Assembly (NCBI RefSeq): GCF_002093975.1
Contig: NZ_MSZZ01000052.1
Location: 1-64,000 of the forward strand
Length of the DNA stretch: 64,000 bases
Source: Thermoactinospora rubra
GTDB lineage: Bacteria > Actinomycetota > Actinomycetes > Streptosporangiales > Streptosporangiaceae
Direction of reading: 5' to 3'
Position 1 is the stretch's first letter. Every line of letters starts with the position of its first letter. The translations under genes and the position numbers were made by a program. Below the pieces are notes generated by a model, which saw only the letters and a program-made list of their open reading frames with translations, had not been told where the DNA came from and made no database searches. Positions 1-64,000 of this stretch are shown here, in pieces.

Positions 1-238
1 CAGCCAGCTAACCCGGCCTCCACGAAACTCGGCGCGGTTCACTTTGGACGAGCATGGCCTTGGTGGCAGCTCAGGGTGTTATGGACCTGCTGGTCTGATG
101 AGACGCCGCGTCGGCGGTCGGTGGGGTGTGCTGGTACGGCGGGGCGCATTACGGCGATGCCCCGCGTGGCGCCCGCGCCGTGACTGCCCCTATCCGCAGC
201 GCGGCGCGGGGCGTACGGCAACGCAGCGCGCCGCCGCT

Positions 239-360
239 GACCACGCGGGAGCGCGTTGATCTACCAGCACGCCGCGATGGGGCGCGACCAAGCCATCGTC
301 GACGCCCTCGGCAAGCTCACCGAAACGGCCACCATGATTGACCCCTCGTCACCCGGCTAA
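239..360 (+). pseudogene. 3' relic of a tyrosine integrase gene
   Basis: From 253 one frame reads ALIYQHAAMGRDQAIVDALG and ends at a TAA at 358-360. The same segment closes the intact integrase at 21999-23126, and over 78 nt I count about 10 differences between the two. Just upstream the match continues (ACCACGCGGG) but an extra base breaks the frame, and nothing further upstream resembles an integrase. It holds the catalytic-tyrosine segment only, so it cannot be active. It is probably debris of an older related element. No tRNA fragment adjoins it. Confidence 0.75.
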
Positions 361-395
361 TGGCCCGGCAACCAGAGTCCTGACCGTGGAGACTC

Positions 396-1022
396 TTGAT
401 CGGTACGCTGATCGTCATGGGAACCGGTGAGGCGTCTCTGCGACGTGAGGACGTAACGTCGGCGTTGGAGACGACCCTGACCGCCCTGCAGGCCATGGGG
501 GCCGACCCGATGTACCGCGTGGGGGGCACAAGTGCCGCTCTGCTGCACGGCGTGCACCTTCCTGCCGGAGACGTCGACCTCTTGGCGGCTCGACGGCAGG
601 ACGTTGACACGGTCGCCGCCGCTCTGTCGTCCTTCCCCTGCCTGTATGCGGCCTCGTGGCTTCCCGAGAGTTCGCAGTATTTCGCTCGGTACGACGTGAA
701 CGGCGTCGTTGTCGAGGTCAGCACGGTGGAGCAGGACACCGACTCCGATGGGCTGGAGTGCGCAGGCCGTGGCCCGTGGCAGCACTACATCCTGATCACT
801 TGTGGCGCGCATCGGGTTCCCGTGGTTCGCCTGGAACTGCGGCTGGCCACAGAGCTCTTGCGTGATCGGCCCGACCGATACGAACCTCTCCTCGACCACA
901 TGGCGGCGCAGGGGTTCGATGCTGATCTTCTGGGCAGAGCGATGACTGCTCGCGGTCTGCCGCTGGAACGACAGCGCTGGGTTCATGACCGCCTCGCCCA
1001 CTCCTGGCCCCGCTCCCAGTAG
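396..1022 (+). CDS. nucleotidyltransferase-fold protein (hypothetical)
   Basis: A 208-residue protein if TTG 396 is used, or 201 residues from ATG 417. A GGAG lies close to 396 and is far from 417, so the start is unsettled. Near the N-terminus it has a GGTSAALLHG stretch followed by DVDLL. This resembles the glycine-rich and paired-acid signature of minimal nucleotidyltransferase (MNT/AbiEii-like) domains, where such acids bind metal. No antitoxin partner is adjacent. It lies in an accessory segment next to integrase debris. Function is not established; the fold is inferred from this motif alone. Confidence 0.5.
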   Translation: MIGTLIVMGTGEASLRREDVTSALETTLTALQAMGADPMYRVGGTSAALLHGVHLPAGDVDLLAARRQDVDTVAAALSSFPCLYAASWLPESSQYFARYDVNGVVVEVSTVEQDTDSDGLECAGRGPWQHYILITCGAHRVPVVRLELRLATELLRDRPDRYEPLLDHMAAQGFDADLLGRAMTARGLPLERQRWVHDRLAHSWPRSQ

Positions 1023-1024
1023 CT

Positions 1025-1480
1025 GCCAGGGATCGGCGAATCGCGGCCCGCGATTCTGCGGGGAGCGCTTACGCCCTGGACCGGTTCCGGACGCCGCCGA
1101 AGAGTCGGGCCGCCGGGGCGGGGAACCGCCTCTGGGTTGGCGGGTTAGCCTTGCGGGGGATCGTCTCGTGACGCCACCGCGCGGCCGAGCGATGGGCGCG
1201 AGAACAGCCCCCAAGGCCGCACGCGCAGCATATCGCCCCCCGGCCAGGGAGCCGGCTACGACTCATCTACCGGATTCGGCACCACCGTGGGCGCAAGGGT
1301 GAACGGAAGGGATTCTCCGCGGCCGACTACGCGGCGCTGTTCGACGCCAAGGCCGGCCTGGACTTCCACCCGCCGCAACCTCAGCCATGGCCTCTGTCAC
1401 TTTCCTCGACCCCGCCCTTGACTGGCACCTCGCGAGCTCGCCCTGGACGAACTGATCGCGGTCCGCCGCCTTCCCTTGCC
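1025..1480. other. no intact gene; decayed element sequence
   Basis: I see no gene with a convincing start, ribosome site and length. About 1160-1230 is a diverged copy of 8864-8932 inside the island, sharing for example CCGCACGCGCAGC. A stretch near 1310-1370 keeps codon-like composition (reading GFSAADYAALFDAK) but has no start, which suggests a gene relic. Confidence 0.45.
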
Positions 1481-1484
1481 GGTA

Positions 1485-2030
1485 TCACGTCGAGTAGATC
1501 ACAGCGACGGTGCCGGACGGGAAGGATCTGGCGCTACGCAACGTCAGCGGTCGGCGTTCGGCCACGTCGGAGAACATCGACCCGCCTCGGCCGACGATCG
1601 CGGGGTTGAACTTGAGCCAGTACTCGTCGACGAGATTCGCGGCGACGAGCGAGCGAACGGTTTGCACGCCCCCGAACACCACGAGGGCTCCACCAGAGGA
1701 CGACTTCAGGCGGCGAATCTGGTCCGCTCCGTCCCCGGCGGCCAGCGTCGAGTTCTCCCAAGCGCTGACGTCGAAACTGCTGTCTGTTGACAGCACGACC
1801 TTCGGCGTCGCGTTCATCCAGGCGGCCAGCTCGCCCTCCGCGGCAGTCCAATAGGCAGCCGAGTCGGGGAACGATCTGCGACCGAAGACAATGGTGTCCG
1901 CAACGGACATGAGCTCGCTCGTCAGTTCGTCTTCGAGCCGGGGGTCATCGACCACGAAGTCGAGGTCGTTGTCCGGCCCTGCCATGAATCCGTCGACGGT
2001 CACGTCGCTGAAGACGATCAGTGGTTTCAT
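1485..2030 (-). CDS. dihydrofolate reductase family protein (RibD C-terminal-like)
   Basis: A 181-residue protein opening MKPLIVFSDVTVDGFMAGPD, the N-terminus typical of the small YyaP/YwjB-like DHFR-family proteins of actinobacteria. It contains IVFGRRSF, then ALVVFGGVQTVRSL for the nucleotide-binding loop and LVDEYWLKFNPAIVG, in the family order and at the family length. These proteins are presumed NAD(P)H-dependent reductases of unknown substrate and are not the housekeeping folate enzyme. It is divergent from the LysR gene at 2338, which may control it. Confidence 0.82.
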   Translation of the reverse strand: MKPLIVFSDVTVDGFMAGPDNDLDFVVDDPRLEDELTSELMSVADTIVFGRRSFPDSAAYWTAAEGELAAWMNATPKVVLSTDSSFDVSAWENSTLAAGDGADQIRRLKSSSGGALVVFGGVQTVRSLVAANLVDEYWLKFNPAIVGRGGSMFSDVAERRPLTLRSARSFPSGTVAVIYST

Positions 2031-2318
2031 CTTCTGTCCTCACTCAGATCGGCATGGGGTGTCACGAGGCTGCGTCATTGGCGACATCGCTGGTGCCGTG
2101 ACTGAGGTCTGCACCTCGCCACTGCGTCACCGGTATTGCAGAGACGGTGAATGTCGTCGGGTGGGGCGGCCCGCTGTCGTGCTCGCGGCGCAATCCGCTG
2201 CACCAGTTCGGCCAGCCGCGGTCTGGGCGGTGCGTCGATGAGGGCATTGATCCCCCGGTCATGCGATCAATGCTGGCCTGCTGGAAGCATGACGTCCAAT
2301 GCCAAAAGCAGCAGGGTT

Positions 2319-2337
2319 CCATCGATAAAGTCGATGG
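2319..2337. promoter_or_regulatory. palindrome touching the LysR start codon
   Basis: CCATCGA-TAAAG-TCGATGG is a perfect 7-bp inverted repeat ending one base before the ATG at 2338. It includes a T-N11-A arrangement (T2322 to A2334), the usual LysR-family operator core. An autoregulatory role is inferred. Confidence 0.5.
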
Positions 2338-3198
2338 ATGCTGACACTTACCCACCTCCGGGTGCTGGAGGCGGTCGCCCGCCGTGGATCGGTGACCGAC
2401 GCCGCGAAGGAGCTGCATTACTCCCAGTCATCAGTCAGCCACCACCTTGGCCGCCTGGAGGCCGCTACCGGAGCCAGGCTCGTTCAGAAAGTGGGCCGCG
2501 GCATCCGACTCACTCCTGAAGGGGAGCTACTCGCTCAACGAGCAGCAGAGATCGTGGGGCGGGTGGACGCGGCATCCGCCGAACTGGCCGCACACCTGGG
2601 ACTTCGTGCTGGACGTGTGCGACTCGCCGGTTTCCAGACGGTCCTCGCCACGCTCGTCACGAAAGCCGCTGTCGAGCTGTCCCGATCGCACCCGGGAATC
2701 GAATTGAACCTCATCGACGCCCACCCGGTGGAGGGCCTGAAGATGCTGCGCTCCGGACACGTCGACATCGCCTTGATCTTCCGGCACACCGACACCCCAC
2801 TCGAAGAGGAGGGGTTCCGGCTCACGCACCTACTGGACGATCCGCTCTATCTCATCAGCCTCCACCCCGGCCAACGCCTTGAGGATCATCGCGACTCGGC
2901 CTGGGTCGGCGGATGCGAACGCTGCCGAGAAGCCTTGATCGCGGCATGCGGGCGTGCCGGCTTCTCGCCTCGAATCGCCTACTCCAGTGACGACATGGTC
3001 GTCATCCAGTCACTGGTGGCGTCCGGAATGGGGGTCGCCACGCTTCCCGGACTCGCGCTCACGGCGCACCGGGCGCCAGGGATCCACGCCACAGAAATCG
3101 CCGACAACGCCCGTCAGATCTATGCCGTCACATACGGCGACCCACCAGACCCCCCGGCCACCACCGCGCTGATCGAGATCCTGCGGGCCATGGCGTAA
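2338..3198 (+). CDS. LysR family transcriptional regulator
   Basis: A 286-residue protein. The N-terminal winged helix-turn-helix (residues ~1-60) carries the hallmark VTDAAKELHYSQSSVSHHLG recognition region followed by the linker helix. The rest is a periplasmic-binding-protein-like effector domain. It ends at the usual LysR length. It is divergent from the DHFR-family gene, with a 307-bp intergenic region holding an operator-like palindrome directly upstream of its start. That layout suggests it regulates itself and the divergent gene. The inducer is unknown. Confidence 0.92.
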   Translation: MLTLTHLRVLEAVARRGSVTDAAKELHYSQSSVSHHLGRLEAATGARLVQKVGRGIRLTPEGELLAQRAAEIVGRVDAASAELAAHLGLRAGRVRLAGFQTVLATLVTKAAVELSRSHPGIELNLIDAHPVEGLKMLRSGHVDIALIFRHTDTPLEEEGFRLTHLLDDPLYLISLHPGQRLEDHRDSAWVGGCERCREALIAACGRAGFSPRIAYSSDDMVVIQSLVASGMGVATLPGLALTAHRAPGIHATEIADNARQIYAVTYGDPPDPPATTALIEILRAMA

Positions 3199-3219
3199 TG
3201 TCCCAGGTGCCGCCCCGGC

Positions 3220-3351
3220 GTGAGCACAGGACACGCATACGAGGAGCTCCACCACCTCGCGGATCGGCCGCCGCCCGACCAGGCGCGTCGTCTGTTGCGC
3301 TCGGTGAGGACAGATCCGGAACCGGCGGAGCGGTTCAATCGGTCAATGTGA
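3220..3351 (+). CDS. possible 43-residue antitoxin-like small protein or remnant
   Basis: From GTG 3220 a short frame reads YEELHHLADRPPPDQARRLL near its start. This resembles the EELHALVDRLPEDR opening of the antitoxin at 6745 and similar small actinobacterial antitoxins. It stops at 3349-3351. I see no good ribosome site and no toxin downstream. It may be a decayed antitoxin or chance. Confidence 0.3.
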   Translation: MSTGHAYEELHHLADRPPPDQARRLLRSVRTDPEPAERFNRSM

Positions 3352-3871
3352 CCGCCACGCTCTCGGATACGCGCGTCGCCTGGTCACATCCGGCCCACAT
3401 GAGCCGATCTCGGGCCTGCGCCGAAAATCAGCGCTTTATCGCTGTCCGGCCTTCTCCCATGCCTCGCCTCGCTCCGGAGGAGCACGTACGAAATGCAGGA
3501 GGGGGCGGCGGACCAGATCGAGGGGCGAACCGGTGAGCACAGGGCCGGCGCCATGAGATCGGCTCGCTCGTCATGCGGCCCGCGCGACGGGCCGTGGCCC
3601 GGACCGGTCGGCGAGCAGGTCGGCGTCGGCCGTACCTTTTCTTCTCCCCGGTGATGCCGCCACTCGTGTGCGTCCTGCCGCCGCCGGTCTCGGCCATCCG
3701 CGATCTGCGGCGGGCGAAGGCGTCCGGCTCCTAGCCGGCCAGACGCCTTGACCGCCGCATCCGTTTTCCACGCGATTGATCAGTTCGACCGGACGGGTTT
3801 CGGCGTCTCGGCGTAATTTGGGATCGATCGCATCCCGCGACCGACCCCGTGCGACAGAAGGGACCGGGCAC
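3352..3871. other. non-coding stretch with a hairpin at 3719-3747
   Basis: No convincing gene. The arms GGCGTC/GACGCC and CCGGC/GCCGG form an imperfect hairpin at 3719-3747, which could end transcription from the left or fold in the leader of the AAA+ gene. Confidence 0.4.
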
Positions 3872-5188
3872 GTGCTCGACGATGCCGGGCTTCGGGCGCT
3901 CCGCGAGGCGGTGCGTCTTTCCCCGGATAACCTCCCCTTGCGACGGCACCTCGCCGAACAGCTGCTGGCCAAGGGATATCTCGCCGAGGCCGAAGCCGAG
4001 TTCCGTGCCGCGCTGCTGCTGGCGCCCAAGGACCCCGACGTCGCGGCCGGGCTGGCGGAGGCCTTCGTCCGGCAGAGCGCCTACGGGGCCGCGCTGTCGG
4101 TGCTGGAACCGTTCCTGGCCGCGCCCGGCCACCCCCCGCGGCTGGGAGTGCTCGCGGCCAGGGCGCTGCTGGGCGAGGGCGACGCGATCGGCGCGGCCGA
4201 GCGGTACCGTGACGCGGTCTCCCGCGACCCGTCGGTGGCCGACCCCGATCTGGCCGCGCGGCTGGCCGTACCGCAACCCGCCCCGACGCACCCCGCACCG
4301 GCGTGGGACGGCACGGAGGTGGAGCGCTCCCGCGTCACCTTCGACGACGTGGCGGGCATGGAGGCGGTCAAGGAGGCGCTGCGGATCAAACTCCTGCTCC
4401 CCGTCCAGCAGCCGGAGCTGTTCGCCGCGTTCGGCAAGCGGGCCGGCGGCGGGGTGCTGCTGTACGGCCCGCCGGGCGCGGGCAAGACTCACCTGGCCAG
4501 GGCCGCCGCCGGTGAGCTCGGCGCGTCGTTCGTCAACGTCGGCCTGGCCGACGTCCTGGACATGTACATCGGCTCCAGCGAGCGCAACCTGCGCGCCACG
4601 TTCGAGCTGGCCCGCCGCAACCGGCCGTGCGTGCTGTTCTTCGACGAGGTCGACGCGCTGGCCGCCCGCCGCTCCGACATGCGCCATGCGTACAACCGCA
4701 AGGTGGTCAACCAGTTCCTGGCCGAGCTCGACGGCGTGGACGAGCACGCCAACGAGGGGGTCCTGGTGCTGGCGGCCACGAACGCCCCGTGGTACATCGA
4801 CGTGGCCTTCCGCCGTCCCGGCCGGTTCGACCAGATGGTGTTCGTGCCCCCGCCCGACACCGCCGCCCGCGCGGCGATCCTGCGCATCCTGTGCCGGGAC
4901 AAGCCGCTGGCCGAGATGGACTTCGACGCGGTGGCACGGGCCACCGACCAGTTCACCGGCGCGGACCTGAAAGGCGTGGTCGACCGCGCGGTGGAGGCCA
5001 AGCTGCGCCAGTCGATCAGCGTGGGCCGCCCGGTCCCGCTGACGACGCAGGATCTGCTGGACGCGGCCCGGGCCGCCAAGCCGACCGCCGTGCGGGAGTG
5101 GCTGGCCACCGCACGCAACTACGTGCTGCACGCCAACGACTCCGGCGCCTGGGACGAGCTGATTCCCTGGATCGACGGCAGACGGTGA
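3872..5188 (+). CDS. AAA+ ATPase with N-terminal TPR repeats
   Basis: A 438-residue protein from GTG 3872, chosen because AGAAGGGA lies 8 bases upstream. Residues ~1-130 form TPR-like helical pairs (for example LAEAEAEFRAALLLAPKDPD). A classic AAA domain follows: entry sequence VTFDDVAGMEAVKEALR, Walker A GPPGAGKT near residue 200, Walker B VLFFDEVDAL near 255, and arginine-finger region FRRPGRFD. It belongs to the FtsH/Cdc48/spastin-like classic AAA group but has no protease domain. Its stop overlaps the GTG of the next gene, so the two are translationally coupled. The TPR part probably recruits a partner or substrate. The target is unknown. Confidence 0.85.
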   Translation: MLDDAGLRALREAVRLSPDNLPLRRHLAEQLLAKGYLAEAEAEFRAALLLAPKDPDVAAGLAEAFVRQSAYGAALSVLEPFLAAPGHPPRLGVLAARALLGEGDAIGAAERYRDAVSRDPSVADPDLAARLAVPQPAPTHPAPAWDGTEVERSRVTFDDVAGMEAVKEALRIKLLLPVQQPELFAAFGKRAGGGVLLYGPPGAGKTHLARAAAGELGASFVNVGLADVLDMYIGSSERNLRATFELARRNRPCVLFFDEVDALAARRSDMRHAYNRKVVNQFLAELDGVDEHANEGVLVLAATNAPWYIDVAFRRPGRFDQMVFVPPPDTAARAAILRILCRDKPLAEMDFDAVARATDQFTGADLKGVVDRAVEAKLRQSISVGRPVPLTTQDLLDAARAAKPTAVREWLATARNYVLHANDSGAWDELIPWIDGRR

Positions 5189-6408
5189 CCGCCGCGGCCC
5201 TGGTCGAGCGGGCCCGCGTACTGCTGGAGCTGCGCCGCCACGCCGACGCCGAACGGGAGCTGCGCGGGGCGCTCGCCCTGGATCCCCAGCACGCGAGGGC
5301 GCACGCCCTGCTCGCCATCGCCCTGGCGGAGCAGCGGATGCTGCCCGAGGCGGTCGACGAGGCCCGAGAGGCAGTACGGCTCGCGCCCGACCACTGGTTC
5401 TCCCACTACGCCGCCGGGCGGGTGTACCACCGGGCGCACCGGCCCGGCGACGCGCTCGCCGCCGCCCGCGCCGCCCTGGCCCTCGTCCCCGAGCACGCGC
5501 CCAGCTGGGAACTGCTGGCCCGGGTGCACATCCAGGCGGGGCAGTGGCCCCAAGCGGCCGACGCGGCCCGCCGCGGGCTGGCCGTCGATCCGGAGAGGGC
5601 CACCCTGGCCGGCCTGCTGGCGCTGGCCCTCACCGCGCTCGGCGACGCCGCCCAGGCCAGGGCCGCCGCGGCGCGAGCCGTACGGCTGGACCCGGAAAGC
5701 GCGCTGGCCCACCTGGCGTACGGCCGGGCGGCGCTGGCCTTCGGCGACCCCGGCGAAGCCGCCCGCGCCTTCCGCGAGGTGCTCCGCCTCGATCCCGGCA
5801 TCGACCAGGCCAGAGACCTCCTGGTAGCGGCGCTGAAGCAGCGCAACCCCCTCTACCGGGGGCTGAGACGGCTGCGCGGCAGGTTCTTCGGCGGGTGGTG
5901 GATGGCGCTGCTGCTGCCCGCCGTACCCCCACTCGTCGCCGTCCTCGTCCTCATCGCGCTGCTGCACTGGGCGGCCTGGGTCGCCGAGGCGTTCGCCACG
6001 CTGCGCCTGGCGCGCGCCAGGTCCACCAGACTGCTCCTCGACGGCGTGGAGGCGCGAGTGGCCGGCCTGTGCTGCGGCCTGCTGTCCGCGGGCACGGCGC
6101 TGCTCGTGCCGAGTGTGGTGTTCGAGCAGGAGGCGATCGGCACGGCGGGCATGGCTGCCCTGGCGCTGATCACCCCGGTGCAGGAGGCGGCGCACACCGG
6201 CTCAGCCCGTGCTCGGGCGGTGCTGTACGGCTGGGCGGGCCTGCTGGGGCTGGCCGTCGTCCTGGCGGCGGTCCTGCCCTCGGTGACCGTCGCGGTGCTG
6301 AGCGCCTACGCCGGTCTGGCCACGATCTGGGTGGCGGCGGGCGTGCGGCGCCTCGCCCGCATACGGCCGTCCGCGCGCGGATCCGGCGACGCCGAGCGGG
6401 CCGGATGA
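5185..6408 (+). CDS. TPR-repeat membrane protein coupled to the AAA+ ATPase
   Basis: A 407-residue protein. GTG 5185 overlaps the TGA of the AAA+ gene in a GTGA junction. Residues ~1-220 are at least five TPR units of the AEREL-ALDPQHARA type. The C-terminal ~170 residues hold several hydrophobic segments, including one near ALLLPAVPPLVAVLVLIALL and two to three more before a basic tail (RRLARIRPSARG). This suggests a cytoplasmic TPR domain on a membrane anchor that could dock the ATPase. No enzymatic motif is visible. Confidence 0.8.
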   Translation: MTAAALVERARVLLELRRHADAERELRGALALDPQHARAHALLAIALAEQRMLPEAVDEAREAVRLAPDHWFSHYAAGRVYHRAHRPGDALAAARAALALVPEHAPSWELLARVHIQAGQWPQAADAARRGLAVDPERATLAGLLALALTALGDAAQARAAAARAVRLDPESALAHLAYGRAALAFGDPGEAARAFREVLRLDPGIDQARDLLVAALKQRNPLYRGLRRLRGRFFGGWWMALLLPAVPPLVAVLVLIALLHWAAWVAEAFATLRLARARSTRLLLDGVEARVAGLCCGLLSAGTALLVPSVVFEQEAIGTAGMAALALITPVQEAAHTGSARARAVLYGWAGLLGLAVVLAAVLPSVTVAVLSAYAGLATIWVAAGVRRLARIRPSARGSGDAERAG

Positions 6409-6444
6409 GCCCGCAATAGAGATCAACAACTCCATACAAGATCA

Positions 6445-6482
6445 AAGGCCCGGGTCCGGATTCACGTCCTGACGTGGGCCTT
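6445..6482. terminator. hairpin terminator, probably of the ancestral tRNA-Gly gene
   Basis: AAGGCCC (6445-6451) pairs with GGGCCTT (6476-6482), with an inner CACGT/ACGTG stem. It lies 8 bp from the first tRNA 3'-half copy, as the different hairpin at 23167-23199 lies beside the intact tRNA. It can serve the TPR gene on the plus strand and marks the original chromosomal flank. Confidence 0.6.
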
Positions 6483-6490
6483 CACAGTGA

Positions 6491-6532
6491 GAGCGGGTGA
6501 CGGGAATCGAACCCGCGCTGTCAGCCTGGGGA
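6491..6532. repeat. tRNA-Gly 3'-half copy 1 (left chromosomal att)
   Basis: A 42-bp copy of the 3' half of the minus-strand tRNA-Gly(CCC), from the acceptor end through the T arm to the anticodon loop. Two positions differ from the intact gene (GCCTGGGGA against GCTTGGGAA). With the hairpin to its left it is probably the displaced end of the original tRNA. Confidence 0.85.
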
Positions 6533-6657
6533 GTCTTTCAAGATCACACGCTCTGAGCGGGGAAGACGCTGACCTGCGCGTATGCCGGTCGAATTACCGT
6601 GAGTTCCCCTGAGTTCCCGTAGATCGCTCTGCAAACGGGCACGCAACGGGCACGGCC
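6533..6657. repeat. element left arm, copy A
   Basis: This 125-bp stretch is about 93% identical by eye to 8341-8465, the same position in the large element. It ends with ACGGGCACGCAACGGGCACG, a direct repeat of ACGGGCACG. A related GGGCACGTAACGGGCACG spans the integrase stop at 23117-23134. These are candidate integrase arm-binding sites. Confidence 0.7.
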
Positions 6658-6744
6658 ATCAGCACCCACGTGCCTGTTACGCGCGGCACGAACCTCCTTC
6701 TCGGTACACCAGAGCCGACTATGGGTGAGGCATAGACTTCGAAT

Positions 6745-6957
6745 ATGAGCGCGATGCGTGAAGAACTGCATGCCCTGGTCGATCGACTTCCCGAGGACCG
6801 TGTGCTGCCAGTTCTCGCACTTGTCCGCGAGAGCCTGGAGACGGCGAGCCGACGTGAGCGGGCCCTGGCCACCATGGAGCGGATTCAGGAGCGCATGCGC
6901 GGCGTGAGCGGGGTGGACGAGGAACTTAACCGCCTCCGGGAAGGTGCGCGTGACTGA
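6745..6957 (+). CDS. antitoxin of a PIN-domain toxin-antitoxin pair
   Basis: A 70-residue protein, start ATG 6745 (ATG 6754 is an in-frame alternative). It is rich in charged helical sequence: MREELHALVDRLPEDRVLPV, then a basic stretch RRERALATMERIQERMRG. It overlaps the start of the PIN gene, the coupling expected of a VapB-like antitoxin. I see no classical AbrB or ribbon-helix-helix signature, so the DNA-binding type is unknown. The pair lies alone between two att copies. Confidence 0.7.
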   Translation: MSAMREELHALVDRLPEDRVLPVLALVRESLETASRRERALATMERIQERMRGVSGVDEELNRLREGARD

Positions 6958-7399
6958 CGCGTATGTCGTGGACACCGGCGTGTTCCTGCGCTGGTTCGTC
7001 GATCAGCCCGGCTTCGAGCACGCCCGCCAACTCCAAGACGACTTCTTGCATGACCGGATCAGACTGGAGACGGCGGACTTCGCACGGATCGAGGTAGCCG
7101 GAGTACTGCGAAAGAAGGGCTTGCTCGCGGGCCGGCTCACCGCAGAGGAGTTCATCGCGGCCGTCCGGATCATCGACGAGTTCGCGGTCCGGGTCCATCC
7201 CGTCGATGTCGACCGGTTGGAGCGAGCCGCCAGCCTAGCCGTACGGTTGACCTTGCGTATGTATGACGCGATCTTCGCGCAACTTGCGCTCGATCGAGAG
7301 ATTCCGCTGCTGACAACCGACGCAAAACTCCACCGGGCACTGCACGGCGTCGTCAAGACTGAACTTCTCCGTGGCGTGAGCCCCACCGATCAACTCTGA
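6944..7399 (+). CDS. PIN-domain ribonuclease toxin (VapC-like)
   Basis: A 151-residue protein if GTG 6944 is used; GTG 6950 is an alternative. The PIN signature is clear: YVVDTGVFLRWF supplies the first acid, a central ARIEVAGVLRKK the conserved glutamate, and MYDAIFAQLAL with LLTTDAKLH the C-terminal acids. Such toxins cut tRNA or rRNA in a metal-dependent way and are held in check by the upstream antitoxin. The overlap with 6745-6957 supports co-translation. The target RNA cannot be predicted here. Confidence 0.85.
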   Translation: MRVTDAYVVDTGVFLRWFVDQPGFEHARQLQDDFLHDRIRLETADFARIEVAGVLRKKGLLAGRLTAEEFIAAVRIIDEFAVRVHPVDVDRLERAASLAVRLTLRMYDAIFAQLALDREIPLLTTDAKLHRALHGVVKTELLRGVSPTDQL

Positions 7400-7430
7400 G
7401 CCGAGCGTCCACCGCTACCGATGCCTACGA

Positions 7431-7472
7431 GAGCGGGTGACGGGAATCGAACCCGCGCTGTCAGCTTGGGAA
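7431..7472. repeat. tRNA-Gly 3'-half copy 2
   Basis: A 42-bp copy identical to the 3' half of the intact tRNA-Gly(CCC) gene through the anticodon loop, diverging after GCTTGGGAA. It cannot encode a tRNA because the 5' half is absent. Confidence 0.87.
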
Positions 7473-7610
7473 CCGGCTACTGATCTTGACGTCTTGACCT
7501 GCAAAACCAGGGGACCAGGTCACGCCGGGTCGAGTGACCGTGAGTACCCCTGACTGACCTCTGCTGTCCGTCCGTTCTGGCACGGATCTGGCACATGGAT
7601 CATGACCGTT

Positions 7611-7979
7611 TCAGCGCAGTGGGAGCACCCGGACGCGGATACCCCCCTTGGTGAAAGCCGCGATCGCGCCTGTCTGAAGGTGCCGTTCGAGAACCTCGAG
7701 ATTAGCCAAGATGATGTTGACCAAGTCGGGTGGACGAAGCTCCACCAGCTCTCGCACGAGGATGACGGAGGGCTCAGTCGCGCGGGCATAGGCCAGGAGC
7801 GCGCCGAAGTCGGTGTCAGCGGAGATGATGACCCGACCGTCCGCAACGGCGAGCTCCATGATCGTGGTGTCGGGCGCGCTCGTCGCCTGGAGATCGCGCA
7901 CGTGCACCGCATTGTGACCAGCTTTGGTCAGCAGCTCGGCGACGCGGGGTGAGAGGTTCTCGTCGACCAGGAAGTTCAC
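7611..7979 (-). CDS. DUF5615 PIN-like toxin
   Basis: A 122-residue protein opening MNFLVDENLSPRVAELLTKA, the signature of DUF5615 (PIN-like) proteins. The DEN acids, the mid-protein VIISADTDFGALL and the basic tail RVRVLPLR fit the family. These are predicted toxin nucleases of two-gene modules with DUF433 antitoxins. Its GTG overlaps the stop of the DUF433 gene by 4 nt, so the two are translated together. Confidence 0.87.
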   Translation of the reverse strand: MNFLVDENLSPRVAELLTKAGHNAVHVRDLQATSAPDTTIMELAVADGRVIISADTDFGALLAYARATEPSVILVRELVELRPPDLVNIILANLEVLERHLQTGAIAAFTKGGIRVRVLPLR

Positions 7980-8206
7980 GCCGGCTCTCGAAGGCGGTAG
8001 AAGTGGACATTCGTCGACGCCGCTGCGTACTCGAGCGCCTGCTTGATGTCCTCACGCTCCAGGTCCGGGTAGTCCGCGAGGATCTCATCGAAGGACCACC
8101 CGCCGGCGACCAGCCGCACCACCGTCTCCACCGTGATACGCAACCCACGGATGGTGGGCTTGCCTTCAAGCTTGTCAGGCTCGATGGCGATCCGATCGAA
8201 GTTCAT
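7976..8206 (-). CDS. DUF433 antitoxin
   Basis: A 76-residue protein with the DUF433 core: GKPTIRGLRITVETVVRLVA, then GWSFDEILADYPDLEREDI, a compact winged-helix-type DNA-binding fold. A strong GGGAGGGAG site precedes ATG 8206. It is first in the operon with the DUF5615 toxin. It probably neutralises that toxin and represses the shared promoter. Confidence 0.87.
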   Translation of the reverse strand: MNFDRIAIEPDKLEGKPTIRGLRITVETVVRLVAGGWSFDEILADYPDLEREDIKQALEYAAASTNVHFYRLREPA

Positions 8207-8298
8207 GGCGTCTCCCTCCCCTCCTGATACTGCCAGGCTGGCAACGAGGAAGCGATCGAGATACAGGCCAGCCCATGATGAGGGGAACCCCGCAAGTG

Positions 8299-8340
8299 GA
8301 GCGGGTGACGGGAATCGAACCCGCGCTGTCAGCTTGGGAA
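8299..8340. repeat. tRNA-Gly 3'-half copy 3 (attL of the AICE)
   Basis: A 42-bp copy identical to the intact tRNA 3' half. It is followed by left-arm copy B at 8341-8465, which matches 6533-6657 closely. Confidence 0.87.
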
Positions 8341-8465
8341 GTCTTTCAAGATCACGCGCCCTGAGCTGGGAAGACGCTGACCTGGGCGTATGCCGGTCGA
8401 ATTACCATGAGTTCCCCTGAGTTCCCGTAGATCGCTCTGTAAACGGGCACGCAACGGGCACGACC
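8341..8465. repeat. element left arm, copy B
   Basis: About 93% identical by eye to 6533-6657 with no length change, ending in the doubled ACGGGCACG motif. Probably integrase/excisionase arm sites. Confidence 0.7.
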
Positions 8466-9489
8466 TTTCGCGTCTTCACGCACACCGCTCCCTGCCTGAT
8501 CGTCCCGTCGCCGTCGTCCCACACGTCAGTGGAGCGGGCCAGGGGCCGGGGGTGAAGGTGGAGCCCCCTACTGGAGGAACGACCTTCGCCCCCGGCCCCT
8601 GGTCTGCTCGGCTTGTCCTGGGCGACGGCGGCGGGACGATCAGGCTTCCGCCTCCGCCATCTACGGCCCTTCGCGCGCTTCGTGATCATCCTGGAGCCGG
8701 AGGCCCCCGCCGGAGGCATGAAGGACATCAGCCCGTGAGGACGGAGCGGCGCGGCTGGCGAAGTGCCGTGGGCGTCCGAAGGGCGAGCGAAGTGAGTCCG
8801 GTCTGCGCTGTGGCTGGTTTCCGTGCTGGGCGTCGCGGTCGCCGTGGTGTTGTGGGATCTGGTTCGTCTCGTGCCTGCCGCGCGGCCCGAGCACGGCGCA
8901 CGCGAGAACGGCCCCCAGGCCGCACGCGCAGCGTGCGGCCGAGCGCAGGGCCGCGCGGTGGCGGCGCGGAGCGCCGCCCTTGATCCCTACAAGAGCAATT
9001 CGGCAGTGATCCAGCAACGATCACCCTCACTCGCTGGACACATAGCACAACCACTAGATGAGCTCTCTGCGGGCAAGCTCAAGACATTTCCGGCACACTG
9101 CCACGCAGCCAAGGGATGCTGACACTGCGCACTCCTAAAGTAACTCAACGTGTTCAGGTCAGCGTGAATACATCATTAGAGACAGCCCCATTAGCAGGGG
9201 CGGCACACACGGAGCTGTGCTCACGACTGAAAAACGTGCGGGACGGGTACAACGTTCTCCGCAAGCCACTCGAAGACACCGATAGCCGCATGAGCCCCTA
9301 TCTGCTGACGATGCCCATGGACCAACCACGTATAGAACAACACAACCGACCAACCATAATAGGCTCACATTAGAAGGTACTTTCGAATGTAACAGGACAC
9401 TTTGTCGCTCCGATCTCTCCGTGTACGCCACATCAAGTGGCAGGAGTACGCTGATACCTGTCACACCCGACCATAGCCAAGGGCACCAG
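8466..9489. other. gene-free stretch with a long hairpin
   Basis: About 1 kb without a convincing gene. It holds the hairpin at 8539-8602, the repeat shared with 1160-1230 (8864-8932), and a shift to lower GC from about 8990. A short palindrome GCCAC-ATCAA-GTGGC at 9427-9441 lies upstream of the next gene and could be an operator. Confidence 0.45.
8539..8602. other. long inverted repeat (21-bp stem)
   Basis: The arms at 8539-8559 and 8582-8602 pair over 21 bp with a single G-U wobble (14 bp, wobble, 6 bp) around a 22-base loop. No T tract follows. It could be a structured RNA, a terminator or a replication/transfer site. The role is unknown. Confidence 0.55.
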
Positions 9490-12075
9490 ATGACGACTGC
9501 TCCAAAAACGGTAGGCGAGTTCCTCGCTAGCACAGGACAAGAGCGAGCCGAAGTCAAGGTTCGCCTTTCAAAGGAGCTCATCACTCTTCTCTCGGAGCAG
9601 CTCTATCAATCCCCCCTAAAGGCAATCGAAGAGCTGGTAGTTAATTCTTTTGATGCCGACGCAACAGAATGCCATGTTGTCGTGCCAACTATTAGCCCAG
9701 GGACGGAAATTGGCGGGCTTGATGTCATAGCAGTTTACGACAACGGCGTCGGCATGGATCAGAATGGCCTAACCGATCTATGGCGAGTGGGATCCTCAAC
9801 AAAGAGAAATGAAGTCATAAAGGCATTGCGCAAAAGGCGTCAAATAGGTAAGTTCGGCATCGGAAAGCTGGCAACCTATGCATTGGCCAACCGAATAACA
9901 TATCTGACCTCGGCAGGAGCAGGAGAAATTCTTGCAGTAACCTTGAGCTTTACGGACTTCAAATCAGATCCGGAGGGACCTGAATCCCCCGTGCTTCTCG
10001 ATGTTAGGGCACACACACGAGAATCAGTTCTGCAAGCCCCCACAGTGGTCAGAGCTCTACAAGCAGCCGAGCTCGACCCAGCCGCCGCCCTGGATCCTGC
10101 AGAAAGCTGGACGCTTGCCCTCTTGGAGGAGCTCAAAGACCGAGCGATTTCGCTTTCACCCAAGAAGCTTCTCTGGGTACTTCGTACGGCCATGCCACTT
10201 ACGGACGACTTCAAGCTATTTCTGAATGGCGATCGCGTTATTTCGTCTAAGGCCGATTACGAAAAGGTTGTGGAATTTACTCTAGGCGACCTCCCACCCG
10301 AGCGGATAGCCAGTCTAACGAGCCGAACGTCAATGGACTGGCGGGTAGAGACTCGGCCCGCACCGCAGCACTATGGGCCTAATGCCGAGGAACGCCGCGC
10401 GCTAGTGTCAGAACAGTTCGAAGAAGGCATCTCCGGGCACGTAATCGTCACTCGCCAAACTTTGTATCAAGGCAAGAGTGCAGACCTTACGCGATCGCAC
10501 GGTTTCTTCGTTAGAGTTCGTGGTCGCCTAGTAGATGAGGATGACCCACTATTTGGCGTTTCGCCGCGCTCTTATGAGACCTTCAACCGCTTCAAAGCAG
10601 ACATCGATGCAGATGATCTAGATGAAGACATTACGGCACCGCGAGAAAACGTAGGCGACAGTGATCGACGGCAAGTCTTCATCGAAGTTCTTGTTGAGGT
10701 TTTCAATGAAGCGAGACAGCGCTATCTGGAATGGGAAAAGACGCAGACGAAACCTCAGGAGTATAAGCGGGAGCAGGAGAGAAATTATGTCGCGCCACGG
10801 CTGGTGGAGCGACCGCTAGCTGATGTCCTCCTATCTTCAGAGACTGATGAGCACGCACCCGGAACGGACGCTGATGATGATTGGTTCTATCTAGAGCAGC
10901 CAAGCAAGGATAACGTCAAGGAGCTCGCCGCTAGCCTATACGATCTCGAAACCAGAGAACCGTACGCGTACCGGATGGAAGAGCTGGGCCGGGACGAAAG
11001 GATGGTTCGTTTCGAGCCCGCTCGACGCACTTTTGTACTAAACGCGAATCATCAACTCGTGCTTGCCTTCAAAGATTCGCCCCGAGCTCTCGACCTTCTA
11101 CACGACGTCGCTACGGCGGAAGCCTTGCTAGAGATATACCTACGTGAGGCTGGCGTTTCGCCCCACCTTATTGGCGATATCCTTGAACGTCGTGATGGGC
11201 TGTGGCGGAGCCTGGCGCAGGAGCAGATAACCTCCCCTCAAGCCATCGCCGACAACCTAAGACAGTCGATCGCTTCCGAACGCGATCTTGAGGTTGCCCT
11301 CATCGTTGCGGTGCGTGCTCTTGGCTTCGTAGCAAAGCACCTGGGTGGCTCGGAACATCCGGATGGCCTCGCCCGGTTGCGCGACTACCCCCAAGGAGAA
11401 CGTAAGATCACGCTGGAAGCAAAGTCGTCTGCTAGAGGCAAGTCCTCTCTAGGATCTCTAGATTTTGCGGGTCTAGCACAGCACGTAAAGGACAACAAGG
11501 CGTCGGGTTGCCTCCTCATAGCACCTGATTACCCAGGTGGTAGTAGAGGCGACAATGCCGCGGCGGCGAAGCGCGCAAAGGATCTGAGGATTAGCTGCTG
11601 GACTGTCGAGCAGCTGGCCCGCGTCGTAGAGGCCATGGATAAGCGCGACATAACGGCACGCCATATCCTAGACATCGTGCTATCAGCTTTTACTCCGGAA
11701 GAGGTAAGCGAAAAGGTCGATCAGCTACTTAACGATCCAAAGTACCCTCCGCGTGAGCTAGCGATTGCAATCGTCGCTGCTTTAAGAGAGCTTGAAACCT
11801 ATGGCCCAATGGATTTGCCTCGCAGCGTAGATATGATCTCCGTTGAACTCCGACGTGCCGGCGTCGATGCGCCTATCGCTGATATACGTACTGCGCTATC
11901 GGCACTTGTGGCTGCAAGCCATGGAGCAATTAGCTTTATCACGCCCGATCGGATTACTTTGAACACCTCACTAGAAGAGGTGGAACGCAGGGTAGCACTC
12001 TGGCTTCAGTCACCATCCAGCGCTCGACGGGCAAGCACCTTCCGGAAAGAACCTCGCACACCAGATGTATCCTGA
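9490..12075 (+). CDS. GHKL (MORC/MutL/Hsp90-like) ATPase fused to a PD-(D/E)XK nuclease domain
   Basis: An 861-residue protein from ATG 9490. The N-terminal GHKL fold shows the N box EELVVNSFDADA (~47-58), the ATP-lid motif DNGVGMD (~84-90) and the glycine motif GKFGIGK (~120). A long middle region follows. Near the C-terminus HPDG (D625) and LEAK (E643, K645) form a PD-(D/E)XK nuclease signature preceded by the usual ALIVAVRALGF helix. The last ~90 residues look like a winged helix. GC content is visibly lower than in the surrounding genes, which suggests transfer. With the adjacent methyltransferase it fits the class of restriction-modification loci with MutL/MORC-like ATPases described by comparative genomics. 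The activity is inferred. Confidence 0.8.
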   Translation: MTTAPKTVGEFLASTGQERAEVKVRLSKELITLLSEQLYQSPLKAIEELVVNSFDADATECHVVVPTISPGTEIGGLDVIAVYDNGVGMDQNGLTDLWRVGSSTKRNEVIKALRKRRQIGKFGIGKLATYALANRITYLTSAGAGEILAVTLSFTDFKSDPEGPESPVLLDVRAHTRESVLQAPTVVRALQAAELDPAAALDPAESWTLALLEELKDRAISLSPKKLLWVLRTAMPLTDDFKLFLNGDRVISSKADYEKVVEFTLGDLPPERIASLTSRTSMDWRVETRPAPQHYGPNAEERRALVSEQFEEGISGHVIVTRQTLYQGKSADLTRSHGFFVRVRGRLVDEDDPLFGVSPRSYETFNRFKADIDADDLDEDITAPRENVGDSDRRQVFIEVLVEVFNEARQRYLEWEKTQTKPQEYKREQERNYVAPRLVERPLADVLLSSETDEHAPGTDADDDWFYLEQPSKDNVKELAASLYDLETREPYAYRMEELGRDERMVRFEPARRTFVLNANHQLVLAFKDSPRALDLLHDVATAEALLEIYLREAGVSPHLIGDILERRDGLWRSLAQEQITSPQAIADNLRQSIASERDLEVALIVAVRALGFVAKHLGGSEHPDGLARLRDYPQGERKITLEAKSSARGKSSLGSLDFAGLAQHVKDNKASGCLLIAPDYPGGSRGDNAAAAKRAKDLRISCWTVEQLARVVEAMDKRDITARHILDIVLSAFTPEEVSEKVDQLLNDPKYPPRELAIAIVAALRELETYGPMDLPRSVDMISVELRRAGVDAPIADIRTALSALVAASHGAISFITPDRITLNTSLEEVERRVALWLQSPSSARRASTFRKEPRTPDVS

Positions 12076-12225
12076 GCTGCTGGCCTTTGTCTCCGAAGAG
12101 CCTTGAACTCCGTAGAGATTTGTAATGCCCGTACGACCGGTATCGGGTAGAGTAGTTGGCTTAAGGGTGAAACGTAGAGCCGCCCTCTATCGACGTCAAG
12201 CACGCAACTAGGATGGGAAGTCTCC

Positions 12226-13542
12226 GTGGTGTACGAGGCTCAGATGAAGCCGAAGCTGCTAGGACTACAGAGGAAGAGAGTCTCCAACGTTACGCACTAC
12301 CTTTTCAGGTATCCAGCAAAGTTTCATCCGCCTGTAGTCGACACTCTGCTTCAGCTGTACACCCAGCGCGGTGACATCGTTCTGGACCCTTTTGTGGGCT
12401 CTGGGACAACGCTCGTGGAGACGTCTATTTCCGGACGTGGTGGAGTCGGTCTGGATATCGACCCTGTTGCCGTGGCGGTGGCTCGCGCCAAGACGCGGAA
12501 ATATGACCTCAATGAGGTCAATAGTGTGGTTGCTCAACTTATTCACACCTTGGAGAGTATTGAGCGACCAGCGGAGGAATATGAGCATCGCCAATTTGTC
12601 GATCTCGATGAGGCTGAGTATGAGAAAGTAATCGCAAACGAAGGGCTGTGGGTTCCCGAGATACCGCGCCTTTTCCACTGGTTTCGCCGCTACGTAATTG
12701 TCGATCTTGCTCGACTTCTTCAGATAGTCCGCGAAGTCAACGCGAGCGAGAGAACTCGACTTTTTTTGGAGATAGTCTTCGCTTCTATCATACGAAACTC
12801 ATCAAATGCCGACCCCGTGCCGGTATCTGGACTCGAATACACTGCTCATATGCGGAGAAGGGATGCAGCAGGACGCCTTGTAAACCCTTTTGCTCTTTTC
12901 AGAGCCGCCCTCAAGAAGGCTCAGTCGGCCATAGCGGAATATGCTTCTCTTCTTCCTCTTGATGTAGAGGAGCCTGTGGTCATCCGTGGTGACGCAAAGC
13001 AGCTGCCAGCTGAAGCAATAGGGGAAGTTGATGCCGTGCTGACATCGCCGCCTTACCATAATGCTGTCGACTATTATCGTCGGCATCAGTTGGAAATGTT
13101 CTGGCTAGGGTATACCACGACAGCATCTGAGCGTCTCTCTCTGCTGCCTCACTATATTGGGAGGCCTCGCATCCCGATGAAGGATCCGCTACTAAGGGCG
13201 CCCTGGCAGTCAGGGCCTTTGGCAACTATGTGGGAGACGCGCATACGGAAGGAGTCGGCTCAGCGTGCTAATGATTTCCGCCACTATGTTCAGAGTATGA
13301 CATTGGCGTTCGAAGGAATAGCAAAGCTATGCAAAGCCGACTCACCTGTCCTAATGGTAGTGGGTCACTCTTCCTGGAATGGCGACAAGATTCCTACTGC
13401 CGATCTATTTGCCGAGATAGCACACGATTTCGCGCTTGAGGATATCTTCTTCTATCCTGTCAAAAATAGATACATGTCATACGCTAGGCGCAATCTGGCC
13501 AGCATCGATGAGGAGTATGTCCTCGTATTTAGGCGTATGTAG
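12226..13542 (+). CDS. DNA methyltransferase (N4-cytosine/N6-adenine type)
   Basis: A 438-residue protein; GTG 12226 has GGGAAG about 6 bases upstream. The S-adenosylmethionine motif DPFVGSGTT is at residues 54-62 and the catalytic TSPPY at 273-277, so the binding motif comes first. An early FRYPAKFHPP motif is shared with other amino-methyltransferases of this arrangement. TSPPY favours N4-cytosine, but adenine is possible. It lies 150 bp after the GHKL-nuclease gene and shares its low GC, so it probably protects host DNA from that protein or supplies the mark it reads. No separate specificity subunit is visible. Confidence 0.85.
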   Translation: MVYEAQMKPKLLGLQRKRVSNVTHYLFRYPAKFHPPVVDTLLQLYTQRGDIVLDPFVGSGTTLVETSISGRGGVGLDIDPVAVAVARAKTRKYDLNEVNSVVAQLIHTLESIERPAEEYEHRQFVDLDEAEYEKVIANEGLWVPEIPRLFHWFRRYVIVDLARLLQIVREVNASERTRLFLEIVFASIIRNSSNADPVPVSGLEYTAHMRRRDAAGRLVNPFALFRAALKKAQSAIAEYASLLPLDVEEPVVIRGDAKQLPAEAIGEVDAVLTSPPYHNAVDYYRRHQLEMFWLGYTTTASERLSLLPHYIGRPRIPMKDPLLRAPWQSGPLATMWETRIRKESAQRANDFRHYVQSMTLAFEGIAKLCKADSPVLMVVGHSSWNGDKIPTADLFAEIAHDFALEDIFFYPVKNRYMSYARRNLASIDEEYVLVFRRM

Positions 13543-13764
13543 CGCGTGGTCTGTCGGACACATATGGGTAGTTCTCACTCGTGGGTGGTTCTCACTCGTT
13601 CGTGAGGGGCGCTGGCACTACAGCTCAGAGAGCCACAGCACGGCCAGGCGACCGGCCTTACCGTGCCACGACACCGTGCAGGTGATGCGACCTAGAGGAT
13701 GTAAGGATCTTACTTTTGAGGTAGCTGCTGAGGAGAGTCTCAGGAGGGTGGTAGAACGCTCGGT
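13543..13764. other. short gap with a 17-bp tandem repeat
   Basis: GGGTAGTTCTCACTCGT (13566-13582) is followed at once by GGGTGGTTCTCACTCGT (13583-13599). CTCAC/GTGAG can form a small hairpin at 13591-13606. It marks the change from low-GC cargo to the high-GC AICE backbone. Confidence 0.55.
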
Positions 13765-14607
13765 GTGGACGAGCGACGAGATCGCCTGCGGACGCTGGGC
13801 GAACTGCTGCGGCGGCTACGCAAGCACGCAGGACTGACCGGCAAGGACCTGGCACAGCGCGCTCACGTCGCGCAACCCACGATCTCCCGCATAGAGACGG
13901 GCCAGTTGCTCCCGACACCCGAGACCGTCGAGCGGCTGGTCGCAGCGCTTTGTCTCGACGAAGCGGCCCGTACGGAGCTGGACGGTCTTCTCGTGCGGCT
14001 TCGGGAAGAGGTCTCTCGACTGAAGGGTGGGCTTGCTGGTCGCGAGGAGGCTAATGCCGCAAGGGTCCGAGCGGCGCGAGAGTTCACCGTGTTCCAGTCC
14101 GCGATGATCCCGGCACTGCTACAGACCGGGGAGTATGCCCGTCTGGCGCTGGCTGTTGGACGCGATGTCGACGAGGGGGATGCGGCTAAGGCTGCAGCCG
14201 TCCGAGTGGAGGCGCAAGCCGTACTGTTTGAGGACTCGCGCCGGTTCGCGTTCGTGCTGACCGAGGGGGCAGTGCGGACGTGGCCAGGCTCTCCCAAGCT
14301 CATGGTGGCGCAACTCGATCGCCTGGCTCAGGTGGCAACGCTGCCGCATGTGAGGCTTGGCGTCGTGCCGTGGTCGGTGCAAGCGCCGGCCTTTCCGCTG
14401 CACGGCTTCACGATCTACGACGGCTCGGTCAGTGTGGTCGAGAGCCTGACAGGTGATCTCACGCTGACCGGGCCGGATGAGCTTGCCACCCATCTGGAGA
14501 TCTTCGAGGCGTTCGCCGGGGTGGCGGTGTATGGCGATGAGTTGCGTGATCTTCTTGGCCGGATCGCTACCGATTTCCGGGAGCTGAGCAGGCGACTGGA
14601 AGAGTGA
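13765..14607 (+). CDS. XRE/DUF5753 transcriptional regulator
   Basis: A 280-residue protein from GTG 13765; GGAGGG lies 16 bases upstream, so the start is not certain. The N-terminal Cro/C1 helix-turn-helix covers ~8-62 (GKDLAQRAHVAQPTISRIET). The remainder is a DUF5753 domain with FQSAMIPALLQTGEYAR. Such proteins are frequent in actinomycetes and usually pair with small or HATPase genes. This one heads the AICE control block beside a HATPase gene and may control maintenance or transfer. Confidence 0.9.
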   Translation: MDERRDRLRTLGELLRRLRKHAGLTGKDLAQRAHVAQPTISRIETGQLLPTPETVERLVAALCLDEAARTELDGLLVRLREEVSRLKGGLAGREEANAARVRAAREFTVFQSAMIPALLQTGEYARLALAVGRDVDEGDAAKAAAVRVEAQAVLFEDSRRFAFVLTEGAVRTWPGSPKLMVAQLDRLAQVATLPHVRLGVVPWSVQAPAFPLHGFTIYDGSVSVVESLTGDLTLTGPDELATHLEIFEAFAGVAVYGDELRDLLGRIATDFRELSRRLEE

Positions 14608-14670
14608 CGCATTTATGCGTCGAATAGCTTGAGCGATAGCGCGGCTCGCTCATACGCTGACGGCAGGCTG

Positions 14671-14686
14671 TATAGTCCCCTAGACA
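14671..14686 (+). promoter_or_regulatory. -10 box with CCCCTAGACA operator
   Basis: TATAGT at 14671-14676 runs directly into CCCCTAGACA, 12 bases from ATG 14699. The same element recurs at 17409, 17456 and, inverted, 17489. Its position over the probable start point suggests repression. Confidence 0.55.
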
Positions 14687-14698
14687 TCGGAGCTGCCC

Positions 14699-15106
14699 AT
14701 GCCGTCCTGGCGCTTCTCCCGCTACTTCCTCGGCTCCGCCCCCTCCGTCCGGGAAGCCCGCCGCTTCGTCGCCGCCCTCCTCCCCGGCTCGCCCCTCGCC
14801 CACGACGCCGAGCTGATCGTGAGCGAGCTGGCCACCAACGCGATCCGGCACTCTGCCAGCGGACGCTTCGACGGCCGGTTCGTCGTCACCGTGCAGTCCC
14901 ATCCCGATCAGCTCTGGCTCGGCGTCCTCGACGAGGGAAGCCCCTGCTCCCCCAAGGCACTCCGCCCCTGCCCCGAAGGCGAGAACGGGCGCGGCCTGCT
15001 CCTCGTCTCCTCCCTCGCCGATGACTGGGGCGTCTGGGGCGACCACCGTGGGCGGACCGTCTGGGCGGTGCTCCGCCGGCCGGTCCGCAAGGAAGCGGCA
15101 TGCTGA
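14699..15106 (+). CDS. ATP-binding protein (HATPase, RsbW/anti-sigma-like)
   Basis: A 135-residue protein with the HATPase_c_2 features of RsbW-type kinases: SELATNAIRHSASG (N box), VLDEGSP (ATP-lid acid) and GRGLLLVSSLADDWGV. It follows the XRE/DUF5753 gene, a pairing common in actinomycetes. It starts just behind a CCCCTAGACA operator. It may act as a kinase or anti-factor on a partner in the element, possibly opposed by the PP2C at 16368. The partner is unknown. Confidence 0.85.
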   Translation: MPSWRFSRYFLGSAPSVREARRFVAALLPGSPLAHDAELIVSELATNAIRHSASGRFDGRFVVTVQSHPDQLWLGVLDEGSPCSPKALRPCPEGENGRGLLLVSSLADDWGVWGDHRGRTVWAVLRRPVRKEAAC

Positions 15107-15378
15107 GGCCCGGCTGCCTGGCGCCACATCCGCCGGCGTCGCAGGCCGACTGCATGCGGCTGGAGTGGCTGGATCCCCGGCTCGACGGACGGTGCCGTGT
15201 CCGGGACTGGACCTGCGACTGCCGCGCCGTCTACTACGAGCTGTGCGAATCCGGCGGCCTCGCCTTCGTACGGCGCGTCGTCCAAGGCGATGACCGCATC
15301 GTCGCCGAGACTCATCGCGTACGGATCGCCGAAGCGCATGCGATCTGGAAGGCCATTCTCAGCGGGCAAGCCAGATGA
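15100..15378 (+). CDS. hypothetical small AICE protein
   Basis: A 92-residue protein. ATG 15100 overlaps the end of the HATPase gene by 7 nt, indicating coupled translation. It has four cysteines (two in RVRDWTCDCRAVYYELCESG) and reads as a small mixed alpha/beta protein. I do not recognise the family. Its place suggests a role with the HATPase. Confidence 0.6.
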   Translation: MLRPGCLAPHPPASQADCMRLEWLDPRLDGRCRVRDWTCDCRAVYYELCESGGLAFVRRVVQGDDRIVAETHRVRIAEAHAIWKAILSGQAR

Positions 15379-15477
15379 GCCCACGAGGGGTCCCTCGACG
15401 GCGTTCGGCGATTCGGGCGGTCAGTTTCCTAACCGGCGAACCGATCAAAATTGGCCCTTCCTGGGGAAGAGACGACA

Positions 15478-15508
15478 TACTGTCTAGAGCCCTAGACTCT
15501 CTAGGAGC
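15478..15508 (+). promoter_or_regulatory. CTGTCTAG/CCCTAGAC operator cluster
   Basis: ACTGTCTAGAG, CCCTAGACTC and CTCTAGGAG are packed within 31 bp just upstream of the gene starting at 15525. They are half-sites of the element found at 14671 and 17409-17503. Probable autoregulation by an element-encoded factor. Confidence 0.5.
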
Positions 15509-15524
15509 CTTGCGAGGGGGACCC

Positions 15525-16364
15525 ATGCCGCCGAGTGACGTTGAGCGCATCGCCGCCATCAAAGACCCGTTCCAACTGCTGCGGGTCGCCACCGAACGCC
15601 TCAACGCCGCCCAGCAAGAGGTCACCGAACTGGCCCGGCTCCGCCGCCGCGTGATCCAGGAACTTCACGCCCAGGGTCTCTCCTATGCCCAGATCGCCAA
15701 GGAAGCCGGCCTCACCCGGGGCCGCATCCACCAGATCCGGCACACCGGCCCGGCCCCCGAGGGCGCCTTCCTCGGCACCGGCACCATCACCCTGGCCACT
15801 CCCCTCAAGCAGGAAGCCGTCAACGCCCGCCCCGTGGTCGCCATGGAAGACGTCACCGCCGCCAAGCGCCTGGAAGACCTCGCCCGCGGCTTCGACCTGG
15901 CCATGGAACTGGAACACGTCCCCCTCGGCGGCCAGATCGACGTCAACCGCCCCAACCTCATCGTCATCTGCGGCCCCAAGCTCTCCCCGGTCATGGCCCA
16001 GCTGTATGAATCCGACCCCGTCCTGGAGTGGGTCAAGGACGACGCCTGGACGCTGCGCGACCGCCGTACCGGCCAGATCTACCGCTCCGGCTCCGACAGC
16101 CAACCGCCGCGCCCGGTCGACTACGCCTATCTCGGCCGTCTCCCCCGCCCGGACGACAAGGGCACCCTGCTGGTGTTCACCGGCATCCACCCTCAAGGCA
16201 CCCTCGGCGTGGTGCAGCTGCTCCAGACCGAGATCGCCACCCTGTGGGGGCAAGTCGGCGACAAGCGCTTCTCCACCGTCGTCGGCGTGGAGTACGACCC
16301 GCAAACCGGGGAACCGGTGAGGTCTGAGCTGGCCAGTCCGCTGTACCGCCACGAGGAGGACTAA
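15525..16364 (+). CDS. helix-turn-helix regulatory protein of the AICE (sigma-like HTH)
   Basis: A 279-residue protein from ATG 15525, behind GAGGGGG. The frame extends upstream, but that part crosses the operator cluster. Residues ~25-75 contain LRRRVIQELHAQGLSYAQIA followed by KEAGLTRGRIHQIRHTG, a helix-turn-helix close to sigma region 4. The C-terminal ~180 residues include LIVICGPKLSPVMAQLYES, GRLPRPDDKGTLLVFTGIHP and TVVGVEYDPQTGEPV, a conserved-looking ligand or regulatory domain that I cannot name. It precedes the PP2C gene by 3 bp and probably forms a switch with it. Confidence 0.7.
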   Translation: MPPSDVERIAAIKDPFQLLRVATERLNAAQQEVTELARLRRRVIQELHAQGLSYAQIAKEAGLTRGRIHQIRHTGPAPEGAFLGTGTITLATPLKQEAVNARPVVAMEDVTAAKRLEDLARGFDLAMELEHVPLGGQIDVNRPNLIVICGPKLSPVMAQLYESDPVLEWVKDDAWTLRDRRTGQIYRSGSDSQPPRPVDYAYLGRLPRPDDKGTLLVFTGIHPQGTLGVVQLLQTEIATLWGQVGDKRFSTVVGVEYDPQTGEPVRSELASPLYRHEED

Positions 16365-16367
16365 AGC

Positions 16368-17186
16368 GTGCGGGTCACCTTCGCCACCCAAGCGGCCCCC
16401 GGCCGCCCGAACGAGGACTTCGTCGCCGCCACCCCGGACGCCGTCGTGCTGCTGGACGGCTCCGGCACTCCCCCGGGCTCCGAGTCGGGCTGCTCGCACG
16501 GCGTCGCCTGGTACGCCCGCACGCTCGGCTCCACCCTGCTCGCCGCCATGACGCAAAGCGCCGGCCCCCTGCCCGAGCTGCTGGCCGAGGGCATTAAGAC
16601 CGTCGCCTCCCTACATGACGGCACCTGCGACCTGACCCATCCCGGCTCCCCCTCGGCCACCGTGATCATGCTCCGCCGTACCGCTGACGCCCTGGACTGG
16701 CTGGTCTTGGCCGACTCGGTCCTGATCCTGGACATGGCCGGTACGGCAGAGCCGACCGTGATCGTCGATGACCGGGAAGCCCTGGTCGGGCGGCAATACC
16801 GGGCCGCCATGGACGCCCTCGCCTCCGGCAGCCCCGAACACGTCGCCGCGCACCGCGACTACGTCGAAATCCTGCGCGCCTACCGCAACCGCGACGGCGG
16901 CTTCTGGGTCGCCGCCACCGATCCCCTGGCCGCCGAGCAGGCGCTCACCGGCAACCTGCCCCTCGACCAGGTGAAGGCGGCAGCACTGCTGAGCGACGGC
17001 GCGTCTCGTCCGGTCGATCGCTTCGCGCTGATGTCCTGGCGCGACCTTCTCGACGTGCTGGCCGGTCAGGGTCCCGAGGAGCTGATCCATCAGGTACGGC
17101 AGGCCGAGAACTCCGACCCGCACGGCTCACGCTGGCCGCGTGGCAAGGCGTTCGACGATGCGACGGCGGCGTACGTCCGGCTCTGA
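16368..17186 (+). CDS. PP2C-family protein phosphatase-like protein
   Basis: A 272-residue protein from GTG 16368 with GAGGAGGA 7 bases upstream. PP2C-like signatures are present: PNEDFVAATPDAVVLLDGSG (first metal acids), AAALLSDGASR and a terminal FDDATAAYVRL with the last metal acid. It would dephosphorylate a Ser/Thr protein in the cytoplasm. It sits 3 bp after the HTH gene and in the same element as an RsbW-like kinase, a partner-switch-like set. The classical phosphatase motif order is partly diverged, so activity is probable but unproven. Confidence 0.75.
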   Translation: MRVTFATQAAPGRPNEDFVAATPDAVVLLDGSGTPPGSESGCSHGVAWYARTLGSTLLAAMTQSAGPLPELLAEGIKTVASLHDGTCDLTHPGSPSATVIMLRRTADALDWLVLADSVLILDMAGTAEPTVIVDDREALVGRQYRAAMDALASGSPEHVAAHRDYVEILRAYRNRDGGFWVAATDPLAAEQALTGNLPLDQVKAAALLSDGASRPVDRFALMSWRDLLDVLAGQGPEELIHQVRQAENSDPHGSRWPRGKAFDDATAAYVRL

Positions 17187-17191
17187 CCTGC

Positions 17192-17389
17192 TCACCACTT
17201 GCCGGAGCGGCGCTCCAGCTTGGTCAGGAGGATGCCCACGATGGCACCCAGCACCGGCAGCACCAGCAAGACGAGCGCAACGAAGATCAAATCCCAGTCG
17301 GACGCGAGCATGTCCCGCCCAGCGGCATGCAGCACGAAGCATCCCCCGTAGGTAATCACCCCGACCCTAGTCACAAGGCGCTCCAACAA
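17192..17389 (-). CDS. small membrane protein
   Basis: A 65-residue protein if TTG 17389 is used; a shorter ATG start at MLASDWDLIF is possible. The core DLIFVALVLLVLPVLGAIVG is one or two membrane segments, followed by a basic tail LTKLERRSGKW. It is divergent from the operon at 17525, with the operator cluster between. AICEs commonly encode small Spd-type membrane proteins for mycelial spread. That role is a guess. Confidence 0.5.
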   Translation of the reverse strand: MLERLVTRVGVITYGGCFVLHAAGRDMLASDWDLIFVALVLLVLPVLGAIVGILLTKLERRSGKW

Positions 17390-17408
17390 GATAGACCCGC
17401 CATGTTTA

Positions 17409-17503
17409 CCCCCCTAGACAGTTCGGGGATACTCAGGTTATCGTCCTCTGCATAGCCCCCTAGACAGAACCCACAGCGGAACGGCCGCAACTGTCTAGGG
17501 GGA
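17409..17503. promoter_or_regulatory. three CCCCCTAGACAG operators at a divergent promoter
   Basis: CCCCCCTAGACAGTT (17409-17423) and CCCCCTAGACAGAAC (17456-17470) face AACTGTCTAGGGGGA (17489-17503). CATAG just before the second copy mirrors TATAGT at 14671. The cluster lies between the small membrane gene and the Pra/transfer/replication operon, so it is probably the main on/off point of the element. Confidence 0.7.
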
Positions 17504-17524
17504 TAGACGAAGGAGTGGTACACC

Positions 17525-17950
17525 ATGGCTCTCCAGGGACCCATCCCTGTGACGTTCGAGATGGTCTTCCCGCACGGCTGCTACATCGTCGGGGAGGTCG
17601 AGCCGGTCAAGGACTTCGACGCCTCGACCGGCGGCCGGTTCGTCCAGGCCCGCGACAAGCAGACCGGTGAACTCGTCTGGCAGGTCTCAGTCATGGACGG
17701 CGACCCGACGCTCAAGGCCGCGCAGAAGACCGTCGCGGTGAAGATCCTCAGCCCGACCCAGCCGGTTCCTCCGCCGCCCATGCCGGGGCTGCCGTTCACG
17801 CCGGTGGAGTTCGGCCACATCACGGTCACGCCGTACGTCAACGGCAGTGGTCGGCTGGCCTACTCCATCAAGGTCCGCGAGATGCGGGCGCCCCGGGCGA
17901 CGGCCAACGCCGGCAAGCCCGCTCCGGCGAGCGCGAAGGACGCGGCGTGA
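17525..17950 (+). CDS. Pra-like activator of replication, integration and excision
   Basis: A 141-residue protein opening MALQGPIPVTFEMVFPHGCY, with VGEVEPVKDFD, RDKQTGELVWQVSV and a proline-rich PVPPPPMPGLPF hinge. This pattern matches actinobacterial proteins usually labelled plasmid replication, integration and excision activator (Pra). In pSAM2, Pra switches on the rep-xis-int genes. Here it is first in the operon that ends with those genes and lies directly behind the operators. AAGGAG precedes the ATG. The assignment rests on recalled family resemblance. Confidence 0.68.
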   Translation: MALQGPIPVTFEMVFPHGCYIVGEVEPVKDFDASTGGRFVQARDKQTGELVWQVSVMDGDPTLKAAQKTVAVKILSPTQPVPPPPMPGLPFTPVEFGHITVTPYVNGSGRLAYSIKVREMRAPRATANAGKPAPASAKDAA

Positions 17951-18210
17951 TGGGGCGGCGGCAGGCTCGGCCGACGAGCATCATCACCCTCAACACCGCC
18001 TCCGGCGCGACGGTGGAGAACCACGCCTACCCGCTGCGCACGCCGATCCTGGCGCTGGCCTTCGGGCTGGTCCAGGTGCAGATCGCCACCTCGGCGTCGG
18101 ATCACGTCACGGCGGCCGAGGTGGAGTTCGCCCGCCAGCTGGCCCAGCAAGCGCAGGACTTCGCCCGGTGCGTGGAGCGCATCCACCGGCGTGGGGTGAT
18201 CGCGGCATGA
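17947..18210 (+). CDS. hypothetical AICE protein
   Basis: An 87-residue protein. Its ATG overlaps the Pra-like stop (ATGA) and its own stop overlaps the next ATG, so it is firmly in the operon. It has a helical middle LALAFGLVQVQIATSASD and an amphipathic C-terminus QLAQQAQDFARCVERIHRRG. No family recognised. Small genes at this place in AICEs are often transfer- or spread-related. Confidence 0.65.
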   Translation: MMGRRQARPTSIITLNTASGATVENHAYPLRTPILALAFGLVQVQIATSASDHVTAAEVEFARQLAQQAQDFARCVERIHRRGVIAA

Positions 18211-18515
18211 GCGATCGCGGCCCATACACCTACGTCACGGTGACCATGCAGCCCGACGAGGCTCCTTGTCTCGTCGTCTCCTTCTACACGGCGGATCTGC
18301 ATATTCGCGCCGGAGTGATCGACGGGCGACGGCCGTACTTCACGGTCAGCTCCGACGAGGCGGACGTGTGGATCTCCACCACCGGAGGTGGACAGGTCAC
18401 CGGCGCCGACCTGCGTACCGCACGCCTGATCTTCGACGCCGCCGCTCGCTACCTGGCCGACTGCGAGCGGCTGCACATCCACCAGTCGGCCCAGGACGCC
18501 ACGGATGCGGCCTGA
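18207..18515 (+). CDS. hypothetical AICE protein
   Basis: A 102-residue protein from ATG 18207 (ATGA overlap with the previous stop). It reads GPYTYVTVTMQPDEAPCLVV and later DVWISTTGGGQVTGADLRTA, mainly beta strands then a helix RLIFDAAARYLADCERL. I do not recognise it. The unbroken chain of 4-nt overlaps shows it is translated with its neighbours. Confidence 0.62.
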   Translation: MSDRGPYTYVTVTMQPDEAPCLVVSFYTADLHIRAGVIDGRRPYFTVSSDEADVWISTTGGGQVTGADLRTARLIFDAAARYLADCERLHIHQSAQDATDAA

Positions 18516-18524
18516 GGTGCAAGC

Positions 18525-18558
18525 GGGGCCGCCAGAAGCGGCAACTTCCGGCGGCCCC
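18525..18558. terminator. hairpin between the small genes and traB
   Basis: GGGGCCGCC (18525-18533) pairs with GGCGGCCCC (18550-18558), with an inner GAAG/CTTC. Only a short T-rich TTGATCTT follows. It could attenuate transcription into the translocase gene. Confidence 0.5.
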
Positions 18559-18603
18559 TTGATCTTCCTCAACACGCGAATGTCTGGAAGGACACCAAGC
18601 CTA

Positions 18604-20025
18604 ATGTTCAAGAAGATGCCCGGCGACGAGCCGCACCGCATCGTCTCGACCACCCCCGATACGGCGGTCGTGTTCAAACCGGCCGTCGTGCAGACACCCG
18701 CGATCATCACGCTCATCGTCTTCGCCTGGCGCGCCATGGTGAGCCTCGTCCGTACCGTGTGGCGGCATCCCGTGGCCGCCCTGGTCGCGGTCACGCCCTG
18801 CGTCCTGACCGTCCTGTACGGCTGGCGCGTCACGCTCATCGTGGCCACGATCGTCCTTGTCGGCCTGACCGGCTGGGGCCTCCTCGACCGGCCATCCTTC
18901 GCCGCGCTGGTGGGCCGGCGGTTGCTGGCCTGGTGGCGGCTGGTCTGGGTGTACCGGCGGCACTGGCAACCCGTCATGATCGTCTCCGGGCTCGGCAAGC
19001 ACATCCGGGGCCGCGACTACCTGCCCAAGCTCGGCACGGTCACCTGCACCTCATGGGCGGACATCGTCACCGTCCGCATGCTCAACGGCCAGGCGGTCAA
19101 GGACTGGGCCGACCGGACCGACAACCTCGCCCGCGGCTTCAGCGCGGAATCCTGCCGTGTCGCCGTGATCAAGGGCGGACGGCTGCGGCTCACCTTCCCC
19201 CGGCGTGACCCGCTGGCCACGCCCCTCCCGGCTCTGCCCCTCCCCGAGGCGGCCTCGGTGGGGCCGGTCGAGATCGGCAAGCAGGAAGACGGCTCGCCGT
19301 GGCGGCTGAAGGTCCACGGCACGCATGTCCTGGTGGCCGGGGCGACCGGGGCGGGCAAGGGCTCGATCCTGTGGTCGACCATCCGCGGCCTGCTCCCCGC
19401 GATGCGGGCGGGCCTGGTCGAGCTGTGGGCGCTCGATCCCAAGCTGATGGAGCTGTCCTACGGCCGCGCCCTGTTCGGCTCCCGGTATGCGGCCGACCCC
19501 GGCGACTGCGCCGATCTGCTCGACGACGCGGTGAAGGTCATGCAGGCGCGTGCCGCCCGGTTCGCCGGCCACCAGCGCAACCACACCCCCACGATCGAAG
19601 ATCCGTTCGTCCTGATCATCGTCGATGAGGTGGCGTTCCTGACCGCCTACCAACCCGACAAGCAGCTCCGGCACCGCATCTCCGCCGCCCTGGCGACGCT
19701 CACCACCCAGGGCCGGGCGGTCGGGATCGGCGTCATGGCCGCCTTGCAGGACCCGCGCAAGGAGGTCATGAACATCCGCAACCTGTTCCCCGACAAGATC
19801 GCCCTCCGGCTGGATGAGTCCGAACAGGTCGACATGGTCCTCGGCGACGGCGCACGGGATCGCGGGGCGCTGGCCGACCACATCTCACCGGTTCCCGAGC
19901 TGGGCGCCGGCGTCGGTTACGTCCGGCTGGAGACGAGTCCTGACCCGGTGCGGGTCCGCGCGGCCTACGTCTCCGACGAGGACATCCGCGCCATGGTCGC
20001 AGAGTTCGGCGGTGAGACCCGATGA
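18604..20025 (+). CDS. FtsK/SpoIIIE-type DNA translocase (TraB-like)
   Basis: A 473-residue protein from ATG 18604, behind GGAAGGA. Two N-terminal membrane segments lie near residues ~40-110 (AALVAVTPCVLTVLYGW, LIVATIVLVGLTGWGLL). The FtsK motor follows, with Walker A GATGAGKGS, LWALDPKLMEL and Walker B VLIIVDEVAFL. AICEs move double-stranded DNA between hyphae with a single FtsK-like hexamer of this kind, anchored in the membrane. It precedes the replication genes, which start at overlapping codons. Size and layout fit TraB/TraSA proteins. Confidence 0.88.
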   Translation: MFKKMPGDEPHRIVSTTPDTAVVFKPAVVQTPAIITLIVFAWRAMVSLVRTVWRHPVAALVAVTPCVLTVLYGWRVTLIVATIVLVGLTGWGLLDRPSFAALVGRRLLAWWRLVWVYRRHWQPVMIVSGLGKHIRGRDYLPKLGTVTCTSWADIVTVRMLNGQAVKDWADRTDNLARGFSAESCRVAVIKGGRLRLTFPRRDPLATPLPALPLPEAASVGPVEIGKQEDGSPWRLKVHGTHVLVAGATGAGKGSILWSTIRGLLPAMRAGLVELWALDPKLMELSYGRALFGSRYAADPGDCADLLDDAVKVMQARAARFAGHQRNHTPTIEDPFVLIIVDEVAFLTAYQPDKQLRHRISAALATLTTQGRAVGIGVMAALQDPRKEVMNIRNLFPDKIALRLDESEQVDMVLGDGARDRGALADHISPVPELGAGVGYVRLETSPDPVRVRAAYVSDEDIRAMVAEFGGETR

Positions 20026-20177
20026 CACTGGCTCACTTCCTGGACAACCTGCGCTGCGCCGACTGCGGCGCGCTCAACGTCTTGTGGCTCGACCCGGTCC
20101 GCGCGCTGGTCGAGTGCCGCGAGTGCGGGGCCTCCGCACTCACCGTCCCCGACACCGACGACGGGAGGACCGCATGA
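20022..20177 (+). CDS. 51-residue zinc-ribbon protein
   Basis: A short gene between the translocase and the initiator. ATG 20022 overlaps the translocase stop and its own stop overlaps ATG 20174 of the initiator. The protein has two CxxC knuckles (RCADCG and ECRECG) about 18 residues apart, a compact zinc ribbon. It might bind DNA or the initiator. The exact overlaps on both sides support it as real. Confidence 0.7.
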   Translation: MTLAHFLDNLRCADCGALNVLWLDPVRALVECRECGASALTVPDTDDGRTA

Positions 20178-21781
20178 CAGATCGTTCTCTGCCTCGCGCG
20201 GTACGGCTGGCCATGCCGCACGCCCGCGACGTCGTCGAAGAGGTCGCCAAGCTGCACGGCGTGTGCATCCGGCCCATCCCGCTCAAGCGCCTGGACACCC
20301 ACACCGGTCGGTGGGACCTCATCGACGTCCCGTGCGGCTCGACGCTGGAGAGCAAGTGCCCGCCCTGCGCCAAGCGCAACCGGCACCTACGCATGGCCCA
20401 ATGCCGCGAGGGCTGGCACCTCGACCACGAGCCGGTCATCACCCCGGAGGAGGCCACCGACGAGCAGCGCTGGCTGATCGAGTTCCGTGCCGACATGCAG
20501 GCCCAACGCGACCACGCCGCAGCGGCCGGCGGGGACACCACCGACCTGGACGCCGTCCTCACCGCGATCGATGAGGAGATCAACGCCGCGGGCATGCGGG
20601 GGAGCGTCCTGGGCCGCACCGCCCCCAAGCGGGTCCGCTCCACCAAGCGCCGTCAGGACGCACCGGATCTGCCCCGGCGCAAGGTGGCCAGCACCACGCT
20701 GGGCCGCACCTTCCAGGCTCCGGACGGCAAGGTCTACCGGCCCTCGCTGTTCGTCACCCTCACCCTGCCGTCCTACGGCAAGGTGCGTGACGGCGTGCCG
20801 GTCGACCCGGACGCCTACGACTACGCCCGGGCCGCTCGCGACGCGCTGCACTTCGCCAAGCTCGTCGACCGGTTCGTGCAGAACCTGCGCCGGGTCGCCG
20901 GGTATGACGTGCAGTACTTCGCCGCCGTCGAGCCACAAAAGCGGCTGGCGCCGCACCTGCACATGGCCATCCGCGGCACCCTCCCGCGCGCGGAGGTCAA
21001 GCAGATCGCCGCCGCCACCTACCACCAGGTGTGGTGGCCCCAAGCCGACACGGTCATCTACGACGGTGAGCACCTGCCGGTTTGGGAGGACGGGACTGGT
21101 TACCTCGACCCCGACACCGGGGAAGTCCTCCCCACCTGGGATGAGGCCCTTGACCGGCTCGACGCCGACGAGGATGCCGAACCGTTGCATGTGATCCGGT
21201 TCGGCGACCAGGTCGACGTCAAGGGCGTGCTGGCCGGAACCCGTGATGCCGACCAGTGCATCCGGTACCTGGCCAAGTACCTGACCAAGAGTCTCGGCGA
21301 GAGCCTGGATGACGGCGGCCCGGCCCGGCGCGAGCACGCGGCCCGCCTGGTCGAGGCCCTGCGCTTCGAGCCCTGCTCGCCGACCTGCCCGAACTGGCTG
21401 CGCTACGGCGTGCAACCCAAGCACGCCAAGCGGGGGATGACTCCCGGCCGCTGCCGCTCCAAGGCGCACAAGCCCGACCACCTCGGCTACGCCGGCCGTC
21501 GCGTCCTGGTCTCCCGCAAGTGGTCCAACAAGACCCTGGCCGAACACCGGCAAGACCGCCGTACCTGGGTGCTGGAAGCCCTCGGCCTGCCCGCGGAGGC
21601 CACCAACCCACACCGCTACGTCTGGAAGCCCGTCCCGGCCGGTGACGCCAACCTGCCCCCGCTGGCCGTACGGCTGCTGAGATCCATCCACCAACGCCAA
21701 CGCTGGCGCGCCCACCTCCGCCAGCTGGAAGCCCAAGCCACCGGCCAAGATCTTTCGGCAACTGAAGGGAGAGCGGCATGA
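20174..21781 (+). CDS. repSA: RepSA-like replication initiator
   Basis: A 535-residue protein from ATG 20174. An N-terminal cysteine cluster (CPPCAKRNRHLRMAQCREGW) is followed by a rolling-circle-type core: FVTLTLPSYG, the HUH-like PHLHMAIRG and a downstream tyrosine helix CIRYLAKYLTKSLGE. This is the arrangement of RepSA proteins of pSAM2-type AICEs, which nick double-strand origins and start rolling-circle replication of the excised circle. The origin is not obvious; in AICEs it is often in or beside the rep gene. It overlaps xis by 4 nt. Confidence 0.87.
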   Translation: MTDRSLPRAVRLAMPHARDVVEEVAKLHGVCIRPIPLKRLDTHTGRWDLIDVPCGSTLESKCPPCAKRNRHLRMAQCREGWHLDHEPVITPEEATDEQRWLIEFRADMQAQRDHAAAAGGDTTDLDAVLTAIDEEINAAGMRGSVLGRTAPKRVRSTKRRQDAPDLPRRKVASTTLGRTFQAPDGKVYRPSLFVTLTLPSYGKVRDGVPVDPDAYDYARAARDALHFAKLVDRFVQNLRRVAGYDVQYFAAVEPQKRLAPHLHMAIRGTLPRAEVKQIAAATYHQVWWPQADTVIYDGEHLPVWEDGTGYLDPDTGEVLPTWDEALDRLDADEDAEPLHVIRFGDQVDVKGVLAGTRDADQCIRYLAKYLTKSLGESLDDGGPARREHAARLVEALRFEPCSPTCPNWLRYGVQPKHAKRGMTPGRCRSKAHKPDHLGYAGRRVLVSRKWSNKTLAEHRQDRRTWVLEALGLPAEATNPHRYVWKPVPAGDANLPPLAVRLLRSIHQRQRWRAHLRQLEAQATGQDLSATEGRAA

Positions 21782-22002
21782 GCAATACGGCTAAGCGACC
21801 GGCCGACCGCCTCCTGACGGTGGCCGAAGTCGCCGAACGGCTCGGCACAACCGAGCGATTCCCTCGGCGCCTCATAGAGGAACGCCGGATCACCTTCGTC
21901 CGTCTGGGGCGCAAGGTCCGCATTCCCGAATCCGCACTCAACGACTTCATCGCGGCGGGGCTCGTTCACCCGATCAACACTCGTCCCGGGAGAGCGGCAT
22001 GA
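21778..22002 (+). CDS. xis: excisionase (helix-turn-helix)
   Basis: A 74-residue MerR-like excisionase: LLTVAEVAERLGTTERF, then ERRITFVRLGRKVRIPESAL, the classic winged-helix Xis core. GGGAGAG precedes it, and it overlaps the initiator and integrase genes by 4 nt each. It would bend the att arms and direct Int towards excision. An atypical RF replaces the usual RY/RW near the recognition helix. Confidence 0.9.
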   Translation: MSNTAKRPADRLLTVAEVAERLGTTERFPRRLIEERRITFVRLGRKVRIPESALNDFIAAGLVHPINTRPGRAA

Positions 22003-23126
22003 GCAAGCGTCGGTTCGGCCGCGTTCGGAAGCTCCCCTCGGGCCGGTACCAGGCCAGATATCCCGGTCCCGATGGTGTGGACCGTCCAGCACCGCAAACC
22101 TTCGCCACGAAGAAGGAGGCGGAGATCTGGCTGAGCAAGAAAGAAACCGAGATCCACGAGGGCGACTGGATCAACCCCGACCTCGGCAAGGTCAGCTTCA
22201 AAGAGTACGGCACCGCCTGGGTCGAGGAACGCCCCGGCCTTCGCCCCAAGACGGTCCAGCTCTATGAAGGGCTGCTCCGCATCCACCTCATCCCGACTTT
22301 CGGCAACCGGACGATCGCGGAGGTCAAGGAGCCGCACGTCAGGAAGTGGCGCAAGACGCTGCTCGACAACGGGGTGGGACCGGTGACCGTCGCCAAGGCG
22401 TACCGGCTGCTCAAGGCCATCTTCAACACCGCCGTGAGCGACGGGCTGATCAAGTCCAATCCCTGCAAGATCAAGGGCGCTGGCAGGGAGGACTCACCAG
22501 AGCGGCCCGTGCTCACCGTCAAGCAAGTCTTCACGCTGGCCGACTCGATCGAGCCTCGCTTCCGCATGCTCGTCCTGCTGGCCACCTTCGCAAGCCTGCG
22601 CTGGGGCGAGTTGGCCGCACTCCAGCGGCGGAACATCGACCTGGAAGCGGGAACGATCCGCGTCGTTGCCACCACGACGGAACTCAAGGACGGCTCGATC
22701 ACTCTCGGCCCGCCCAAGTCCGATGCGGGCAAGCGCGTCGTCAGCATTCCCGCGATGCTCCTGCCCGGCTTGAAGGCCCACATGGAGACCTATGCCGAGC
22801 GGGGTGACGAGGGGCATGTGTTCGTCGGCCCCAAGGGCGCCAAGCTGCGGCGGGCCAACTTCACCCGTGTCTGGGCGGCGGCGCTCAGGAAGGCCGGCCT
22901 TTCCGGCATCCACTTCCACGACCTTCGCCACACCGGCAACGACCTCGCGGCCCGCTCCGGCGCAAGCCTTCGCGACCTGATGACCCGCATGGGCCACTCG
23001 ACCACGCGGGCCGCGCTGATCTACCAGCACACCGCGATGGAGCGTGACCGAGCCATCGCCGACGCCCTCGGCAAGCTCGCCGAGGAGGCCATCACGAAGC
23101 AAGATCAGGAAGGATCGGGCACGTAA
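21999..23126 (+). CDS. int: tyrosine-recombinase integrase
   Basis: A 375-residue protein. An N-terminal AP2-like arm-binding region (RYQARYPGPDG) is followed by a core-binding domain (~60-150) and the catalytic domain. The catalytic residues are all visible: Arg in FASLRWGELAAL, His-x-x-Arg in HFHDLRHTGN, then His in MGHSTTRAAL and Tyr in IYQHTAM. It ends ~80 bp from the tRNA that serves as att site, as pSAM2-type integrases do. A relic of its 3' end lies at 239-360. Confidence 0.94.
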   Translation: MSKRRFGRVRKLPSGRYQARYPGPDGVDRPAPQTFATKKEAEIWLSKKETEIHEGDWINPDLGKVSFKEYGTAWVEERPGLRPKTVQLYEGLLRIHLIPTFGNRTIAEVKEPHVRKWRKTLLDNGVGPVTVAKAYRLLKAIFNTAVSDGLIKSNPCKIKGAGREDSPERPVLTVKQVFTLADSIEPRFRMLVLLATFASLRWGELAALQRRNIDLEAGTIRVVATTTELKDGSITLGPPKSDAGKRVVSIPAMLLPGLKAHMETYAERGDEGHVFVGPKGAKLRRANFTRVWAAALRKAGLSGIHFHDLRHTGNDLAARSGASLRDLMTRMGHSTTRAALIYQHTAMERDRAIADALGKLAEEAITKQDQEGSGT

Positions 23127-23166
23127 CGGGCACGGAAGATCGAAAACGCATCCGGAAAGATCGAAC

Positions 23167-23199
23167 GCCAGGTCGGGAATCCATCCCTGACCTGGCTTT
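23167..23199. terminator. terminator between int and tRNA-Gly
   Basis: GCCAGGTC pairs with GACCTGGC around a shorter GGGA/TCCC stem, followed by TTTT on the plus strand. It can stop int transcription, and tRNA transcription from the other side. Confidence 0.75.
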
Positions 23200-23208
23200 T
23201 CATAGTGA

Positions 23209-23250
23209 GAGCGGGTGACGGGAATCGAACCCGCGCTGTCAGCTTGGGAA
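23209..23250. repeat. tRNA-Gly 3'-half copy 4 (attR, inside the intact tRNA)
   Basis: The 42-bp identity block shared with 6491, 7431 and 8299. Identity ends after the anticodon loop (GCTTGGGAA), so crossover lies between the acceptor end and that point. Confidence 0.87.
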
Positions 23251-23280
23251 GCTGATGTTCTGCCATTGAACTACACCCGC
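23210..23280 (-). tRNA. tRNA-Gly (anticodon CCC), attachment gene of the island
   Basis: The minus strand folds as a cloverleaf: acceptor GCGGGTG/CACCCGC, D arm GTAGTTCAATGGCAGAAC, anticodon stem TCAGC/GCTGA with loop TTCCCAA, and T arm GCGGGTTCGATTCCCGT. The loop gives anticodon CCC. CCA is not encoded. Its 3' half comes from the integrated element, and the 5' half is original chromosome. Confidence 0.95.
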
Positions 23281-23365
23281 GTCGGCCAGAGGCCGCGATC
23301 CCACTGTAGCGGAAACCCGGAGCACTTCGGCAAGCCAGAACCCCGCACACGGTAAGTTGCTCAGC

Positions 23366-23941
23366 GTGTTGCTTTCCGACCGAGACATCCTCGCCGAGAT
23401 CGAAGCCGGGCGGCTCAAGCTCGATCCCTTCGACGAGGAGATGATCCAGCCGTCAAGCATAGACGTACGCCTGGACCGCTACTTCAGGGTCTTCGAAAAC
23501 CATCGGTACCCCCACATCGACCCCGCGGTGGAGCAGCCGGACCTGACCAGGATGGTCGAGCCGGAGGGTGACGAGCCGTTCATCCTCCATCCGGGCGAGT
23601 TCGTGCTCGCGAGCACCTACGAGGTGGTCACGCTCGCGGACGACCTGGCGTCCAGGCTGGAGGGCAAGTCGAGCCTGGGCCGGCTCGGGTTGCTCACGCA
23701 CTCGACCGCCGGCTTCATCGACCCCGGGTTCAGCGGGCACGTGACGCTGGAGCTGTCCAATGTCGCGACGTTGCCGATCAAGCTGTGGCCGGGCATGAAG
23801 ATCGGGCAGCTGTGCGTGTTCAAGCTCAGCTCTCCCGCCGATCACCCCTATGGCTCCGAGCGGTACGGCTCGCGGTACCAAGGTCAGCGCGGCCCCACGC
23901 CATCGAGATCGTTCCTCAACTTCCACCGGACGAAGGTCTGA
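23366..23941 (+). CDS. dcd: dCTP deaminase
   Basis: A 191-residue protein from GTG 23366 ([20 protein letters not shown]), exactly the usual length. The family motifs [32 protein letters not shown] and [11 protein letters not shown] are intact. Dcd deaminates dCTP to dUTP in the cytoplasm, feeding dTMP synthesis. The actinobacterial enzyme may also cleave dUTP to dUMP (bifunctional type), which the sequence does not settle. It is the first chromosomal gene right of the tRNA. Confidence 0.95.
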
Positions 23942-24370
23942 GACGAAGCAGCACAACGCCGTCCCCATACACTCTTTCCTCGGGACGGGGCCCCCGCCTG
24001 GACGTCCCTCTACGAGGCGCGAGAAGGTTTGAGTGCACACGGCCGGGAAACCGCCATGCCGCCGCACGAAACAAGCCCGAGACACAAGCCCAGGGCGCAA
24101 CCCCCGGACACACACCCCCTGAACCCCACCCCTCGACCCATGCCGCCCGAAGGGAGATCCCACCACCGAGATCCAATCGCGGAAGGCGAGACCCACAGGC
24201 GGAACACGTGAGCCGAGAGGCCTTGCGGGGGAAGGCGCAAAAAGTGCTCACCGTACCGCCCAGCGCTGGTGTGGCACCACACACGGAGGGTAGCCAGGAG
24301 ATGAAGTTCGCATTTCCGCTGGTAAGCCGTACCCTCTTCACGGACCATCCCCGCACATCTGGAGTACGAC
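23942..24370. other. 430-bp intergenic region, no gene seen
   Basis: No frame has a start, ribosome site and actinobacterial codon bias. It probably contains the promoter of the phosphate-uptake pair. I do not see a clear PHO box. Confidence 0.5.
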
Positions 24371-24988
24371 GTGCGACTGCGTCTCACGCCACGTGAGGAC
24401 AGCTACTACGACCTGTTCGCGGACTCCGCGAACAACCTGGTCACCGCATCACGACTGCTCGTGGAGATCATCAGCGACGGATCGGACAGGGAAAGCCTGG
24501 CCGAGAAGATGCGTGCCTGCGAGCACACCGGTGACGAACGCACTCATGCGATCATGAACCGGTTGAATGAGAGCTTCATCACGCCCTTCGACCGCGAGGA
24601 CATCTACCGCCTGGCCTCGAACCTGGACGATGTGATGGACGCCATGGAGGCGGCGTCCGACCTCATCGTCCTGTACCAGCTCGAACACCTGCCCAAGGAC
24701 GTCGTCCGGCAGGTGGAGGTGCTGGAGCGCGCGGCGGAGCTGACGGCCGAGGCGATGCCGCGGCTGCGGTCGATGAAGAACCTCAACGAGTACTGGATCG
24801 AGGTCAACCGTCTGGAGAACCAGGCCGACCAGGTCTACCGGCGGTTGCTGGCCAAGCTCTTCAGCGGTGAGTACGACGCGCTCACCGTCATGAAGATGAA
24901 GGAGGTCATCGACGCGCTCGAGGAGGCCGCCGACGCCTTCGAGCACGTCGCCAACACGATCGAGTCGATCGCGGTCAAGGAAAGCTAA
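24371..24988 (+). CDS. DUF47 (PhoU-like) phosphate-transport accessory protein
   Basis: A 205-residue protein from GTG 24371 with GGAG 7 bases upstream. It has the all-helical PhoU-like fold of DUF47: MRLRLTPREDSYYDLFADSA, ACEHTGDERTHAIMNRL, TPFDREDIYRLASNLDDVMD and a metal-binding NRLENQADQVYRRLL. DUF47 proteins accompany Pit transporters and tune them. The next gene, a Pit permease, starts at the very next base after the stop. Confidence 0.93.
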   Translation: MRLRLTPREDSYYDLFADSANNLVTASRLLVEIISDGSDRESLAEKMRACEHTGDERTHAIMNRLNESFITPFDREDIYRLASNLDDVMDAMEAASDLIVLYQLEHLPKDVVRQVEVLERAAELTAEAMPRLRSMKNLNEYWIEVNRLENQADQVYRRLLAKLFSGEYDALTVMKMKEVIDALEEAADAFEHVANTIESIAVKES

Positions 24989-26020
24989 GTGGACCTCACG
25001 CTCGGCCTTGTCATCGGCGTGGTCGTCGTTGCGCTGGTCTTCGACTACACCAACGGCTTCCACGACGCGGCGAACGCCATCGCGACCTCGGTCTCCACCA
25101 GGGCGCTGACCCCCAGGGCGGCGCTGCTGATGGCGGCCGGCATGAACTTCATCGGCGCCCACCTCGGCACCCAGGTCGCCTCGACCGTGGGCAAGGGGAT
25201 CATCACCGCGCCCGAGGGCAACCACGGGCTGGTGATCGTGGGCGCCGGGCTGGTGGGCGCGATCACCTGGAACCTCATCACCTGGTACTTCGGCCTGCCG
25301 TCCTCCTCCAGTCACGCGCTGATCGGCGGTCTCGTCGGTTCCGCACTGGCTTCCTCGCTCGTGCCTGTCCCGCCCGGTCAGGAGAGCACAGTGCAGTGGG
25401 CCGGCGTGGTGGAGAAGGTCGTCATCCCGATGATCGTCTCACCGCTGGTCGGCTTCTCGCTCGCCGCGCTAGTCATGATCGCGATTTATTGGATCTTCCG
25501 CAACGCGCATCCGGGAAGAGCCAACCGCGGGTTCCGGCACGCGCAGACCGTCTCGGCCGCCGCGATGGCGCTCGGCCACGGCCTGCAGGACGCGCAGAAG
25601 ACCATGGGTGTGATCTTCCTGGCGCTGTTCACGGGCGGTTTCGTGGCCAAGGAGGACCCGATCCCGCAGTGGGTCATCCTGGCCGCCGCCGCCGCGATCG
25701 GCCTGGGCACGTACGCCGGAGGCTGGCGGATCATGCGCACGCTGGGCCGCCGGATCATCGCCCTGGAGCCGCCGCAGGGGTTCGCCGCCGAGACCGCCGC
25801 CTCGACCGTCCTGTACGGCGCGGCCATCGGGTTCGGCGCGCCGATCTCCACGACGCACACGATCACCAGCGCCATCATGGGCGTCGGGTCGACCAAGCGC
25901 CTGTCGGCGGTGCGGTGGGGCGTCGCGGGCAACATCGTCACGGCCTGGGTGCTGACCATCCCGATGGCCGCCCTGGTGGCCGCGGTGACGTTCTTCCCGC
26001 TCTACTGGCTGGTGGAGTGA
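24989..26020 (+). CDS. Pit-family inorganic phosphate transporter
   Basis: A 343-residue membrane protein from GTG 24989. The two inverted signature repeats are present: FDYTNGFHDAANAIATSVST near the N-terminus and GAPISTTHTITSAIMGVG near the C-terminus, with GLPSSSSHALIGGLVG between. About nine to ten hydrophobic segments. It takes up metal-phosphate with protons at low affinity. It is coupled with the DUF47 gene. Its 3' end overlaps the convergent mshD gene by 19 bp. Confidence 0.94.
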   Translation: MDLTLGLVIGVVVVALVFDYTNGFHDAANAIATSVSTRALTPRAALLMAAGMNFIGAHLGTQVASTVGKGIITAPEGNHGLVIVGAGLVGAITWNLITWYFGLPSSSSHALIGGLVGSALASSLVPVPPGQESTVQWAGVVEKVVIPMIVSPLVGFSLAALVMIAIYWIFRNAHPGRANRGFRHAQTVSAAAMALGHGLQDAQKTMGVIFLALFTGGFVAKEDPIPQWVILAAAAAIGLGTYAGGWRIMRTLGRRIIALEPPQGFAAETAASTVLYGAAIGFGAPISTTHTITSAIMGVGSTKRLSAVRWGVAGNIVTAWVLTIPMAALVAAVTFFPLYWLVE

Positions 26021-26946
26021 CCGGGTGACACGCGGCGCACGCCCGGGGTCGCGTACATCACGTCCACGTCCCACCGGCTGAACCCGAGGGACTCATACAG
26101 CCTGATCGCGGCCTGGTTGGCCTCGTCCACGTACAGCATGGCCTGGGCGAGGCCCCGCGAACGCAGGTGGCGCAGCCCGGCCAGCGTGAGGGCCTTCCCC
26201 AGGCCGGTGCCCTGCTGGGAGGGGTCGATGCCGACGACGTAGACCTCGCCGATGGGCTCATGCCCATGCTCGGACGAGCCGTGGATCTTCGTCCAATGGA
26301 ACCCGACGAGCCTTGAATCCCGAAAAGCCAGGAAAAATCCGGCGGGGTCGAACCACGGCTCCGCCTCGCGCCGCCGCAGGTCCTCCAGCGTCCACGCCCC
26401 CTGCTCGGGGTGATTGGCGAACGCCGCCGCGTTGACCTTCAGCCACGCCTCCTCGTCCTGCCCCGGCACGAAGGTGCGCAGCCGTACCCCGTCGGGCCAC
26501 GACGGCGCCGCCAGCGGCGCGAAGAGGGACCGCCGCATCTGCCACAGCGACCGCACCCGCTCGAACCCCATCGAGCGCGCCAGGGCCTCCGCGCCGGGCG
26601 ACCCGCCGTGCGCCCACAGCCGCAGCCGTCCCCCGGTGAGGTCGAGGACGGCGCGCAGCAGGGCCTTGCCGTACCCGCGGCGGCGGAAGTCGGGGTGGAT
26701 GACCAGCTCGCCGCTGGGCCCCTCGACCTCGTCGGTCGGGTCGACGTGCGCGTACCCGGCCAGGCGCGGCCCCTCGCGCAGCAGCACCGACCGCGCCCGG
26801 ACGTCGCCGCCGTACCGCATGTGCAGCATGACGTGCTCGTTGAGGGGCCGCACCCCGTCGGCTTCCGTCGCCGCCTCGACCACGCCGAGCACCTCGGCGA
26901 TCTCCCGGTCGTCGAGGCGCTGTCTGATCTCGGCGCGTGGAGTCAC
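26002..26946 (-). CDS. mshD: mycothiol synthase (acetyltransferase)
   Basis: A 314-residue protein from GTG 26946 (MTPRAEIRQRLDDREIAEVL), preferred to ATG 26985, which has no ribosome site. Two tandem GNAT domains: the N-terminal has HPDFRRRGYGKALLRAVLDL, the C-terminal has VGIDPSQQGTGLGKALTLAG. The C-terminal domain acetylates Cys-GlcN-Ins with acetyl-CoA to make mycothiol, the main thiol of actinobacteria. The end VMYATPGVRRVSP fits MshD. Confidence 0.92.
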   Translation of the reverse strand: MTPRAEIRQRLDDREIAEVLGVVEAATEADGVRPLNEHVMLHMRYGGDVRARSVLLREGPRLAGYAHVDPTDEVEGPSGELVIHPDFRRRGYGKALLRAVLDLTGGRLRLWAHGGSPGAEALARSMGFERVRSLWQMRRSLFAPLAAPSWPDGVRLRTFVPGQDEEAWLKVNAAAFANHPEQGAWTLEDLRRREAEPWFDPAGFFLAFRDSRLVGFHWTKIHGSSEHGHEPIGEVYVVGIDPSQQGTGLGKALTLAGLRHLRSRGLAQAMLYVDEANQAAIRLYESLGFSRWDVDVMYATPGVRRVSPGHSTSQ

Positions 26947-27054
26947 AGACCGAACTCTAGGCGTACGGCTGGCAAACAACGCCATAGGGCCGACCGGTGA
27001 ATCGTTACCTTTGCGACATTCGATGCATGGGCGGACACCGTAACGTGAGGGCCC

Positions 27055-28797
27055 ATGACGTCCCGTACCCTCCTCCGGCTCGCTCTGGCCGGAGCCGTCG
27101 CCGCGGGCGGGTTAGCCCTCGCCCCGCCGGTCACCGCGAGCCCGCAAAGCGCGGCCGTGCCGCACTCCACGATCCCCGTCCGTCTGCTGACCATCAACGA
27201 CCTGCACGGCAACCTGGAGACCCCCAGCGGCTCCAGCGGCCGCATCACCGACGAGAACGGCGTGGTGGTCGAAGGCGCGGGCGGCGTGGCCCGCCTGGCC
27301 ACCAAGATCAAGGAATTGCGGACCCGGAACACCATGCTGGTGGCCGCGGGCGACCTGATCGGCGCCTCGCCCCTCGTCTCGGCCGCCTACCACGACGAGC
27401 CCACCCTGGAGATCCTCGACCGGCTCGGCCTGCGCGCCTCCTCGGCCGGTAACCACGAGTTCGACGAGGGCTACGCCGAGCTCCAGCGCCTGATGAAGGG
27501 CGGCTGCCACCCGACCGACGGCTGCTCCCCGGCCGGCGAGTGGGAGGGCACGAGCTTCGACTTCCTGGCCGCCAACGTGCTGAAGGAAGGCAGCGGCCGG
27601 TACGCGCTGCCGCCCTTCTACGTCAAGTCGGTCAACGGGGTGAAGGTGGGCTTCATCGGCCTGGTCACCCAGACCACCCCCACGATCGTCACCGCCGAGG
27701 GCATCAAGGGCCTGCGGTTCACCGAGGAGGTGGAGGCGGCCAACAAGGTGTCGCGGTTCCTGGCCAGGCGCGGCGTGAAGGCGCAGGTCGTGCTCGTCCA
27801 CGAGGGCGACCAGGTGACGCAGGGCCAGAGCCCCGACGCCTGCCCGGTGGTCGAGGGCGCGGGCTCGCGCATCGCCAAGAACCTCGACCCGCAGATCGAC
27901 CTGGTGATCAGCGGGCACTCGCACCAGGCCTACATCTGCCGGACGACCGACCCGGCCGGCCAGCCGCGTTACTACACGCAGGGCTCATCGTTCGGGCGCG
28001 TGCTCACGCAGATCGACCTGCAGGTGGACAGGCGCACCCGTGACGTGGTCCGCTCGACGGTCACCGCCGACAACCACGTCATCCGGCCGACGATCACCCC
28101 GGACGCGGAGATCGCCGCCGCCGTGGCCACCTGGAAGGAGCGCAGCGCGGCCGTCGCCAACCGGCCCCTCGGCAGGATCACCGCCGACATCTCCAACGCG
28201 GTGAACAACACCTCGCCGCAGCTGGCCAACCCCGAGACCCCGCTGGGCAACCTCATCGCCGACTCCCAGCTCGCCGCGGCGCAGCCGGCCGGCGCGCAGG
28301 TCGCGCTGATGAACCCCGGCGGCATCCGCGCCCCGCTCACCTACGCCCAGAGCGGCAGCGAGGGCGACGGGGTCGTGACGTACGGCGAAGCCTTCACCGT
28401 CCAGCCGTTCGGCAACATCGTCCAGGTGCGCACCTACACCGGCGCCCAGCTGAAGGCCCTGCTGGAGCAGCAGGTCTGGAGCGTGGCGGCCAACGGCACG
28501 GTGACGCACCGCATCCTGCAGGTCTCCTCGTCGCTGACCTACACGTTCGACACGACCAAGCCGGTCGGCTCCCGGGTGTCCGACATCAAGATCAACGGCA
28601 CGCCGGTGACCGACGGCCAGTCCGTCAGGATCGCGGCCAACAACTTCCTGATGGGCGGCGGCGACGGCTTCACGGTGTTCACGCAGGGCACCGACCTGTG
28701 GAGCGGGCCGATCGACCTGGACGCCTTCGGCGCCTACCTGACCGCCCACTCCCCGGTCGCCCCGCCGGCCACCGGCCGCATCACCTTCGTGAAGTAG
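27055..28797 (+). CDS. secreted 5'-nucleotidase / metallophosphatase (UshA-like)
   Basis: A 580-residue protein with a clear signal peptide (basic MTSRTLLR, hydrophobic core LALAGAVAAGGLALA, cleavage near TAS). The metallophosphoesterase domain shows NDLHGN, VAAGDLIGASP, GNHEFDEG and SGHSHQ for the two-metal centre. The C-terminal 5'-nucleotidase domain has NPGGIR, VQPFGN and NNFLMGGGDGF. It is exported and probably hydrolyses extracellular nucleotides for phosphate and nucleoside salvage. An 11-bp tandem duplication covers its stop codon. Confidence 0.93.
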   Translation: MTSRTLLRLALAGAVAAGGLALAPPVTASPQSAAVPHSTIPVRLLTINDLHGNLETPSGSSGRITDENGVVVEGAGGVARLATKIKELRTRNTMLVAAGDLIGASPLVSAAYHDEPTLEILDRLGLRASSAGNHEFDEGYAELQRLMKGGCHPTDGCSPAGEWEGTSFDFLAANVLKEGSGRYALPPFYVKSVNGVKVGFIGLVTQTTPTIVTAEGIKGLRFTEEVEAANKVSRFLARRGVKAQVVLVHEGDQVTQGQSPDACPVVEGAGSRIAKNLDPQIDLVISGHSHQAYICRTTDPAGQPRYYTQGSSFGRVLTQIDLQVDRRTRDVVRSTVTADNHVIRPTITPDAEIAAAVATWKERSAAVANRPLGRITADISNAVNNTSPQLANPETPLGNLIADSQLAAAQPAGAQVALMNPGGIRAPLTYAQSGSEGDGVVTYGEAFTVQPFGNIVQVRTYTGAQLKALLEQQVWSVAANGTVTHRILQVSSSLTYTFDTTKPVGSRVSDIKINGTPVTDGQSVRIAANNFLMGGGDGFTVFTQGTDLWSGPIDLDAFGAYLTAHSPVAPPATGRITFVK

Positions 28798-28834
28798 CCG
28801 TCAAGTAGCCGTCAGGCAACCGCTCCGCGATTCC

Positions 28835-28863
28835 GATGGCCCGCGCCGCCCGCGCGGGCCATC
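28835..28863. terminator. terminator after the 5'-nucleotidase gene
   Basis: GATGGCCCGCG (28835-28845) and CGCGGGCCATC (28853-28863) form a perfect 11-bp stem with a 7-base loop. No strong T tract, as is usual in high-GC actinomycetes. Confidence 0.7.
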
Positions 28864-28945
28864 GCCTTGTCCAGGCGGGCCACTTGCGCTCGACGAGGTA
28901 CGGCTCGCGGGAACGTCACGGGAGCCGCCGCTCGTTGCCCGCGTG

Positions 28946-29611
28946 ATGCGGTTCATCGAGTCGCGGGACGACATTGTCAGGTCGGCGGTCACCATCCTCC
29001 GCCGGCCTGGCACGCCGCTGCAGTTCGCGCTCTTCCCGATGGTCCACGTGGCCGAGCCCGCCTTCTACGAGCAGGTCGCGGCCCGGCTGCGCGGCTGCGG
29101 CCTCATCGTGGCCGAGGGGCTGCCGCACGCGGAGCTGAGGCAGCTCAGGCGGCTGGCCCGGGTGCGCTTCGACGGCCTGGTCGACCAGGTGGTGGCCCTG
29201 GACCTGGAGGCGCTGGGCGTGCCGGTGCTGTGGCCGGAGCGGCAGCCCGCCGACGAGCCGCCCGGCCCGTGGGATCCCGTCCTGGAGTCCGCCGGGGCCG
29301 CCGTGACGTGGCTGAGCCGCATCGCCTTCCCGCGCAACCTGCCGGACGTGGACGACACGACCAGGCCGCAGGAGCCCGCCTGGCCGCTCGGCAGGGCGTG
29401 GGACCGCTTCACCCTCCACGACCGCGACAAGGAGCTGCTGCTGGAGCTGGGCCGCGTCTTCCGGGCGCGGCAGCAGCAGCCGCTGGTCGTCGCCGTCGTC
29501 TACGGCGCCTACCACATGGCCGCCGTCGCCGGCTTCCTCACCGGCCGGCTCGGCTACCGCCCCGCCGAGACCGAGTGGCTGACCGTACGGCACGGCCCGG
29601 CGGCCGGGTGA
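28946..29611 (+). CDS. TraB/GumN-like putative hydrolase
   Basis: A 221-residue protein; GTG 28943 directly before ATG 28946 is an alternative start. It carries LFPMVHVAEPAFYEQVAARL and LIVAEGLPHAEL near the N-terminus and VVAVVYGAYHMAAVAGFLTG near the C-terminus. This resembles the H-E-H layout of TraB/GumN/Tiki-type proteins, presumed metal-dependent proteases or hydrolases. There is no signal peptide, so it is probably cytoplasmic. Its substrate is unknown. Confidence 0.55.
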   Translation: MRFIESRDDIVRSAVTILRRPGTPLQFALFPMVHVAEPAFYEQVAARLRGCGLIVAEGLPHAELRQLRRLARVRFDGLVDQVVALDLEALGVPVLWPERQPADEPPGPWDPVLESAGAAVTWLSRIAFPRNLPDVDDTTRPQEPAWPLGRAWDRFTLHDRDKELLLELGRVFRARQQQPLVVAVVYGAYHMAAVAGFLTGRLGYRPAETEWLTVRHGPAAG

Positions 29612-29631
29612 TACCGCGCCGGTGATCTAAT

Positions 29632-30573
29632 GTGGGCGTGCGTGACATCACGGTCTTCAGCGGCAGCGCCCACCCCGCCCTGGCCCAGGAGATCTGCGCC
29701 CACCTCGGCGTGCCGCTGAGCCCCGTGCGGGTCAGCCGCTTCGCCAACGACTGCCTGGAAGTGCAGTTGCAGGCCAACTGCCGCGAGCGCGACGTATTCG
29801 TCATCCAGCCGCTCGTGCCGCCGGTGCAGGAGCACCTGGTCGAGCTGCTGCTGATGCTCGACGCGGCCCGGGGCGCCTCGGCGGCCCGCACGACGGTCGT
29901 CATGCCCCACTACGCCTACGCGCGCTCGGACAAGAAGGACGCGCCGCGCATCTCGATCGGCGGCCGGTTGGTGGCCGACCTGCTGGTGACGGCGGGGGCG
30001 AGCCGGGTGCTCACCATGACCCTGCACTCGCCGCAGGTGCACGGCTTCTTCAGCGTGCCCGTCGACAACCTCCATGCCCTGCGCGAGCTGGCCGCGCACT
30101 TCCGCCGCCACGACCTGGGCAACACCGTCGTGGTCTCCCCCGACCTGGGCAACGCCAAGGAGGCGGCCGCCTTCGCCCGGCTGCTCGGCGTCGAGGTCGC
30201 CGTCGGGGCCAAGCAGCGCTTCAGCGACGACCGGGTGGTCATCGGCACGGTGATCGGCGACGTGGCGGGCAAGGACGTGATCGTCCTCGACGACGAGATC
30301 GCCAAGGGCTCAACGGTGATCGAGCTGCTCGCACGGCTGCGGGAACGCGGCGCCCGGTCCTACCGGATCGCCTGCACGCACGGCCTGTTCGCGCACGGCG
30401 CGGTGGAGCGCCTGGCCGGCGAGCCGGACGTCCAGGAGATCGTCTGCACCAACACGGTGCCCGTGCCGGTGGCCGGCGACAAGCTCACCGTGCTGTCCGT
30501 CGCGCCCGCGCTCGCGGAGGCCATGCGCCGCATCCACGACGGCGAGTCGGTCAGCGCCCTGTTCACCACCTAA
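29632..30573 (+). CDS. ribose-phosphate pyrophosphokinase (PRPP synthetase), divergent paralogue
   Basis: A 313-residue protein from GTG 29632. Both phosphoribosyltransferase-like halves are present: ITVFSGSAHPALAQEICAHL, MPHYAYARSDKK, TLHSPQVHGFFSVPVDNL, KQRFSDD with the catalytic lysine and arginine kept, and the PRPP loop VLDDEIAKGST in place of the usual DDMIDTGGT. The enzyme would make PRPP from ribose 5-phosphate and ATP. The altered loop and NDCLEVQL for DGE suggest a second copy beside a housekeeping prs. A 20-bp duplication follows its stop. Confidence 0.82.
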   Translation: MGVRDITVFSGSAHPALAQEICAHLGVPLSPVRVSRFANDCLEVQLQANCRERDVFVIQPLVPPVQEHLVELLLMLDAARGASAARTTVVMPHYAYARSDKKDAPRISIGGRLVADLLVTAGASRVLTMTLHSPQVHGFFSVPVDNLHALRELAAHFRRHDLGNTVVVSPDLGNAKEAAAFARLLGVEVAVGAKQRFSDDRVVIGTVIGDVAGKDVIVLDDEIAKGSTVIELLARLRERGARSYRIACTHGLFAHGAVERLAGEPDVQEIVCTNTVPVPVAGDKLTVLSVAPALAEAMRRIHDGESVSALFTT

Positions 30574-30592
30574 GCGCCCTGTTCACCACCTA
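30553..30592. repeat. perfect 20-bp tandem duplication at convergent stops
   Basis: AGCGCCCTGTTCACCACCTA occurs at 30553-30572 and again at 30573-30592. The first copy encodes the end of the PRPP synthetase; the second contains the stop of the convergent SDR gene. Confidence 0.95.
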
Positions 30593-31393
30593 ATGGAGGC
30601 GGATCACGTTGCCGGTGACGCATCCGGCGGCGTCGGAGGCGAGGAAGGCGATGACCTCGGCGACGTCCTCCGGGCGGCCGATGTGCCGCAGCGGGCTGAT
30701 CCCGGTCAGCGTCTCCCGCGCCTCGTCGGTGAGCCAGCCCGTGTCCGTCACCGGGGGATACACCATGTTGGCCGTGATGCCGTAGCGGCCGAGCTCGTGT
30801 GCCGCCGCCATGGTGTAGTTCTCCTGGGCCGCCTTCGCGGCGCCGTAGGAGACCTCGGTCGGGAAGCCCTGCGGGCCGCCCGAGGTGAGCCCGATGATGC
30901 GGCCCCACGTGGCGCCCCGCTCCACGTGGCGCCGCGCGAACTCGGCGATCAGCAGCGCGGGCGCGCGGGCGTCGACCGCGAACTGCCGGTCGAACGTGTC
31001 GGCCGACACACGGCGCATCGGACGCCCGAGGTCGTCGGCCGCGTCCGGCAGGAAGGTGTCCTGCACCCATCCGCTGGCGTTGTTGACCAGGATCTCCACC
31101 GGTCCGAGCGCCTCCTCGGCCCGGTCGAACAGCTCGCGGGCGCCGGCGGGGTCGGCCAGGTCCGCCTCGGCGGCCACGGCCGTGCCGCCCGCCTTGACGA
31201 TCTCCTCCGCCACCTCCTCGGCCCCCGACGCGCGTGCCCTGTCGTACTCCTCGGGGAAAGCGGGATGAGCCAGCGGCTCCAGGCGCTTGTAAGTGAGAAA
31301 AACCTTCGCTCCGCGGGCGGCGAGGGTCACGGCCGTGGCGGCGCCGATGCCGTGGTTCGCGCCGGTCACCAGGGCCACACGTGCCTTCGTCAA
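30590..31393 (-). CDS. short-chain dehydrogenase/reductase
   Basis: A 267-residue protein from TTG 31393, chosen because GGAGG lies 5 bases upstream. NAD(P)-binding VTGANHGIG, the structural ILVNNASG and the catalytic SYGAAKAA tyrosine-lysine pair are intact, with a usual SDR end VTGNVIRLH. It would reduce or oxidise an unknown alcohol/carbonyl in the cytoplasm. An insertion around LEPLAHPAFPEEYDRARASG after the second strand distinguishes it from plain FabG-like members. Confidence 0.88.
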   Translation of the reverse strand: MTKARVALVTGANHGIGAATAVTLAARGAKVFLTYKRLEPLAHPAFPEEYDRARASGAEEVAEEIVKAGGTAVAAEADLADPAGARELFDRAEEALGPVEILVNNASGWVQDTFLPDAADDLGRPMRRVSADTFDRQFAVDARAPALLIAEFARRHVERGATWGRIIGLTSGGPQGFPTEVSYGAAKAAQENYTMAAAHELGRYGITANMVYPPVTDTGWLTDEARETLTGISPLRHIGRPEDVAEVIAFLASDAAGCVTGNVIRLH

Positions 31394-31455
31394 CGGTTCC
31401 TCCAAGGGCGGCGGGTTAGTCTTTGCACGGGCATGAATCCGAAGAAAGGGTACGC

Positions 31456-32091
31456 ATGGGCAACGTCAGGGAGTCGTATCTGCTCGCCGCGTCCTCGGCG
31501 GTGTCGTTGCTGCGCGATCCGGCGGTGGCCGCCGCGTGGGGCAAGCCCAGCGCGCTGACGGAGTTCACCGTCGGCGGCCTGGCCGGTCACCTGGCCCAGC
31601 AGGTGTTCCGCGTGCCCCAGGCGCTGGAGGACGGCCACGACGGCGCCCCGATCCCCCTCAGCGAGCACTACGCCCGCTCGGCGTGGGTCAACGCGGGCCT
31701 CAGCCACGAGTCGAACGTCAGCATCCGCAAGGGCGGCGAGGCCGCGGCGGCGGACGGCCCGGCGGCGCTGGTGGCCCGGGCGCAGGAGGTGCTCGACGGC
31801 CTCAAGCAGGCACTCCCGGCCCAGCCGGAGGACCACGTCGTCTACCTGCCGTGGACGGAGTGGGCGCTCACGCTCGACGACTTCCTCCTCACCCGCATGA
31901 TGGAGATCGTCGTGCACTCCGACGACCTGGCGGCCAGCGTCGGCATCCCGACCCCCGAGCTGCCGGGCGACATCATCGACCCCGTGGTCGACCTGCTGGC
32001 GCGGCTCGCGGTGCACAAGCACGGCCCGACCGCGGTGATCCGCGCGCTGAGCCGTACCGAACGGGCGCCCGCCACGATCAGCGCCTTCTGA
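31456..32091 (+). CDS. maleylpyruvate isomerase N-terminal-domain (DinB-like) protein
   Basis: A 211-residue protein from ATG 31456 (MGNVRESYLLAASSAVSLL), with GAAAGGG 6 bases upstream. It has the four-helix MDMPI_N/DinB-like fold: FTVGGLAGHLAQQVF with the first metal histidine, and TRMMEIVVHSDDLAASVG with the second. Some relatives are mycothiol-dependent isomerases or S-transferases, which fits an organism with mshD. The substrate is unknown. It starts 62 bp from the divergent SDR start. Confidence 0.8.
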   Translation: MGNVRESYLLAASSAVSLLRDPAVAAAWGKPSALTEFTVGGLAGHLAQQVFRVPQALEDGHDGAPIPLSEHYARSAWVNAGLSHESNVSIRKGGEAAAADGPAALVARAQEVLDGLKQALPAQPEDHVVYLPWTEWALTLDDFLLTRMMEIVVHSDDLAASVGIPTPELPGDIIDPVVDLLARLAVHKHGPTAVIRALSRTERAPATISAF

Positions 32092-32181
32092 CGGACCGGG
32101 ATTCCGGGTCCGGAATCCGCCGGAATTACCCGTCCGATCGCCGCCGGTCAGGCCTGGTGAGCTGCGAATACGTTCGTGGTC

Positions 32182-32979
32182 ATGGATATGGGACTTGACG
32201 GCAAGGTGGCCGTGGTGACCGGCGGCTCCAAGGGCATCGGCCTGGCCGTGGTGCGCACACTGGCGGCCGAGGGCGCGAAGGTCGTGGCGGTCTCCCGCTC
32301 GGCCGGCGCCGGCGTGGAGGAGGCGGGCGCGGTGCACGTGCCCGCCGACCTGATGGACCCCGAGGCCCCGGCCCGGGCGGTACGGCACGCGGCCGAGCGG
32401 TTCGGCGGCCTGGACATCCTGGTGAACAACGCGGGCGGCCGGCCGCCGGGCGTCACGCTGCCGCGCTTCGGCTTCCTGACGCCCACCGACGAGGACTGGC
32501 GCCGGATGGTCGAGTTCAACCTGCTGGCGCCGGTGCGGGCCATCCGGGCGGCCATCCCGCTCATGCTGGAGCGGGGCGGCGGGGCGATCGTCAACGTGTC
32601 CACCACCATGGCCAGGATGCCCGCGCCGATGAACGTCGACTACACCGCCGCCAAGGCGGGACTCACCGCCCTGACCAAGTCGCTGGCGGAGGAGTACGGC
32701 CCGCAGGGCGTCCGGGTCAACACGGTCACCCCCGGGCCGGTGCGGACGGCCTGGTGGACCGAGGAAGGCGGCGCGGCCGACGTCCTGGCCGCCGCGACGG
32801 GCGCGGACCGCGACGCCGTGATGGACCGCGTGGCGCCGGAGATGATGAGGCTCCTCACCGGCCGCCTGATCGACCCCCAGGAGGTGGCCGACGTGGTGGC
32901 GCTGCTGGTCTCGCCGCGATCGGCCGGCATCGTCGGGGCGGACTACGTGGTCGACGCGGGCCAGCTGAAGGAGGTGTAG
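32182..32979 (+). CDS. short-chain dehydrogenase/reductase
   Basis: A 265-residue protein from ATG 32182 (GTG 32176 is also in frame). Classical SDR motifs: VTGGSKGIG, DILVNNAGG, IVNVSTTM and YTAAKAGL, then VNTVTPGPVRTAWW. It resembles the FabG/glucose dehydrogenase branch. Its last 37 bp overlap the convergent FAD monooxygenase gene. The substrate is unknown. Confidence 0.9.
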   Translation: MDMGLDGKVAVVTGGSKGIGLAVVRTLAAEGAKVVAVSRSAGAGVEEAGAVHVPADLMDPEAPARAVRHAAERFGGLDILVNNAGGRPPGVTLPRFGFLTPTDEDWRRMVEFNLLAPVRAIRAAIPLMLERGGGAIVNVSTTMARMPAPMNVDYTAAKAGLTALTKSLAEEYGPQGVRVNTVTPGPVRTAWWTEEGGAADVLAAATGADRDAVMDRVAPEMMRLLTGRLIDPQEVADVVALLVSPRSAGIVGADYVVDAGQLKEV

Positions 32980-34097
32980 TCGGGCAGGTCGATGTCGGTG
33001 GCGAGCTTGTCGGTCAGCTTCATCAGTGCCCCGAACAGCAGCCGCCGCTTGAACATCCAGTTGCGCATCCGGATCCTTCCCCGCGTCGGCGGCGCGAGGA
33101 AGGATCCGGCGTTGCCGCTCCTGGCGGACCTCGCGTAGGGGTGGAAGAGCCTCTCGTAGCGTTCGAAGGCGGTGCGATAATCGGCCCGGCACAGCTCTCC
33201 GGCCAGCACGTAGGCGGCGACGACGGCCAGCCCGGTGCCGAACCCGGCGAGCGTGTTGCCGTAGGCGGCGTCGCCGATCAGCACCACACGCCCCCTGGCG
33301 TAGCGGTCCATGCGGACCTGGCTGATGGAGTCGAGGTAGACGTTCCGCGCCCGCGGCAGCCGGGCGATCAGCTCCGGCACCCGCCAGCCGGCGCCGCGGT
33401 AGGCGTCGGCGATGATCCGCTTGTGCTGCTCGGCGTCGTCGCGGTCGTAGTCGAGCTCGGGTGAGGCGAAGATGAGCAGGGCAGGCCCATGGGACCCCTC
33501 GACGGCGACCGTCCTGCCCGGCTCGGTGTACATGACCGAGCCGGACCCCACGCCACCGATGTCGGCGAGGGCATAGTAGTACCCCAGGTGCCGCACGTAG
33601 TCGCGTTCCGGGCCGAAGGCGAGCCGCCTGACCTGGGAGTGGATGCCGTCGGCGCCCACGACGAGGTCGAAGGTCCTGGGCGTGCCGTACTCGAACGTGA
33701 CGTGCACGCCGGAGGGCGTCTCGGTCAGCGAGGCGATGGAGTCGCCGAAGACGTACTCGCAGCCGTCCTTCGTGCGCTCGTACAGCAGGGCCGAGAGGTC
33801 GCCGCGGAGGATCTCGACGTCGCCGCCGGTGAATTCGCGCGGGACGACCGCGAGCGTCCTGCCGTCGGCGTCGATGATGCGGTGGTCGGTGCCTCCGGTC
33901 TGGCGCCGCCGTACCTCCTCCAGGATGCCCATGCGCTCCAGGACGGTCAGGTGGGTGGCGCCCTTGAAGTCGACCGCCTGGCCGCCGGGGCGCAGCGCGG
34001 GGGCCTTCTCCACGACCGTGACGCGGTGGCCGGAGCGGGCGAGCCAGAGCGCGAGGGCGGGACCGGCGATGCCGGCGCCGGAGATGAGGATGTCCAT
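32943..34097 (-). CDS. FAD-dependent monooxygenase (PHBH/UbiH-like)
   Basis: A 384-residue protein. The N-terminal Rossmann motif ISGAGIAGPALALWLARSGH binds FAD, DLVVGADGIHSQVRRLAF is the DG motif, and GRVVLIGDAAYGNTLAGFGT is the second FAD motif. It belongs to the single-component aromatic hydroxylases, with closest feel to TetX/anhydrotetracycline-type oxygenases of actinomycetes. It would use NAD(P)H and oxygen on an aromatic or antibiotic substrate. The neighbouring SARP regulator hints at secondary metabolism, but no biosynthetic cluster is visible. Confidence 0.88.
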   Translation of the reverse strand: MDILISGAGIAGPALALWLARSGHRVTVVEKAPALRPGGQAVDFKGATHLTVLERMGILEEVRRRQTGGTDHRIIDADGRTLAVVPREFTGGDVEILRGDLSALLYERTKDGCEYVFGDSIASLTETPSGVHVTFEYGTPRTFDLVVGADGIHSQVRRLAFGPERDYVRHLGYYYALADIGGVGSGSVMYTEPGRTVAVEGSHGPALLIFASPELDYDRDDAEQHKRIIADAYRGAGWRVPELIARLPRARNVYLDSISQVRMDRYARGRVVLIGDAAYGNTLAGFGTGLAVVAAYVLAGELCRADYRTAFERYERLFHPYARSARSGNAGSFLAPPTRGRIRMRNWMFKRRLLFGALMKLTDKLATDIDLPDYTSFSWPASTT

Positions 34098-34135
34098 GCC
34101 CTCGACGATCGGGGAGCACGCTGACAGCCCGTCGA

Positions 34136-37120
34136 CTATCGGCTGACAGCCGCGTCCACCGCTGTCAGCGCCTCCTCCCGGCCCATCGCGGCTCCCCGTG
34201 CATACAGCGCCGCGAACGCCTCCACACCGAGGGCGGCTCTGGCCTCCTCCACGGTCCGCGCCACGTCCCGGTCTCCCGCCACCGTGGTCCCGCGCAGCGC
34301 GACGGCCGCGCCGAGCAGCACTGCCGCCTCCTGCGGCGGTACGGCTCCCGCCAGCCCCTCCACGGCGTCGGCAACGTCGGCCAGCAGCGGCGACCCGCGG
34401 ACGGCGGCCGCCGCCTCCCGGTGCCGCGCCCGCGCCCTGTCCAGGTCCCCGGACGCCTGGGCCAGCCGTCCCAGAGCCGTGAGAATCCGCGCCCGGACGC
34501 CCTCGGCGCCGAAGCCGCCGCCCTGCCAGGAGCGCAGCGCGAGCTCCAGGCGAGCGCGTGCCCCGTCCAGGTCGCCCGACAGCCGGGCCAGCTCGCCGGA
34601 TCCCGGATGCGCGACGCCGGTCCGGCCCGCCTTCCTGGCGTACCCCTCGGCCCGCGCCAGGTCGGCCCGTGCCGCGTCCAGGTCACCCTCGCGGATCAGC
34701 GCCTCGGCCCGGCGCGTGAGCACGTCGACGCACTCCTCCGCCGCGCCGAGCTCCTCCAGCAGCCGCAACGCCTCATCATGCAGCTCGCGGGCCCGCCGCC
34801 AGTCCCCGCGCCAGCTCGCGATCAGCGCGAGCGCGTCGAGCGCCTGGGAGATCCCCCACCGCTCGCCCAGCTCGCGGAAGCGGCCCAGAACCTCCTCCAG
34901 CTCGGGTTCCGCCTCGCCCGGCCGCCCGCCCACGGCCATGAGCAGGCTCTCGCCCAGTCCGGCCAGCGCCCTGCTCCACGGGTCGCCGCCGACCATCGTG
35001 TCGCCGTCGAACCCCGTGGGGCCGGCGACCATCCCCCACAGCGCGACGAGGAAGGGGTGGCGCAGCGGCCGGTCCATCGCCCGCATGATCTCGGTCGCCC
35101 GCTCCCAGTGCTCGGGCGCCGCGCGTGGCACGGCGTGGAGCACGCAGGCCACGTACTCCTCCTCCAGCCCCGGCAGCGGCTCCAGCAGCCCGGCCGCCGC
35201 CTCCCCGGCTTCGCTGCGCCGCCCGCTCAGCCACCAGTACGCCGCCAGCGCCGCGACCATCCGCTGCCCGGTCTCGGGGTCGTGCCGGAGGGCGGCCATG
35301 AGGTTGGCGTGCTCGGCCGACAGCCGAGCCAGCCACGCCAGCTGCTCGGCGCGGCGCAGGTGCGGCTCGGCCCGCTGGGCGAGCCGCAGGTAGTAGCGGG
35401 CGTGGGCGGCCCGCACGTCGCCGGTCAGGCGCTCGGCGCAGAACAGCCGGACGGTCTCCAGCATGCGGTAGCGCTCGCCGTCGAACATGACCAGCGACTT
35501 GTCGACCAGCCCGTCCGGCGGCCCGCCGCAGATCGCCTCGACCGCCTCCAGCGACGCGCCGCCGGCGAACACCGAGAACCGCCTGGCCAGCTCCCGTTCC
35601 TGCGGGGTGAGCAGGTCCCAGCTCCACTCCACGACCGCGCGCAGCGTCTGGTGCCGGGCGGCGGCCGTGCGGTCGCCGCGCGAGAGCAGCGCGAAGCGGC
35701 CGTGCTCGGCCAGCCGGGCGGCGATCTCCTCGACGCCGAACGTGCGCAGCCGGGCCGCGGCCAGCTCGATCGCCAGCGGCAGGCCCTCCAGCGCGGCGCA
35801 GATGCGCGCCACCGGCCCGGCCGTGGACTCGTCGAGCCGGAAGCCCTGCCGTACGGCACGGGCCCGGTCGGCGAAGAGGCGGACGGCGGGATAGTCCAGG
35901 GCGGCGGCCGGGGAGACGTCGGGCGGGGGCACGGCCAGCGGCGGCAGCGGCACCAGCGTCTCGCCGGTGACGTCCAGGGGTTCGCGGCTGGTGGCGAGCA
36001 CGCGCAGCCGCGGGCACTCGGCGAGCAGCTCGCGGGCCAGGGCGGCGGCGGAGGCGACGACGTGCTCGCAGTTGTCCAGCACGAGCAGCAGGTCGCGGTC
36101 GCCGATGGCGGTGACCAGGCGGCCGACCGGGTCGGCGGCCCCCAGGCCGGTCTGGCGGACGCCCAGCGCGGCGAGGACGGCGTGCGCGACGTGGTCGGTG
36201 ACCGGCGCCAGGTCGACGAAGCAGGCGTCGGGGTGCCGCCGGGCGGCCTCGACGGCCAGGCGGGTCTTGCCGACGCCGCCCGGGCCCACGACCGTGACCA
36301 GCCGCGTGGCCGGCCGGTCGCCGCCGAGCCCGGCCAGCTCGCGTTCGCGTCCGACGAAGCTGGTCAGCGGGGCGGCCACGCCGCGCCTGCGTGGCTGCTC
36401 GGCGCGCAGGACCGCCAGGTGGATCTCGGCCAGCTCCGGCGAGGGGTCGGCGCCCAGCTCCTCGGCCAGGGTCTTCCTGACCCGCTCGTAGACGGCCAGC
36501 GCCTCGGCCTGGCAGCCGGCCGCGTGGAGCGCGCGCATCAGCTGCCCGGCCAGCCGCTCGCGCAGCGGGTGGGCCTCGGCCAGGCGGCGCAGTTCGGCCA
36601 CCGAGGTGCCCCGCGGAAGGGCGAGTTCGGCCTCGACCAGGTCCTCCAGCGCCGTCAGCCGCAACTCCTCCAGCCGCGTGGCCTGTGCCCCGGCCGCGGG
36701 CAGGTCGGCCAGCGCGGGGCCGCGCCACAGCGCCAGGGCCTCCTTCAGCGTGGCTGCCGCCTTTTCGAGGTCTCCGTCCGACAGCAGCCGCCGCCCCTCC
36801 GCGGCCAGGCGCTCGAACCGGTGCGCGTCGACGTCGCCGGGGTCGACCGCGAGGCGGTAGCCGGTGGGGTGGTGCTCGATCAGCCCGGGGAGGGTACGGC
36901 GCAGCCGCGAGACCTGCGCCTGGATCGCGTTGGCCGCGTTGGCGGGCGGGGCCTGGCCGTACTGGCCGTCGACGAGCCGGTCGACGCCGACCACGCGGCC
37001 CGCCTCCAGCAGGAGCAGCACGAGCAGCGCCCGGGGCCGCGGACCGGCGACGGCGATCTCCTCGCCCGTGTCCGCCCAGACCTCGAGGGGACCGAGGACG
37101 CCGAATCGCATGCCCTCCAT
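34136..37120 (-). CDS. AfsR/SARP-family transcriptional regulator
   Basis: A 994-residue protein; ATG 37120 is chosen because AAGGA lies 8 bases upstream (ATG 37111 is too close to its own GGAGGG). Domains in order: OmpR-type winged helix (~4-95, MRFGVLGPLEVWADTGE), bacterial transcriptional activation domain (~100-250, DAHRFERLAAEGRRLL), NB-ARC ATPase with Walker A VGPGGVGKTRLA and Walker B LLLVLDNCEH, and a TPR-like C-terminal half. Such proteins activate secondary-metabolite or catabolic genes in response to ATP and phosphorylation. It is divergent from the TauD-family gene. Confidence 0.93.
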   Translation of the reverse strand: MEGMRFGVLGPLEVWADTGEEIAVAGPRPRALLVLLLLEAGRVVGVDRLVDGQYGQAPPANAANAIQAQVSRLRRTLPGLIEHHPTGYRLAVDPGDVDAHRFERLAAEGRRLLSDGDLEKAAATLKEALALWRGPALADLPAAGAQATRLEELRLTALEDLVEAELALPRGTSVAELRRLAEAHPLRERLAGQLMRALHAAGCQAEALAVYERVRKTLAEELGADPSPELAEIHLAVLRAEQPRRRGVAAPLTSFVGRERELAGLGGDRPATRLVTVVGPGGVGKTRLAVEAARRHPDACFVDLAPVTDHVAHAVLAALGVRQTGLGAADPVGRLVTAIGDRDLLLVLDNCEHVVASAAALARELLAECPRLRVLATSREPLDVTGETLVPLPPLAVPPPDVSPAAALDYPAVRLFADRARAVRQGFRLDESTAGPVARICAALEGLPLAIELAAARLRTFGVEEIAARLAEHGRFALLSRGDRTAAARHQTLRAVVEWSWDLLTPQERELARRFSVFAGGASLEAVEAICGGPPDGLVDKSLVMFDGERYRMLETVRLFCAERLTGDVRAAHARYYLRLAQRAEPHLRRAEQLAWLARLSAEHANLMAALRHDPETGQRMVAALAAYWWLSGRRSEAGEAAAGLLEPLPGLEEEYVACVLHAVPRAAPEHWERATEIMRAMDRPLRHPFLVALWGMVAGPTGFDGDTMVGGDPWSRALAGLGESLLMAVGGRPGEAEPELEEVLGRFRELGERWGISQALDALALIASWRGDWRRARELHDEALRLLEELGAAEECVDVLTRRAEALIREGDLDAARADLARAEGYARKAGRTGVAHPGSGELARLSGDLDGARARLELALRSWQGGGFGAEGVRARILTALGRLAQASGDLDRARARHREAAAAVRGSPLLADVADAVEGLAGAVPPQEAAVLLGAAVALRGTTVAGDRDVARTVEEARAALGVEAFAALYARGAAMGREEALTAVDAAVSR

Positions 37121-37237
37121 TCTCGCATTCCTTGCATTTCCTACTTGTTTTAAGGAGAATAGGGCCATGGCGCTTCTCACCGTCCGATGTCGCCCTTCCG
37201 TTGTCCCCGTCCCCACCTCAACGGAAAGGCGAAATCC

Positions 37238-38131
37238 ATGTCCCTCACCATCACTCCGGTCGCCGGGCGCATAGGCGCCGAGATCTCCGGCGTACGGCTG
37301 GGCGGCGACCTGCCCGCCGACGTCGTCGCGCGGATCCGCCAGGCCCTCCTCGCCCACAAGGTCGTCTTCTTCCGCGGCCAGGACCACCTCGACGAGCAGA
37401 GCCAGATCGCCTTCGCCGGGCTGCTCGGCGAGCTCACCACCGGCCACCCGACGCTGCCCTCGCTCGACGGGCACATCCTCGACCTCGACTACCGGTCGGG
37501 CCAGAAGGTCGACCGCTGGCACACCGACGTCACCTTCGTCGAACGGCCCCCGCTCGCCTCGGTCCTGCGGGCGATCGAGCTGCCGCCCGCCGGGGGCGAC
37601 ACCCTGTGGGCCAACACCGTGACCGCCTACGAGACGCTCCCCGAAGCGCTGCGCACGCTGCTCGACGGGCTGCGCGCGGTCCACACCAACCAGTTCGACT
37701 ACGCCAGGATCGCGACCTCGGACGACCCGGAGCAGGCCCGCAGGCACGCCGAGGTCTTCGCCTCCACCGTCTACGAGACCGAGCACCCGGTCGTGCGCGT
37801 CCACCCGGAGACCGGGGAGCGTTCCATCCTGCTCGGCGACTTCGCCCGGCGGATCGCGGGCTATCCGCGTGCGCTGTCCGACTCGCTGATCCGGCTCGTC
37901 CAGGACCACGTCACCCAGGTGGAGAACACCGTGCGGTGGCGCTGGGCCCCGGGCGACGTCGCGGTCTGGGACAACCGCGCCACCCAGCACCGGGTGGTGC
38001 ACGACTTCGCCGGGCCGCGCAGGCTGCACCGCGTCACCGTGGCGGGCGACGTCCCGGTCGGCGTCGACGGCGGGCGCAGCGTGATCCTGGCGGGCGGCGA
38101 GGCGGCGGAGTACTCGCCCCTGGCCGCCTGA
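37238..38131 (+). CDS. TauD/TfdA-family alpha-ketoglutarate dioxygenase
   Basis: A 297-residue protein from ATG 37238 (MSLTITPVAGRIGAEISGVR), the standard family N-terminus. Iron ligands: His and Asp in RWHTDVTF (~93-95) and the distal His in QHRVVHDF, with RRLHRVTVAGD supplying the ketoglutarate arginine. Substrates of the family include taurine, alkyl sulfates and 2,4-D. The sequence type (GEISGVRL, QNHxD-like RGQDHLDEQ) fits alkylsulfatase/taurine branches. It is divergent from the SARP regulator, 117 bp apart. Confidence 0.9.
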   Translation: MSLTITPVAGRIGAEISGVRLGGDLPADVVARIRQALLAHKVVFFRGQDHLDEQSQIAFAGLLGELTTGHPTLPSLDGHILDLDYRSGQKVDRWHTDVTFVERPPLASVLRAIELPPAGGDTLWANTVTAYETLPEALRTLLDGLRAVHTNQFDYARIATSDDPEQARRHAEVFASTVYETEHPVVRVHPETGERSILLGDFARRIAGYPRALSDSLIRLVQDHVTQVENTVRWRWAPGDVAVWDNRATQHRVVHDFAGPRRLHRVTVAGDVPVGVDGGRSVILAGGEAAEYSPLAA

Positions 38132-38174
38132 GTTCCGGCCTGCCCCGTCCTGGCGGCGGCCGGGGCCGGCCCGC

Positions 38175-38213
38175 GGGGGCGCGGTCCGATGGGGTGCGGA
38201 CCGCGCCCCCTTT
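38175..38213. terminator. strong bidirectional terminator
   Basis: A perfect 14-bp stem (GGGGGCGCGGTCCG at 38175-38188 with its complement at 38197-38210) around an 8-base loop, followed by TTT. It separates the dioxygenase gene from the convergent ABC operon, whose last stop is at 38213-38215. Confidence 0.88.
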
Positions 38214-39190
38214 CACCTGTTCGCGTAGTGGCAGGCCGCCTGGGCGTCCGGTACGGCCGGCAGCACCGCGAGCGCCTCATCCCGGCACCGGTGCCCCACG
38301 TCCGCCTCGTCCGCCAGCCCCGAGGCCAGCACCTGGCAGCGCGGGTGGAAGCGGCACCCGCCGGGGACGCGGGTCGGGTCGGGCGGCTCGCCGGCCAGCA
38401 CCACGCGCTCCGGCGACTCGGGCAGGACCGACAGGAGCGCCTGCGTGTAGGGGTGGCGCGGCTCCTTGAGGACCTGCTCGACGGGGCCGGACTCGACGAT
38501 GCGGCCGAGGTACATCACCGCGACGCGGTCGGCGATGTTCCAGGCCAGTCCCAGGTCGTGGGTGACGACCAGGGCGGCCAGGCCCAGCTCCTCGCGCAGG
38601 CGCAGCAGCAGGGCGAGGATCTCCCCGCGCACCGAGGCGTCGAGGGAGGCGACCGGCTCGTCGGCGACGAGGATGCGGGGCTGGAGCGCCAGCGCGCCGG
38701 CGATGACCACCCGCTGGCGCTGGCCGCCCGACAGCTCGTGGGGGTAGCGCAGGAAGTACCGCTCGGCGGGGCGCAGGCCGGCGTGGCTCAGCGCCTCGGC
38801 GACGATCCGCTCCTCGTCGGGCAGGCCGTGGATGCGCGGCCCCTCGGCGACGGCCTCGTAGACGGTGTGCCGGGGGTTCAGCGAACCCGTGGGGTCCTGC
38901 AGGACGAGCTGGACCTCCCTCCGGTAGGCCTTGAGCGCCCTGGAGGTGTAGCTCAGGGGGGCTCCGCCGTACATGACCCGGCCGGCGGTGGGACGCTCCA
39001 GGCCGAGGAGGGTGCGGGCGAGCGTGGTCTTGCCGCAGCCGGACTCGCCCACGAGCGCCACGATCTCGCCCTCGCCGACCGCGATGTTCACCCCGTCGAC
39101 GGCTTTGGCCCTCCGGCCCCGGCTGGGGAACTCCACGCGCAGGTCGGTGGCCTCCAGGAGGGTTTTGCGCGCTGTCGCCACCTCGGTCAC
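38213..39190 (-). CDS. oligopeptide/dipeptide ABC transporter ATP-binding protein (OppF-like)
   Basis: A 325-residue ATPase with Walker A GESGCGKTTLA, signature LSGGQRQRV and Walker B ILVADEPVASLDA. The C-terminal oligo_HPY region carries the cysteine motif CRFHPRC. It is the last gene of a five-gene operon and overlaps the OppD-like gene by 4 nt. With that subunit it powers uptake of peptides or similar solutes through the two permeases. Confidence 0.93.
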   Translation of the reverse strand: MTEVATARKTLLEATDLRVEFPSRGRRAKAVDGVNIAVGEGEIVALVGESGCGKTTLARTLLGLERPTAGRVMYGGAPLSYTSRALKAYRREVQLVLQDPTGSLNPRHTVYEAVAEGPRIHGLPDEERIVAEALSHAGLRPAERYFLRYPHELSGGQRQRVVIAGALALQPRILVADEPVASLDASVRGEILALLLRLREELGLAALVVTHDLGLAWNIADRVAVMYLGRIVESGPVEQVLKEPRHPYTQALLSVLPESPERVVLAGEPPDPTRVPGGCRFHPRCQVLASGLADEADVGHRCRDEALAVLPAVPDAQAACHYANR

Positions 39191-40200
39191 GATGCCTCCT
39201 TGTCGACGGCGACCCTCGCCTCATCGGGTACCGCGGCGGCCGGAGGGTCCTCCAGCACGTGGACGCAGGCCGCCGTACGGCCCGGCCCCGCCGGCCACAG
39301 CTCGACCGCCGCCGACGAGCACTCCGGCAGCGCCACCGGGCAGCGGGGGTGGAAGGGGCAGCCCGTCGGCAGGGCCATGGGGTCGGGCGGATCGCCGCCG
39401 AGGCCGCGGGGGGCCATGCGCGAGGCGGGGTCGCCGACCGTGGGGAACGCGGCGGCGAGCGCCCGGCTGTAGGGGTGCTTGGCGTCGTGGAAGACCTCCC
39501 GCGAGGGGCCGACCTCGACGAGGCGCCCGGCGTACATGACGGCCAGCCGGTCGCACATGTCCGCCAGGACCGACAAATCATGAGAAATCATGATCATCGA
39601 GATGCCGTGCTCGGCCATCAGCTTCTTGATCAACGACAGCACCTGGGCCTGCACCATGACGTCCAGCGCGGTCGTCGGCTCGTCGGCGATGATGAGCCGC
39701 GGCTCGCACGCCAGCGCCATCGCGATCATGACCCGCTGCCGCTGGCCGCCCGACAGCTCGTGCGGGTACGACCGCGCCCGCCACGCGGGCAGGCCCACCT
39801 GCCCCAGCAGCTCGGCCACCCGCTTGCCGGGGTTCTTGGCCAGCCCGTGCACCAGCAGCGGCTCGGCGATCTGGTCGCCGATGCGCCGCACCGGGTTGAG
39901 CGCGTGCTGCGCCCCCTGGAAGACGATCGACGCCGAGGCCCAGCGGACCGCGCGCAGCCGTCCCCACTTCATGGTCAGCACGTCCTCGCCGTCGAGGAGG
40001 ATCCGGCCGTCGACGCGCGCGCCGCGGGGAAGCAGCCGCAGCAGCGCCATGGCCAGCGTCGACTTGCCGGATCCCGACTCCCCCGCGATCCCGAGGGCTT
40101 CGCCCGCGGCCAGGGCCAGGTCCACGTTCCGTACGGCGGGCACCTCGCCGGCCGCGATCCGGTAGGTGACCGAGACGTCGTGCAGTTCGAGCAGCGTCAT
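39187..40200 (-). CDS. oligopeptide/dipeptide ABC transporter ATP-binding protein (OppD-like)
   Basis: A 337-residue ATPase from ATG 40200, which shares a base with the TGA of the upstream permease. Walker A GESGSGKSTLA, signature LSGGQRQRV, Walker B LIIADEPTTALD, switch histidine in ISHDLSV and C-terminal GCPFHPRCP are all intact. It pairs with the OppF-like subunit. Confidence 0.93.
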   Translation of the reverse strand: MTLLELHDVSVTYRIAAGEVPAVRNVDLALAAGEALGIAGESGSGKSTLAMALLRLLPRGARVDGRILLDGEDVLTMKWGRLRAVRWASASIVFQGAQHALNPVRRIGDQIAEPLLVHGLAKNPGKRVAELLGQVGLPAWRARSYPHELSGGQRQRVMIAMALACEPRLIIADEPTTALDVMVQAQVLSLIKKLMAEHGISMIMISHDLSVLADMCDRLAVMYAGRLVEVGPSREVFHDAKHPYSRALAAAFPTVGDPASRMAPRGLGGDPPDPMALPTGCPFHPRCPVALPECSSAAVELWPAGPGRTAACVHVLEDPPAAAVPDEARVAVDKEAS

Positions 40201-41081
40201 CAGGCGTTCCCCCGCAGTCGTGGGTTGAGCACGGCCTCCAGCGCCCGGCCCACCAGCGTGAAGGCCAGCACGACCGCGACGATGCAGACGCCCGGCGGCA
40301 GGATGTACCACCAGGCGCCCTTCGTGGCCGCGCCCCAGTCGTACGAGCCGCGCAGCAGCCCGCCCCAGGACGCCTGGCCGGAGTCCGCGCCGAGGAAGGC
40401 CAGCGTCGACTCGGCCACGATGGCGCTGGCGACCTGGAGCGTGGTGTTCGCGAGCACGAGCGGCGCCACGTTGGGCAGCACGTGGCGGCTCATGATGTGC
40501 CAGTGCCCGGCGCCCAGCGCCTTGGACCTCTCGATGTACGGCCTGGCCTCCACGGCCAGCGTCTGCGCCCGGATGAGCCGGGCCGTGCCGGCCCAGGAGG
40601 TGATCCCGATGGCCAGGATGATCGTGGAGGTGCCGCCGCCCAGGATGGCCGACAGGACCAGGGCCAGCACGAGCGAGGGCAGCACCAGGAACCAGTCGGT
40701 GATCCGCATGAGCACGGCGGAGACCCAGCCGCGGAAGTGACCGGCCGCGATGCCCACGACCGTGCCGATGACCATGCTGAGCAGCGCCGACATGAAGCCG
40801 ATGAGCAGCGAGACCCGGGAGCCCCACATGATCATCCCGAGGATGGACCGGCCGGACTCGTCGGTGCCGAGCGGGAACTCCAGGCTCGGCGGGGCCATCT
40901 TCTCGCCGGTGGCCTTGGTGACGTCCATGATGTCCGGGTCGCTGACCAGCGGCGTGGCCAGCGCCACGACGACGGCCACGACCAGGATGACCGCGCCCAC
41001 GACCCCGGCCCGCTGCCGGCTGTACTGCTCCCAGAAGCGTCCGAGCGCCCGGCGCCGCCGGGTCCACGCGATCGCGGTCAT
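40200..41081 (-). CDS. peptide ABC transporter permease (OppC/DppC-like)
   Basis: A 293-residue membrane protein with the N-terminal segment VVGAVILVVAVVVALATPLV, a periplasmic loop containing FPLGTDESGRSILGMIMWGS (the DppC/OppC hallmark LGTD-GRD-like) and the EAA loop around SWAGTARLIRAQTL. About six membrane segments. It lies 67 bp after the OppB-like gene. Confidence 0.93.
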   Translation of the reverse strand: MTAIAWTRRRRALGRFWEQYSRQRAGVVGAVILVVAVVVALATPLVSDPDIMDVTKATGEKMAPPSLEFPLGTDESGRSILGMIMWGSRVSLLIGFMSALLSMVIGTVVGIAAGHFRGWVSAVLMRITDWFLVLPSLVLALVLSAILGGGTSTIILAIGITSWAGTARLIRAQTLAVEARPYIERSKALGAGHWHIMSRHVLPNVAPLVLANTTLQVASAIVAESTLAFLGADSGQASWGGLLRGSYDWGAATKGAWWYILPPGVCIVAVVLAFTLVGRALEAVLNPRLRGNA

Positions 41082-41148
41082 GCGGCCTCCTTCGTCGGCC
41101 TCATGACCGCAGCGGTGCTGTGCTCACTGGTGAGCTCGACAAGCTCGC

Positions 41149-42198
41149 TCACGTCGACCTCACCCGGGGGTCGAGGATGTGATAGGCCACGTCGGCCAGC
41201 GTGTTCATGACGATCACCGCGACGCACACCACCAGGAACGTCCCCTGCATGACCGCGAAGTCGGGCCCCTTGATGGCCTCGTAGAACAGCAGCCCCAGGC
41301 CGGGCCAGGAGTAGACCGTCTCCACCGACACCGCGCCGCCCACCACGAAGCCGATGTGGATGAAGACGAGCGTGACGGTGGGCAGGAGCGCGTTGGGCAC
41401 GGCGTGGCGCCGCCGTACCAGATCGTCGCGCAGGCCCTTGGCCCGCGCGGTGGTCACGTAGTCCTGACCGATCTCGTCCAGCAGGGAGGAGCGCATGACC
41501 AGCAGGTACTGCGCGTAGACCACGGCGACCAGGGTCAGGCAGGGCAGCACCATGTGGTGGGCGACGTCCAGCACGTAGGCGAAGCCGTCGGGCGCGTCCA
41601 CGCTCTCCATGCCGCGCGTGGGGAACATGCCGGGGATCGGGCCGATCCCGGCGCCGAACACCATGAGCAGCAGCAGGCCGAGCCAGAACGTCGGCACCGA
41701 CCACAGCACCAGCGACACGCCGGTGGACAGGCGGTCGAACCGGCCGCCGTGGTTCCAGGCGGCCCGGGTGCCCTGCCACAGGCCGAGGCTGACGGCGATG
41801 ACCAGGCCCACCCCGGTCAGCAGCAGCGTCGGGCCGAAGCGCTCGCCGATGAGCTCGGCGACCGGCCTGCGGTACTCATAGGAGGTGCCCAGGTCGAACT
41901 GCAGGGTCTTGACCACGAAGTCGAGGAACTGCTGCGGCAGCGGCTGGTCCAGCCCCATCTGCTTGCGCAGCAGCGCGATCTGGTCGGGGCTGAGCGGCAC
42001 GTCCCTGGTGTAGGCGATGACCGGGTCGCCGGGGATGAGGCGGAAGACGAAGAACGTCGCGACGATCACCATGCCGATGCTGAGCAGCGCCCCGCCCAGC
42101 TTGGTGACCGCGTACCGCAGCAGCCCCCGCGGGCCCGCCGCCGTCTCCTCGACGGCGGCGGGCCCGGTCTCGATCGGGGTGTCGATCGGGGCGGTCAT
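41149..42198 (-). CDS. peptide ABC transporter permease (OppB/DppB-like)
   Basis: A 349-residue membrane protein with an unusually long cytoplasmic N-terminus (~30 residues, MTAPIDTPIETGPAAVEETA) before the first segment. The family motifs FRLIPGDPV, QMGLDQPLPQQF and the EAA loop region YVTTARAKGL are present. It starts one base after the stop of the solute-binding gene. Confidence 0.93.
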   Translation of the reverse strand: MTAPIDTPIETGPAAVEETAAGPRGLLRYAVTKLGGALLSIGMVIVATFFVFRLIPGDPVIAYTRDVPLSPDQIALLRKQMGLDQPLPQQFLDFVVKTLQFDLGTSYEYRRPVAELIGERFGPTLLLTGVGLVIAVSLGLWQGTRAAWNHGGRFDRLSTGVSLVLWSVPTFWLGLLLLMVFGAGIGPIPGMFPTRGMESVDAPDGFAYVLDVAHHMVLPCLTLVAVVYAQYLLVMRSSLLDEIGQDYVTTARAKGLRDDLVRRRHAVPNALLPTVTLVFIHIGFVVGGAVSVETVYSWPGLGLLFYEAIKGPDFAVMQGTFLVVCVAVIVMNTLADVAYHILDPRVRST

Positions 42199-44019
42199 CT
42201 ACTCGCGGTCTTCCGCGGCGGTCTTGCGCCGCCTGGCCAGCAGGAGGCCGCCGCCGGCCAGCACGACCACGGCGGCGATCACGCCGATGATGACCCCCGT
42301 GTTGGCGCCGCCGCCGGCGGCCGAGGAGGCGGCCTCGACGGGCTTGGCGTCCATGGAGTACATCGGCCAGCCGCTGACGCCGCCGTACAGGATGCCCTCG
42401 CCCGGCCTGCCCTCGGGCACCGGGGTGATGCTGGTGATCCGGTCCTTGCGGTACAGCTCCAGGTTGTTCGGGTAGTAGATCGCGATGACCGGCGCGTTGA
42501 CGTAGAGGTTGCGCTGCATCTGCTTGATGAGCTCGGCGCGCTTGGCGCGGTCGAGCTCCTTCAGCTGCTGCTGGTAGAGGTCCTCGTACTCCTTGTTGCA
42601 CCAGAACGACTCGGTGCCGCCGCCCTCGCCGGTCGGGGTGGGCCGCCTGCTGCACAGGTGGGTGGCCAGCACCTCCTCGGGGTCGGGGTTGACCGACCAG
42701 CCGCTGATCGCGATGTCGAACAGGGCCGTGCTGCCGGTCTCCTCGGTGAACTTGTTGGAGTCGAGCTTCCTCGTGGTCAGCGTGATGCCGATCTCCTTGA
42801 ACCACCCGGTGAGGAACTGGGCGAGCTTGTCCTCGGTCGGGGTGTCGGTGTGGATGCTGAAGCGGAACTCCAGCTTGCGCTTGCCGTCGGGCATCGTGCG
42901 GACGCCGTCGGGGCCCTTCTTGTAGCCCGCCTCGTCCAGGATCTGGTTGGCCTTGGCCAGGTCGAAGGTGACCTTCTCCTCGCCGGTCGCCTCCCAGAAG
43001 AAGTCCTTGTACATGGGCGGGACGATCGAGCCGTTGGCGGCCACCGCCAGGCCGTTCTGCACCTCCTCGACGAGCTTCTGCTTGTCGATGGCGTAGTGGA
43101 GCGCCTGGCGCACCTTGACGTCCTTCAGCGCGGGGTGTCCGTCGCCGACGGGCTTGTCGTCGCTGGTCGTGGCGCCGTGGTTGATCTGCAGGTAGGCGGC
43201 GCGGCGGCCGGGGGTGTTCCACTGCACGATGTTCGGGTCGCCCGCGCCGGCCTCCCACTGGGGCGCGGCCAGGCGGCCGATGAGGTCGATGTCGCCCTTC
43301 TTCAGGCCGGCGACGGCGGCCTCGGGGTTCTCGTAGAAGATGACCTGCAGCTCGTGGACGTTGGGCTCGCCGCGCCAGTAGTTGGGGTTGGCCTTGAGCT
43401 TGACGTACTGGTCCTTCTTCTGCTCGAACGGGATGTAGGGGCCGTTGGTGGGCGGGTTGTCCTCCGCCTCGTAGGTCCCGACGTCCTTGGTCTCCCACAC
43501 GTGCTTGGGCACGATCGGGATGGGGTTGTCCAGCATCGACGCCTGCGGCGCCTTGGTCTTGATGACCAGCGTCCGGTCGTCGGTGGCGGTGACGGACTCG
43601 AAGTTCTCCACGGCCGGGCCGTTGCCCGCCTTGGCCGCGTCGTCCGTCATGATCTTGTTGAAGGTCCAGGCGGCGTCGTGCGCGGTGACCGGCTTGCCGT
43701 CCGACCACTTGGCTTCACGGATCTTGAAGGTCCACGTGAGGCCGTCCTCCGAGGTGCTCCAGGACTCGGCCAGGTCCGGGCTCGGCTCCAGGGTCTTGGG
43801 ATCCGGCGTGGTGAGGAACATGTAGGTCCACCGCTGGATCTGCCCGGAGATCAGCCGCACCGCCTTGAAGGGGTTCAGCGAGTCCACGGACTGGATGGAG
43901 CCGATCCGGACGATCTTCTTCCCCGCCTGCTGGGGATTCTGGGCCAGGGCGGTCTGTCCCTGTCCCACCAGTAAAAACGCCACCCCGAGCGCCGACAGGC
44001 GCGCGAGCCATTTCGTCAT
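42199..44019 (-). CDS. peptide ABC transporter solute-binding protein with C-terminal membrane anchor
   Basis: A 606-residue family 5 binding protein from ATG 44019 with GGTGAGG upstream. An N-terminal signal peptide (LSALGVAFLLVGQGQTALA) lacks a lipobox cysteine. The body shows DSLNPFKAVRL, LAESWSTSEDGLTWTFKIRE and KWSDGKPVTAHDAAWTF. The C-terminus has an alanine/glycine linker, one hydrophobic span GVIIGVIAAVVVLAGGGLLL and basic RRRK, so it is probably anchored to the outer face of the membrane by its C-terminus. It heads the operon. Confidence 0.92.
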   Translation of the reverse strand: MTKWLARLSALGVAFLLVGQGQTALAQNPQQAGKKIVRIGSIQSVDSLNPFKAVRLISGQIQRWTYMFLTTPDPKTLEPSPDLAESWSTSEDGLTWTFKIREAKWSDGKPVTAHDAAWTFNKIMTDDAAKAGNGPAVENFESVTATDDRTLVIKTKAPQASMLDNPIPIVPKHVWETKDVGTYEAEDNPPTNGPYIPFEQKKDQYVKLKANPNYWRGEPNVHELQVIFYENPEAAVAGLKKGDIDLIGRLAAPQWEAGAGDPNIVQWNTPGRRAAYLQINHGATTSDDKPVGDGHPALKDVKVRQALHYAIDKQKLVEEVQNGLAVAANGSIVPPMYKDFFWEATGEEKVTFDLAKANQILDEAGYKKGPDGVRTMPDGKRKLEFRFSIHTDTPTEDKLAQFLTGWFKEIGITLTTRKLDSNKFTEETGSTALFDIAISGWSVNPDPEEVLATHLCSRRPTPTGEGGGTESFWCNKEYEDLYQQQLKELDRAKRAELIKQMQRNLYVNAPVIAIYYPNNLELYRKDRITSITPVPEGRPGEGILYGGVSGWPMYSMDAKPVEAASSAAGGGANTGVIIGVIAAVVVLAGGGLLLARRRKTAAEDRE

Positions 44020-44242
44020 GTGTGCCTCACCTTCAGGCGGGGTTACCTGTTGTAGAAGAAGGCACACCCTAGGGAGACCACGTGTCAACGAGTGGCGGAA
44101 AATTGTTTCATTCCCGTTGCATGGCGCGGTGTTATTTTTCACCCCGATAGGGCGACCGCGTGCCGCGCATGACCCGTTCCGGTACGGCGAGGCGGCCGGT
44201 GTGGCGCGGCATGGGGCGGCGATCCCCGGGCAGGGGAGCGGC

Positions 44243-44791
44243 ATGACTATGGACGGCAAGACAATCGCGTTCCTCGTCGCCCCCGAGGGCGTCGAGCAGG
44301 TCGAGCTCATCGAGCCGTGGAAGGCCGTCAAGCAGGCCGGCGGCACCCCCCTGCTGGTCTCGACCGAGCAGGGCCGGATCCAGGCGTTCAACCACCTCGA
44401 CAAGGGCGACCACTTCGCCGTCGACGCGACGGTGGACAGCACCTCCCCGGCCGAGTTCGACGGGCTGGTGCTGCCCGGCGGCGTCGCCAACCCCGACTTC
44501 CTGCGCACGGTCCCGCAGGCGGTGCGCTTCGTGCGGGAGTTCTTCGACTCCGGCAAGCCCGTGGCCGCCATCTGCCACGCGCCGTGGACGCTGATCGAGG
44601 CCGACGTCGTGCGCGGCCGTACGCTCACGTCCTGGCCGAGCCTGCGGACGGACCTGCGCAACGCCGGGGCGACGTGGGTGGATCAGGAGGTCGTGGTGGA
44701 CACCTCGGGGCCGAACACGCTGGTGACCTCGCGCAAGCCGGACGACCTCAAGGCGTTCTGCCAGGCCGCCCTCGACGCCTTCGGCGCCTGA
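44243..44791 (+). CDS. DJ-1/PfpI-family class I glutamine amidotransferase-like protein
   Basis: A 182-residue protein from ATG 44243, with GGGGAG upstream. The PfpI-type core is clear: TIAFLVAPEGVEQVEL, FDGLVLPGGVANPDFL and the nucleophile elbow AAICHAPW. Members act as proteases, glyoxalases or deglycases under stress. Length and motif order fit the general-stress YhbO/PfpI branch. Downstream of its stop lies a triple 11-bp repeat. Confidence 0.9.
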   Translation: MTMDGKTIAFLVAPEGVEQVELIEPWKAVKQAGGTPLLVSTEQGRIQAFNHLDKGDHFAVDATVDSTSPAEFDGLVLPGGVANPDFLRTVPQAVRFVREFFDSGKPVAAICHAPWTLIEADVVRGRTLTSWPSLRTDLRNAGATWVDQEVVVDTSGPNTLVTSRKPDDLKAFCQAALDAFGA

Positions 44792-44805
44792 GCGGTCAGC
44801 GGCGC

Positions 44806-44838
44806 AGCGGGTAGACAGCGGGTAGACAGCGGGTGGAC
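44806..44838. repeat. three tandem 11-bp units
   Basis: AGCGGGTAGAC occurs twice and AGCGGGTGGAC once, end to end, 15 bp after the stop of the DJ-1/PfpI gene. Confidence 0.95.
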
Positions 44839-44956
44839 GGGGCCGGCGAGGCCGGGCTTCGGCAGAGGTCGACGACGTCGCGTGATCGAAACGGTGGAGT
44901 GACCCTCTAGCGGGCACGCCGGGAATGGTCTAAATATAGGCCAAAAGGAGTCCCGC

Positions 44957-45844
44957 ATGCCTGACGCGATCGACCTGGTGGCCTCCTGGGCCGGACAACC
45001 CGTCACCGCTGTGCCGATCAAGGGTGGACTGAGCCACCGGATCGCCCGCGTGGAGGCCGAGGACGGCCGGAGGTGGCTGTTACGGGTGCTGGACCCGGCG
45101 GTCTCGGCCGCCGGGCTCGGGATCCCGATCGACCAGGAGATCGCCAACACGGTCCGGGCGGCGCGGGCCGGGGTGGGCGCGCGGATCGTGCACCTGTGGC
45201 CGGAGGCCGGCGCGCTCCTGCTGGAGTACATCGACGGCGTCACGCTCGACGCCAAGGGCGTGGCGGACGACATCGAGGGCGTCGCGAAGGCGTGCCGGAC
45301 GCTGCACGCCGGGCCGCGGTTCGTCAACGACTTCTCGATCTTCGACAAGCTGCGGCAGTTCATCGCCATCTGCCGGGAGCACGACCTCCCCATGCCGCCC
45401 GGCTTCAAGGACGTCCTGCCCGCGGTGGCCGACATCGAGCGGGCCATGCCCGCCGTGCCTGCCGTCCCCTGCCACAACGACCTGCTGCCGGAGAACTTCA
45501 TCACCACCCCCTCCGGCGTCCGCATCGTCGACTACCAGCTGTCCGGCAACAACGACCCGGCCTTCGAGCTCGGCGACATCGCCGCCGAGGCCGACTTCGA
45601 CCCTGACCAGACGGCGAGGCTGGCCAGGGCGTACGGCATCGACGTCGCGCGGGTCCGGCTCTTCGCGATCATGTCGAACGTGACGTGGACGCTGTGGTTC
45701 TCGGTCCACTCCGGGCTGCTGACCACCAGGGCGGACTTCGACTACGAGGCCGAGGCGGCCGACAAGCTCGCGCAAGCCGTACGCGCCCTCGACGACCCAG
45801 CCTTCGGGCGGCTGATCGACGCCGTCCGGAAACCCCCCAGGTAA
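44957..45844 (+). CDS. small-molecule kinase (APH/choline kinase family)
   Basis: A 295-residue protein. It shows the choline-kinase/aminoglycoside-phosphotransferase layout: GGLSHRIARVEAEDG (P-loop-like), LLLEYIDGVTL (hinge), Brenner motif CHNDLLPENF and metal motif VDYQLSGNNDPAFELGD. This looks more like choline/ethanolamine kinases than resistance enzymes. The next gene is an APC permease 12 bp away, so it probably phosphorylates the imported amine. The substrate is inferred. Confidence 0.83.
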   Translation: MPDAIDLVASWAGQPVTAVPIKGGLSHRIARVEAEDGRRWLLRVLDPAVSAAGLGIPIDQEIANTVRAARAGVGARIVHLWPEAGALLLEYIDGVTLDAKGVADDIEGVAKACRTLHAGPRFVNDFSIFDKLRQFIAICREHDLPMPPGFKDVLPAVADIERAMPAVPAVPCHNDLLPENFITTPSGVRIVDYQLSGNNDPAFELGDIAAEADFDPDQTARLARAYGIDVARVRLFAIMSNVTWTLWFSVHSGLLTTRADFDYEAEAADKLAQAVRALDDPAFGRLIDAVRKPPR

Positions 45845-45856
45845 GGAGCACCACCC

Positions 45857-47374
45857 ATGACCGTCGACGAGGACGCCAAGCGGCTCGCCGAGCTCGGCTA
45901 CAAGCAGGAGCTGGCCAGAACGTGGAGCGGCTTCTCCAACTTCGCCATCTCCTTCTCCATCATCTCCATCCTGGCCGGCTGCTTCACCACCTTCGGCCAG
46001 GCGTGGAACAACGGCGGGCCGATCGCGATCTCGTGGGGCTGGCCGATCATCTCGATCTTCATTCTGATCATCGGTTTCTGCATGTCGGAGCTGGTCTCGG
46101 CGTACCCGACCGCGGGCGGCATCTACTGGTGGGCCGCCAAGCTGGGCAGGCCCGTCCACGGCTGGTTCACCGGCTGGCTCAACCTCATCGGCCTCGTGGC
46201 GGTCACCGCCTCGGTCGACTACGGCTGCGCGACCTTCCTCAACATCACGCTCAACAGGCTCACCGGCGGGGCCTGGGAGGGCACGCTCACCCAGGCGTTC
46301 CTGCTGTTCGTGGTAATCCTCATCCTCCACGCGCTGATCAACATCTTCAGCCACCGGCTGATCTCACTGCTGCAGAACGTCTCGGTCTGGTGGCACGTGG
46401 CCGGCGCGGCGATCGTCGTCGCGATCCTGGTCTTCGCTCCCAGCGAGCACCAGACGCTCGGCTTCGTGTTCACCGAGACGATCAACAACTCCGGCTTCGA
46501 CGACGGCGTGTTCTGGTTCTACGTGCTGCCGCTGGGCTTCCTGCTCACGCAGTACACGATCACCGGCTTCGACGCCTGCGCCCACGTGTCGGAGGAGACG
46601 CAGGGCGCGGCCCGGTCGGCGGCCAAGGGCCTGTGGCAGTCGATCTTCTACTCGGCGGTCGGCGGCTGGATCCTGCTGCTGTCGTTCCTGTTCGCCGCCA
46701 CGAACGTGGAGGAGATCAACAAGCAGTTCGGCTTCGTGGGCGCGATCTTCGACACCGCGCTCCCGGCGAACCTGGCCACCGCGGTCTTCGCGATCTCCAC
46801 GATCGGCCAGTTCTTCTGCGGCATGAGCTGCGTGACCTCGATGTCGCGGATGACCTACGCCTTCTCGCGCGACGGCGCCGTACCCGGCTGGCGGCTGTGG
46901 TCGAAGGTCGACCGCAACCGGACGCCCGTCAACGCGATCATCGCCGGGTGCGCCGTGGCCGGCCTGATCACGCTGCCCGCGCTCTACGCCCCTCCCGGAC
47001 TCGGCACCCCGGTGGCGTTCTACGCGGTGGTCTCGATCGCCGTGATCGGCCTCTACGTGGCGTTCCTCATCCCGATCTGGCTGCGCCTGCGGATGGGTGA
47101 CCGGTTCGTGCCGGGTCCGTGGACGCTGGGGTCGAAGTACCGCGTGCTGTGCTGGATCGCGTGCGTCGAGATCGTCGTGATCTCGATCTACTTCATCATG
47201 CCGCTGTCACCCGCCGGCATCCCCGGCAACCCCGACTTCACCTGGACGTCGGTCAACTACGCGCCGATCCTGCTGGGCGTGGTGCTCCTCGGCATCGCGC
47301 TGTGGTGGAACCTGTCGGCCAAGAAGTGGTTCACCGGCCCGCGCCGCACGGTCGACGAGGTGCCGGTCGCCTGA
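45857..47374 (+). CDS. APC-superfamily amino acid/amine permease
   Basis: A 505-residue membrane protein with about 12 hydrophobic segments. The APC start motif reads ELGYKQELARTWSGFSNFAI, then GGPIAISWGWP and the conserved ELVSAYPTAGGIYWWAAKLG. TITGFDACAHVSEET matches the loop of the amine/GABA permease (BAT1/UGA4-like) branch. It imports an amino acid or amine with protons or in exchange. It forms an operon with the upstream kinase, whose ribosome-site region overlaps the kinase stop. Confidence 0.9.
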   Translation: MTVDEDAKRLAELGYKQELARTWSGFSNFAISFSIISILAGCFTTFGQAWNNGGPIAISWGWPIISIFILIIGFCMSELVSAYPTAGGIYWWAAKLGRPVHGWFTGWLNLIGLVAVTASVDYGCATFLNITLNRLTGGAWEGTLTQAFLLFVVILILHALINIFSHRLISLLQNVSVWWHVAGAAIVVAILVFAPSEHQTLGFVFTETINNSGFDDGVFWFYVLPLGFLLTQYTITGFDACAHVSEETQGAARSAAKGLWQSIFYSAVGGWILLLSFLFAATNVEEINKQFGFVGAIFDTALPANLATAVFAISTIGQFFCGMSCVTSMSRMTYAFSRDGAVPGWRLWSKVDRNRTPVNAIIAGCAVAGLITLPALYAPPGLGTPVAFYAVVSIAVIGLYVAFLIPIWLRLRMGDRFVPGPWTLGSKYRVLCWIACVEIVVISIYFIMPLSPAGIPGNPDFTWTSVNYAPILLGVVLLGIALWWNLSAKKWFTGPRRTVDEVPVA

Positions 47375-47383
47375 CCCCGCTCG

Positions 47384-47412
47384 CGAGGGGTACGGCTCAG
47401 CCGTACCCCTCG
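47384..47412. terminator. bidirectional terminator containing the lipB stop
   Basis: A perfect 13-bp stem (CGAGGGGTACGGC with its complement) with a 3-base TCA loop. The loop is the complement of the TGA stop of lipB, so the terminator of the permease gene is built from the end of lipB. Confidence 0.85.
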
Positions 47413-48035
47413 AAAGCCTCGATCACGGCGGCGACGGTCTCGTCCATCGAGGCGCGCCCGAGCTCGCGCTTGATCGAGGTCATGTCGACGTCGGGCATCC
47501 CGCAGGCCACGGCCCACTTCCACGGCTCGAGGTCGCCGTCGACGTTGAGCGCGAAGCCGTGGCTGGTGACCCCCCGGCTCTGCCGCATCCCGATCGAGAC
47601 GATCTTGCGGCCGGTCTCGACGGTCCACACGCCCGTGAGCAGCTCCGAGCCGGGCGGGGTGTCGCGGCGCTCGCAGGGCAGGCCCAGCTTGCCCAGCGCC
47701 TCGACCAGGCGCAGCTCGACCTCGCGCACGTAGTCGACGATGCCCTCGCCCTCGTCGAGCTTGACGATCAGATATCCGACCAGCTGGCCGGGGCCGTGGT
47801 AGGTGAGCTGCCCGCCACGGGTGGTCTCCACCACCGGCACGCCGCGCGAGGGGTCGGGCAGGTGCTCGATGGGAGTGCGCCGGCCGATGGTGAAGACCGG
47901 CGGATGGCTGAGCAGCCACAGCGTGTCGGGCCGCTCCTCGCGCTGGCGCTCGCCGACCAGCTCCTTCATGCGCTCCATCGCCGGCTCATAGTCGACCAGC
48001 TCGTCGCGCATCACCGACAGGGGCCGTTGCCTCAT
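47397..48035 (-). CDS. lipB: octanoyl-[ACP]:protein N-octanoyltransferase
   Basis: A 212-residue protein. Motifs TTRGGQLTYHGPGQLVGY, KIVSIGMRQSRGVTSHGFAL (with the catalytic lysine) and VACGMPDVDMTSIKREL (with the catalytic cysteine) identify LipB. It transfers octanoyl groups from ACP to lipoyl domains, the first step of lipoate synthesis. lipA is not in the window. Confidence 0.95.
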   Translation of the reverse strand: MRQRPLSVMRDELVDYEPAMERMKELVGERQREERPDTLWLLSHPPVFTIGRRTPIEHLPDPSRGVPVVETTRGGQLTYHGPGQLVGYLIVKLDEGEGIVDYVREVELRLVEALGKLGLPCERRDTPPGSELLTGVWTVETGRKIVSIGMRQSRGVTSHGFALNVDGDLEPWKWAVACGMPDVDMTSIKRELGRASMDETVAAVIEAFEGYG

Positions 48036-48044
48036 GCTTCGAGG

Positions 48045-48215
48045 CTAGCGCAGCGGCAGGATGATCCAGAGCACGATGTACAGGGGGATGCCGACGAACG
48101 GCAGGGCGGAGGCGACCAGCCACAGGATGCGGACGAGCGTGGGCGACCAGCCCAGCGACTCGGCGATCCCGCCGCAGACGCCGCCGAAGATCTTGTGTTT
48201 GCTGGAGCGGTGCAT
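48045..48215 (-). CDS. PspC-domain mini-protein
   Basis: A 56-residue protein from ATG 48215 with GGGAGG 7 bases upstream. It is a lone PspC domain: basic HRSSKHKIFGGVCGGIAESL, then LVRILWLVASALPFVGIPLY and a second hydrophobic stretch to the end. PspC domains sit in the membrane and are linked to envelope stress. It lies 9 bp upstream of lipB on the same strand, so the two may be co-transcribed. Confidence 0.85.
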   Translation of the reverse strand: MHRSSKHKIFGGVCGGIAESLGWSPTLVRILWLVASALPFVGIPLYIVLWIILPLR

Positions 48216-48281
48216 CGCTATGCCTCCCAGTGGATTCGGCTTTCACCTGGAAAACGGACTGCCCCGAGATCCGCGTTCCAG

Positions 48282-48800
48282 TTACCGACCCTGAGAAAAC
48301 CCTGACAGGGTCAGCCATTCCCGGGCGCACTCGATGTGCTCCCTGGTCAGCCCGAGCCTGGGATCGACATTGATCAGCAGGAAGGGGCCGATTCCCCGGC
48401 GGGCCCCGAGGTACTTCTCGTCCTCCTCGAAGACCTGGTCGTCGAACCACACGAACGGCCGCCCGGCCACGTACTCGGCCACATGCGGGGTCTTGAACAT
48501 CTCGCCCAGCTCGCACGGCAGGTCGGGAGCCATCGGGATGACCGGCAGGGGCGGCAGGCCGATGCGCGGCGCGATCCACTCGTTGGCGGCCTCCTCCCAG
48601 GTGGTCGCCCACACCAGCTCCGCCCGCGCCGACAGGGCGAGCTCCATCAGCCAGGTCCCGTGTGCCTCGTTGAGGCGGACCGTGTAGGTCTCGTCGCGGA
48701 TGGCGCATTGGTAGCGCCTGAATCCGGGCCGCGCCGCCAGCGGGTTGAGCACGCCATCGACGTCGACGAGCACCAGGGGGCGCCCGTGCATGGCGCGCAT
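48282..48800 (-). CDS. HAD-like phosphatase-fold protein
   Basis: A 172-residue protein; ATG 48791 (MHGRPLVLVDVDGVLNPL) is a possible shorter start. The HAD nucleophile motif DVDGVLN, a serine/threonine-like motif in LVWATTWEEAAN and the acidic FVWFDDQVFEED fit the HAD domain set sometimes found in multidomain RNA-repair proteins of actinobacteria. It stands alone here. The substrate is unknown. Confidence 0.75.
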   Translation of the reverse strand: MRAMHGRPLVLVDVDGVLNPLAARPGFRRYQCAIRDETYTVRLNEAHGTWLMELALSARAELVWATTWEEAANEWIAPRIGLPPLPVIPMAPDLPCELGEMFKTPHVAEYVAGRPFVWFDDQVFEEDEKYLGARRGIGPFLLINVDPRLGLTREHIECAREWLTLSGFSQGR

Positions 48801-48892
48801 TCTTCCAGCTTCTCCGCACGCCGTACACTCCCGTGGTCCGTTAGCCTTTGCTGGGTCTCCCCGTCAGTCTCCCGTCAGAAAGGTGCGCGCGC

Positions 48893-49720
48893 GTGAGCTG
48901 GTTGGAAGCGGTGGTCCTCGGACTCATCCAGGGGCTGACGGAGTTCCTGCCGATCTCCTCCAGCGCCCACATCCGCGTGCTGTCGGCCTTCTTCGGCTGG
49001 GAGGACCCCGGGGCGGCGTTCACGGCGGTCATCCAGCTCGGCACCGAGGCGGCGGTGCTCATCTACTTCCGCCGGCAGATCTGGGAGATCGTCTCGACCT
49101 GGACGAGGGCGCTGTGGCGGCCGGAGCTGCGCGGCGCCCCCGCCGCCCGCATGGGCTGGTACATCATCCTCGGCACCCTGCCCATCGTGACGCTGGGCCT
49201 GGCGTTCAAGGACCAGATCGAGACCGTCTTCCGCGACCTGCGCCTGGTCGGCACCACGCTGATCGTCTTCGCGCTGATCCTGTGGTTCGCCGACCGTACG
49301 GCACGCAACAAGCTGACGCTGGAGAAGCACCTCAGCCCGGTCCACGCGGTGGTGTGCGGCCTGGCCCAGTCGCTGGCGCTGATCCCCGGCGTGTCCCGCT
49401 CCGGCGGCACCATCACCGCCGGCCTGCTGCTGGACTACCGCCGGGAGGAGGCCGCGCGCTACTCCTTCCTGCTGGCCATCCCGGCCGTGCTGGGCGCGGG
49501 GGTCTTCGAGCTGCGCAAGATCGGCGAGGAGGGCTCGCCCGACTGGGGGCCCACGATCCTGGCCACGGCGATCTCGTTCGTGGTGGGCTACCTGGCGGTG
49601 TCGTGGTTCCTGAAGTACATCAGCACCCACAGGTTCACCGGCTTCGTGATCTACCGGGTGGCGCTGGGCGCGTTCATCATCCTGGCCGTGACCCTGGGCT
49701 GGCTGCCGGCCAACGGCTAG
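48893..49720 (+). CDS. uppP: undecaprenyl-diphosphatase
   Basis: A 275-residue membrane protein from GTG 48893 (MSWLEAVVLGLIQGLTEFLP), with GAAAGG upstream. The active-site signatures EFLPISSSAH and IPGVSRSGGT are intact. UppP recycles the undecaprenyl carrier of cell-wall synthesis and gives bacitracin tolerance. About eight membrane segments. Its 3' end overlaps the convergent gene at 49677 by 44 bp. Confidence 0.95.
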   Translation: MSWLEAVVLGLIQGLTEFLPISSSAHIRVLSAFFGWEDPGAAFTAVIQLGTEAAVLIYFRRQIWEIVSTWTRALWRPELRGAPAARMGWYIILGTLPIVTLGLAFKDQIETVFRDLRLVGTTLIVFALILWFADRTARNKLTLEKHLSPVHAVVCGLAQSLALIPGVSRSGGTITAGLLLDYRREEAARYSFLLAIPAVLGAGVFELRKIGEEGSPDWGPTILATAISFVVGYLAVSWFLKYISTHRFTGFVIYRVALGAFIILAVTLGWLPANG

Positions 49721-50066
49721 CCAGGCAGAAGACCGCCGCGAAGGCGGCCCAGGCCGCGACGTAGGCGACCGGCTCCGCCCAGGCCCGGCCGACCAGGTCC
49801 GCCAGCGCCTGGGCGCCCTCGAAGTAGACGGCGGCCCCGACGGCCGCCCCGGGGATCGCGCCCCACCAGCGCTTCCACCACACCTCGTGGACGACGACCT
49901 CGTAGACGACCAGCGCGATCGGGCCGAGCAGCAGGAACTTCCAGTTCGACGCGCCCGCCACCCGGCTCAGGGCGATCACCGCGACCGCCGAGAGGGTGGT
50001 CAGCCCCACCACGGTCCAGAACGGGGCGGGCTCGTCTCGGGGGTCTGCGTCAACGGAGGCGTCCAC
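49677..50066 (-). CDS. hypothetical membrane protein
   Basis: A 129-residue protein from GTG 50066 with three to four hydrophobic segments (FWTVVGLTTLSAVAVIALS, FLLLGPIALVVYEVVVHEVW, YVAAWAAFAAVFCLA) and a conserved-looking WWKRWWGAIPGAAVGAAVYF. Not recognised. It starts 14 bp after the MFS stop on the same strand, so it may share that transcript. The 44-bp overlap with uppP leaves the true end certain but is unusual. Confidence 0.55.
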   Translation of the reverse strand: MDASVDADPRDEPAPFWTVVGLTTLSAVAVIALSRVAGASNWKFLLLGPIALVVYEVVVHEVWWKRWWGAIPGAAVGAAVYFEGAQALADLVGRAWAEPVAYVAAWAAFAAVFCLASRWPAASPGSRPG

Positions 50067-50080
50067 GTGGGCATTGTGGC

Positions 50081-51244
50081 TCAGGCGCGCCGGCCGGCGG
50101 CAGCGACTTTGGTCTGCGTTGCCGGCCTGCGGTAGGTCGCCAGCGTGAACAGCACGGTCGCCGCGCCTGCCACGACGGCGAACGTCGTCACGCCCGCTCT
50201 GCCGTACCACTCCAGGGCCAGGCCGCCGGACAGGCCGGCCACGAACATGCCGACGTACTGCGCCGACGACAGCAGGCCCAGCGCCACGGGCACGTCGCCG
50301 GGCGCGGCGGCGACGGTCCTGAGCTGCTGGGACGGGCCGATCAGCCAGCCCAGGCCGCCCCACAGGAACGCCCAGACCAGCGCGACGGGCAGGGCGAGGT
50401 TGGCCACCGGGATGAGCGCCATGAGCACCGTGGCCGAGCCGAGCGCGAGAAAGACCATCAGGCGCGGGCCGTAGGCGTCGGTGAGCCGGCCGCCGAAGTG
50501 GTTGCCGGCCACGCCGCCGACGCCGAAGGCCCACAGCACCGCCACGAAGGGCACGTCGAGCAGGGAGTCGAGGTAGGTGTAGGCGGAGAAGAAGGCCGCG
50601 AAGGCCAGCAGCTGGGTGACGAGCACGGCGAGCAGGCCCGGGTCGGCCAGCGGCGCGAAGCGGTCCCTGATGCGGCCGGAGGCGGGCAGCCGCAGGTCCG
50701 GCACCACCAGGGCGACGCCGAGGAAGCCGATCACGCCGAGCCCGGCGACCGTCCACAGCGTGGCGCGCCAGTCGGCGGCGCCGATGAGCGTGCCGAGCGG
50801 CACGCCGATCGCGGTCGACACGGTCAGCCCGCCCATCACCAGCGCCAGTGCCCGGCCGCGGCGTTCCTGCGTGGCAAGAGCGCTGGCCACGGCCGAGGCG
50901 GTCGGCGTGAACATCGACGCGCCGACCGCGGTGATCACCCGGGTGGCCAGCACGAGCTCCAAGGCCGGGGCCAGGGCGGTGAGGACGTTGCCCGCCACGA
51001 AGACCGCCAGGCCGATCAGCAGGACACGTTTGCGCGACAGGCGGGCGGTCAGAGCGGCCAGGACGGGCGACAGCACGGCGTACGACAGGGCGAAGACGGT
51101 CATGATCTGCCCGGCGACGGCCGGGGAGACGTCCAGGTCGTGGGCGATGGGCTGGACGAGCCCGGCGGTGACGAACATTCCGGTGCCGACGGCGAAGTTG
51201 CCGAGGGCGAGCGGGTACAGCGGCCGGTTCACGCGATCCTCCAA
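50081..51244 (-). CDS. MFS transporter (DHA1-type efflux)
   Basis: A 387-residue protein with 12 hydrophobic segments. The loop 2-3 motif reads LAALTARLSRKRVLL, and TRVITAVGASMFTPTASAV fits the drug:H+ antiporter-1 (Bcr/CflA/AraJ-like) group. It is divergent from an ArsR-family repressor 73 bp away, a usual layout for an inducible efflux pump. The exported compound is unknown. Confidence 0.9.
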   Translation of the reverse strand: MEDRVNRPLYPLALGNFAVGTGMFVTAGLVQPIAHDLDVSPAVAGQIMTVFALSYAVLSPVLAALTARLSRKRVLLIGLAVFVAGNVLTALAPALELVLATRVITAVGASMFTPTASAVASALATQERRGRALALVMGGLTVSTAIGVPLGTLIGAADWRATLWTVAGLGVIGFLGVALVVPDLRLPASGRIRDRFAPLADPGLLAVLVTQLLAFAAFFSAYTYLDSLLDVPFVAVLWAFGVGGVAGNHFGGRLTDAYGPRLMVFLALGSATVLMALIPVANLALPVALVWAFLWGGLGWLIGPSQQLRTVAAAPGDVPVALGLLSSAQYVGMFVAGLSGGLALEWYGRAGVTTFAVVAGAATVLFTLATYRRPATQTKVAAAGRRA

Positions 51245-51317
51245 AAAGTTGGACGCTCATCAAACTGGCTCAAAGTTGGATTGTTGTCAAACCCTCAAAC
51301 CGTCGTAGAGTGAGGGC
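51245..51317. promoter_or_regulatory. divergent MFS/ArsR promoter region with repeated half-sites
   Basis: This AT-rich gap holds AGTTGGA at 51247 and 51274 and TCAAAC at 51259, 51289 and 51295. They are candidate operators of the ArsR protein controlling both genes. Confidence 0.45.
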
Positions 51318-51644
51318 ATGAGCCTGTTGCCGCACCCGGCCACCGAGGAGATCCAGCTCGCGGAGGTGCTCCGCGCCCTGGCCGACCCCGTGCGCCTGGA
51401 GATCGTCGACCGGCTCTCCAGGGAGGGCGAGCTCACCTGCACCGGCCTCGGGTCCGAGGTCGGGCTCCACAAGTCGACGATGTCGCACCACTACCGGATC
51501 CTGCGGGAGTCCGGGCTCACGCTGACCCGGCAGGAGGGGCGGCGCAAGTTCATCCGCCTGCGCCGCGAGGACCTGGAGAAGCGGTTCCCCGGCCTGCTGG
51601 AGTCCGTTCTGGACGCGCTGGAGAGGACGGGCCCGCAAGGCTAG
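51318..51644 (+). CDS. ArsR-family winged-helix repressor
   Basis: A 108-residue protein. Residues ~15-90 form the ArsR winged helix: LAEVLRALADPVRLEIVDRL, then LTCTGLGSEVGLHKSTMSHH and a wing with RRKFIRLRRED. I see no CxC metal motif, so it probably senses something other than arsenic-type metals. The divergent MFS gene is its likely target. Confidence 0.9.
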   Translation: MSLLPHPATEEIQLAEVLRALADPVRLEIVDRLSREGELTCTGLGSEVGLHKSTMSHHYRILRESGLTLTRQEGRRKFIRLRREDLEKRFPGLLESVLDALERTGPQG

Positions 51645-51676
51645 GCGAACGCCCGATCAAGGTCCAAAATCGGGAC

Positions 51677-53125
51677 ATGTCATGGGCTGGAAGATCGGCC
51701 GTCGAGATCGCCGAGGCGGTACGGCGGGGCGAGGTGTCGGCCGTCGCGGTCGTCCAGGACCACCTCGACGCCGTCGCCGAGCGCGACGGCCGGATCGGCG
51801 CGTTCCGCCGGGTCAGGGAGCAGGCGCTCGACGAGGCGCGTGCCGTACAGAAACGCGCGGACCTGGAGGACCTGCCGCTGGCCGGGGTGCCGGTGGCGGT
51901 GAAGGACAACCTGGAGGTCGCGGGTGAGGCGCCGCGCAACGGCTCGCGCGCCGGCGCCGGGGAACCCGCCCGCGAGGACCATCCCGTGGTCGCCCGGCTG
52001 CGCGCCGCGGGCGCCGTCGTCCTGGGCCTGACGAACGTTCCCGAGCTGTGCCTGGTCGGCGTCGGCGACAGCGTCTACGGGACGGTGCGCAACCCGTGGC
52101 AGCCCGAGCGCACCGCGGGCGGGTCCTCCAGCGGCTCCGCCGCGGCCGTGGCCGCCGGGATGGCGCCGATCGCCGTCGGCAACGACGGCATGGGCTCGCT
52201 GCGCATCCCCGCCGCCGCGTGCGGCGTGCTCGCCATCAAGCCCGGCCCGAGGCTGGTCCCGCCGCCCGCCCACGCCTGGCGCGGCCTGTCGGAGAACGGC
52301 CCGATCGCCACCACCGTGGCCGACCTCGCGCTCGCGCTGTCGGTGATCGCCGCCGACCCCGATCTGGCCGAGTCCTGGCAGTACGGCAGGCGCACCGAAC
52401 CCGCGCCCCGCCCCCTGCGCTCGGTCTGGGACGAGTCCGACGACTACGCCTTCCGTGCGCCCCGCGAGCGCCCGGCCAGCCCGGAGCCGTTCGACCTGCG
52501 GGTGGCCGCGGCGCCCCAGCCGCTGCCGCCCGGCCTGCATGTCGACGCCGAGTTCCAGGCCGCGGTGCGCGCCGCCGTCGACACGCTGCGCATGGCCGGG
52601 CACACCGCCGTCGAGCACGGGCGGCGGCTCCCCGTCTGGCTCGGCCCGGCGACGGTGGCCGCCTGGCTGGCCTGCGCCGCCGACGACGCCGCCGGGCTGG
52701 ACCGCAGGCTGCTGGAGCCGCGCACCCGGTCCATGGCCCGCGCCGGATGGCTGCTCAACCGGCTCAAGCTGGACGGCTCGCGCGGCCGGGCCCGCTGGCG
52801 CGACGGCGCGGCGGAGACGTGGTTCGGCGACGCCGACGTCGTCGCCACGCCGACCGTCGCCCTGCTCCCGCCCCCGGCACGCCGCTGGGGCAGCCGCGGC
52901 CTGCTCCGCAACCTCGCGCTGAACGTCCGCTTCGCCCCGGCGACCGGCCCGTGGAACATGTGCGGCTGGCCCGCGATCACCGTGCCGTTCGCCACCCACT
53001 CCACCGGCCTGCCCATCGGCGTGCAGCTCGTCGCCCCGCCGGGCGGCGAACCCCAGCTGCTCGGCCTGGCCGCCCAGCTGGAGTCCGCCCGCCCGTGGCC
53101 ACGGCACGCGCCGGGCTACGGCTAG
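51677..53125 (+). CDS. amidase (amidase-signature family)
   Basis: A 482-residue protein. The Ser-cisSer-Lys triad is visible: lysine in VPVAVKDN, the cis-serine in TAGGSSSGSAAAVAAG and the nucleophile in GNDGMGSLRIPAAACG (the usual GTDTGGSIR becomes GNDGMGSLR). It hydrolyses amides in the cytoplasm. It is not GatA, judging by the C-terminus. Its TAG stop overlaps the convergent dehydrogenase-like stop in a shared CTAG. Confidence 0.9.
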   Translation: MSWAGRSAVEIAEAVRRGEVSAVAVVQDHLDAVAERDGRIGAFRRVREQALDEARAVQKRADLEDLPLAGVPVAVKDNLEVAGEAPRNGSRAGAGEPAREDHPVVARLRAAGAVVLGLTNVPELCLVGVGDSVYGTVRNPWQPERTAGGSSSGSAAAVAAGMAPIAVGNDGMGSLRIPAAACGVLAIKPGPRLVPPPAHAWRGLSENGPIATTVADLALALSVIAADPDLAESWQYGRRTEPAPRPLRSVWDESDDYAFRAPRERPASPEPFDLRVAAAPQPLPPGLHVDAEFQAAVRAAVDTLRMAGHTAVEHGRRLPVWLGPATVAAWLACAADDAAGLDRRLLEPRTRSMARAGWLLNRLKLDGSRGRARWRDGAAETWFGDADVVATPTVALLPPPARRWGSRGLLRNLALNVRFAPATGPWNMCGWPAITVPFATHSTGLPIGVQLVAPPGGEPQLLGLAAQLESARPWPRHAPGYG

Positions 53126-53967
53126 ATCCCGGCCGGGTGCCAGACGGTCTTGGTCTCCAGGAACCGGGTCATCCGCTCGATCCCCGGCTCGGCGCTCCAG
53201 TCGGGCGTGACGGGCCGCAGCACGCGCTTGAGGTTCTCGGCCGCCGCCTGCTCGCAGGCCAGCGCCAGCTCGGGATCGGTCACGCCGGTCAGGTCGAGCC
53301 CGTTGACGTCCATGTGGGAGGCCAGCCAGGGGGCCAGCTCGGCCTGGTGACCGGTGAGGATGTTCACCACCCCGCCCGGCAGGTCGGAGGTGGCCAGCAC
53401 CTCCCCCAGCGTGATCGCCGGGAGCGGCGCCCGCTCGGCCGCGACCACGACGCACGTGTTGCCCGTGACGATCACGGGCGCGACCACCGAGATCAGGCCG
53501 AGCAGCGGGTCGGCCGGTGCGACGACGCCGACGACGCCGGTCGGCTCGGGGGTGGACAGGTTGAGGTACGGCCCGGCCACAGGGTTCGGCGTGCCGTACA
53601 CCGAGGCGATCTTGTCGGCCCACCCGGCGTACCAGACGAGCCTGTCGACGGCGGCGTCCACGGCCTCCAGCGCGGGCTTCTTCCCGCCGCCCACCTCCTC
53701 GGCGAACTGCGCGCGCCGCCCCTCCAGCATCTCGGCGATCCGGTAGAGGATCTGCCCCCTGTTGTACGGCGTCGCCCCCGACCAGCCGGGGAAGGCCTTG
53801 CGCGCGGCGGAGACCGCGTCGCGGACGTCCTTGCGCGAGGCCCTGGCGGCGTTGGCGAGGAAGTCGCCCTTGGGCGAGGTCACGACGTAGGACCTCCCGC
53901 TCTCGGACCGGGGGAAGGCCCCGCCGATGAACAACTTGTAGGTCTTGCGGACGGACAGCCTGCTCAT
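53122..53967 (-). CDS. truncated aldehyde-dehydrogenase-like protein lacking the catalytic domain
   Basis: A 281-residue protein from ATG 53967 (MSRLSVRKTYKLFIGGAFPR), against about 480 residues for the family. The N-terminal and coenzyme-binding parts are present (SAARKAFPGWSGATPYNRGQ, LPGGVVNILTGHQAELAPWL). After residue ~200 it jumps to a short C-terminal tail, without the catalytic cysteine region. It is coupled behind an intact aldehyde dehydrogenase and deoC. I infer a non-catalytic partner subunit rather than decay, because its codon use and reading frame are clean. Confidence 0.8.
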   Translation of the reverse strand: MSRLSVRKTYKLFIGGAFPRSESGRSYVVTSPKGDFLANAARASRKDVRDAVSAARKAFPGWSGATPYNRGQILYRIAEMLEGRRAQFAEEVGGGKKPALEAVDAAVDRLVWYAGWADKIASVYGTPNPVAGPYLNLSTPEPTGVVGVVAPADPLLGLISVVAPVIVTGNTCVVVAAERAPLPAITLGEVLATSDLPGGVVNILTGHQAELAPWLASHMDVNGLDLTGVTDPELALACEQAAAENLKRVLRPVTPDWSAEPGIERMTRFLETKTVWHPAGI

Positions 53968-54137
53968 CGCCGCGGCTCCTGGATCGGCAGGACGGGCTCG
54001 AAGATGTGCCCGCAGCGGCTGACCCCGCACCGGTGGGCGTAGGAGCCGGTGCGGACCGGGCGGCCCGCCCGCGCCAGCGCCTTGCCACGGGCGGCCTGCG
54101 CCCGCCTCCTGCGTCGCTTGGAGTAATCACACGTCAA
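53964..54137 (-). CDS. 57-residue Arg/Cys-rich small protein between the two dehydrogenase genes
   Basis: A frame from TTG 54137 to the TGA at 53964-53966 overlaps the aldehyde dehydrogenase stop by 11 nt and the next ATG in ATGA. It reads MTCDYSKRRRRRAQAARGKA and later HRCGVSRCGHIFEPV. Nearly every codon ends in G or C, as in real genes here. Three cysteines and two histidines could bind a metal. The exact coupling on both sides supports a real gene. The TTG start is uncertain and the family is not recognised. Confidence 0.6.
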   Translation of the reverse strand: MTCDYSKRRRRRAQAARGKALARAGRPVRTGSYAHRCGVSRCGHIFEPVLPIQEPRR

Positions 54138-55551
54138 GGTAGGCCTCCAGCCCGATCTTCCCGCCCTCGCGGCCGTATCCCGACTCCTTGTACCCGCCGA
54201 ACGGCGAGGCCGGGTCGAACTTGTTGAAGGTGTTGGCCCAGACCACGCCGGCGCGCAGCCGGTCGGCCATCCACAGGATGCGCGAGCCCTTCTCGGTCCA
54301 GACGCCCGCCGACAGGCCGTAGGGGGTGTTGTTGGCCTTCTCCACCGCCTCGGCGGGGGTGCGGAAGGTCAGCACCGACAGGACCGGGCCGAAGATCTCC
54401 TCGCGGGCGATCCTGTGGGACTGGGCCACGCCGGTGAACAGCGTCGGCGGGAACCAGAAGCCGCGCTGCGGCAGCTCGCACGCGGGCGACCAGCGCTCGG
54501 CGCCCTCGCTCTCCCCGGCCGCGGACAGGTCGCGGATCTTGGCCAGCTGCTCGGCGGAGTTGATCGCGCCGATGTCGGTGTTCTTGTCCAGCGGGTCGCC
54601 CACGCGCAGGGTGGCCATGCGGCGCCTGAGCGAGTCCAGCAGCTCCTCCTGGATCGACTCCTGCACCAGCAGCCGCGAGCCCGCGCAGCAGACGTGGCCC
54701 TGGTTGAAGAAGATGCCGTTGACGATGCCCTCGACGGCCTGGTCGATCGGCGCGTCCTCGAAGACGATGTTCGCGGCCTTGCCGCCGAGCTCCAGCGTGA
54801 GCTTCTTGTTCGTCCCCGCCACCGTGCGGGCGATGACGCGCCCGACCTCGGTGGAGCCGGTGAAGGCCACCTTGTCCACGTCGGGGTGGGCGACCACGGC
54901 CGCGCCGGTGTCGCCCGCGCCGGTCACGATGTTGACCACGCCCGGCGGCAGGTCGGCCTGCTGGCAGATCTCCGCGAAGGCCAGCGCGGTCAGCGGCGTC
55001 GTCTCGGCTGGCTTGAGCACCACCGTGTTGCCGCAGGCCAGGGCCGGGGCGATCTTCCAGGCCAGCATGAGCAGCGGGAAGTTCCACGGGATGACCTGGC
55101 CTGCCACGCCCAGCGGGCGCGGGTTGTCGCCGAAGCCGGCGTAGCGCAGCTTGTCGGCCCAGCCCGCGTAGTAGAAGAAGTGCGCGGCCACCAGCGGCAG
55201 GTCCACGTCGCGCGACTCGCGGATGGGCTTGCCGTTGTCGAGGGACTCCAGGACGGCCAGCTCGCGGGCGCGCTCCTGGATGATGCGCGCGATGCGGAAC
55301 AGGTACTTGGCGCGCTCGGCGCCGGGCAGCGCGCTCCAGACCCCGAAGGCCTTGCGCGCGGCCTGGACGGCGCGGTCGACGTCGTCGGAGGTCGCCGTGG
55401 CGACCTCGGCGAGCGGCTCCTCGGTCGCGGGGTTGACCGTCTTGAGGCCGGGCCCGCCGCCGTCCACGAACTCGCCGTTGACGAACAGCCCGTAGGACGG
55501 CTTGATGTCGACGATGTCGCGCGATTCCGGTGCGGGTGCGTATTCGAACAT
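54127..55551 (-). CDS. NAD-dependent aldehyde dehydrogenase
   Basis: A 474-residue full-length enzyme from ATG 55551. VIPWNFPLLMLAWKIAPALA (coenzyme loop with the oxyanion asparagine), LELGGKAA (catalytic glutamate) and NQGHVCCAGSRLLV (catalytic cysteine) are intact. It lies 5 bp after deoC, so it probably oxidises the acetaldehyde that DeoC releases from deoxyribose 5-phosphate, towards acetate. The truncated paralogue follows. Confidence 0.93.
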   Translation of the reverse strand: MFEYAPAPESRDIVDIKPSYGLFVNGEFVDGGGPGLKTVNPATEEPLAEVATATSDDVDRAVQAARKAFGVWSALPGAERAKYLFRIARIIQERARELAVLESLDNGKPIRESRDVDLPLVAAHFFYYAGWADKLRYAGFGDNPRPLGVAGQVIPWNFPLLMLAWKIAPALACGNTVVLKPAETTPLTALAFAEICQQADLPPGVVNIVTGAGDTGAAVVAHPDVDKVAFTGSTEVGRVIARTVAGTNKKLTLELGGKAANIVFEDAPIDQAVEGIVNGIFFNQGHVCCAGSRLLVQESIQEELLDSLRRRMATLRVGDPLDKNTDIGAINSAEQLAKIRDLSAAGESEGAERWSPACELPQRGFWFPPTLFTGVAQSHRIAREEIFGPVLSVLTFRTPAEAVEKANNTPYGLSAGVWTEKGSRILWMADRLRAGVVWANTFNKFDPASPFGGYKESGYGREGGKIGLEAYLDV

Positions 55552-55556
55552 CGTGA

Positions 55557-56498
55557 TCAGTCCAGGGTGAAGTAGTCGGGTCCGGCGTAGCGTCCGGTGG
55601 TGAGCTTCTCGCGCTGCATGAGCAGGTCGTTGAGGAGCGTGGAGGCGCCGAGCCTGAACCAGTCGGGGGTCAGCCAGTCGTCGCCGACGGTCTCGTTGAC
55701 CAGCACCAGCATCTTGATCGCGTCCTTGGTGGTGCGGATGCCGCCCGCGGGCTTGACGCCGACCTGGATCCCGGTCTCGTCGCGGTAGTCGCGGACCGCC
55801 TCCAGCATGACGAGCGTCACGGGGAGCGTGGCGGCGGGCTGCACCTTGCCTGTCGAGGTCTTGATGAAGTCGGCGCCGGCCAGCATGGCCAGCCACGAGG
55901 CGCGCCGTACGTTGTCGTAGGTCGCCAGCTCGCCGGTCTCCAGGATCACCTTCAGGTGGGCCGCGCCGCAGGCGGCCTTCACCGCGACGATCTCCTCGAA
56001 CACCTTCAGGTAGTCGCCGGCCAGGAACGCGCCGCGGTCGATCACCATGTCGACCTCGTCGGCGCCCGCGGCGACCGCCAGCGCGGTGTCGGCCACCTTG
56101 ACCTCCAGGGAGGAGCGGCCGCTGGGGAAGGCGGTGGCGACCGAGGCCACCTTCACGCCGGAGCCCTTCAGCGCCTCGGCGGCCACGTGGACCAGGTCGG
56201 GATAGACGCAGACCGCCGCGACCCTGGGCGCCCCGGCTCCGGGGTGCATCGCCTTGGTGCACAGCGCGCGCACCTTGCCGGGGGTGTCGGCGCCCTCCAG
56301 CGTGGTCAGGTCGACCATCGAGACGGCCAGGTCGATGGCCTTGGCCTTGGCGGTGGTCTTGATGGACCGGGTGCCCAGCATCGCGGCGCGCTGGTCCGCG
56401 CCCACCCGGTCCACGCCGGGCAGGCCGTGCAGGAAGGCCCGCAGGGTGGCGTTGGAGGAGGCCACCTCTGCGAGCGAGGTCGTAGTTGACACCCTCAC
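55557..56498 (-). CDS. deoC: deoxyribose-phosphate aldolase
   Basis: A 313-residue protein if GTG 56498 is used (GTG 56492 is close behind; the start is uncertain). The TIM-barrel motifs VDLTTLEGADT, VAAVCVYPDL, ADEVDMVIDRGAFLAGDY, LKVILETGEL and the Schiff-base lysine in DFIKTSTGKV are all present, with VKPAGGIRT. It splits 2-deoxyribose 5-phosphate into acetaldehyde and glyceraldehyde 3-phosphate. It heads an operon with two dehydrogenase genes. Confidence 0.95.
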   Translation of the reverse strand: MRVSTTTSLAEVASSNATLRAFLHGLPGVDRVGADQRAAMLGTRSIKTTAKAKAIDLAVSMVDLTTLEGADTPGKVRALCTKAMHPGAGAPRVAAVCVYPDLVHVAAEALKGSGVKVASVATAFPSGRSSLEVKVADTALAVAAGADEVDMVIDRGAFLAGDYLKVFEEIVAVKAACGAAHLKVILETGELATYDNVRRASWLAMLAGADFIKTSTGKVQPAATLPVTLVMLEAVRDYRDETGIQVGVKPAGGIRTTKDAIKMLVLVNETVGDDWLTPDWFRLGASTLLNDLLMQREKLTTGRYAGPDYFTLD

Positions 56499-56755
56499 AG
56501 CATCGCCGACCCGCGCGTGTGATTCCAAACTCACGGATGGGAGAGAATGGCCTGTTCGCCGTGGGCGTCCATCGGTGCCGGCGTGGAGGAGATCAGGAGA
56601 AGCCTCACGGGGCTCCATGCTGGCACCGCCTTAGCCCGGCGGGGGCGCGTCCTAGGTAGCGCTAAGGCGATGGTTCGGCAAGAGATAAGGCATCCGCCCG
56701 ATGTGACGGGGTGGGCCTTAGGCCGACTCTTGAACTAGGACGCGAAGGAGATGAC

Positions 56756-56905
56756 ATGAATCCCGAGATCGAGTACCAGCTGATCAAGAACCACACCAGC
56801 GACATGTACCGCGAGGCGGCCAACCACCGCCGGGTACGCGAGGCCGTGAAGGCGGGCAAGGCCGAGCGCCGCTCGGTCTTCGGCAAGCGTCGTCACGCCT
56901 CATGA
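56756..56905 (+). CDS. 49-residue hypothetical protein
   Basis: From ATG 56756 with a consensus AAGGAG 7 bases upstream, it reads MNPEIEYQLIKNHTSDMYRE and ends in a strongly basic tail (GKAERRSVFGKRRHAS). It is helical and highly charged. A strong ribosome site, its own terminator and clean codon use support it. Such small basic proteins are common in actinomycetes. Function unknown. Confidence 0.78.
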   Translation: MNPEIEYQLIKNHTSDMYREAANHRRVREAVKAGKAERRSVFGKRRHAS

Positions 56906-56918
56906 CCGCCTCAGGAGA

Positions 56919-56948
56919 GCCCGGCCGCAACCTCCCTCGCGGCCGGGC
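56919..56948 (+). terminator. terminator of the 49-residue gene
   Basis: GCCCGGCCGC (56919-56928) pairs perfectly with GCGGCCGGGC (56939-56948) around a 10-base loop, 13 bp after the stop. Confidence 0.82.
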
Positions 56949-57002
56949 CTCGCAGCCCCCATGAGGGGATAACTCCATCGAAAACAACCGATGAGGCATG
57001 AC

Positions 57003-59867
57003 ATGCTGGACGACATGCTGGGACGCGCGGTCAGCCCGATCTTCGTCGGGCGCCATGACGAGCTGGCCGTCCTGTCCGAGGCGTACGACCTGGCCCGCCG
57101 GGGCGACGCCACGGCGGTCCTCGTCGGCGGCGAGGCGGGGGTCGGCAAGTCCAGGCTGGTCCAGCGCTTCGCCCAGCACGTCGGCGAGCAGGGCGCCCAC
57201 GTGCTGTTCGGCGGCTGCGTGGAGCTGTCGGCGGAGGGCCTGGCCTACGCGCCGTTCACCGCGGCGCTCCGGCAGCTGGTGCGCGAGCAGGGCACCGCCA
57301 GGATCGCCGCGTTACTGCCGGAAGGCGCGACCCGAGACCTCGCCCGGCTGCTGCCCGAGTTCGGCGAGCCGAGCGACGGCCACGACAGCGACACCGGCCG
57401 CGCCCGGCTGTTCGAGCAGTTCCTCGCCCTGCTGGAGCGCGTCTCCGAGCAGCGGCCCACGGTCCTGGTGATCGAGGACGTCCACTGGGCCGACCGCTCC
57501 AGCCGCGACCTGATCGCCTTCCTCAGCCGCAACCTGCGCCCCGCGCAGGTGCTCATGCTGCTCACCTACCGGTCCGACGACCTGCACCGCCAGCATCCCC
57601 TGCGCCCGGTCCTGGCCGAGCTCGGCAGGGTCGAGGGCGTGCTCAGGCTGGAGCTGCCCCGGCTCTCCCGCGAGGAGGTCGCCCAGCAGATGGCCGGGAT
57701 CCTCGGCGCCACGCCGGCCTACGACAGGGTGCAGAGCGTCTACGAGCGCAGCGAGGGCATCCCCCTGTTCGTCGAGGCGCTGCTGGACAGCGGCGACGAC
57801 TGCGGCTTCCCCGAGTCCATGCACGACCTCATCATCAGCGCGGTCGAGCGCCTGCCCGAGGAGACCCAGCGGGTGCTGCGGATGGCGGCGGCAGGCGGCA
57901 ACAGGGTCGGCCACGCGCTGCTCGCCCGGGTGAGCGGCCTGTCCGACGTCGACCTGGAGAACGCGCTGCGGCCCGCCATCGCCGCCAACGTCCTGCAGGT
58001 CGCCGACAGCCGCGCCTACGTCTTCCGCCACGCCCTCATCCGCGAGGCCGTACACGACGAGCTGCTGCCCGGCGAGCACCAGCGGCTCCACGCCCGCTAC
58101 GCCGAGGAGATCTCCAAGAACCGCATGCTCGTGCCGCCCGGCCGGGCCCCGGTGGAGCTGGCCCACCACTGGTACAGCGCCCGCGACGACGAGCAGGCCC
58201 TGGTCTCGGCCTGGGAGGCGGCGCGCAAGTCGTTCAAGGCCTTCGCCTACACCGAGGCCATCCCCCTGCTCGAACGGGTCCTCATGCTGTGGGACAAGGT
58301 GCGGGGCGCCGCCGAGCTCATCGGCGTCGACCACGCCACCGTCCTGGAGAAGGCCGCCGTCGCCGCCCACGCCGGCGCCGAGATGGAAAAGGGGCTGAAG
58401 TTCGTCAGGGCCGCCCTGGAGGAGCTGGACGCGGCGGCCGAGCCGGAGCGCGTGGCCCAGCTCATCATCCTGCGGGCCGGCATGCACATCTCCAAGGGCA
58501 AGCTGGGCGTCATCGAGGACTACCGCCACGCGCTGAGCCTGGTGCCCGAGCCGTGCCCGGCGCGCGCCGAGGTGCTCACCCAGATCAGCCGCCACCTGAT
58601 GCTCCGCGGCGAGCTGGAGGAGGGCAAGCAGCTGGCCGAGGAGGGCCTGCGCCTGGCCGAGGAGCTGGGCGACAAGGTGCTGGAGGGCGAGTTCCTCATG
58701 AACCTGGCCCTGGGCACCTCCATCGACGGCGACCTGGAGGCCACGCTCGCCGCCAACCTGCGGGCCCGCGAGCTGGGCGAGCAGACCCGCCACGGGCTGC
58801 TCGTCACCCGCGCCATCGGCAACACCATCGACAGCCTGTGCGACCTCGGCCGCACCCGCGAGGCGCTGGAGCTGTCCCACGAGGGCGAGGCCCTGGCCAA
58901 GAAGTACGGCAGGCTCCGGCACAACGGCACCTTCATCCTCAACAACCGGGCCGAGGCGCTGGAGGCGCTGGGCCGCTGGGACGAGGCCGTCGAGATCGTC
59001 GAGCGCGCGCTGGCCCTGCAGCCCGCCCTGCGCAACCGCTACCACCTCATCCGCGTCCGCGCCGACATCGCGCTGTCCAGAGGCGAGGTCGACCTGGTCG
59101 AGGGCATCCTGACCGAGCTGGGCGTGCTGAAGGAGCGGCCCGAGGACTTCGTGCAGGACATCACCAACAGCACCCGCCTGCACATCGGCTGGCACCTGCT
59201 CAAGGGCGAGCCCGACCACGCGCTCGCGGTCGCCGAGCGCATCCTGGCCCGCCCCATGCAGGCCAGCAAGGCCATGCTCGGCTGGCGGCTGCTGTCCGTC
59301 ATCCGCCTGGTCTGCGACGCCGCCGAAGCGGCCGACCCGGCCCGCGCCCGCTCGGTGCGGGAACAGGCCCGCGAGGTCGCCGCCGCGCTGACGGTCGGCG
59401 GCCCGGTCGCCGAGGCCTACCGGCTCACCGTCGCCGGCGACTTCGACGCGGCGGCCGCCGCCTGGGAGCACCTGGAGCGGCCCCACCCGCGCGCCAAGTC
59501 CCTGTACTACGCCGCCGCCGTGGCCGCGCACGCGGGCGACCGCGACGGCGCCGCCTCCCGCCTGCGCCTGGCCCACCCGATCGCCGCGGGCCTGGGCGCC
59601 CGGCCGCTGGTCGCCGAGATCGAGGGCCTGGCCCGCCGCGTCGGCGTGAGCCTGGACGGCCAGCCGGCCTCGGAGCTGCTCACGCCCCGCGAGCTGGAGG
59701 TGCTGCGGCTGGTCGCGCTGGGGCGCAGCAACCGCGACATCGCCGCCGAGCTGTTCATCTCCGCCAAGACCGTCAGCGTCCACGTGTCCAACATCCTGGC
59801 CAAGCTGGGCGCGGCCAGCCGGGGCGAGGCCGCGGCCGTGGCCCACCGGATGTCCCTGCTGTCCTGA
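57003..59867 (+). CDS. large ATP-binding LuxR-family regulator (LAL)
   Basis: A 954-residue protein; ATG 57003 has GAGG 6 bases upstream (ATG 56991 is also in frame). An N-terminal AAA/STAND ATPase has Walker [13 protein letters not shown] and Walker [15 protein letters not shown] long TPR-like middle (~380-850) follows, and the C-terminal LuxR helix-turn-helix is [20 protein letters not shown] with [22 protein letters not shown] regulators activate catabolic or antibiotic genes. Its target is not apparent. A tandem duplication covers its stop. Confidence 0.93.
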
Positions 59868-59990
59868 CGCTGTCCTGACCGCTCCGCCCTACCGCTCCGC
59901 CCGATCGCGTGAGATAGCCTCGGGAGCTCCACTACATTTGTCGCATAGCAACTAATTGGCGATCTCCCGGCGAGCGGAACAGCGATAGGC
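59868..59990. other. intergenic region with tandem duplications
   Basis: Two 11-bp copies of GCTGTCCTGAC (59858-59879) are followed by two 13-bp copies of ACCGCTCCGCCC plus one base (59878-59903). An AT-rich stretch near 59930-59960 probably holds the promoter of the histidine kinase gene. Confidence 0.7.

Positions 59991-64000
<4,010 letters not shown>

Follow-up and report, generated by a model that had tools for sequence, protein, structure and literature searches.

Restriction loci repeatedly contain GHKL ATPases of the MutL/Hsp90/MORC type, and we found nothing that settles the role of the ATPase in a restriction enzyme. In the BbrUII/HgiDII family (NCBIfam NF050001), a GHKL+S5 module precedes a nuclease, and the partner is a C5-methyltransferase. 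VcSduA of Vibrio, which belongs with paraMORC3 to the GHKL-containing Shedu proteins (type I-D), is a GHKL-PD-(D/E)xK protein whose ATPase-site or nuclease-site mutants lose anti-phage activity (PMC12137116). The prokaryotic MORC/paraMORC proteins carry a GHKL+S5-type ATPase in a restriction-modification setting, and a superfamily II helicase is linked to about 70% of MORC neighbourhoods (Iyer, Abhiman and Aravind 2008). Here we analysed a 64,000-nucleotide stretch of Thermoactinospora rubra DNA (the window), in which an ATPase-nuclease gene and a methyltransferase gene lie side by side. Judged from sequence, the two genes probably form a two-gene restriction-modification system of uncharacterised kind. 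Their features are as follows.

9490..12075, + strand: GHKL ATPase fused to a Mrr-like nuclease, predicted restriction subunit, 861 aa (open frame, homologues)
9490..9999, + strand: GHKL (Bergerat) ATP-binding domain, residues 1-170 (Pfam HATPase_c_3)
10000..10767, + strand: S5-like transducer region, residues 171-426, named by analogy (K254, GFFVRVRGRLV, R385)
10768..11259, + strand: middle region, residues 427-590, without Pfam match
11260..11649, + strand: predicted Mrr-like PD-(D/E)XK nuclease, residues 591-720, with E601, D625, E643 and K645 (profile comparison and motif)
11650..12072, + strand: C-terminal tail, residues 721-861, variable (identity of 9-34% where a member's tail could be aligned)
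12226..13542, + strand: amino-methyltransferase (N4-cytosine or N6-adenine), predicted modification subunit, 437 aa (Pfam, PADLOC)
13042..13056, + strand: TSPPY catalytic motif of the methyltransferase (sequence)

The frame of the 861-aa protein, P0001, is open from ATG 9490 to the stop at 12075. A longer mechanical ORF begins at GTG 9421; ATG 9490 is favoured because homologues start near it. HATPase_c_3 matches residues 43-159 (61.7 bits, cut-off 25; E 9.6e-17), and the ATP site is made up of the N-box E48/N52/D55, D84xG86 and G120xxGxGK126. The first-pass annotation had proposed a GHKL ATPase joined to a nuclease motif, and the Pfam match together with D625, E643 and K645 at these positions bears this out. 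The middle region is 57% identical in L025, 48% in L017 and 15-30% in the other compared members, and may be a candidate DNA-recognition or hinge region. The methyltransferase contains the AdoMet-binding motif DPFVGSGTT and TSPPY, as the first-pass annotation had partly recognised, and is matched by N6_N4_Mtase (58.4 bits, cut-off 26.7) and PADLOC MTase_II (4e-32). TSPPY is present in all three aligned partner methyltransferases.

Residue conservation was counted across 18 aligned family members, all of which contain HATPase_c_3, as expected of the GHKL ATPase superfamily. E48, N52, D55, G86, G120, G123, G125 and K126 are kept in 18/18 members, D84 in 17/18 and G88 in 15/18; in the S5-like region K254, R346 and R385 are invariant. 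The putative nuclease site is conserved as well. At position 601, 17 members have E and one has Q; at 625, 15 have D and three have E; at 643, 17 have E or D, and L037, which is broken at this point, has R. K645 is K in all 17 members having a residue there. P0001 itself matched no nuclease family above cut-off in Pfam, and Mrr_cat was matched weakly by two of the 18 members (best E 0.0083), P0001 not being one of them. The nuclease domain did match a two-sequence profile of L021 and L024 (99.3%, E 4e-20), of which L021 carries Mrr_cat above cut-off. The E...D...(D/E)xK pattern and the profile similarity to a Mrr-like member are thus both present, and we predict that this domain has a Mrr-like PD-(D/E)XK nuclease fold. 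The L021-L024 proteins come from the same genus; Mrr_cat is found in three of the four and GHKL in none, and elsewhere they give weak HTH-type matches only. A profile spanning the tail suggested a C-terminal domain common to P0001 and L021-type proteins; since a tail-only comparison was not significant (0.2%), no shared C-terminal domain is claimed. The nuclease profile also hit HindIII (E 0.045), and P0001 hit FokI (E 0.046); neither hit was strong enough to use.

The best-scoring named family for P0001 is BbrUII/HgiDII, whose N-terminal GHKL+S5 module is homologous over approximately residues 18-400 (hhalign 99.6%, E 7e-24, 332 columns). However, P0001 scores 67.8 bits against the NF050001 cut-off of 550 and is matched at residues 34-426 only, whereas L097 and L100, which also fall under the cut-off, match NF050001 end to end. 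The BbrUII/HgiDII-type nuclease does not align with that of P0001 (hhalign probability 0.5%, five relatives). In the relatives L077 and L078 a C-terminal nuclease-like motif, GRIDI...IIELK, was seen by eye, and L077 has a weak PDDEXK_4 match (E 0.033). The methylation partner also differs: an adjacent cytosine methyltransferase is annotated in L097 and L100 and was recognised by eye in L078, against the amino-methyltransferase of P0001. With a score so far under 550 bits and a nuclease that does not align, P0001 was not placed in this family.

P0001 shares with VcSduA/paraMORC3 its single-chain order, GHKL ATPase then PD-(D/E)xK nuclease, and the P0001 family also has the E-D-ExK motif that is described for paraMORC3. 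The section of PMC12137116 on VcSduA names no methyltransferase, whereas the P0001 family is mostly paired with one. DUF4263, the marker of Shedu, gave no match in the 18 members at E 0.1, and membership of Shedu/paraMORC3 was ruled out on this ground. The first-pass annotation had tied the ATPase specifically to MORC and had considered that few, if any, such proteins were characterised. Neither point was borne out as worded. In the S5 region the G...R spacing is that of the MORC signature GhXhhpXXRhl, but the signature is complete in none of the 18 members; each fits six or seven of the eight constrained positions, P0001 six, and the family was therefore not assigned to MORC. The second point overlooked the BbrUII/HgiDII enzymes, with their homologous GHKL module, and VcSduA.

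At least 27 loci of the ATPase-nuclease family were collected, from many phyla. These counts come from an alignment-based scan; a scan of genome contigs with the single P0001 protein gave no match. An amino-methyltransferase gene is adjacent in 24 of the 27 loci listed, and 23 of these 24 enzymes fall in one single-linkage blastp cluster, the next neighbour cluster spanning five loci. The methyltransferase lies downstream, upstream or divergent, and the pairing is kept. Unlike in the restriction operons of MORC/paraMORC ATPases, no recurring third gene, a helicase included, was detected beside the 27 listed loci. The distances of the two proteins are correlated (r 0.742, with none of 2000 permutations as high) over 15 loci, out of 22 that have a window-type methyltransferase. 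Near copies (L027, L046), broken or partial genes (L029, L037, L040), loci with another or partial methyltransferase (L025, L030) and loci found later (L123, L124) were left out of this test. L026 is a long branch in both trees, and long branches meet in the ATPase-nuclease tree. Adjacent and co-inherited genes of this kind are what is expected of a Type II restriction-modification system, and the recurrent pairing across phyla supports the restriction-modification reading of the first-pass annotation. PADLOC Type II REase models likewise hit P0001 in its GHKL part, and 16 of the 18 members are hit somewhere along their length.

The full-length members L016 and L019 have no detected adjacent methyltransferase, and some family members may therefore act alone; in L016 an N6_N4_Mtase gene lies about 2.9 kb away. 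L020 seemed to have exchanged its partner for an m5C methyltransferase, but this reading was dropped: the m5C gene adjoins a gene for a NaeI-like endonuclease, and the contig ends within the ATPase gene, so that the partner of L020 cannot be told. L025, L029 and L037 appear interrupted. A single match, GHKL-only, was found in 50,697 phage records, and one weak match, also GHKL-only, in viral contigs.

The pair lies within an actinomycete integrative and conjugative element (AICE), as the first-pass annotation had proposed, with a tyrosine integrase, a RepSA-type initiator, an FtsK-type transfer protein and tRNA attachment repeats.

8299..8341, + strand: left attachment repeat, 43 bp, identical to 23209-23251
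9009..17510, no strand: probable slot for variable cargo in the AICE family, where the pair lies (comparison with L114)
18505..23126, + strand: AICE backbone, FtsK-type 18505-20025, RepSA 19814-21781, integrase 21999-23126 (Pfam)
23209..23251, - strand: right attachment repeat inside tRNA-Gly (23209-23280), 43-bp identity

The related element L114 shares the conserved left-end segment to 9008 and the backbone from 17525, with different genes between; L112 shares 13831-14862 at 71%, within the probable cargo slot. The attachment core recurs in loci of four congeners, with an intact tRNA-Gly in two of the four stretches. Third-position GC (GC3) is 0.53 for both genes of the pair and 0.73-0.92 for eight other element genes, so that the difference in composition noted earlier was confirmed. 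The idea of separate capture was strengthened: no blastn match to positions 9490-13542 was found in the stretches fetched from the four congeners that carry related elements. In addition, L017, a related pair (ATPase-nuclease 47-49% identical) from another genus of the same family, shows GC3 values of 0.52 and 0.51, in a locus whose GC content is 64%. A consensus scan of 9000-13800 gave no promoter-like sites, with 2.7 expected by chance, which says little. Remnants of other insertions adjoin the AICE.

We favour, with moderate confidence, the view that the pair is a self-contained mobile restriction-modification system in which an ATP-gated, dimeric GHKL-nuclease cuts unmarked DNA. The methyltransferase would place its mark on an amino group of a base within a specific host sequence, and both proteins would recognise the same site. 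The 861-aa protein would work as a dimer, and ATP binding would close its GHKL domains around DNA in the fashion of MutL and Hsp90. Closure, relayed via the S5-like and middle regions, would permit cleavage of unmarked DNA by the two Mrr-like nuclease domains, and phage or plasmid DNA may be restricted in this way. More tentatively, the family could be a helicase-free, ATP-dependent class of two-gene restriction-modification systems, in which a MutL/Hsp90-like GHKL clamp takes the place of the helicase translocase: it would close on DNA, slide or form loops from one unmodified site to another, and only then cut with a Mrr-like nuclease. On the same tentative reading, the class may have reached many phyla through swaps of its nuclease and methyltransferase modules, with the GHKL+S5 motor as the common part.

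An ordinary Type II pair, with GHKL as a structural or DNA-binding relic and cleavage needing Mg2+ only, as may hold for HgiDII-type enzymes, is a rather unlikely alternative that still carries weight. It would account for two genes without a recurring third one, and the homologous module occurs in enzymes that NCBIfam names simply restriction enzymes; for BbrUII/HgiDII relatives we found no evidence of an ATP requirement, which counts against an ATP-driven reading. Yet the eight ATP-site residues are invariant in a family where 16 of the 17 other aligned members share only 25-31% identity with P0001. This speaks for nucleotide use; VcSduA, moreover, needs its ATPase glutamate (PMC12137116).

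The overall plan shared with VcSduA, and the members L016 and L019 in which no adjacent methyltransferase was detected, would suit an effector of the Shedu/VcSduA type that senses phage on its own, the methyltransferase having another role such as separate modification or self-protection. The pairing in 24 loci and the co-divergence of both proteins make this improbable. Mrr itself attacks methylated DNA, and the resemblance to Mrr_cat proteins could point to a modification-dependent (Type IV) nuclease that cuts foreign methylated DNA beside a passenger methyltransferase; such a nuclease, linked to and co-diverging with a methyltransferase, would expose the host to its own enzyme, and we regard this as very improbable. 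The least credible reading is that the pair is decayed cargo which no longer functions in its host: atypical composition, the neighbouring insertion remnants and the interrupted relatives could be cited for it, but both window frames are intact and the catalytic residues are present.

The common GHKL module with BbrUII/HgiDII, joined to a different nuclease and paired with a different methylation chemistry, suggests module exchange. The P0001 family offers a minimal two-gene case with ATPase and nuclease sites intact, in which the role of the ATPase is testable by single mutants. Being mobile cargo, the pair could also strengthen barriers to DNA uptake, which matters for actinomycete genetics.

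Both genes lie where the first-pass annotation had placed an adjacent, low-GC pair of ATPase-nuclease and methyltransferase within an actinomycete integrative and conjugative element (AICE).

Features of the AICE and its gene pair
8299-23251: AICE, 14.95 kb, with identical 43-bp ends, tRNA-Gly, FtsK, RepSA and integrase
9490-12075: P0001, 861 aa, GHKL ATPase with a predicted Mrr-like nuclease (predicted REase); Pfam HATPase_c_3 at residues 43-159, E 9.6e-17
12226-13542: P0002, methyltransferase (MTase); Pfam N6_N4_Mtase, 58.4 bits (cut-off 26.7)

P0002 also matched PADLOC Type II methyltransferase models (best E 4e-32). Its AdoMet motif DPFVGSGTT precedes TSPPY, and it is therefore classed as an amino-methyltransferase; the predicted product is either N4-methylcytosine or N6-methyladenine, the data being compatible with both.

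Residue conservation across the ATPase-nuclease family was read from an 18-member alignment, where L025 is 57% identical to P0001 and the other 16 members 25-31%. All 18 members have E48, N52, D55, G86, G120, G123, G125, K126, K254, R346 and R385; D84 is present in 17/18 and G88 in 15/18. The 17 members intact at that region all show the predicted nuclease pattern E601...D625...(E/D)643-A-K645, with D625 replaced by E in three members and E601 by Q in one.

Among 54 genomes of the genus, its own included, a full-length match to P0001 was found solely in its own; 27 further genomes have matches confined to either the GHKL or the nuclease part. At E 1e-15, 2 of 297 genomes matched at family level and 4 of 396 at phylum level, and a class-level profile search (E 1e-60) matched 3 of 394, own genome counted each time. 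A profile-seeded contig scan of 84,980 species yielded at least 52 loci, at least 19 of which exceed 230 bits against the family HMM. These 19, the window, L016-L020 and two later loci make a family set of at least 27 loci, which contains the near copies L026/L027 and L039/L046. As labelled in the records, many of them MAGs, the family spans Actinomycetota, Bacillota, Chloroflexota, Planctomycetota, Acidobacteriota, Nitrospirota, Pseudomonadota, Rhodothermota, archaea and others.

An amino-methyltransferase gene adjoins the ATPase-nuclease gene in 24 of the 27 loci. In 22 of the 27 the adjacent MTase scores above 100 bits against a window-type HMM, built from three of those 22; the match in L040 covers the second half alone. 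The partner in L025 is an amino-methyltransferase with SPPY before FMGTG, and that in L030 is a short N6_N4_Mtase protein. All-against-all blastp of neighbours within 6 kb gave a single-linkage MTase cluster in 23/27 loci, L025 included; the next-largest cluster reached 5/27. No adjacent methyltransferase was detected in L016 and L019, an N6_N4_Mtase gene lying about 2.9 kb away in L016; L020, which ends at a contig edge, is counted outside the 24. With mechanically chosen starts, the REase and MTase genes of 12 co-directional members are -107 to +53 bp apart and those of the window 150 bp. In L026 the MTase comes first, 2 bp from the REase gene, and L017, a pair from another genus of the same family, is divergent with 138 bp between the genes. 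REase and MTase distance matrices are correlated over 15 pairs (r 0.742; 0 of 2000 permutations as high), and the starred groups of the two trees, where L026 has long branches, do not contradict each other though phyla are mixed. Such correlated distances and compatible trees are what joint transfer of a functional REase-MTase pair predicts.

The family nuclease profile (residues 575-725, 11 members) aligned with a two-sequence profile of the congeners' proteins L021 and L024 (hhalign 99.3%, E 4.3e-20); Mrr_cat is above cut-off in L021 but not in L024. L021-L024 are 600-780-aa proteins of four congeners that have the nuclease domain in common with P0001 and no GHKL match, with an Mrr_cat match in three and a weak HTH_20 match in two. 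Against solved structures the nuclease profile gave nothing convincing (best HindIII, E 0.045), and Hsp90 N-terminal domains were among the best 60 of 163 matches to the whole-family profile. PADLOC models matching the 18 members were Type II REase (16/18), MzaB (6/18) and Tiamat-type TmtA (5/18); those in P0001 are confined to the GHKL part. The GHKL part also aligned with five relatives of the BbrUII/HgiDII restriction enzymes (NCBIfam NF050001; hhalign 99.6%, 332 columns), whereas the nuclease profile gave no alignment with their C-terminal part (0.5%), a GRIDI...IIELK-type motif being seen by eye in two of the five. These relatives thus resemble the P0001 family in the GHKL part and differ in the nuclease, so the architecture looks like a common GHKL motor joined to differing predicted nucleases. 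The plasmid GHKL proteins L098, L099 and L101 have a C-terminal second HATPase domain, of histidine-kinase type, with methyltransferase genes near L099 and L101; the title of PMC8011034 names paraMORC-linked two-component-like systems, which these proteins resemble.

Four congeners' stretches (L112-L115) contain related elements that share the attachment core, and blastn of 9490-13542 matched none of the four. The integrase end, 21751-23250, is common to all four, most of 17511-23250 to L113 and L114, and a segment near 8879-9008 to L112, L114 and L115. The layout is plainest in L114, where other genes separate the left end from the backbone; T5orf172/DUF4041 genes, for example, sit there in L113 and L114. 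Window 13831-14862 also occurs in L112, at 71%, which counts against a fully variable slot. GC3 is 0.53 for the pair vs 0.73-0.92 for eight other element genes; in L017 it is 0.52 and 0.51, at a locus GC of 64%. With no match in the congener stretches and a deviating GC3, the pair looks like separable cargo, which strengthens the earlier proposal of separate capture from its lower GC.

DNA folding of 8480-8730 gave a hairpin of about 150 nt close to the left AICE end, at 8494-8645 (z-score -7.9). Contig C72 of the same genome has a copy at 88%, accompanied by the 8880-9008 segment at 94%, and L114 and L115 contain others; the hairpin may be a backbone origin, transfer or repeat element. Two more tRNA-Gly attachment cores, at 6491 and 7431 with a PIN-domain gene (6944-7399) between them, suggest that region 6491-8298 arose by tandem accretion of older insertions. 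The 99 bp at 239-337, which match the AICE integrase gene in its 3' part at 86% identity, are probably a remnant of another integrase gene.

Passages of Iyer et al. 2008 (PMC2292703) locate MORC and paraMORC1-5 GHKL ATPases in restriction operons, give paraMORC3 a C-terminal RE-fold nuclease and propose DNA looping. VcSduA, of Vibrio, is described as an experimentally tested GHKL-nuclease defence protein (PMC12137116). M.HgiDII appears in PMC5867850 as a characterised 5mC methyltransferase with target GTCGAC, and M.BbrUII as characterised; BbrUII was not found in passages of PMC4618763. In the full-text literature, judged by titles and abstract openings, most subscription journals and the PMC2292703 supplement aside, we found no description of a GHKL-Mrr nuclease that has an amino-methyltransferase as its partner.

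From the named families we infer the clamp step, ATP need, target and cleavage. The pair is most likely an ATP-controlled restriction enzyme, in which cleavage would be gated by methylation and would involve a MutL-like clamp step.
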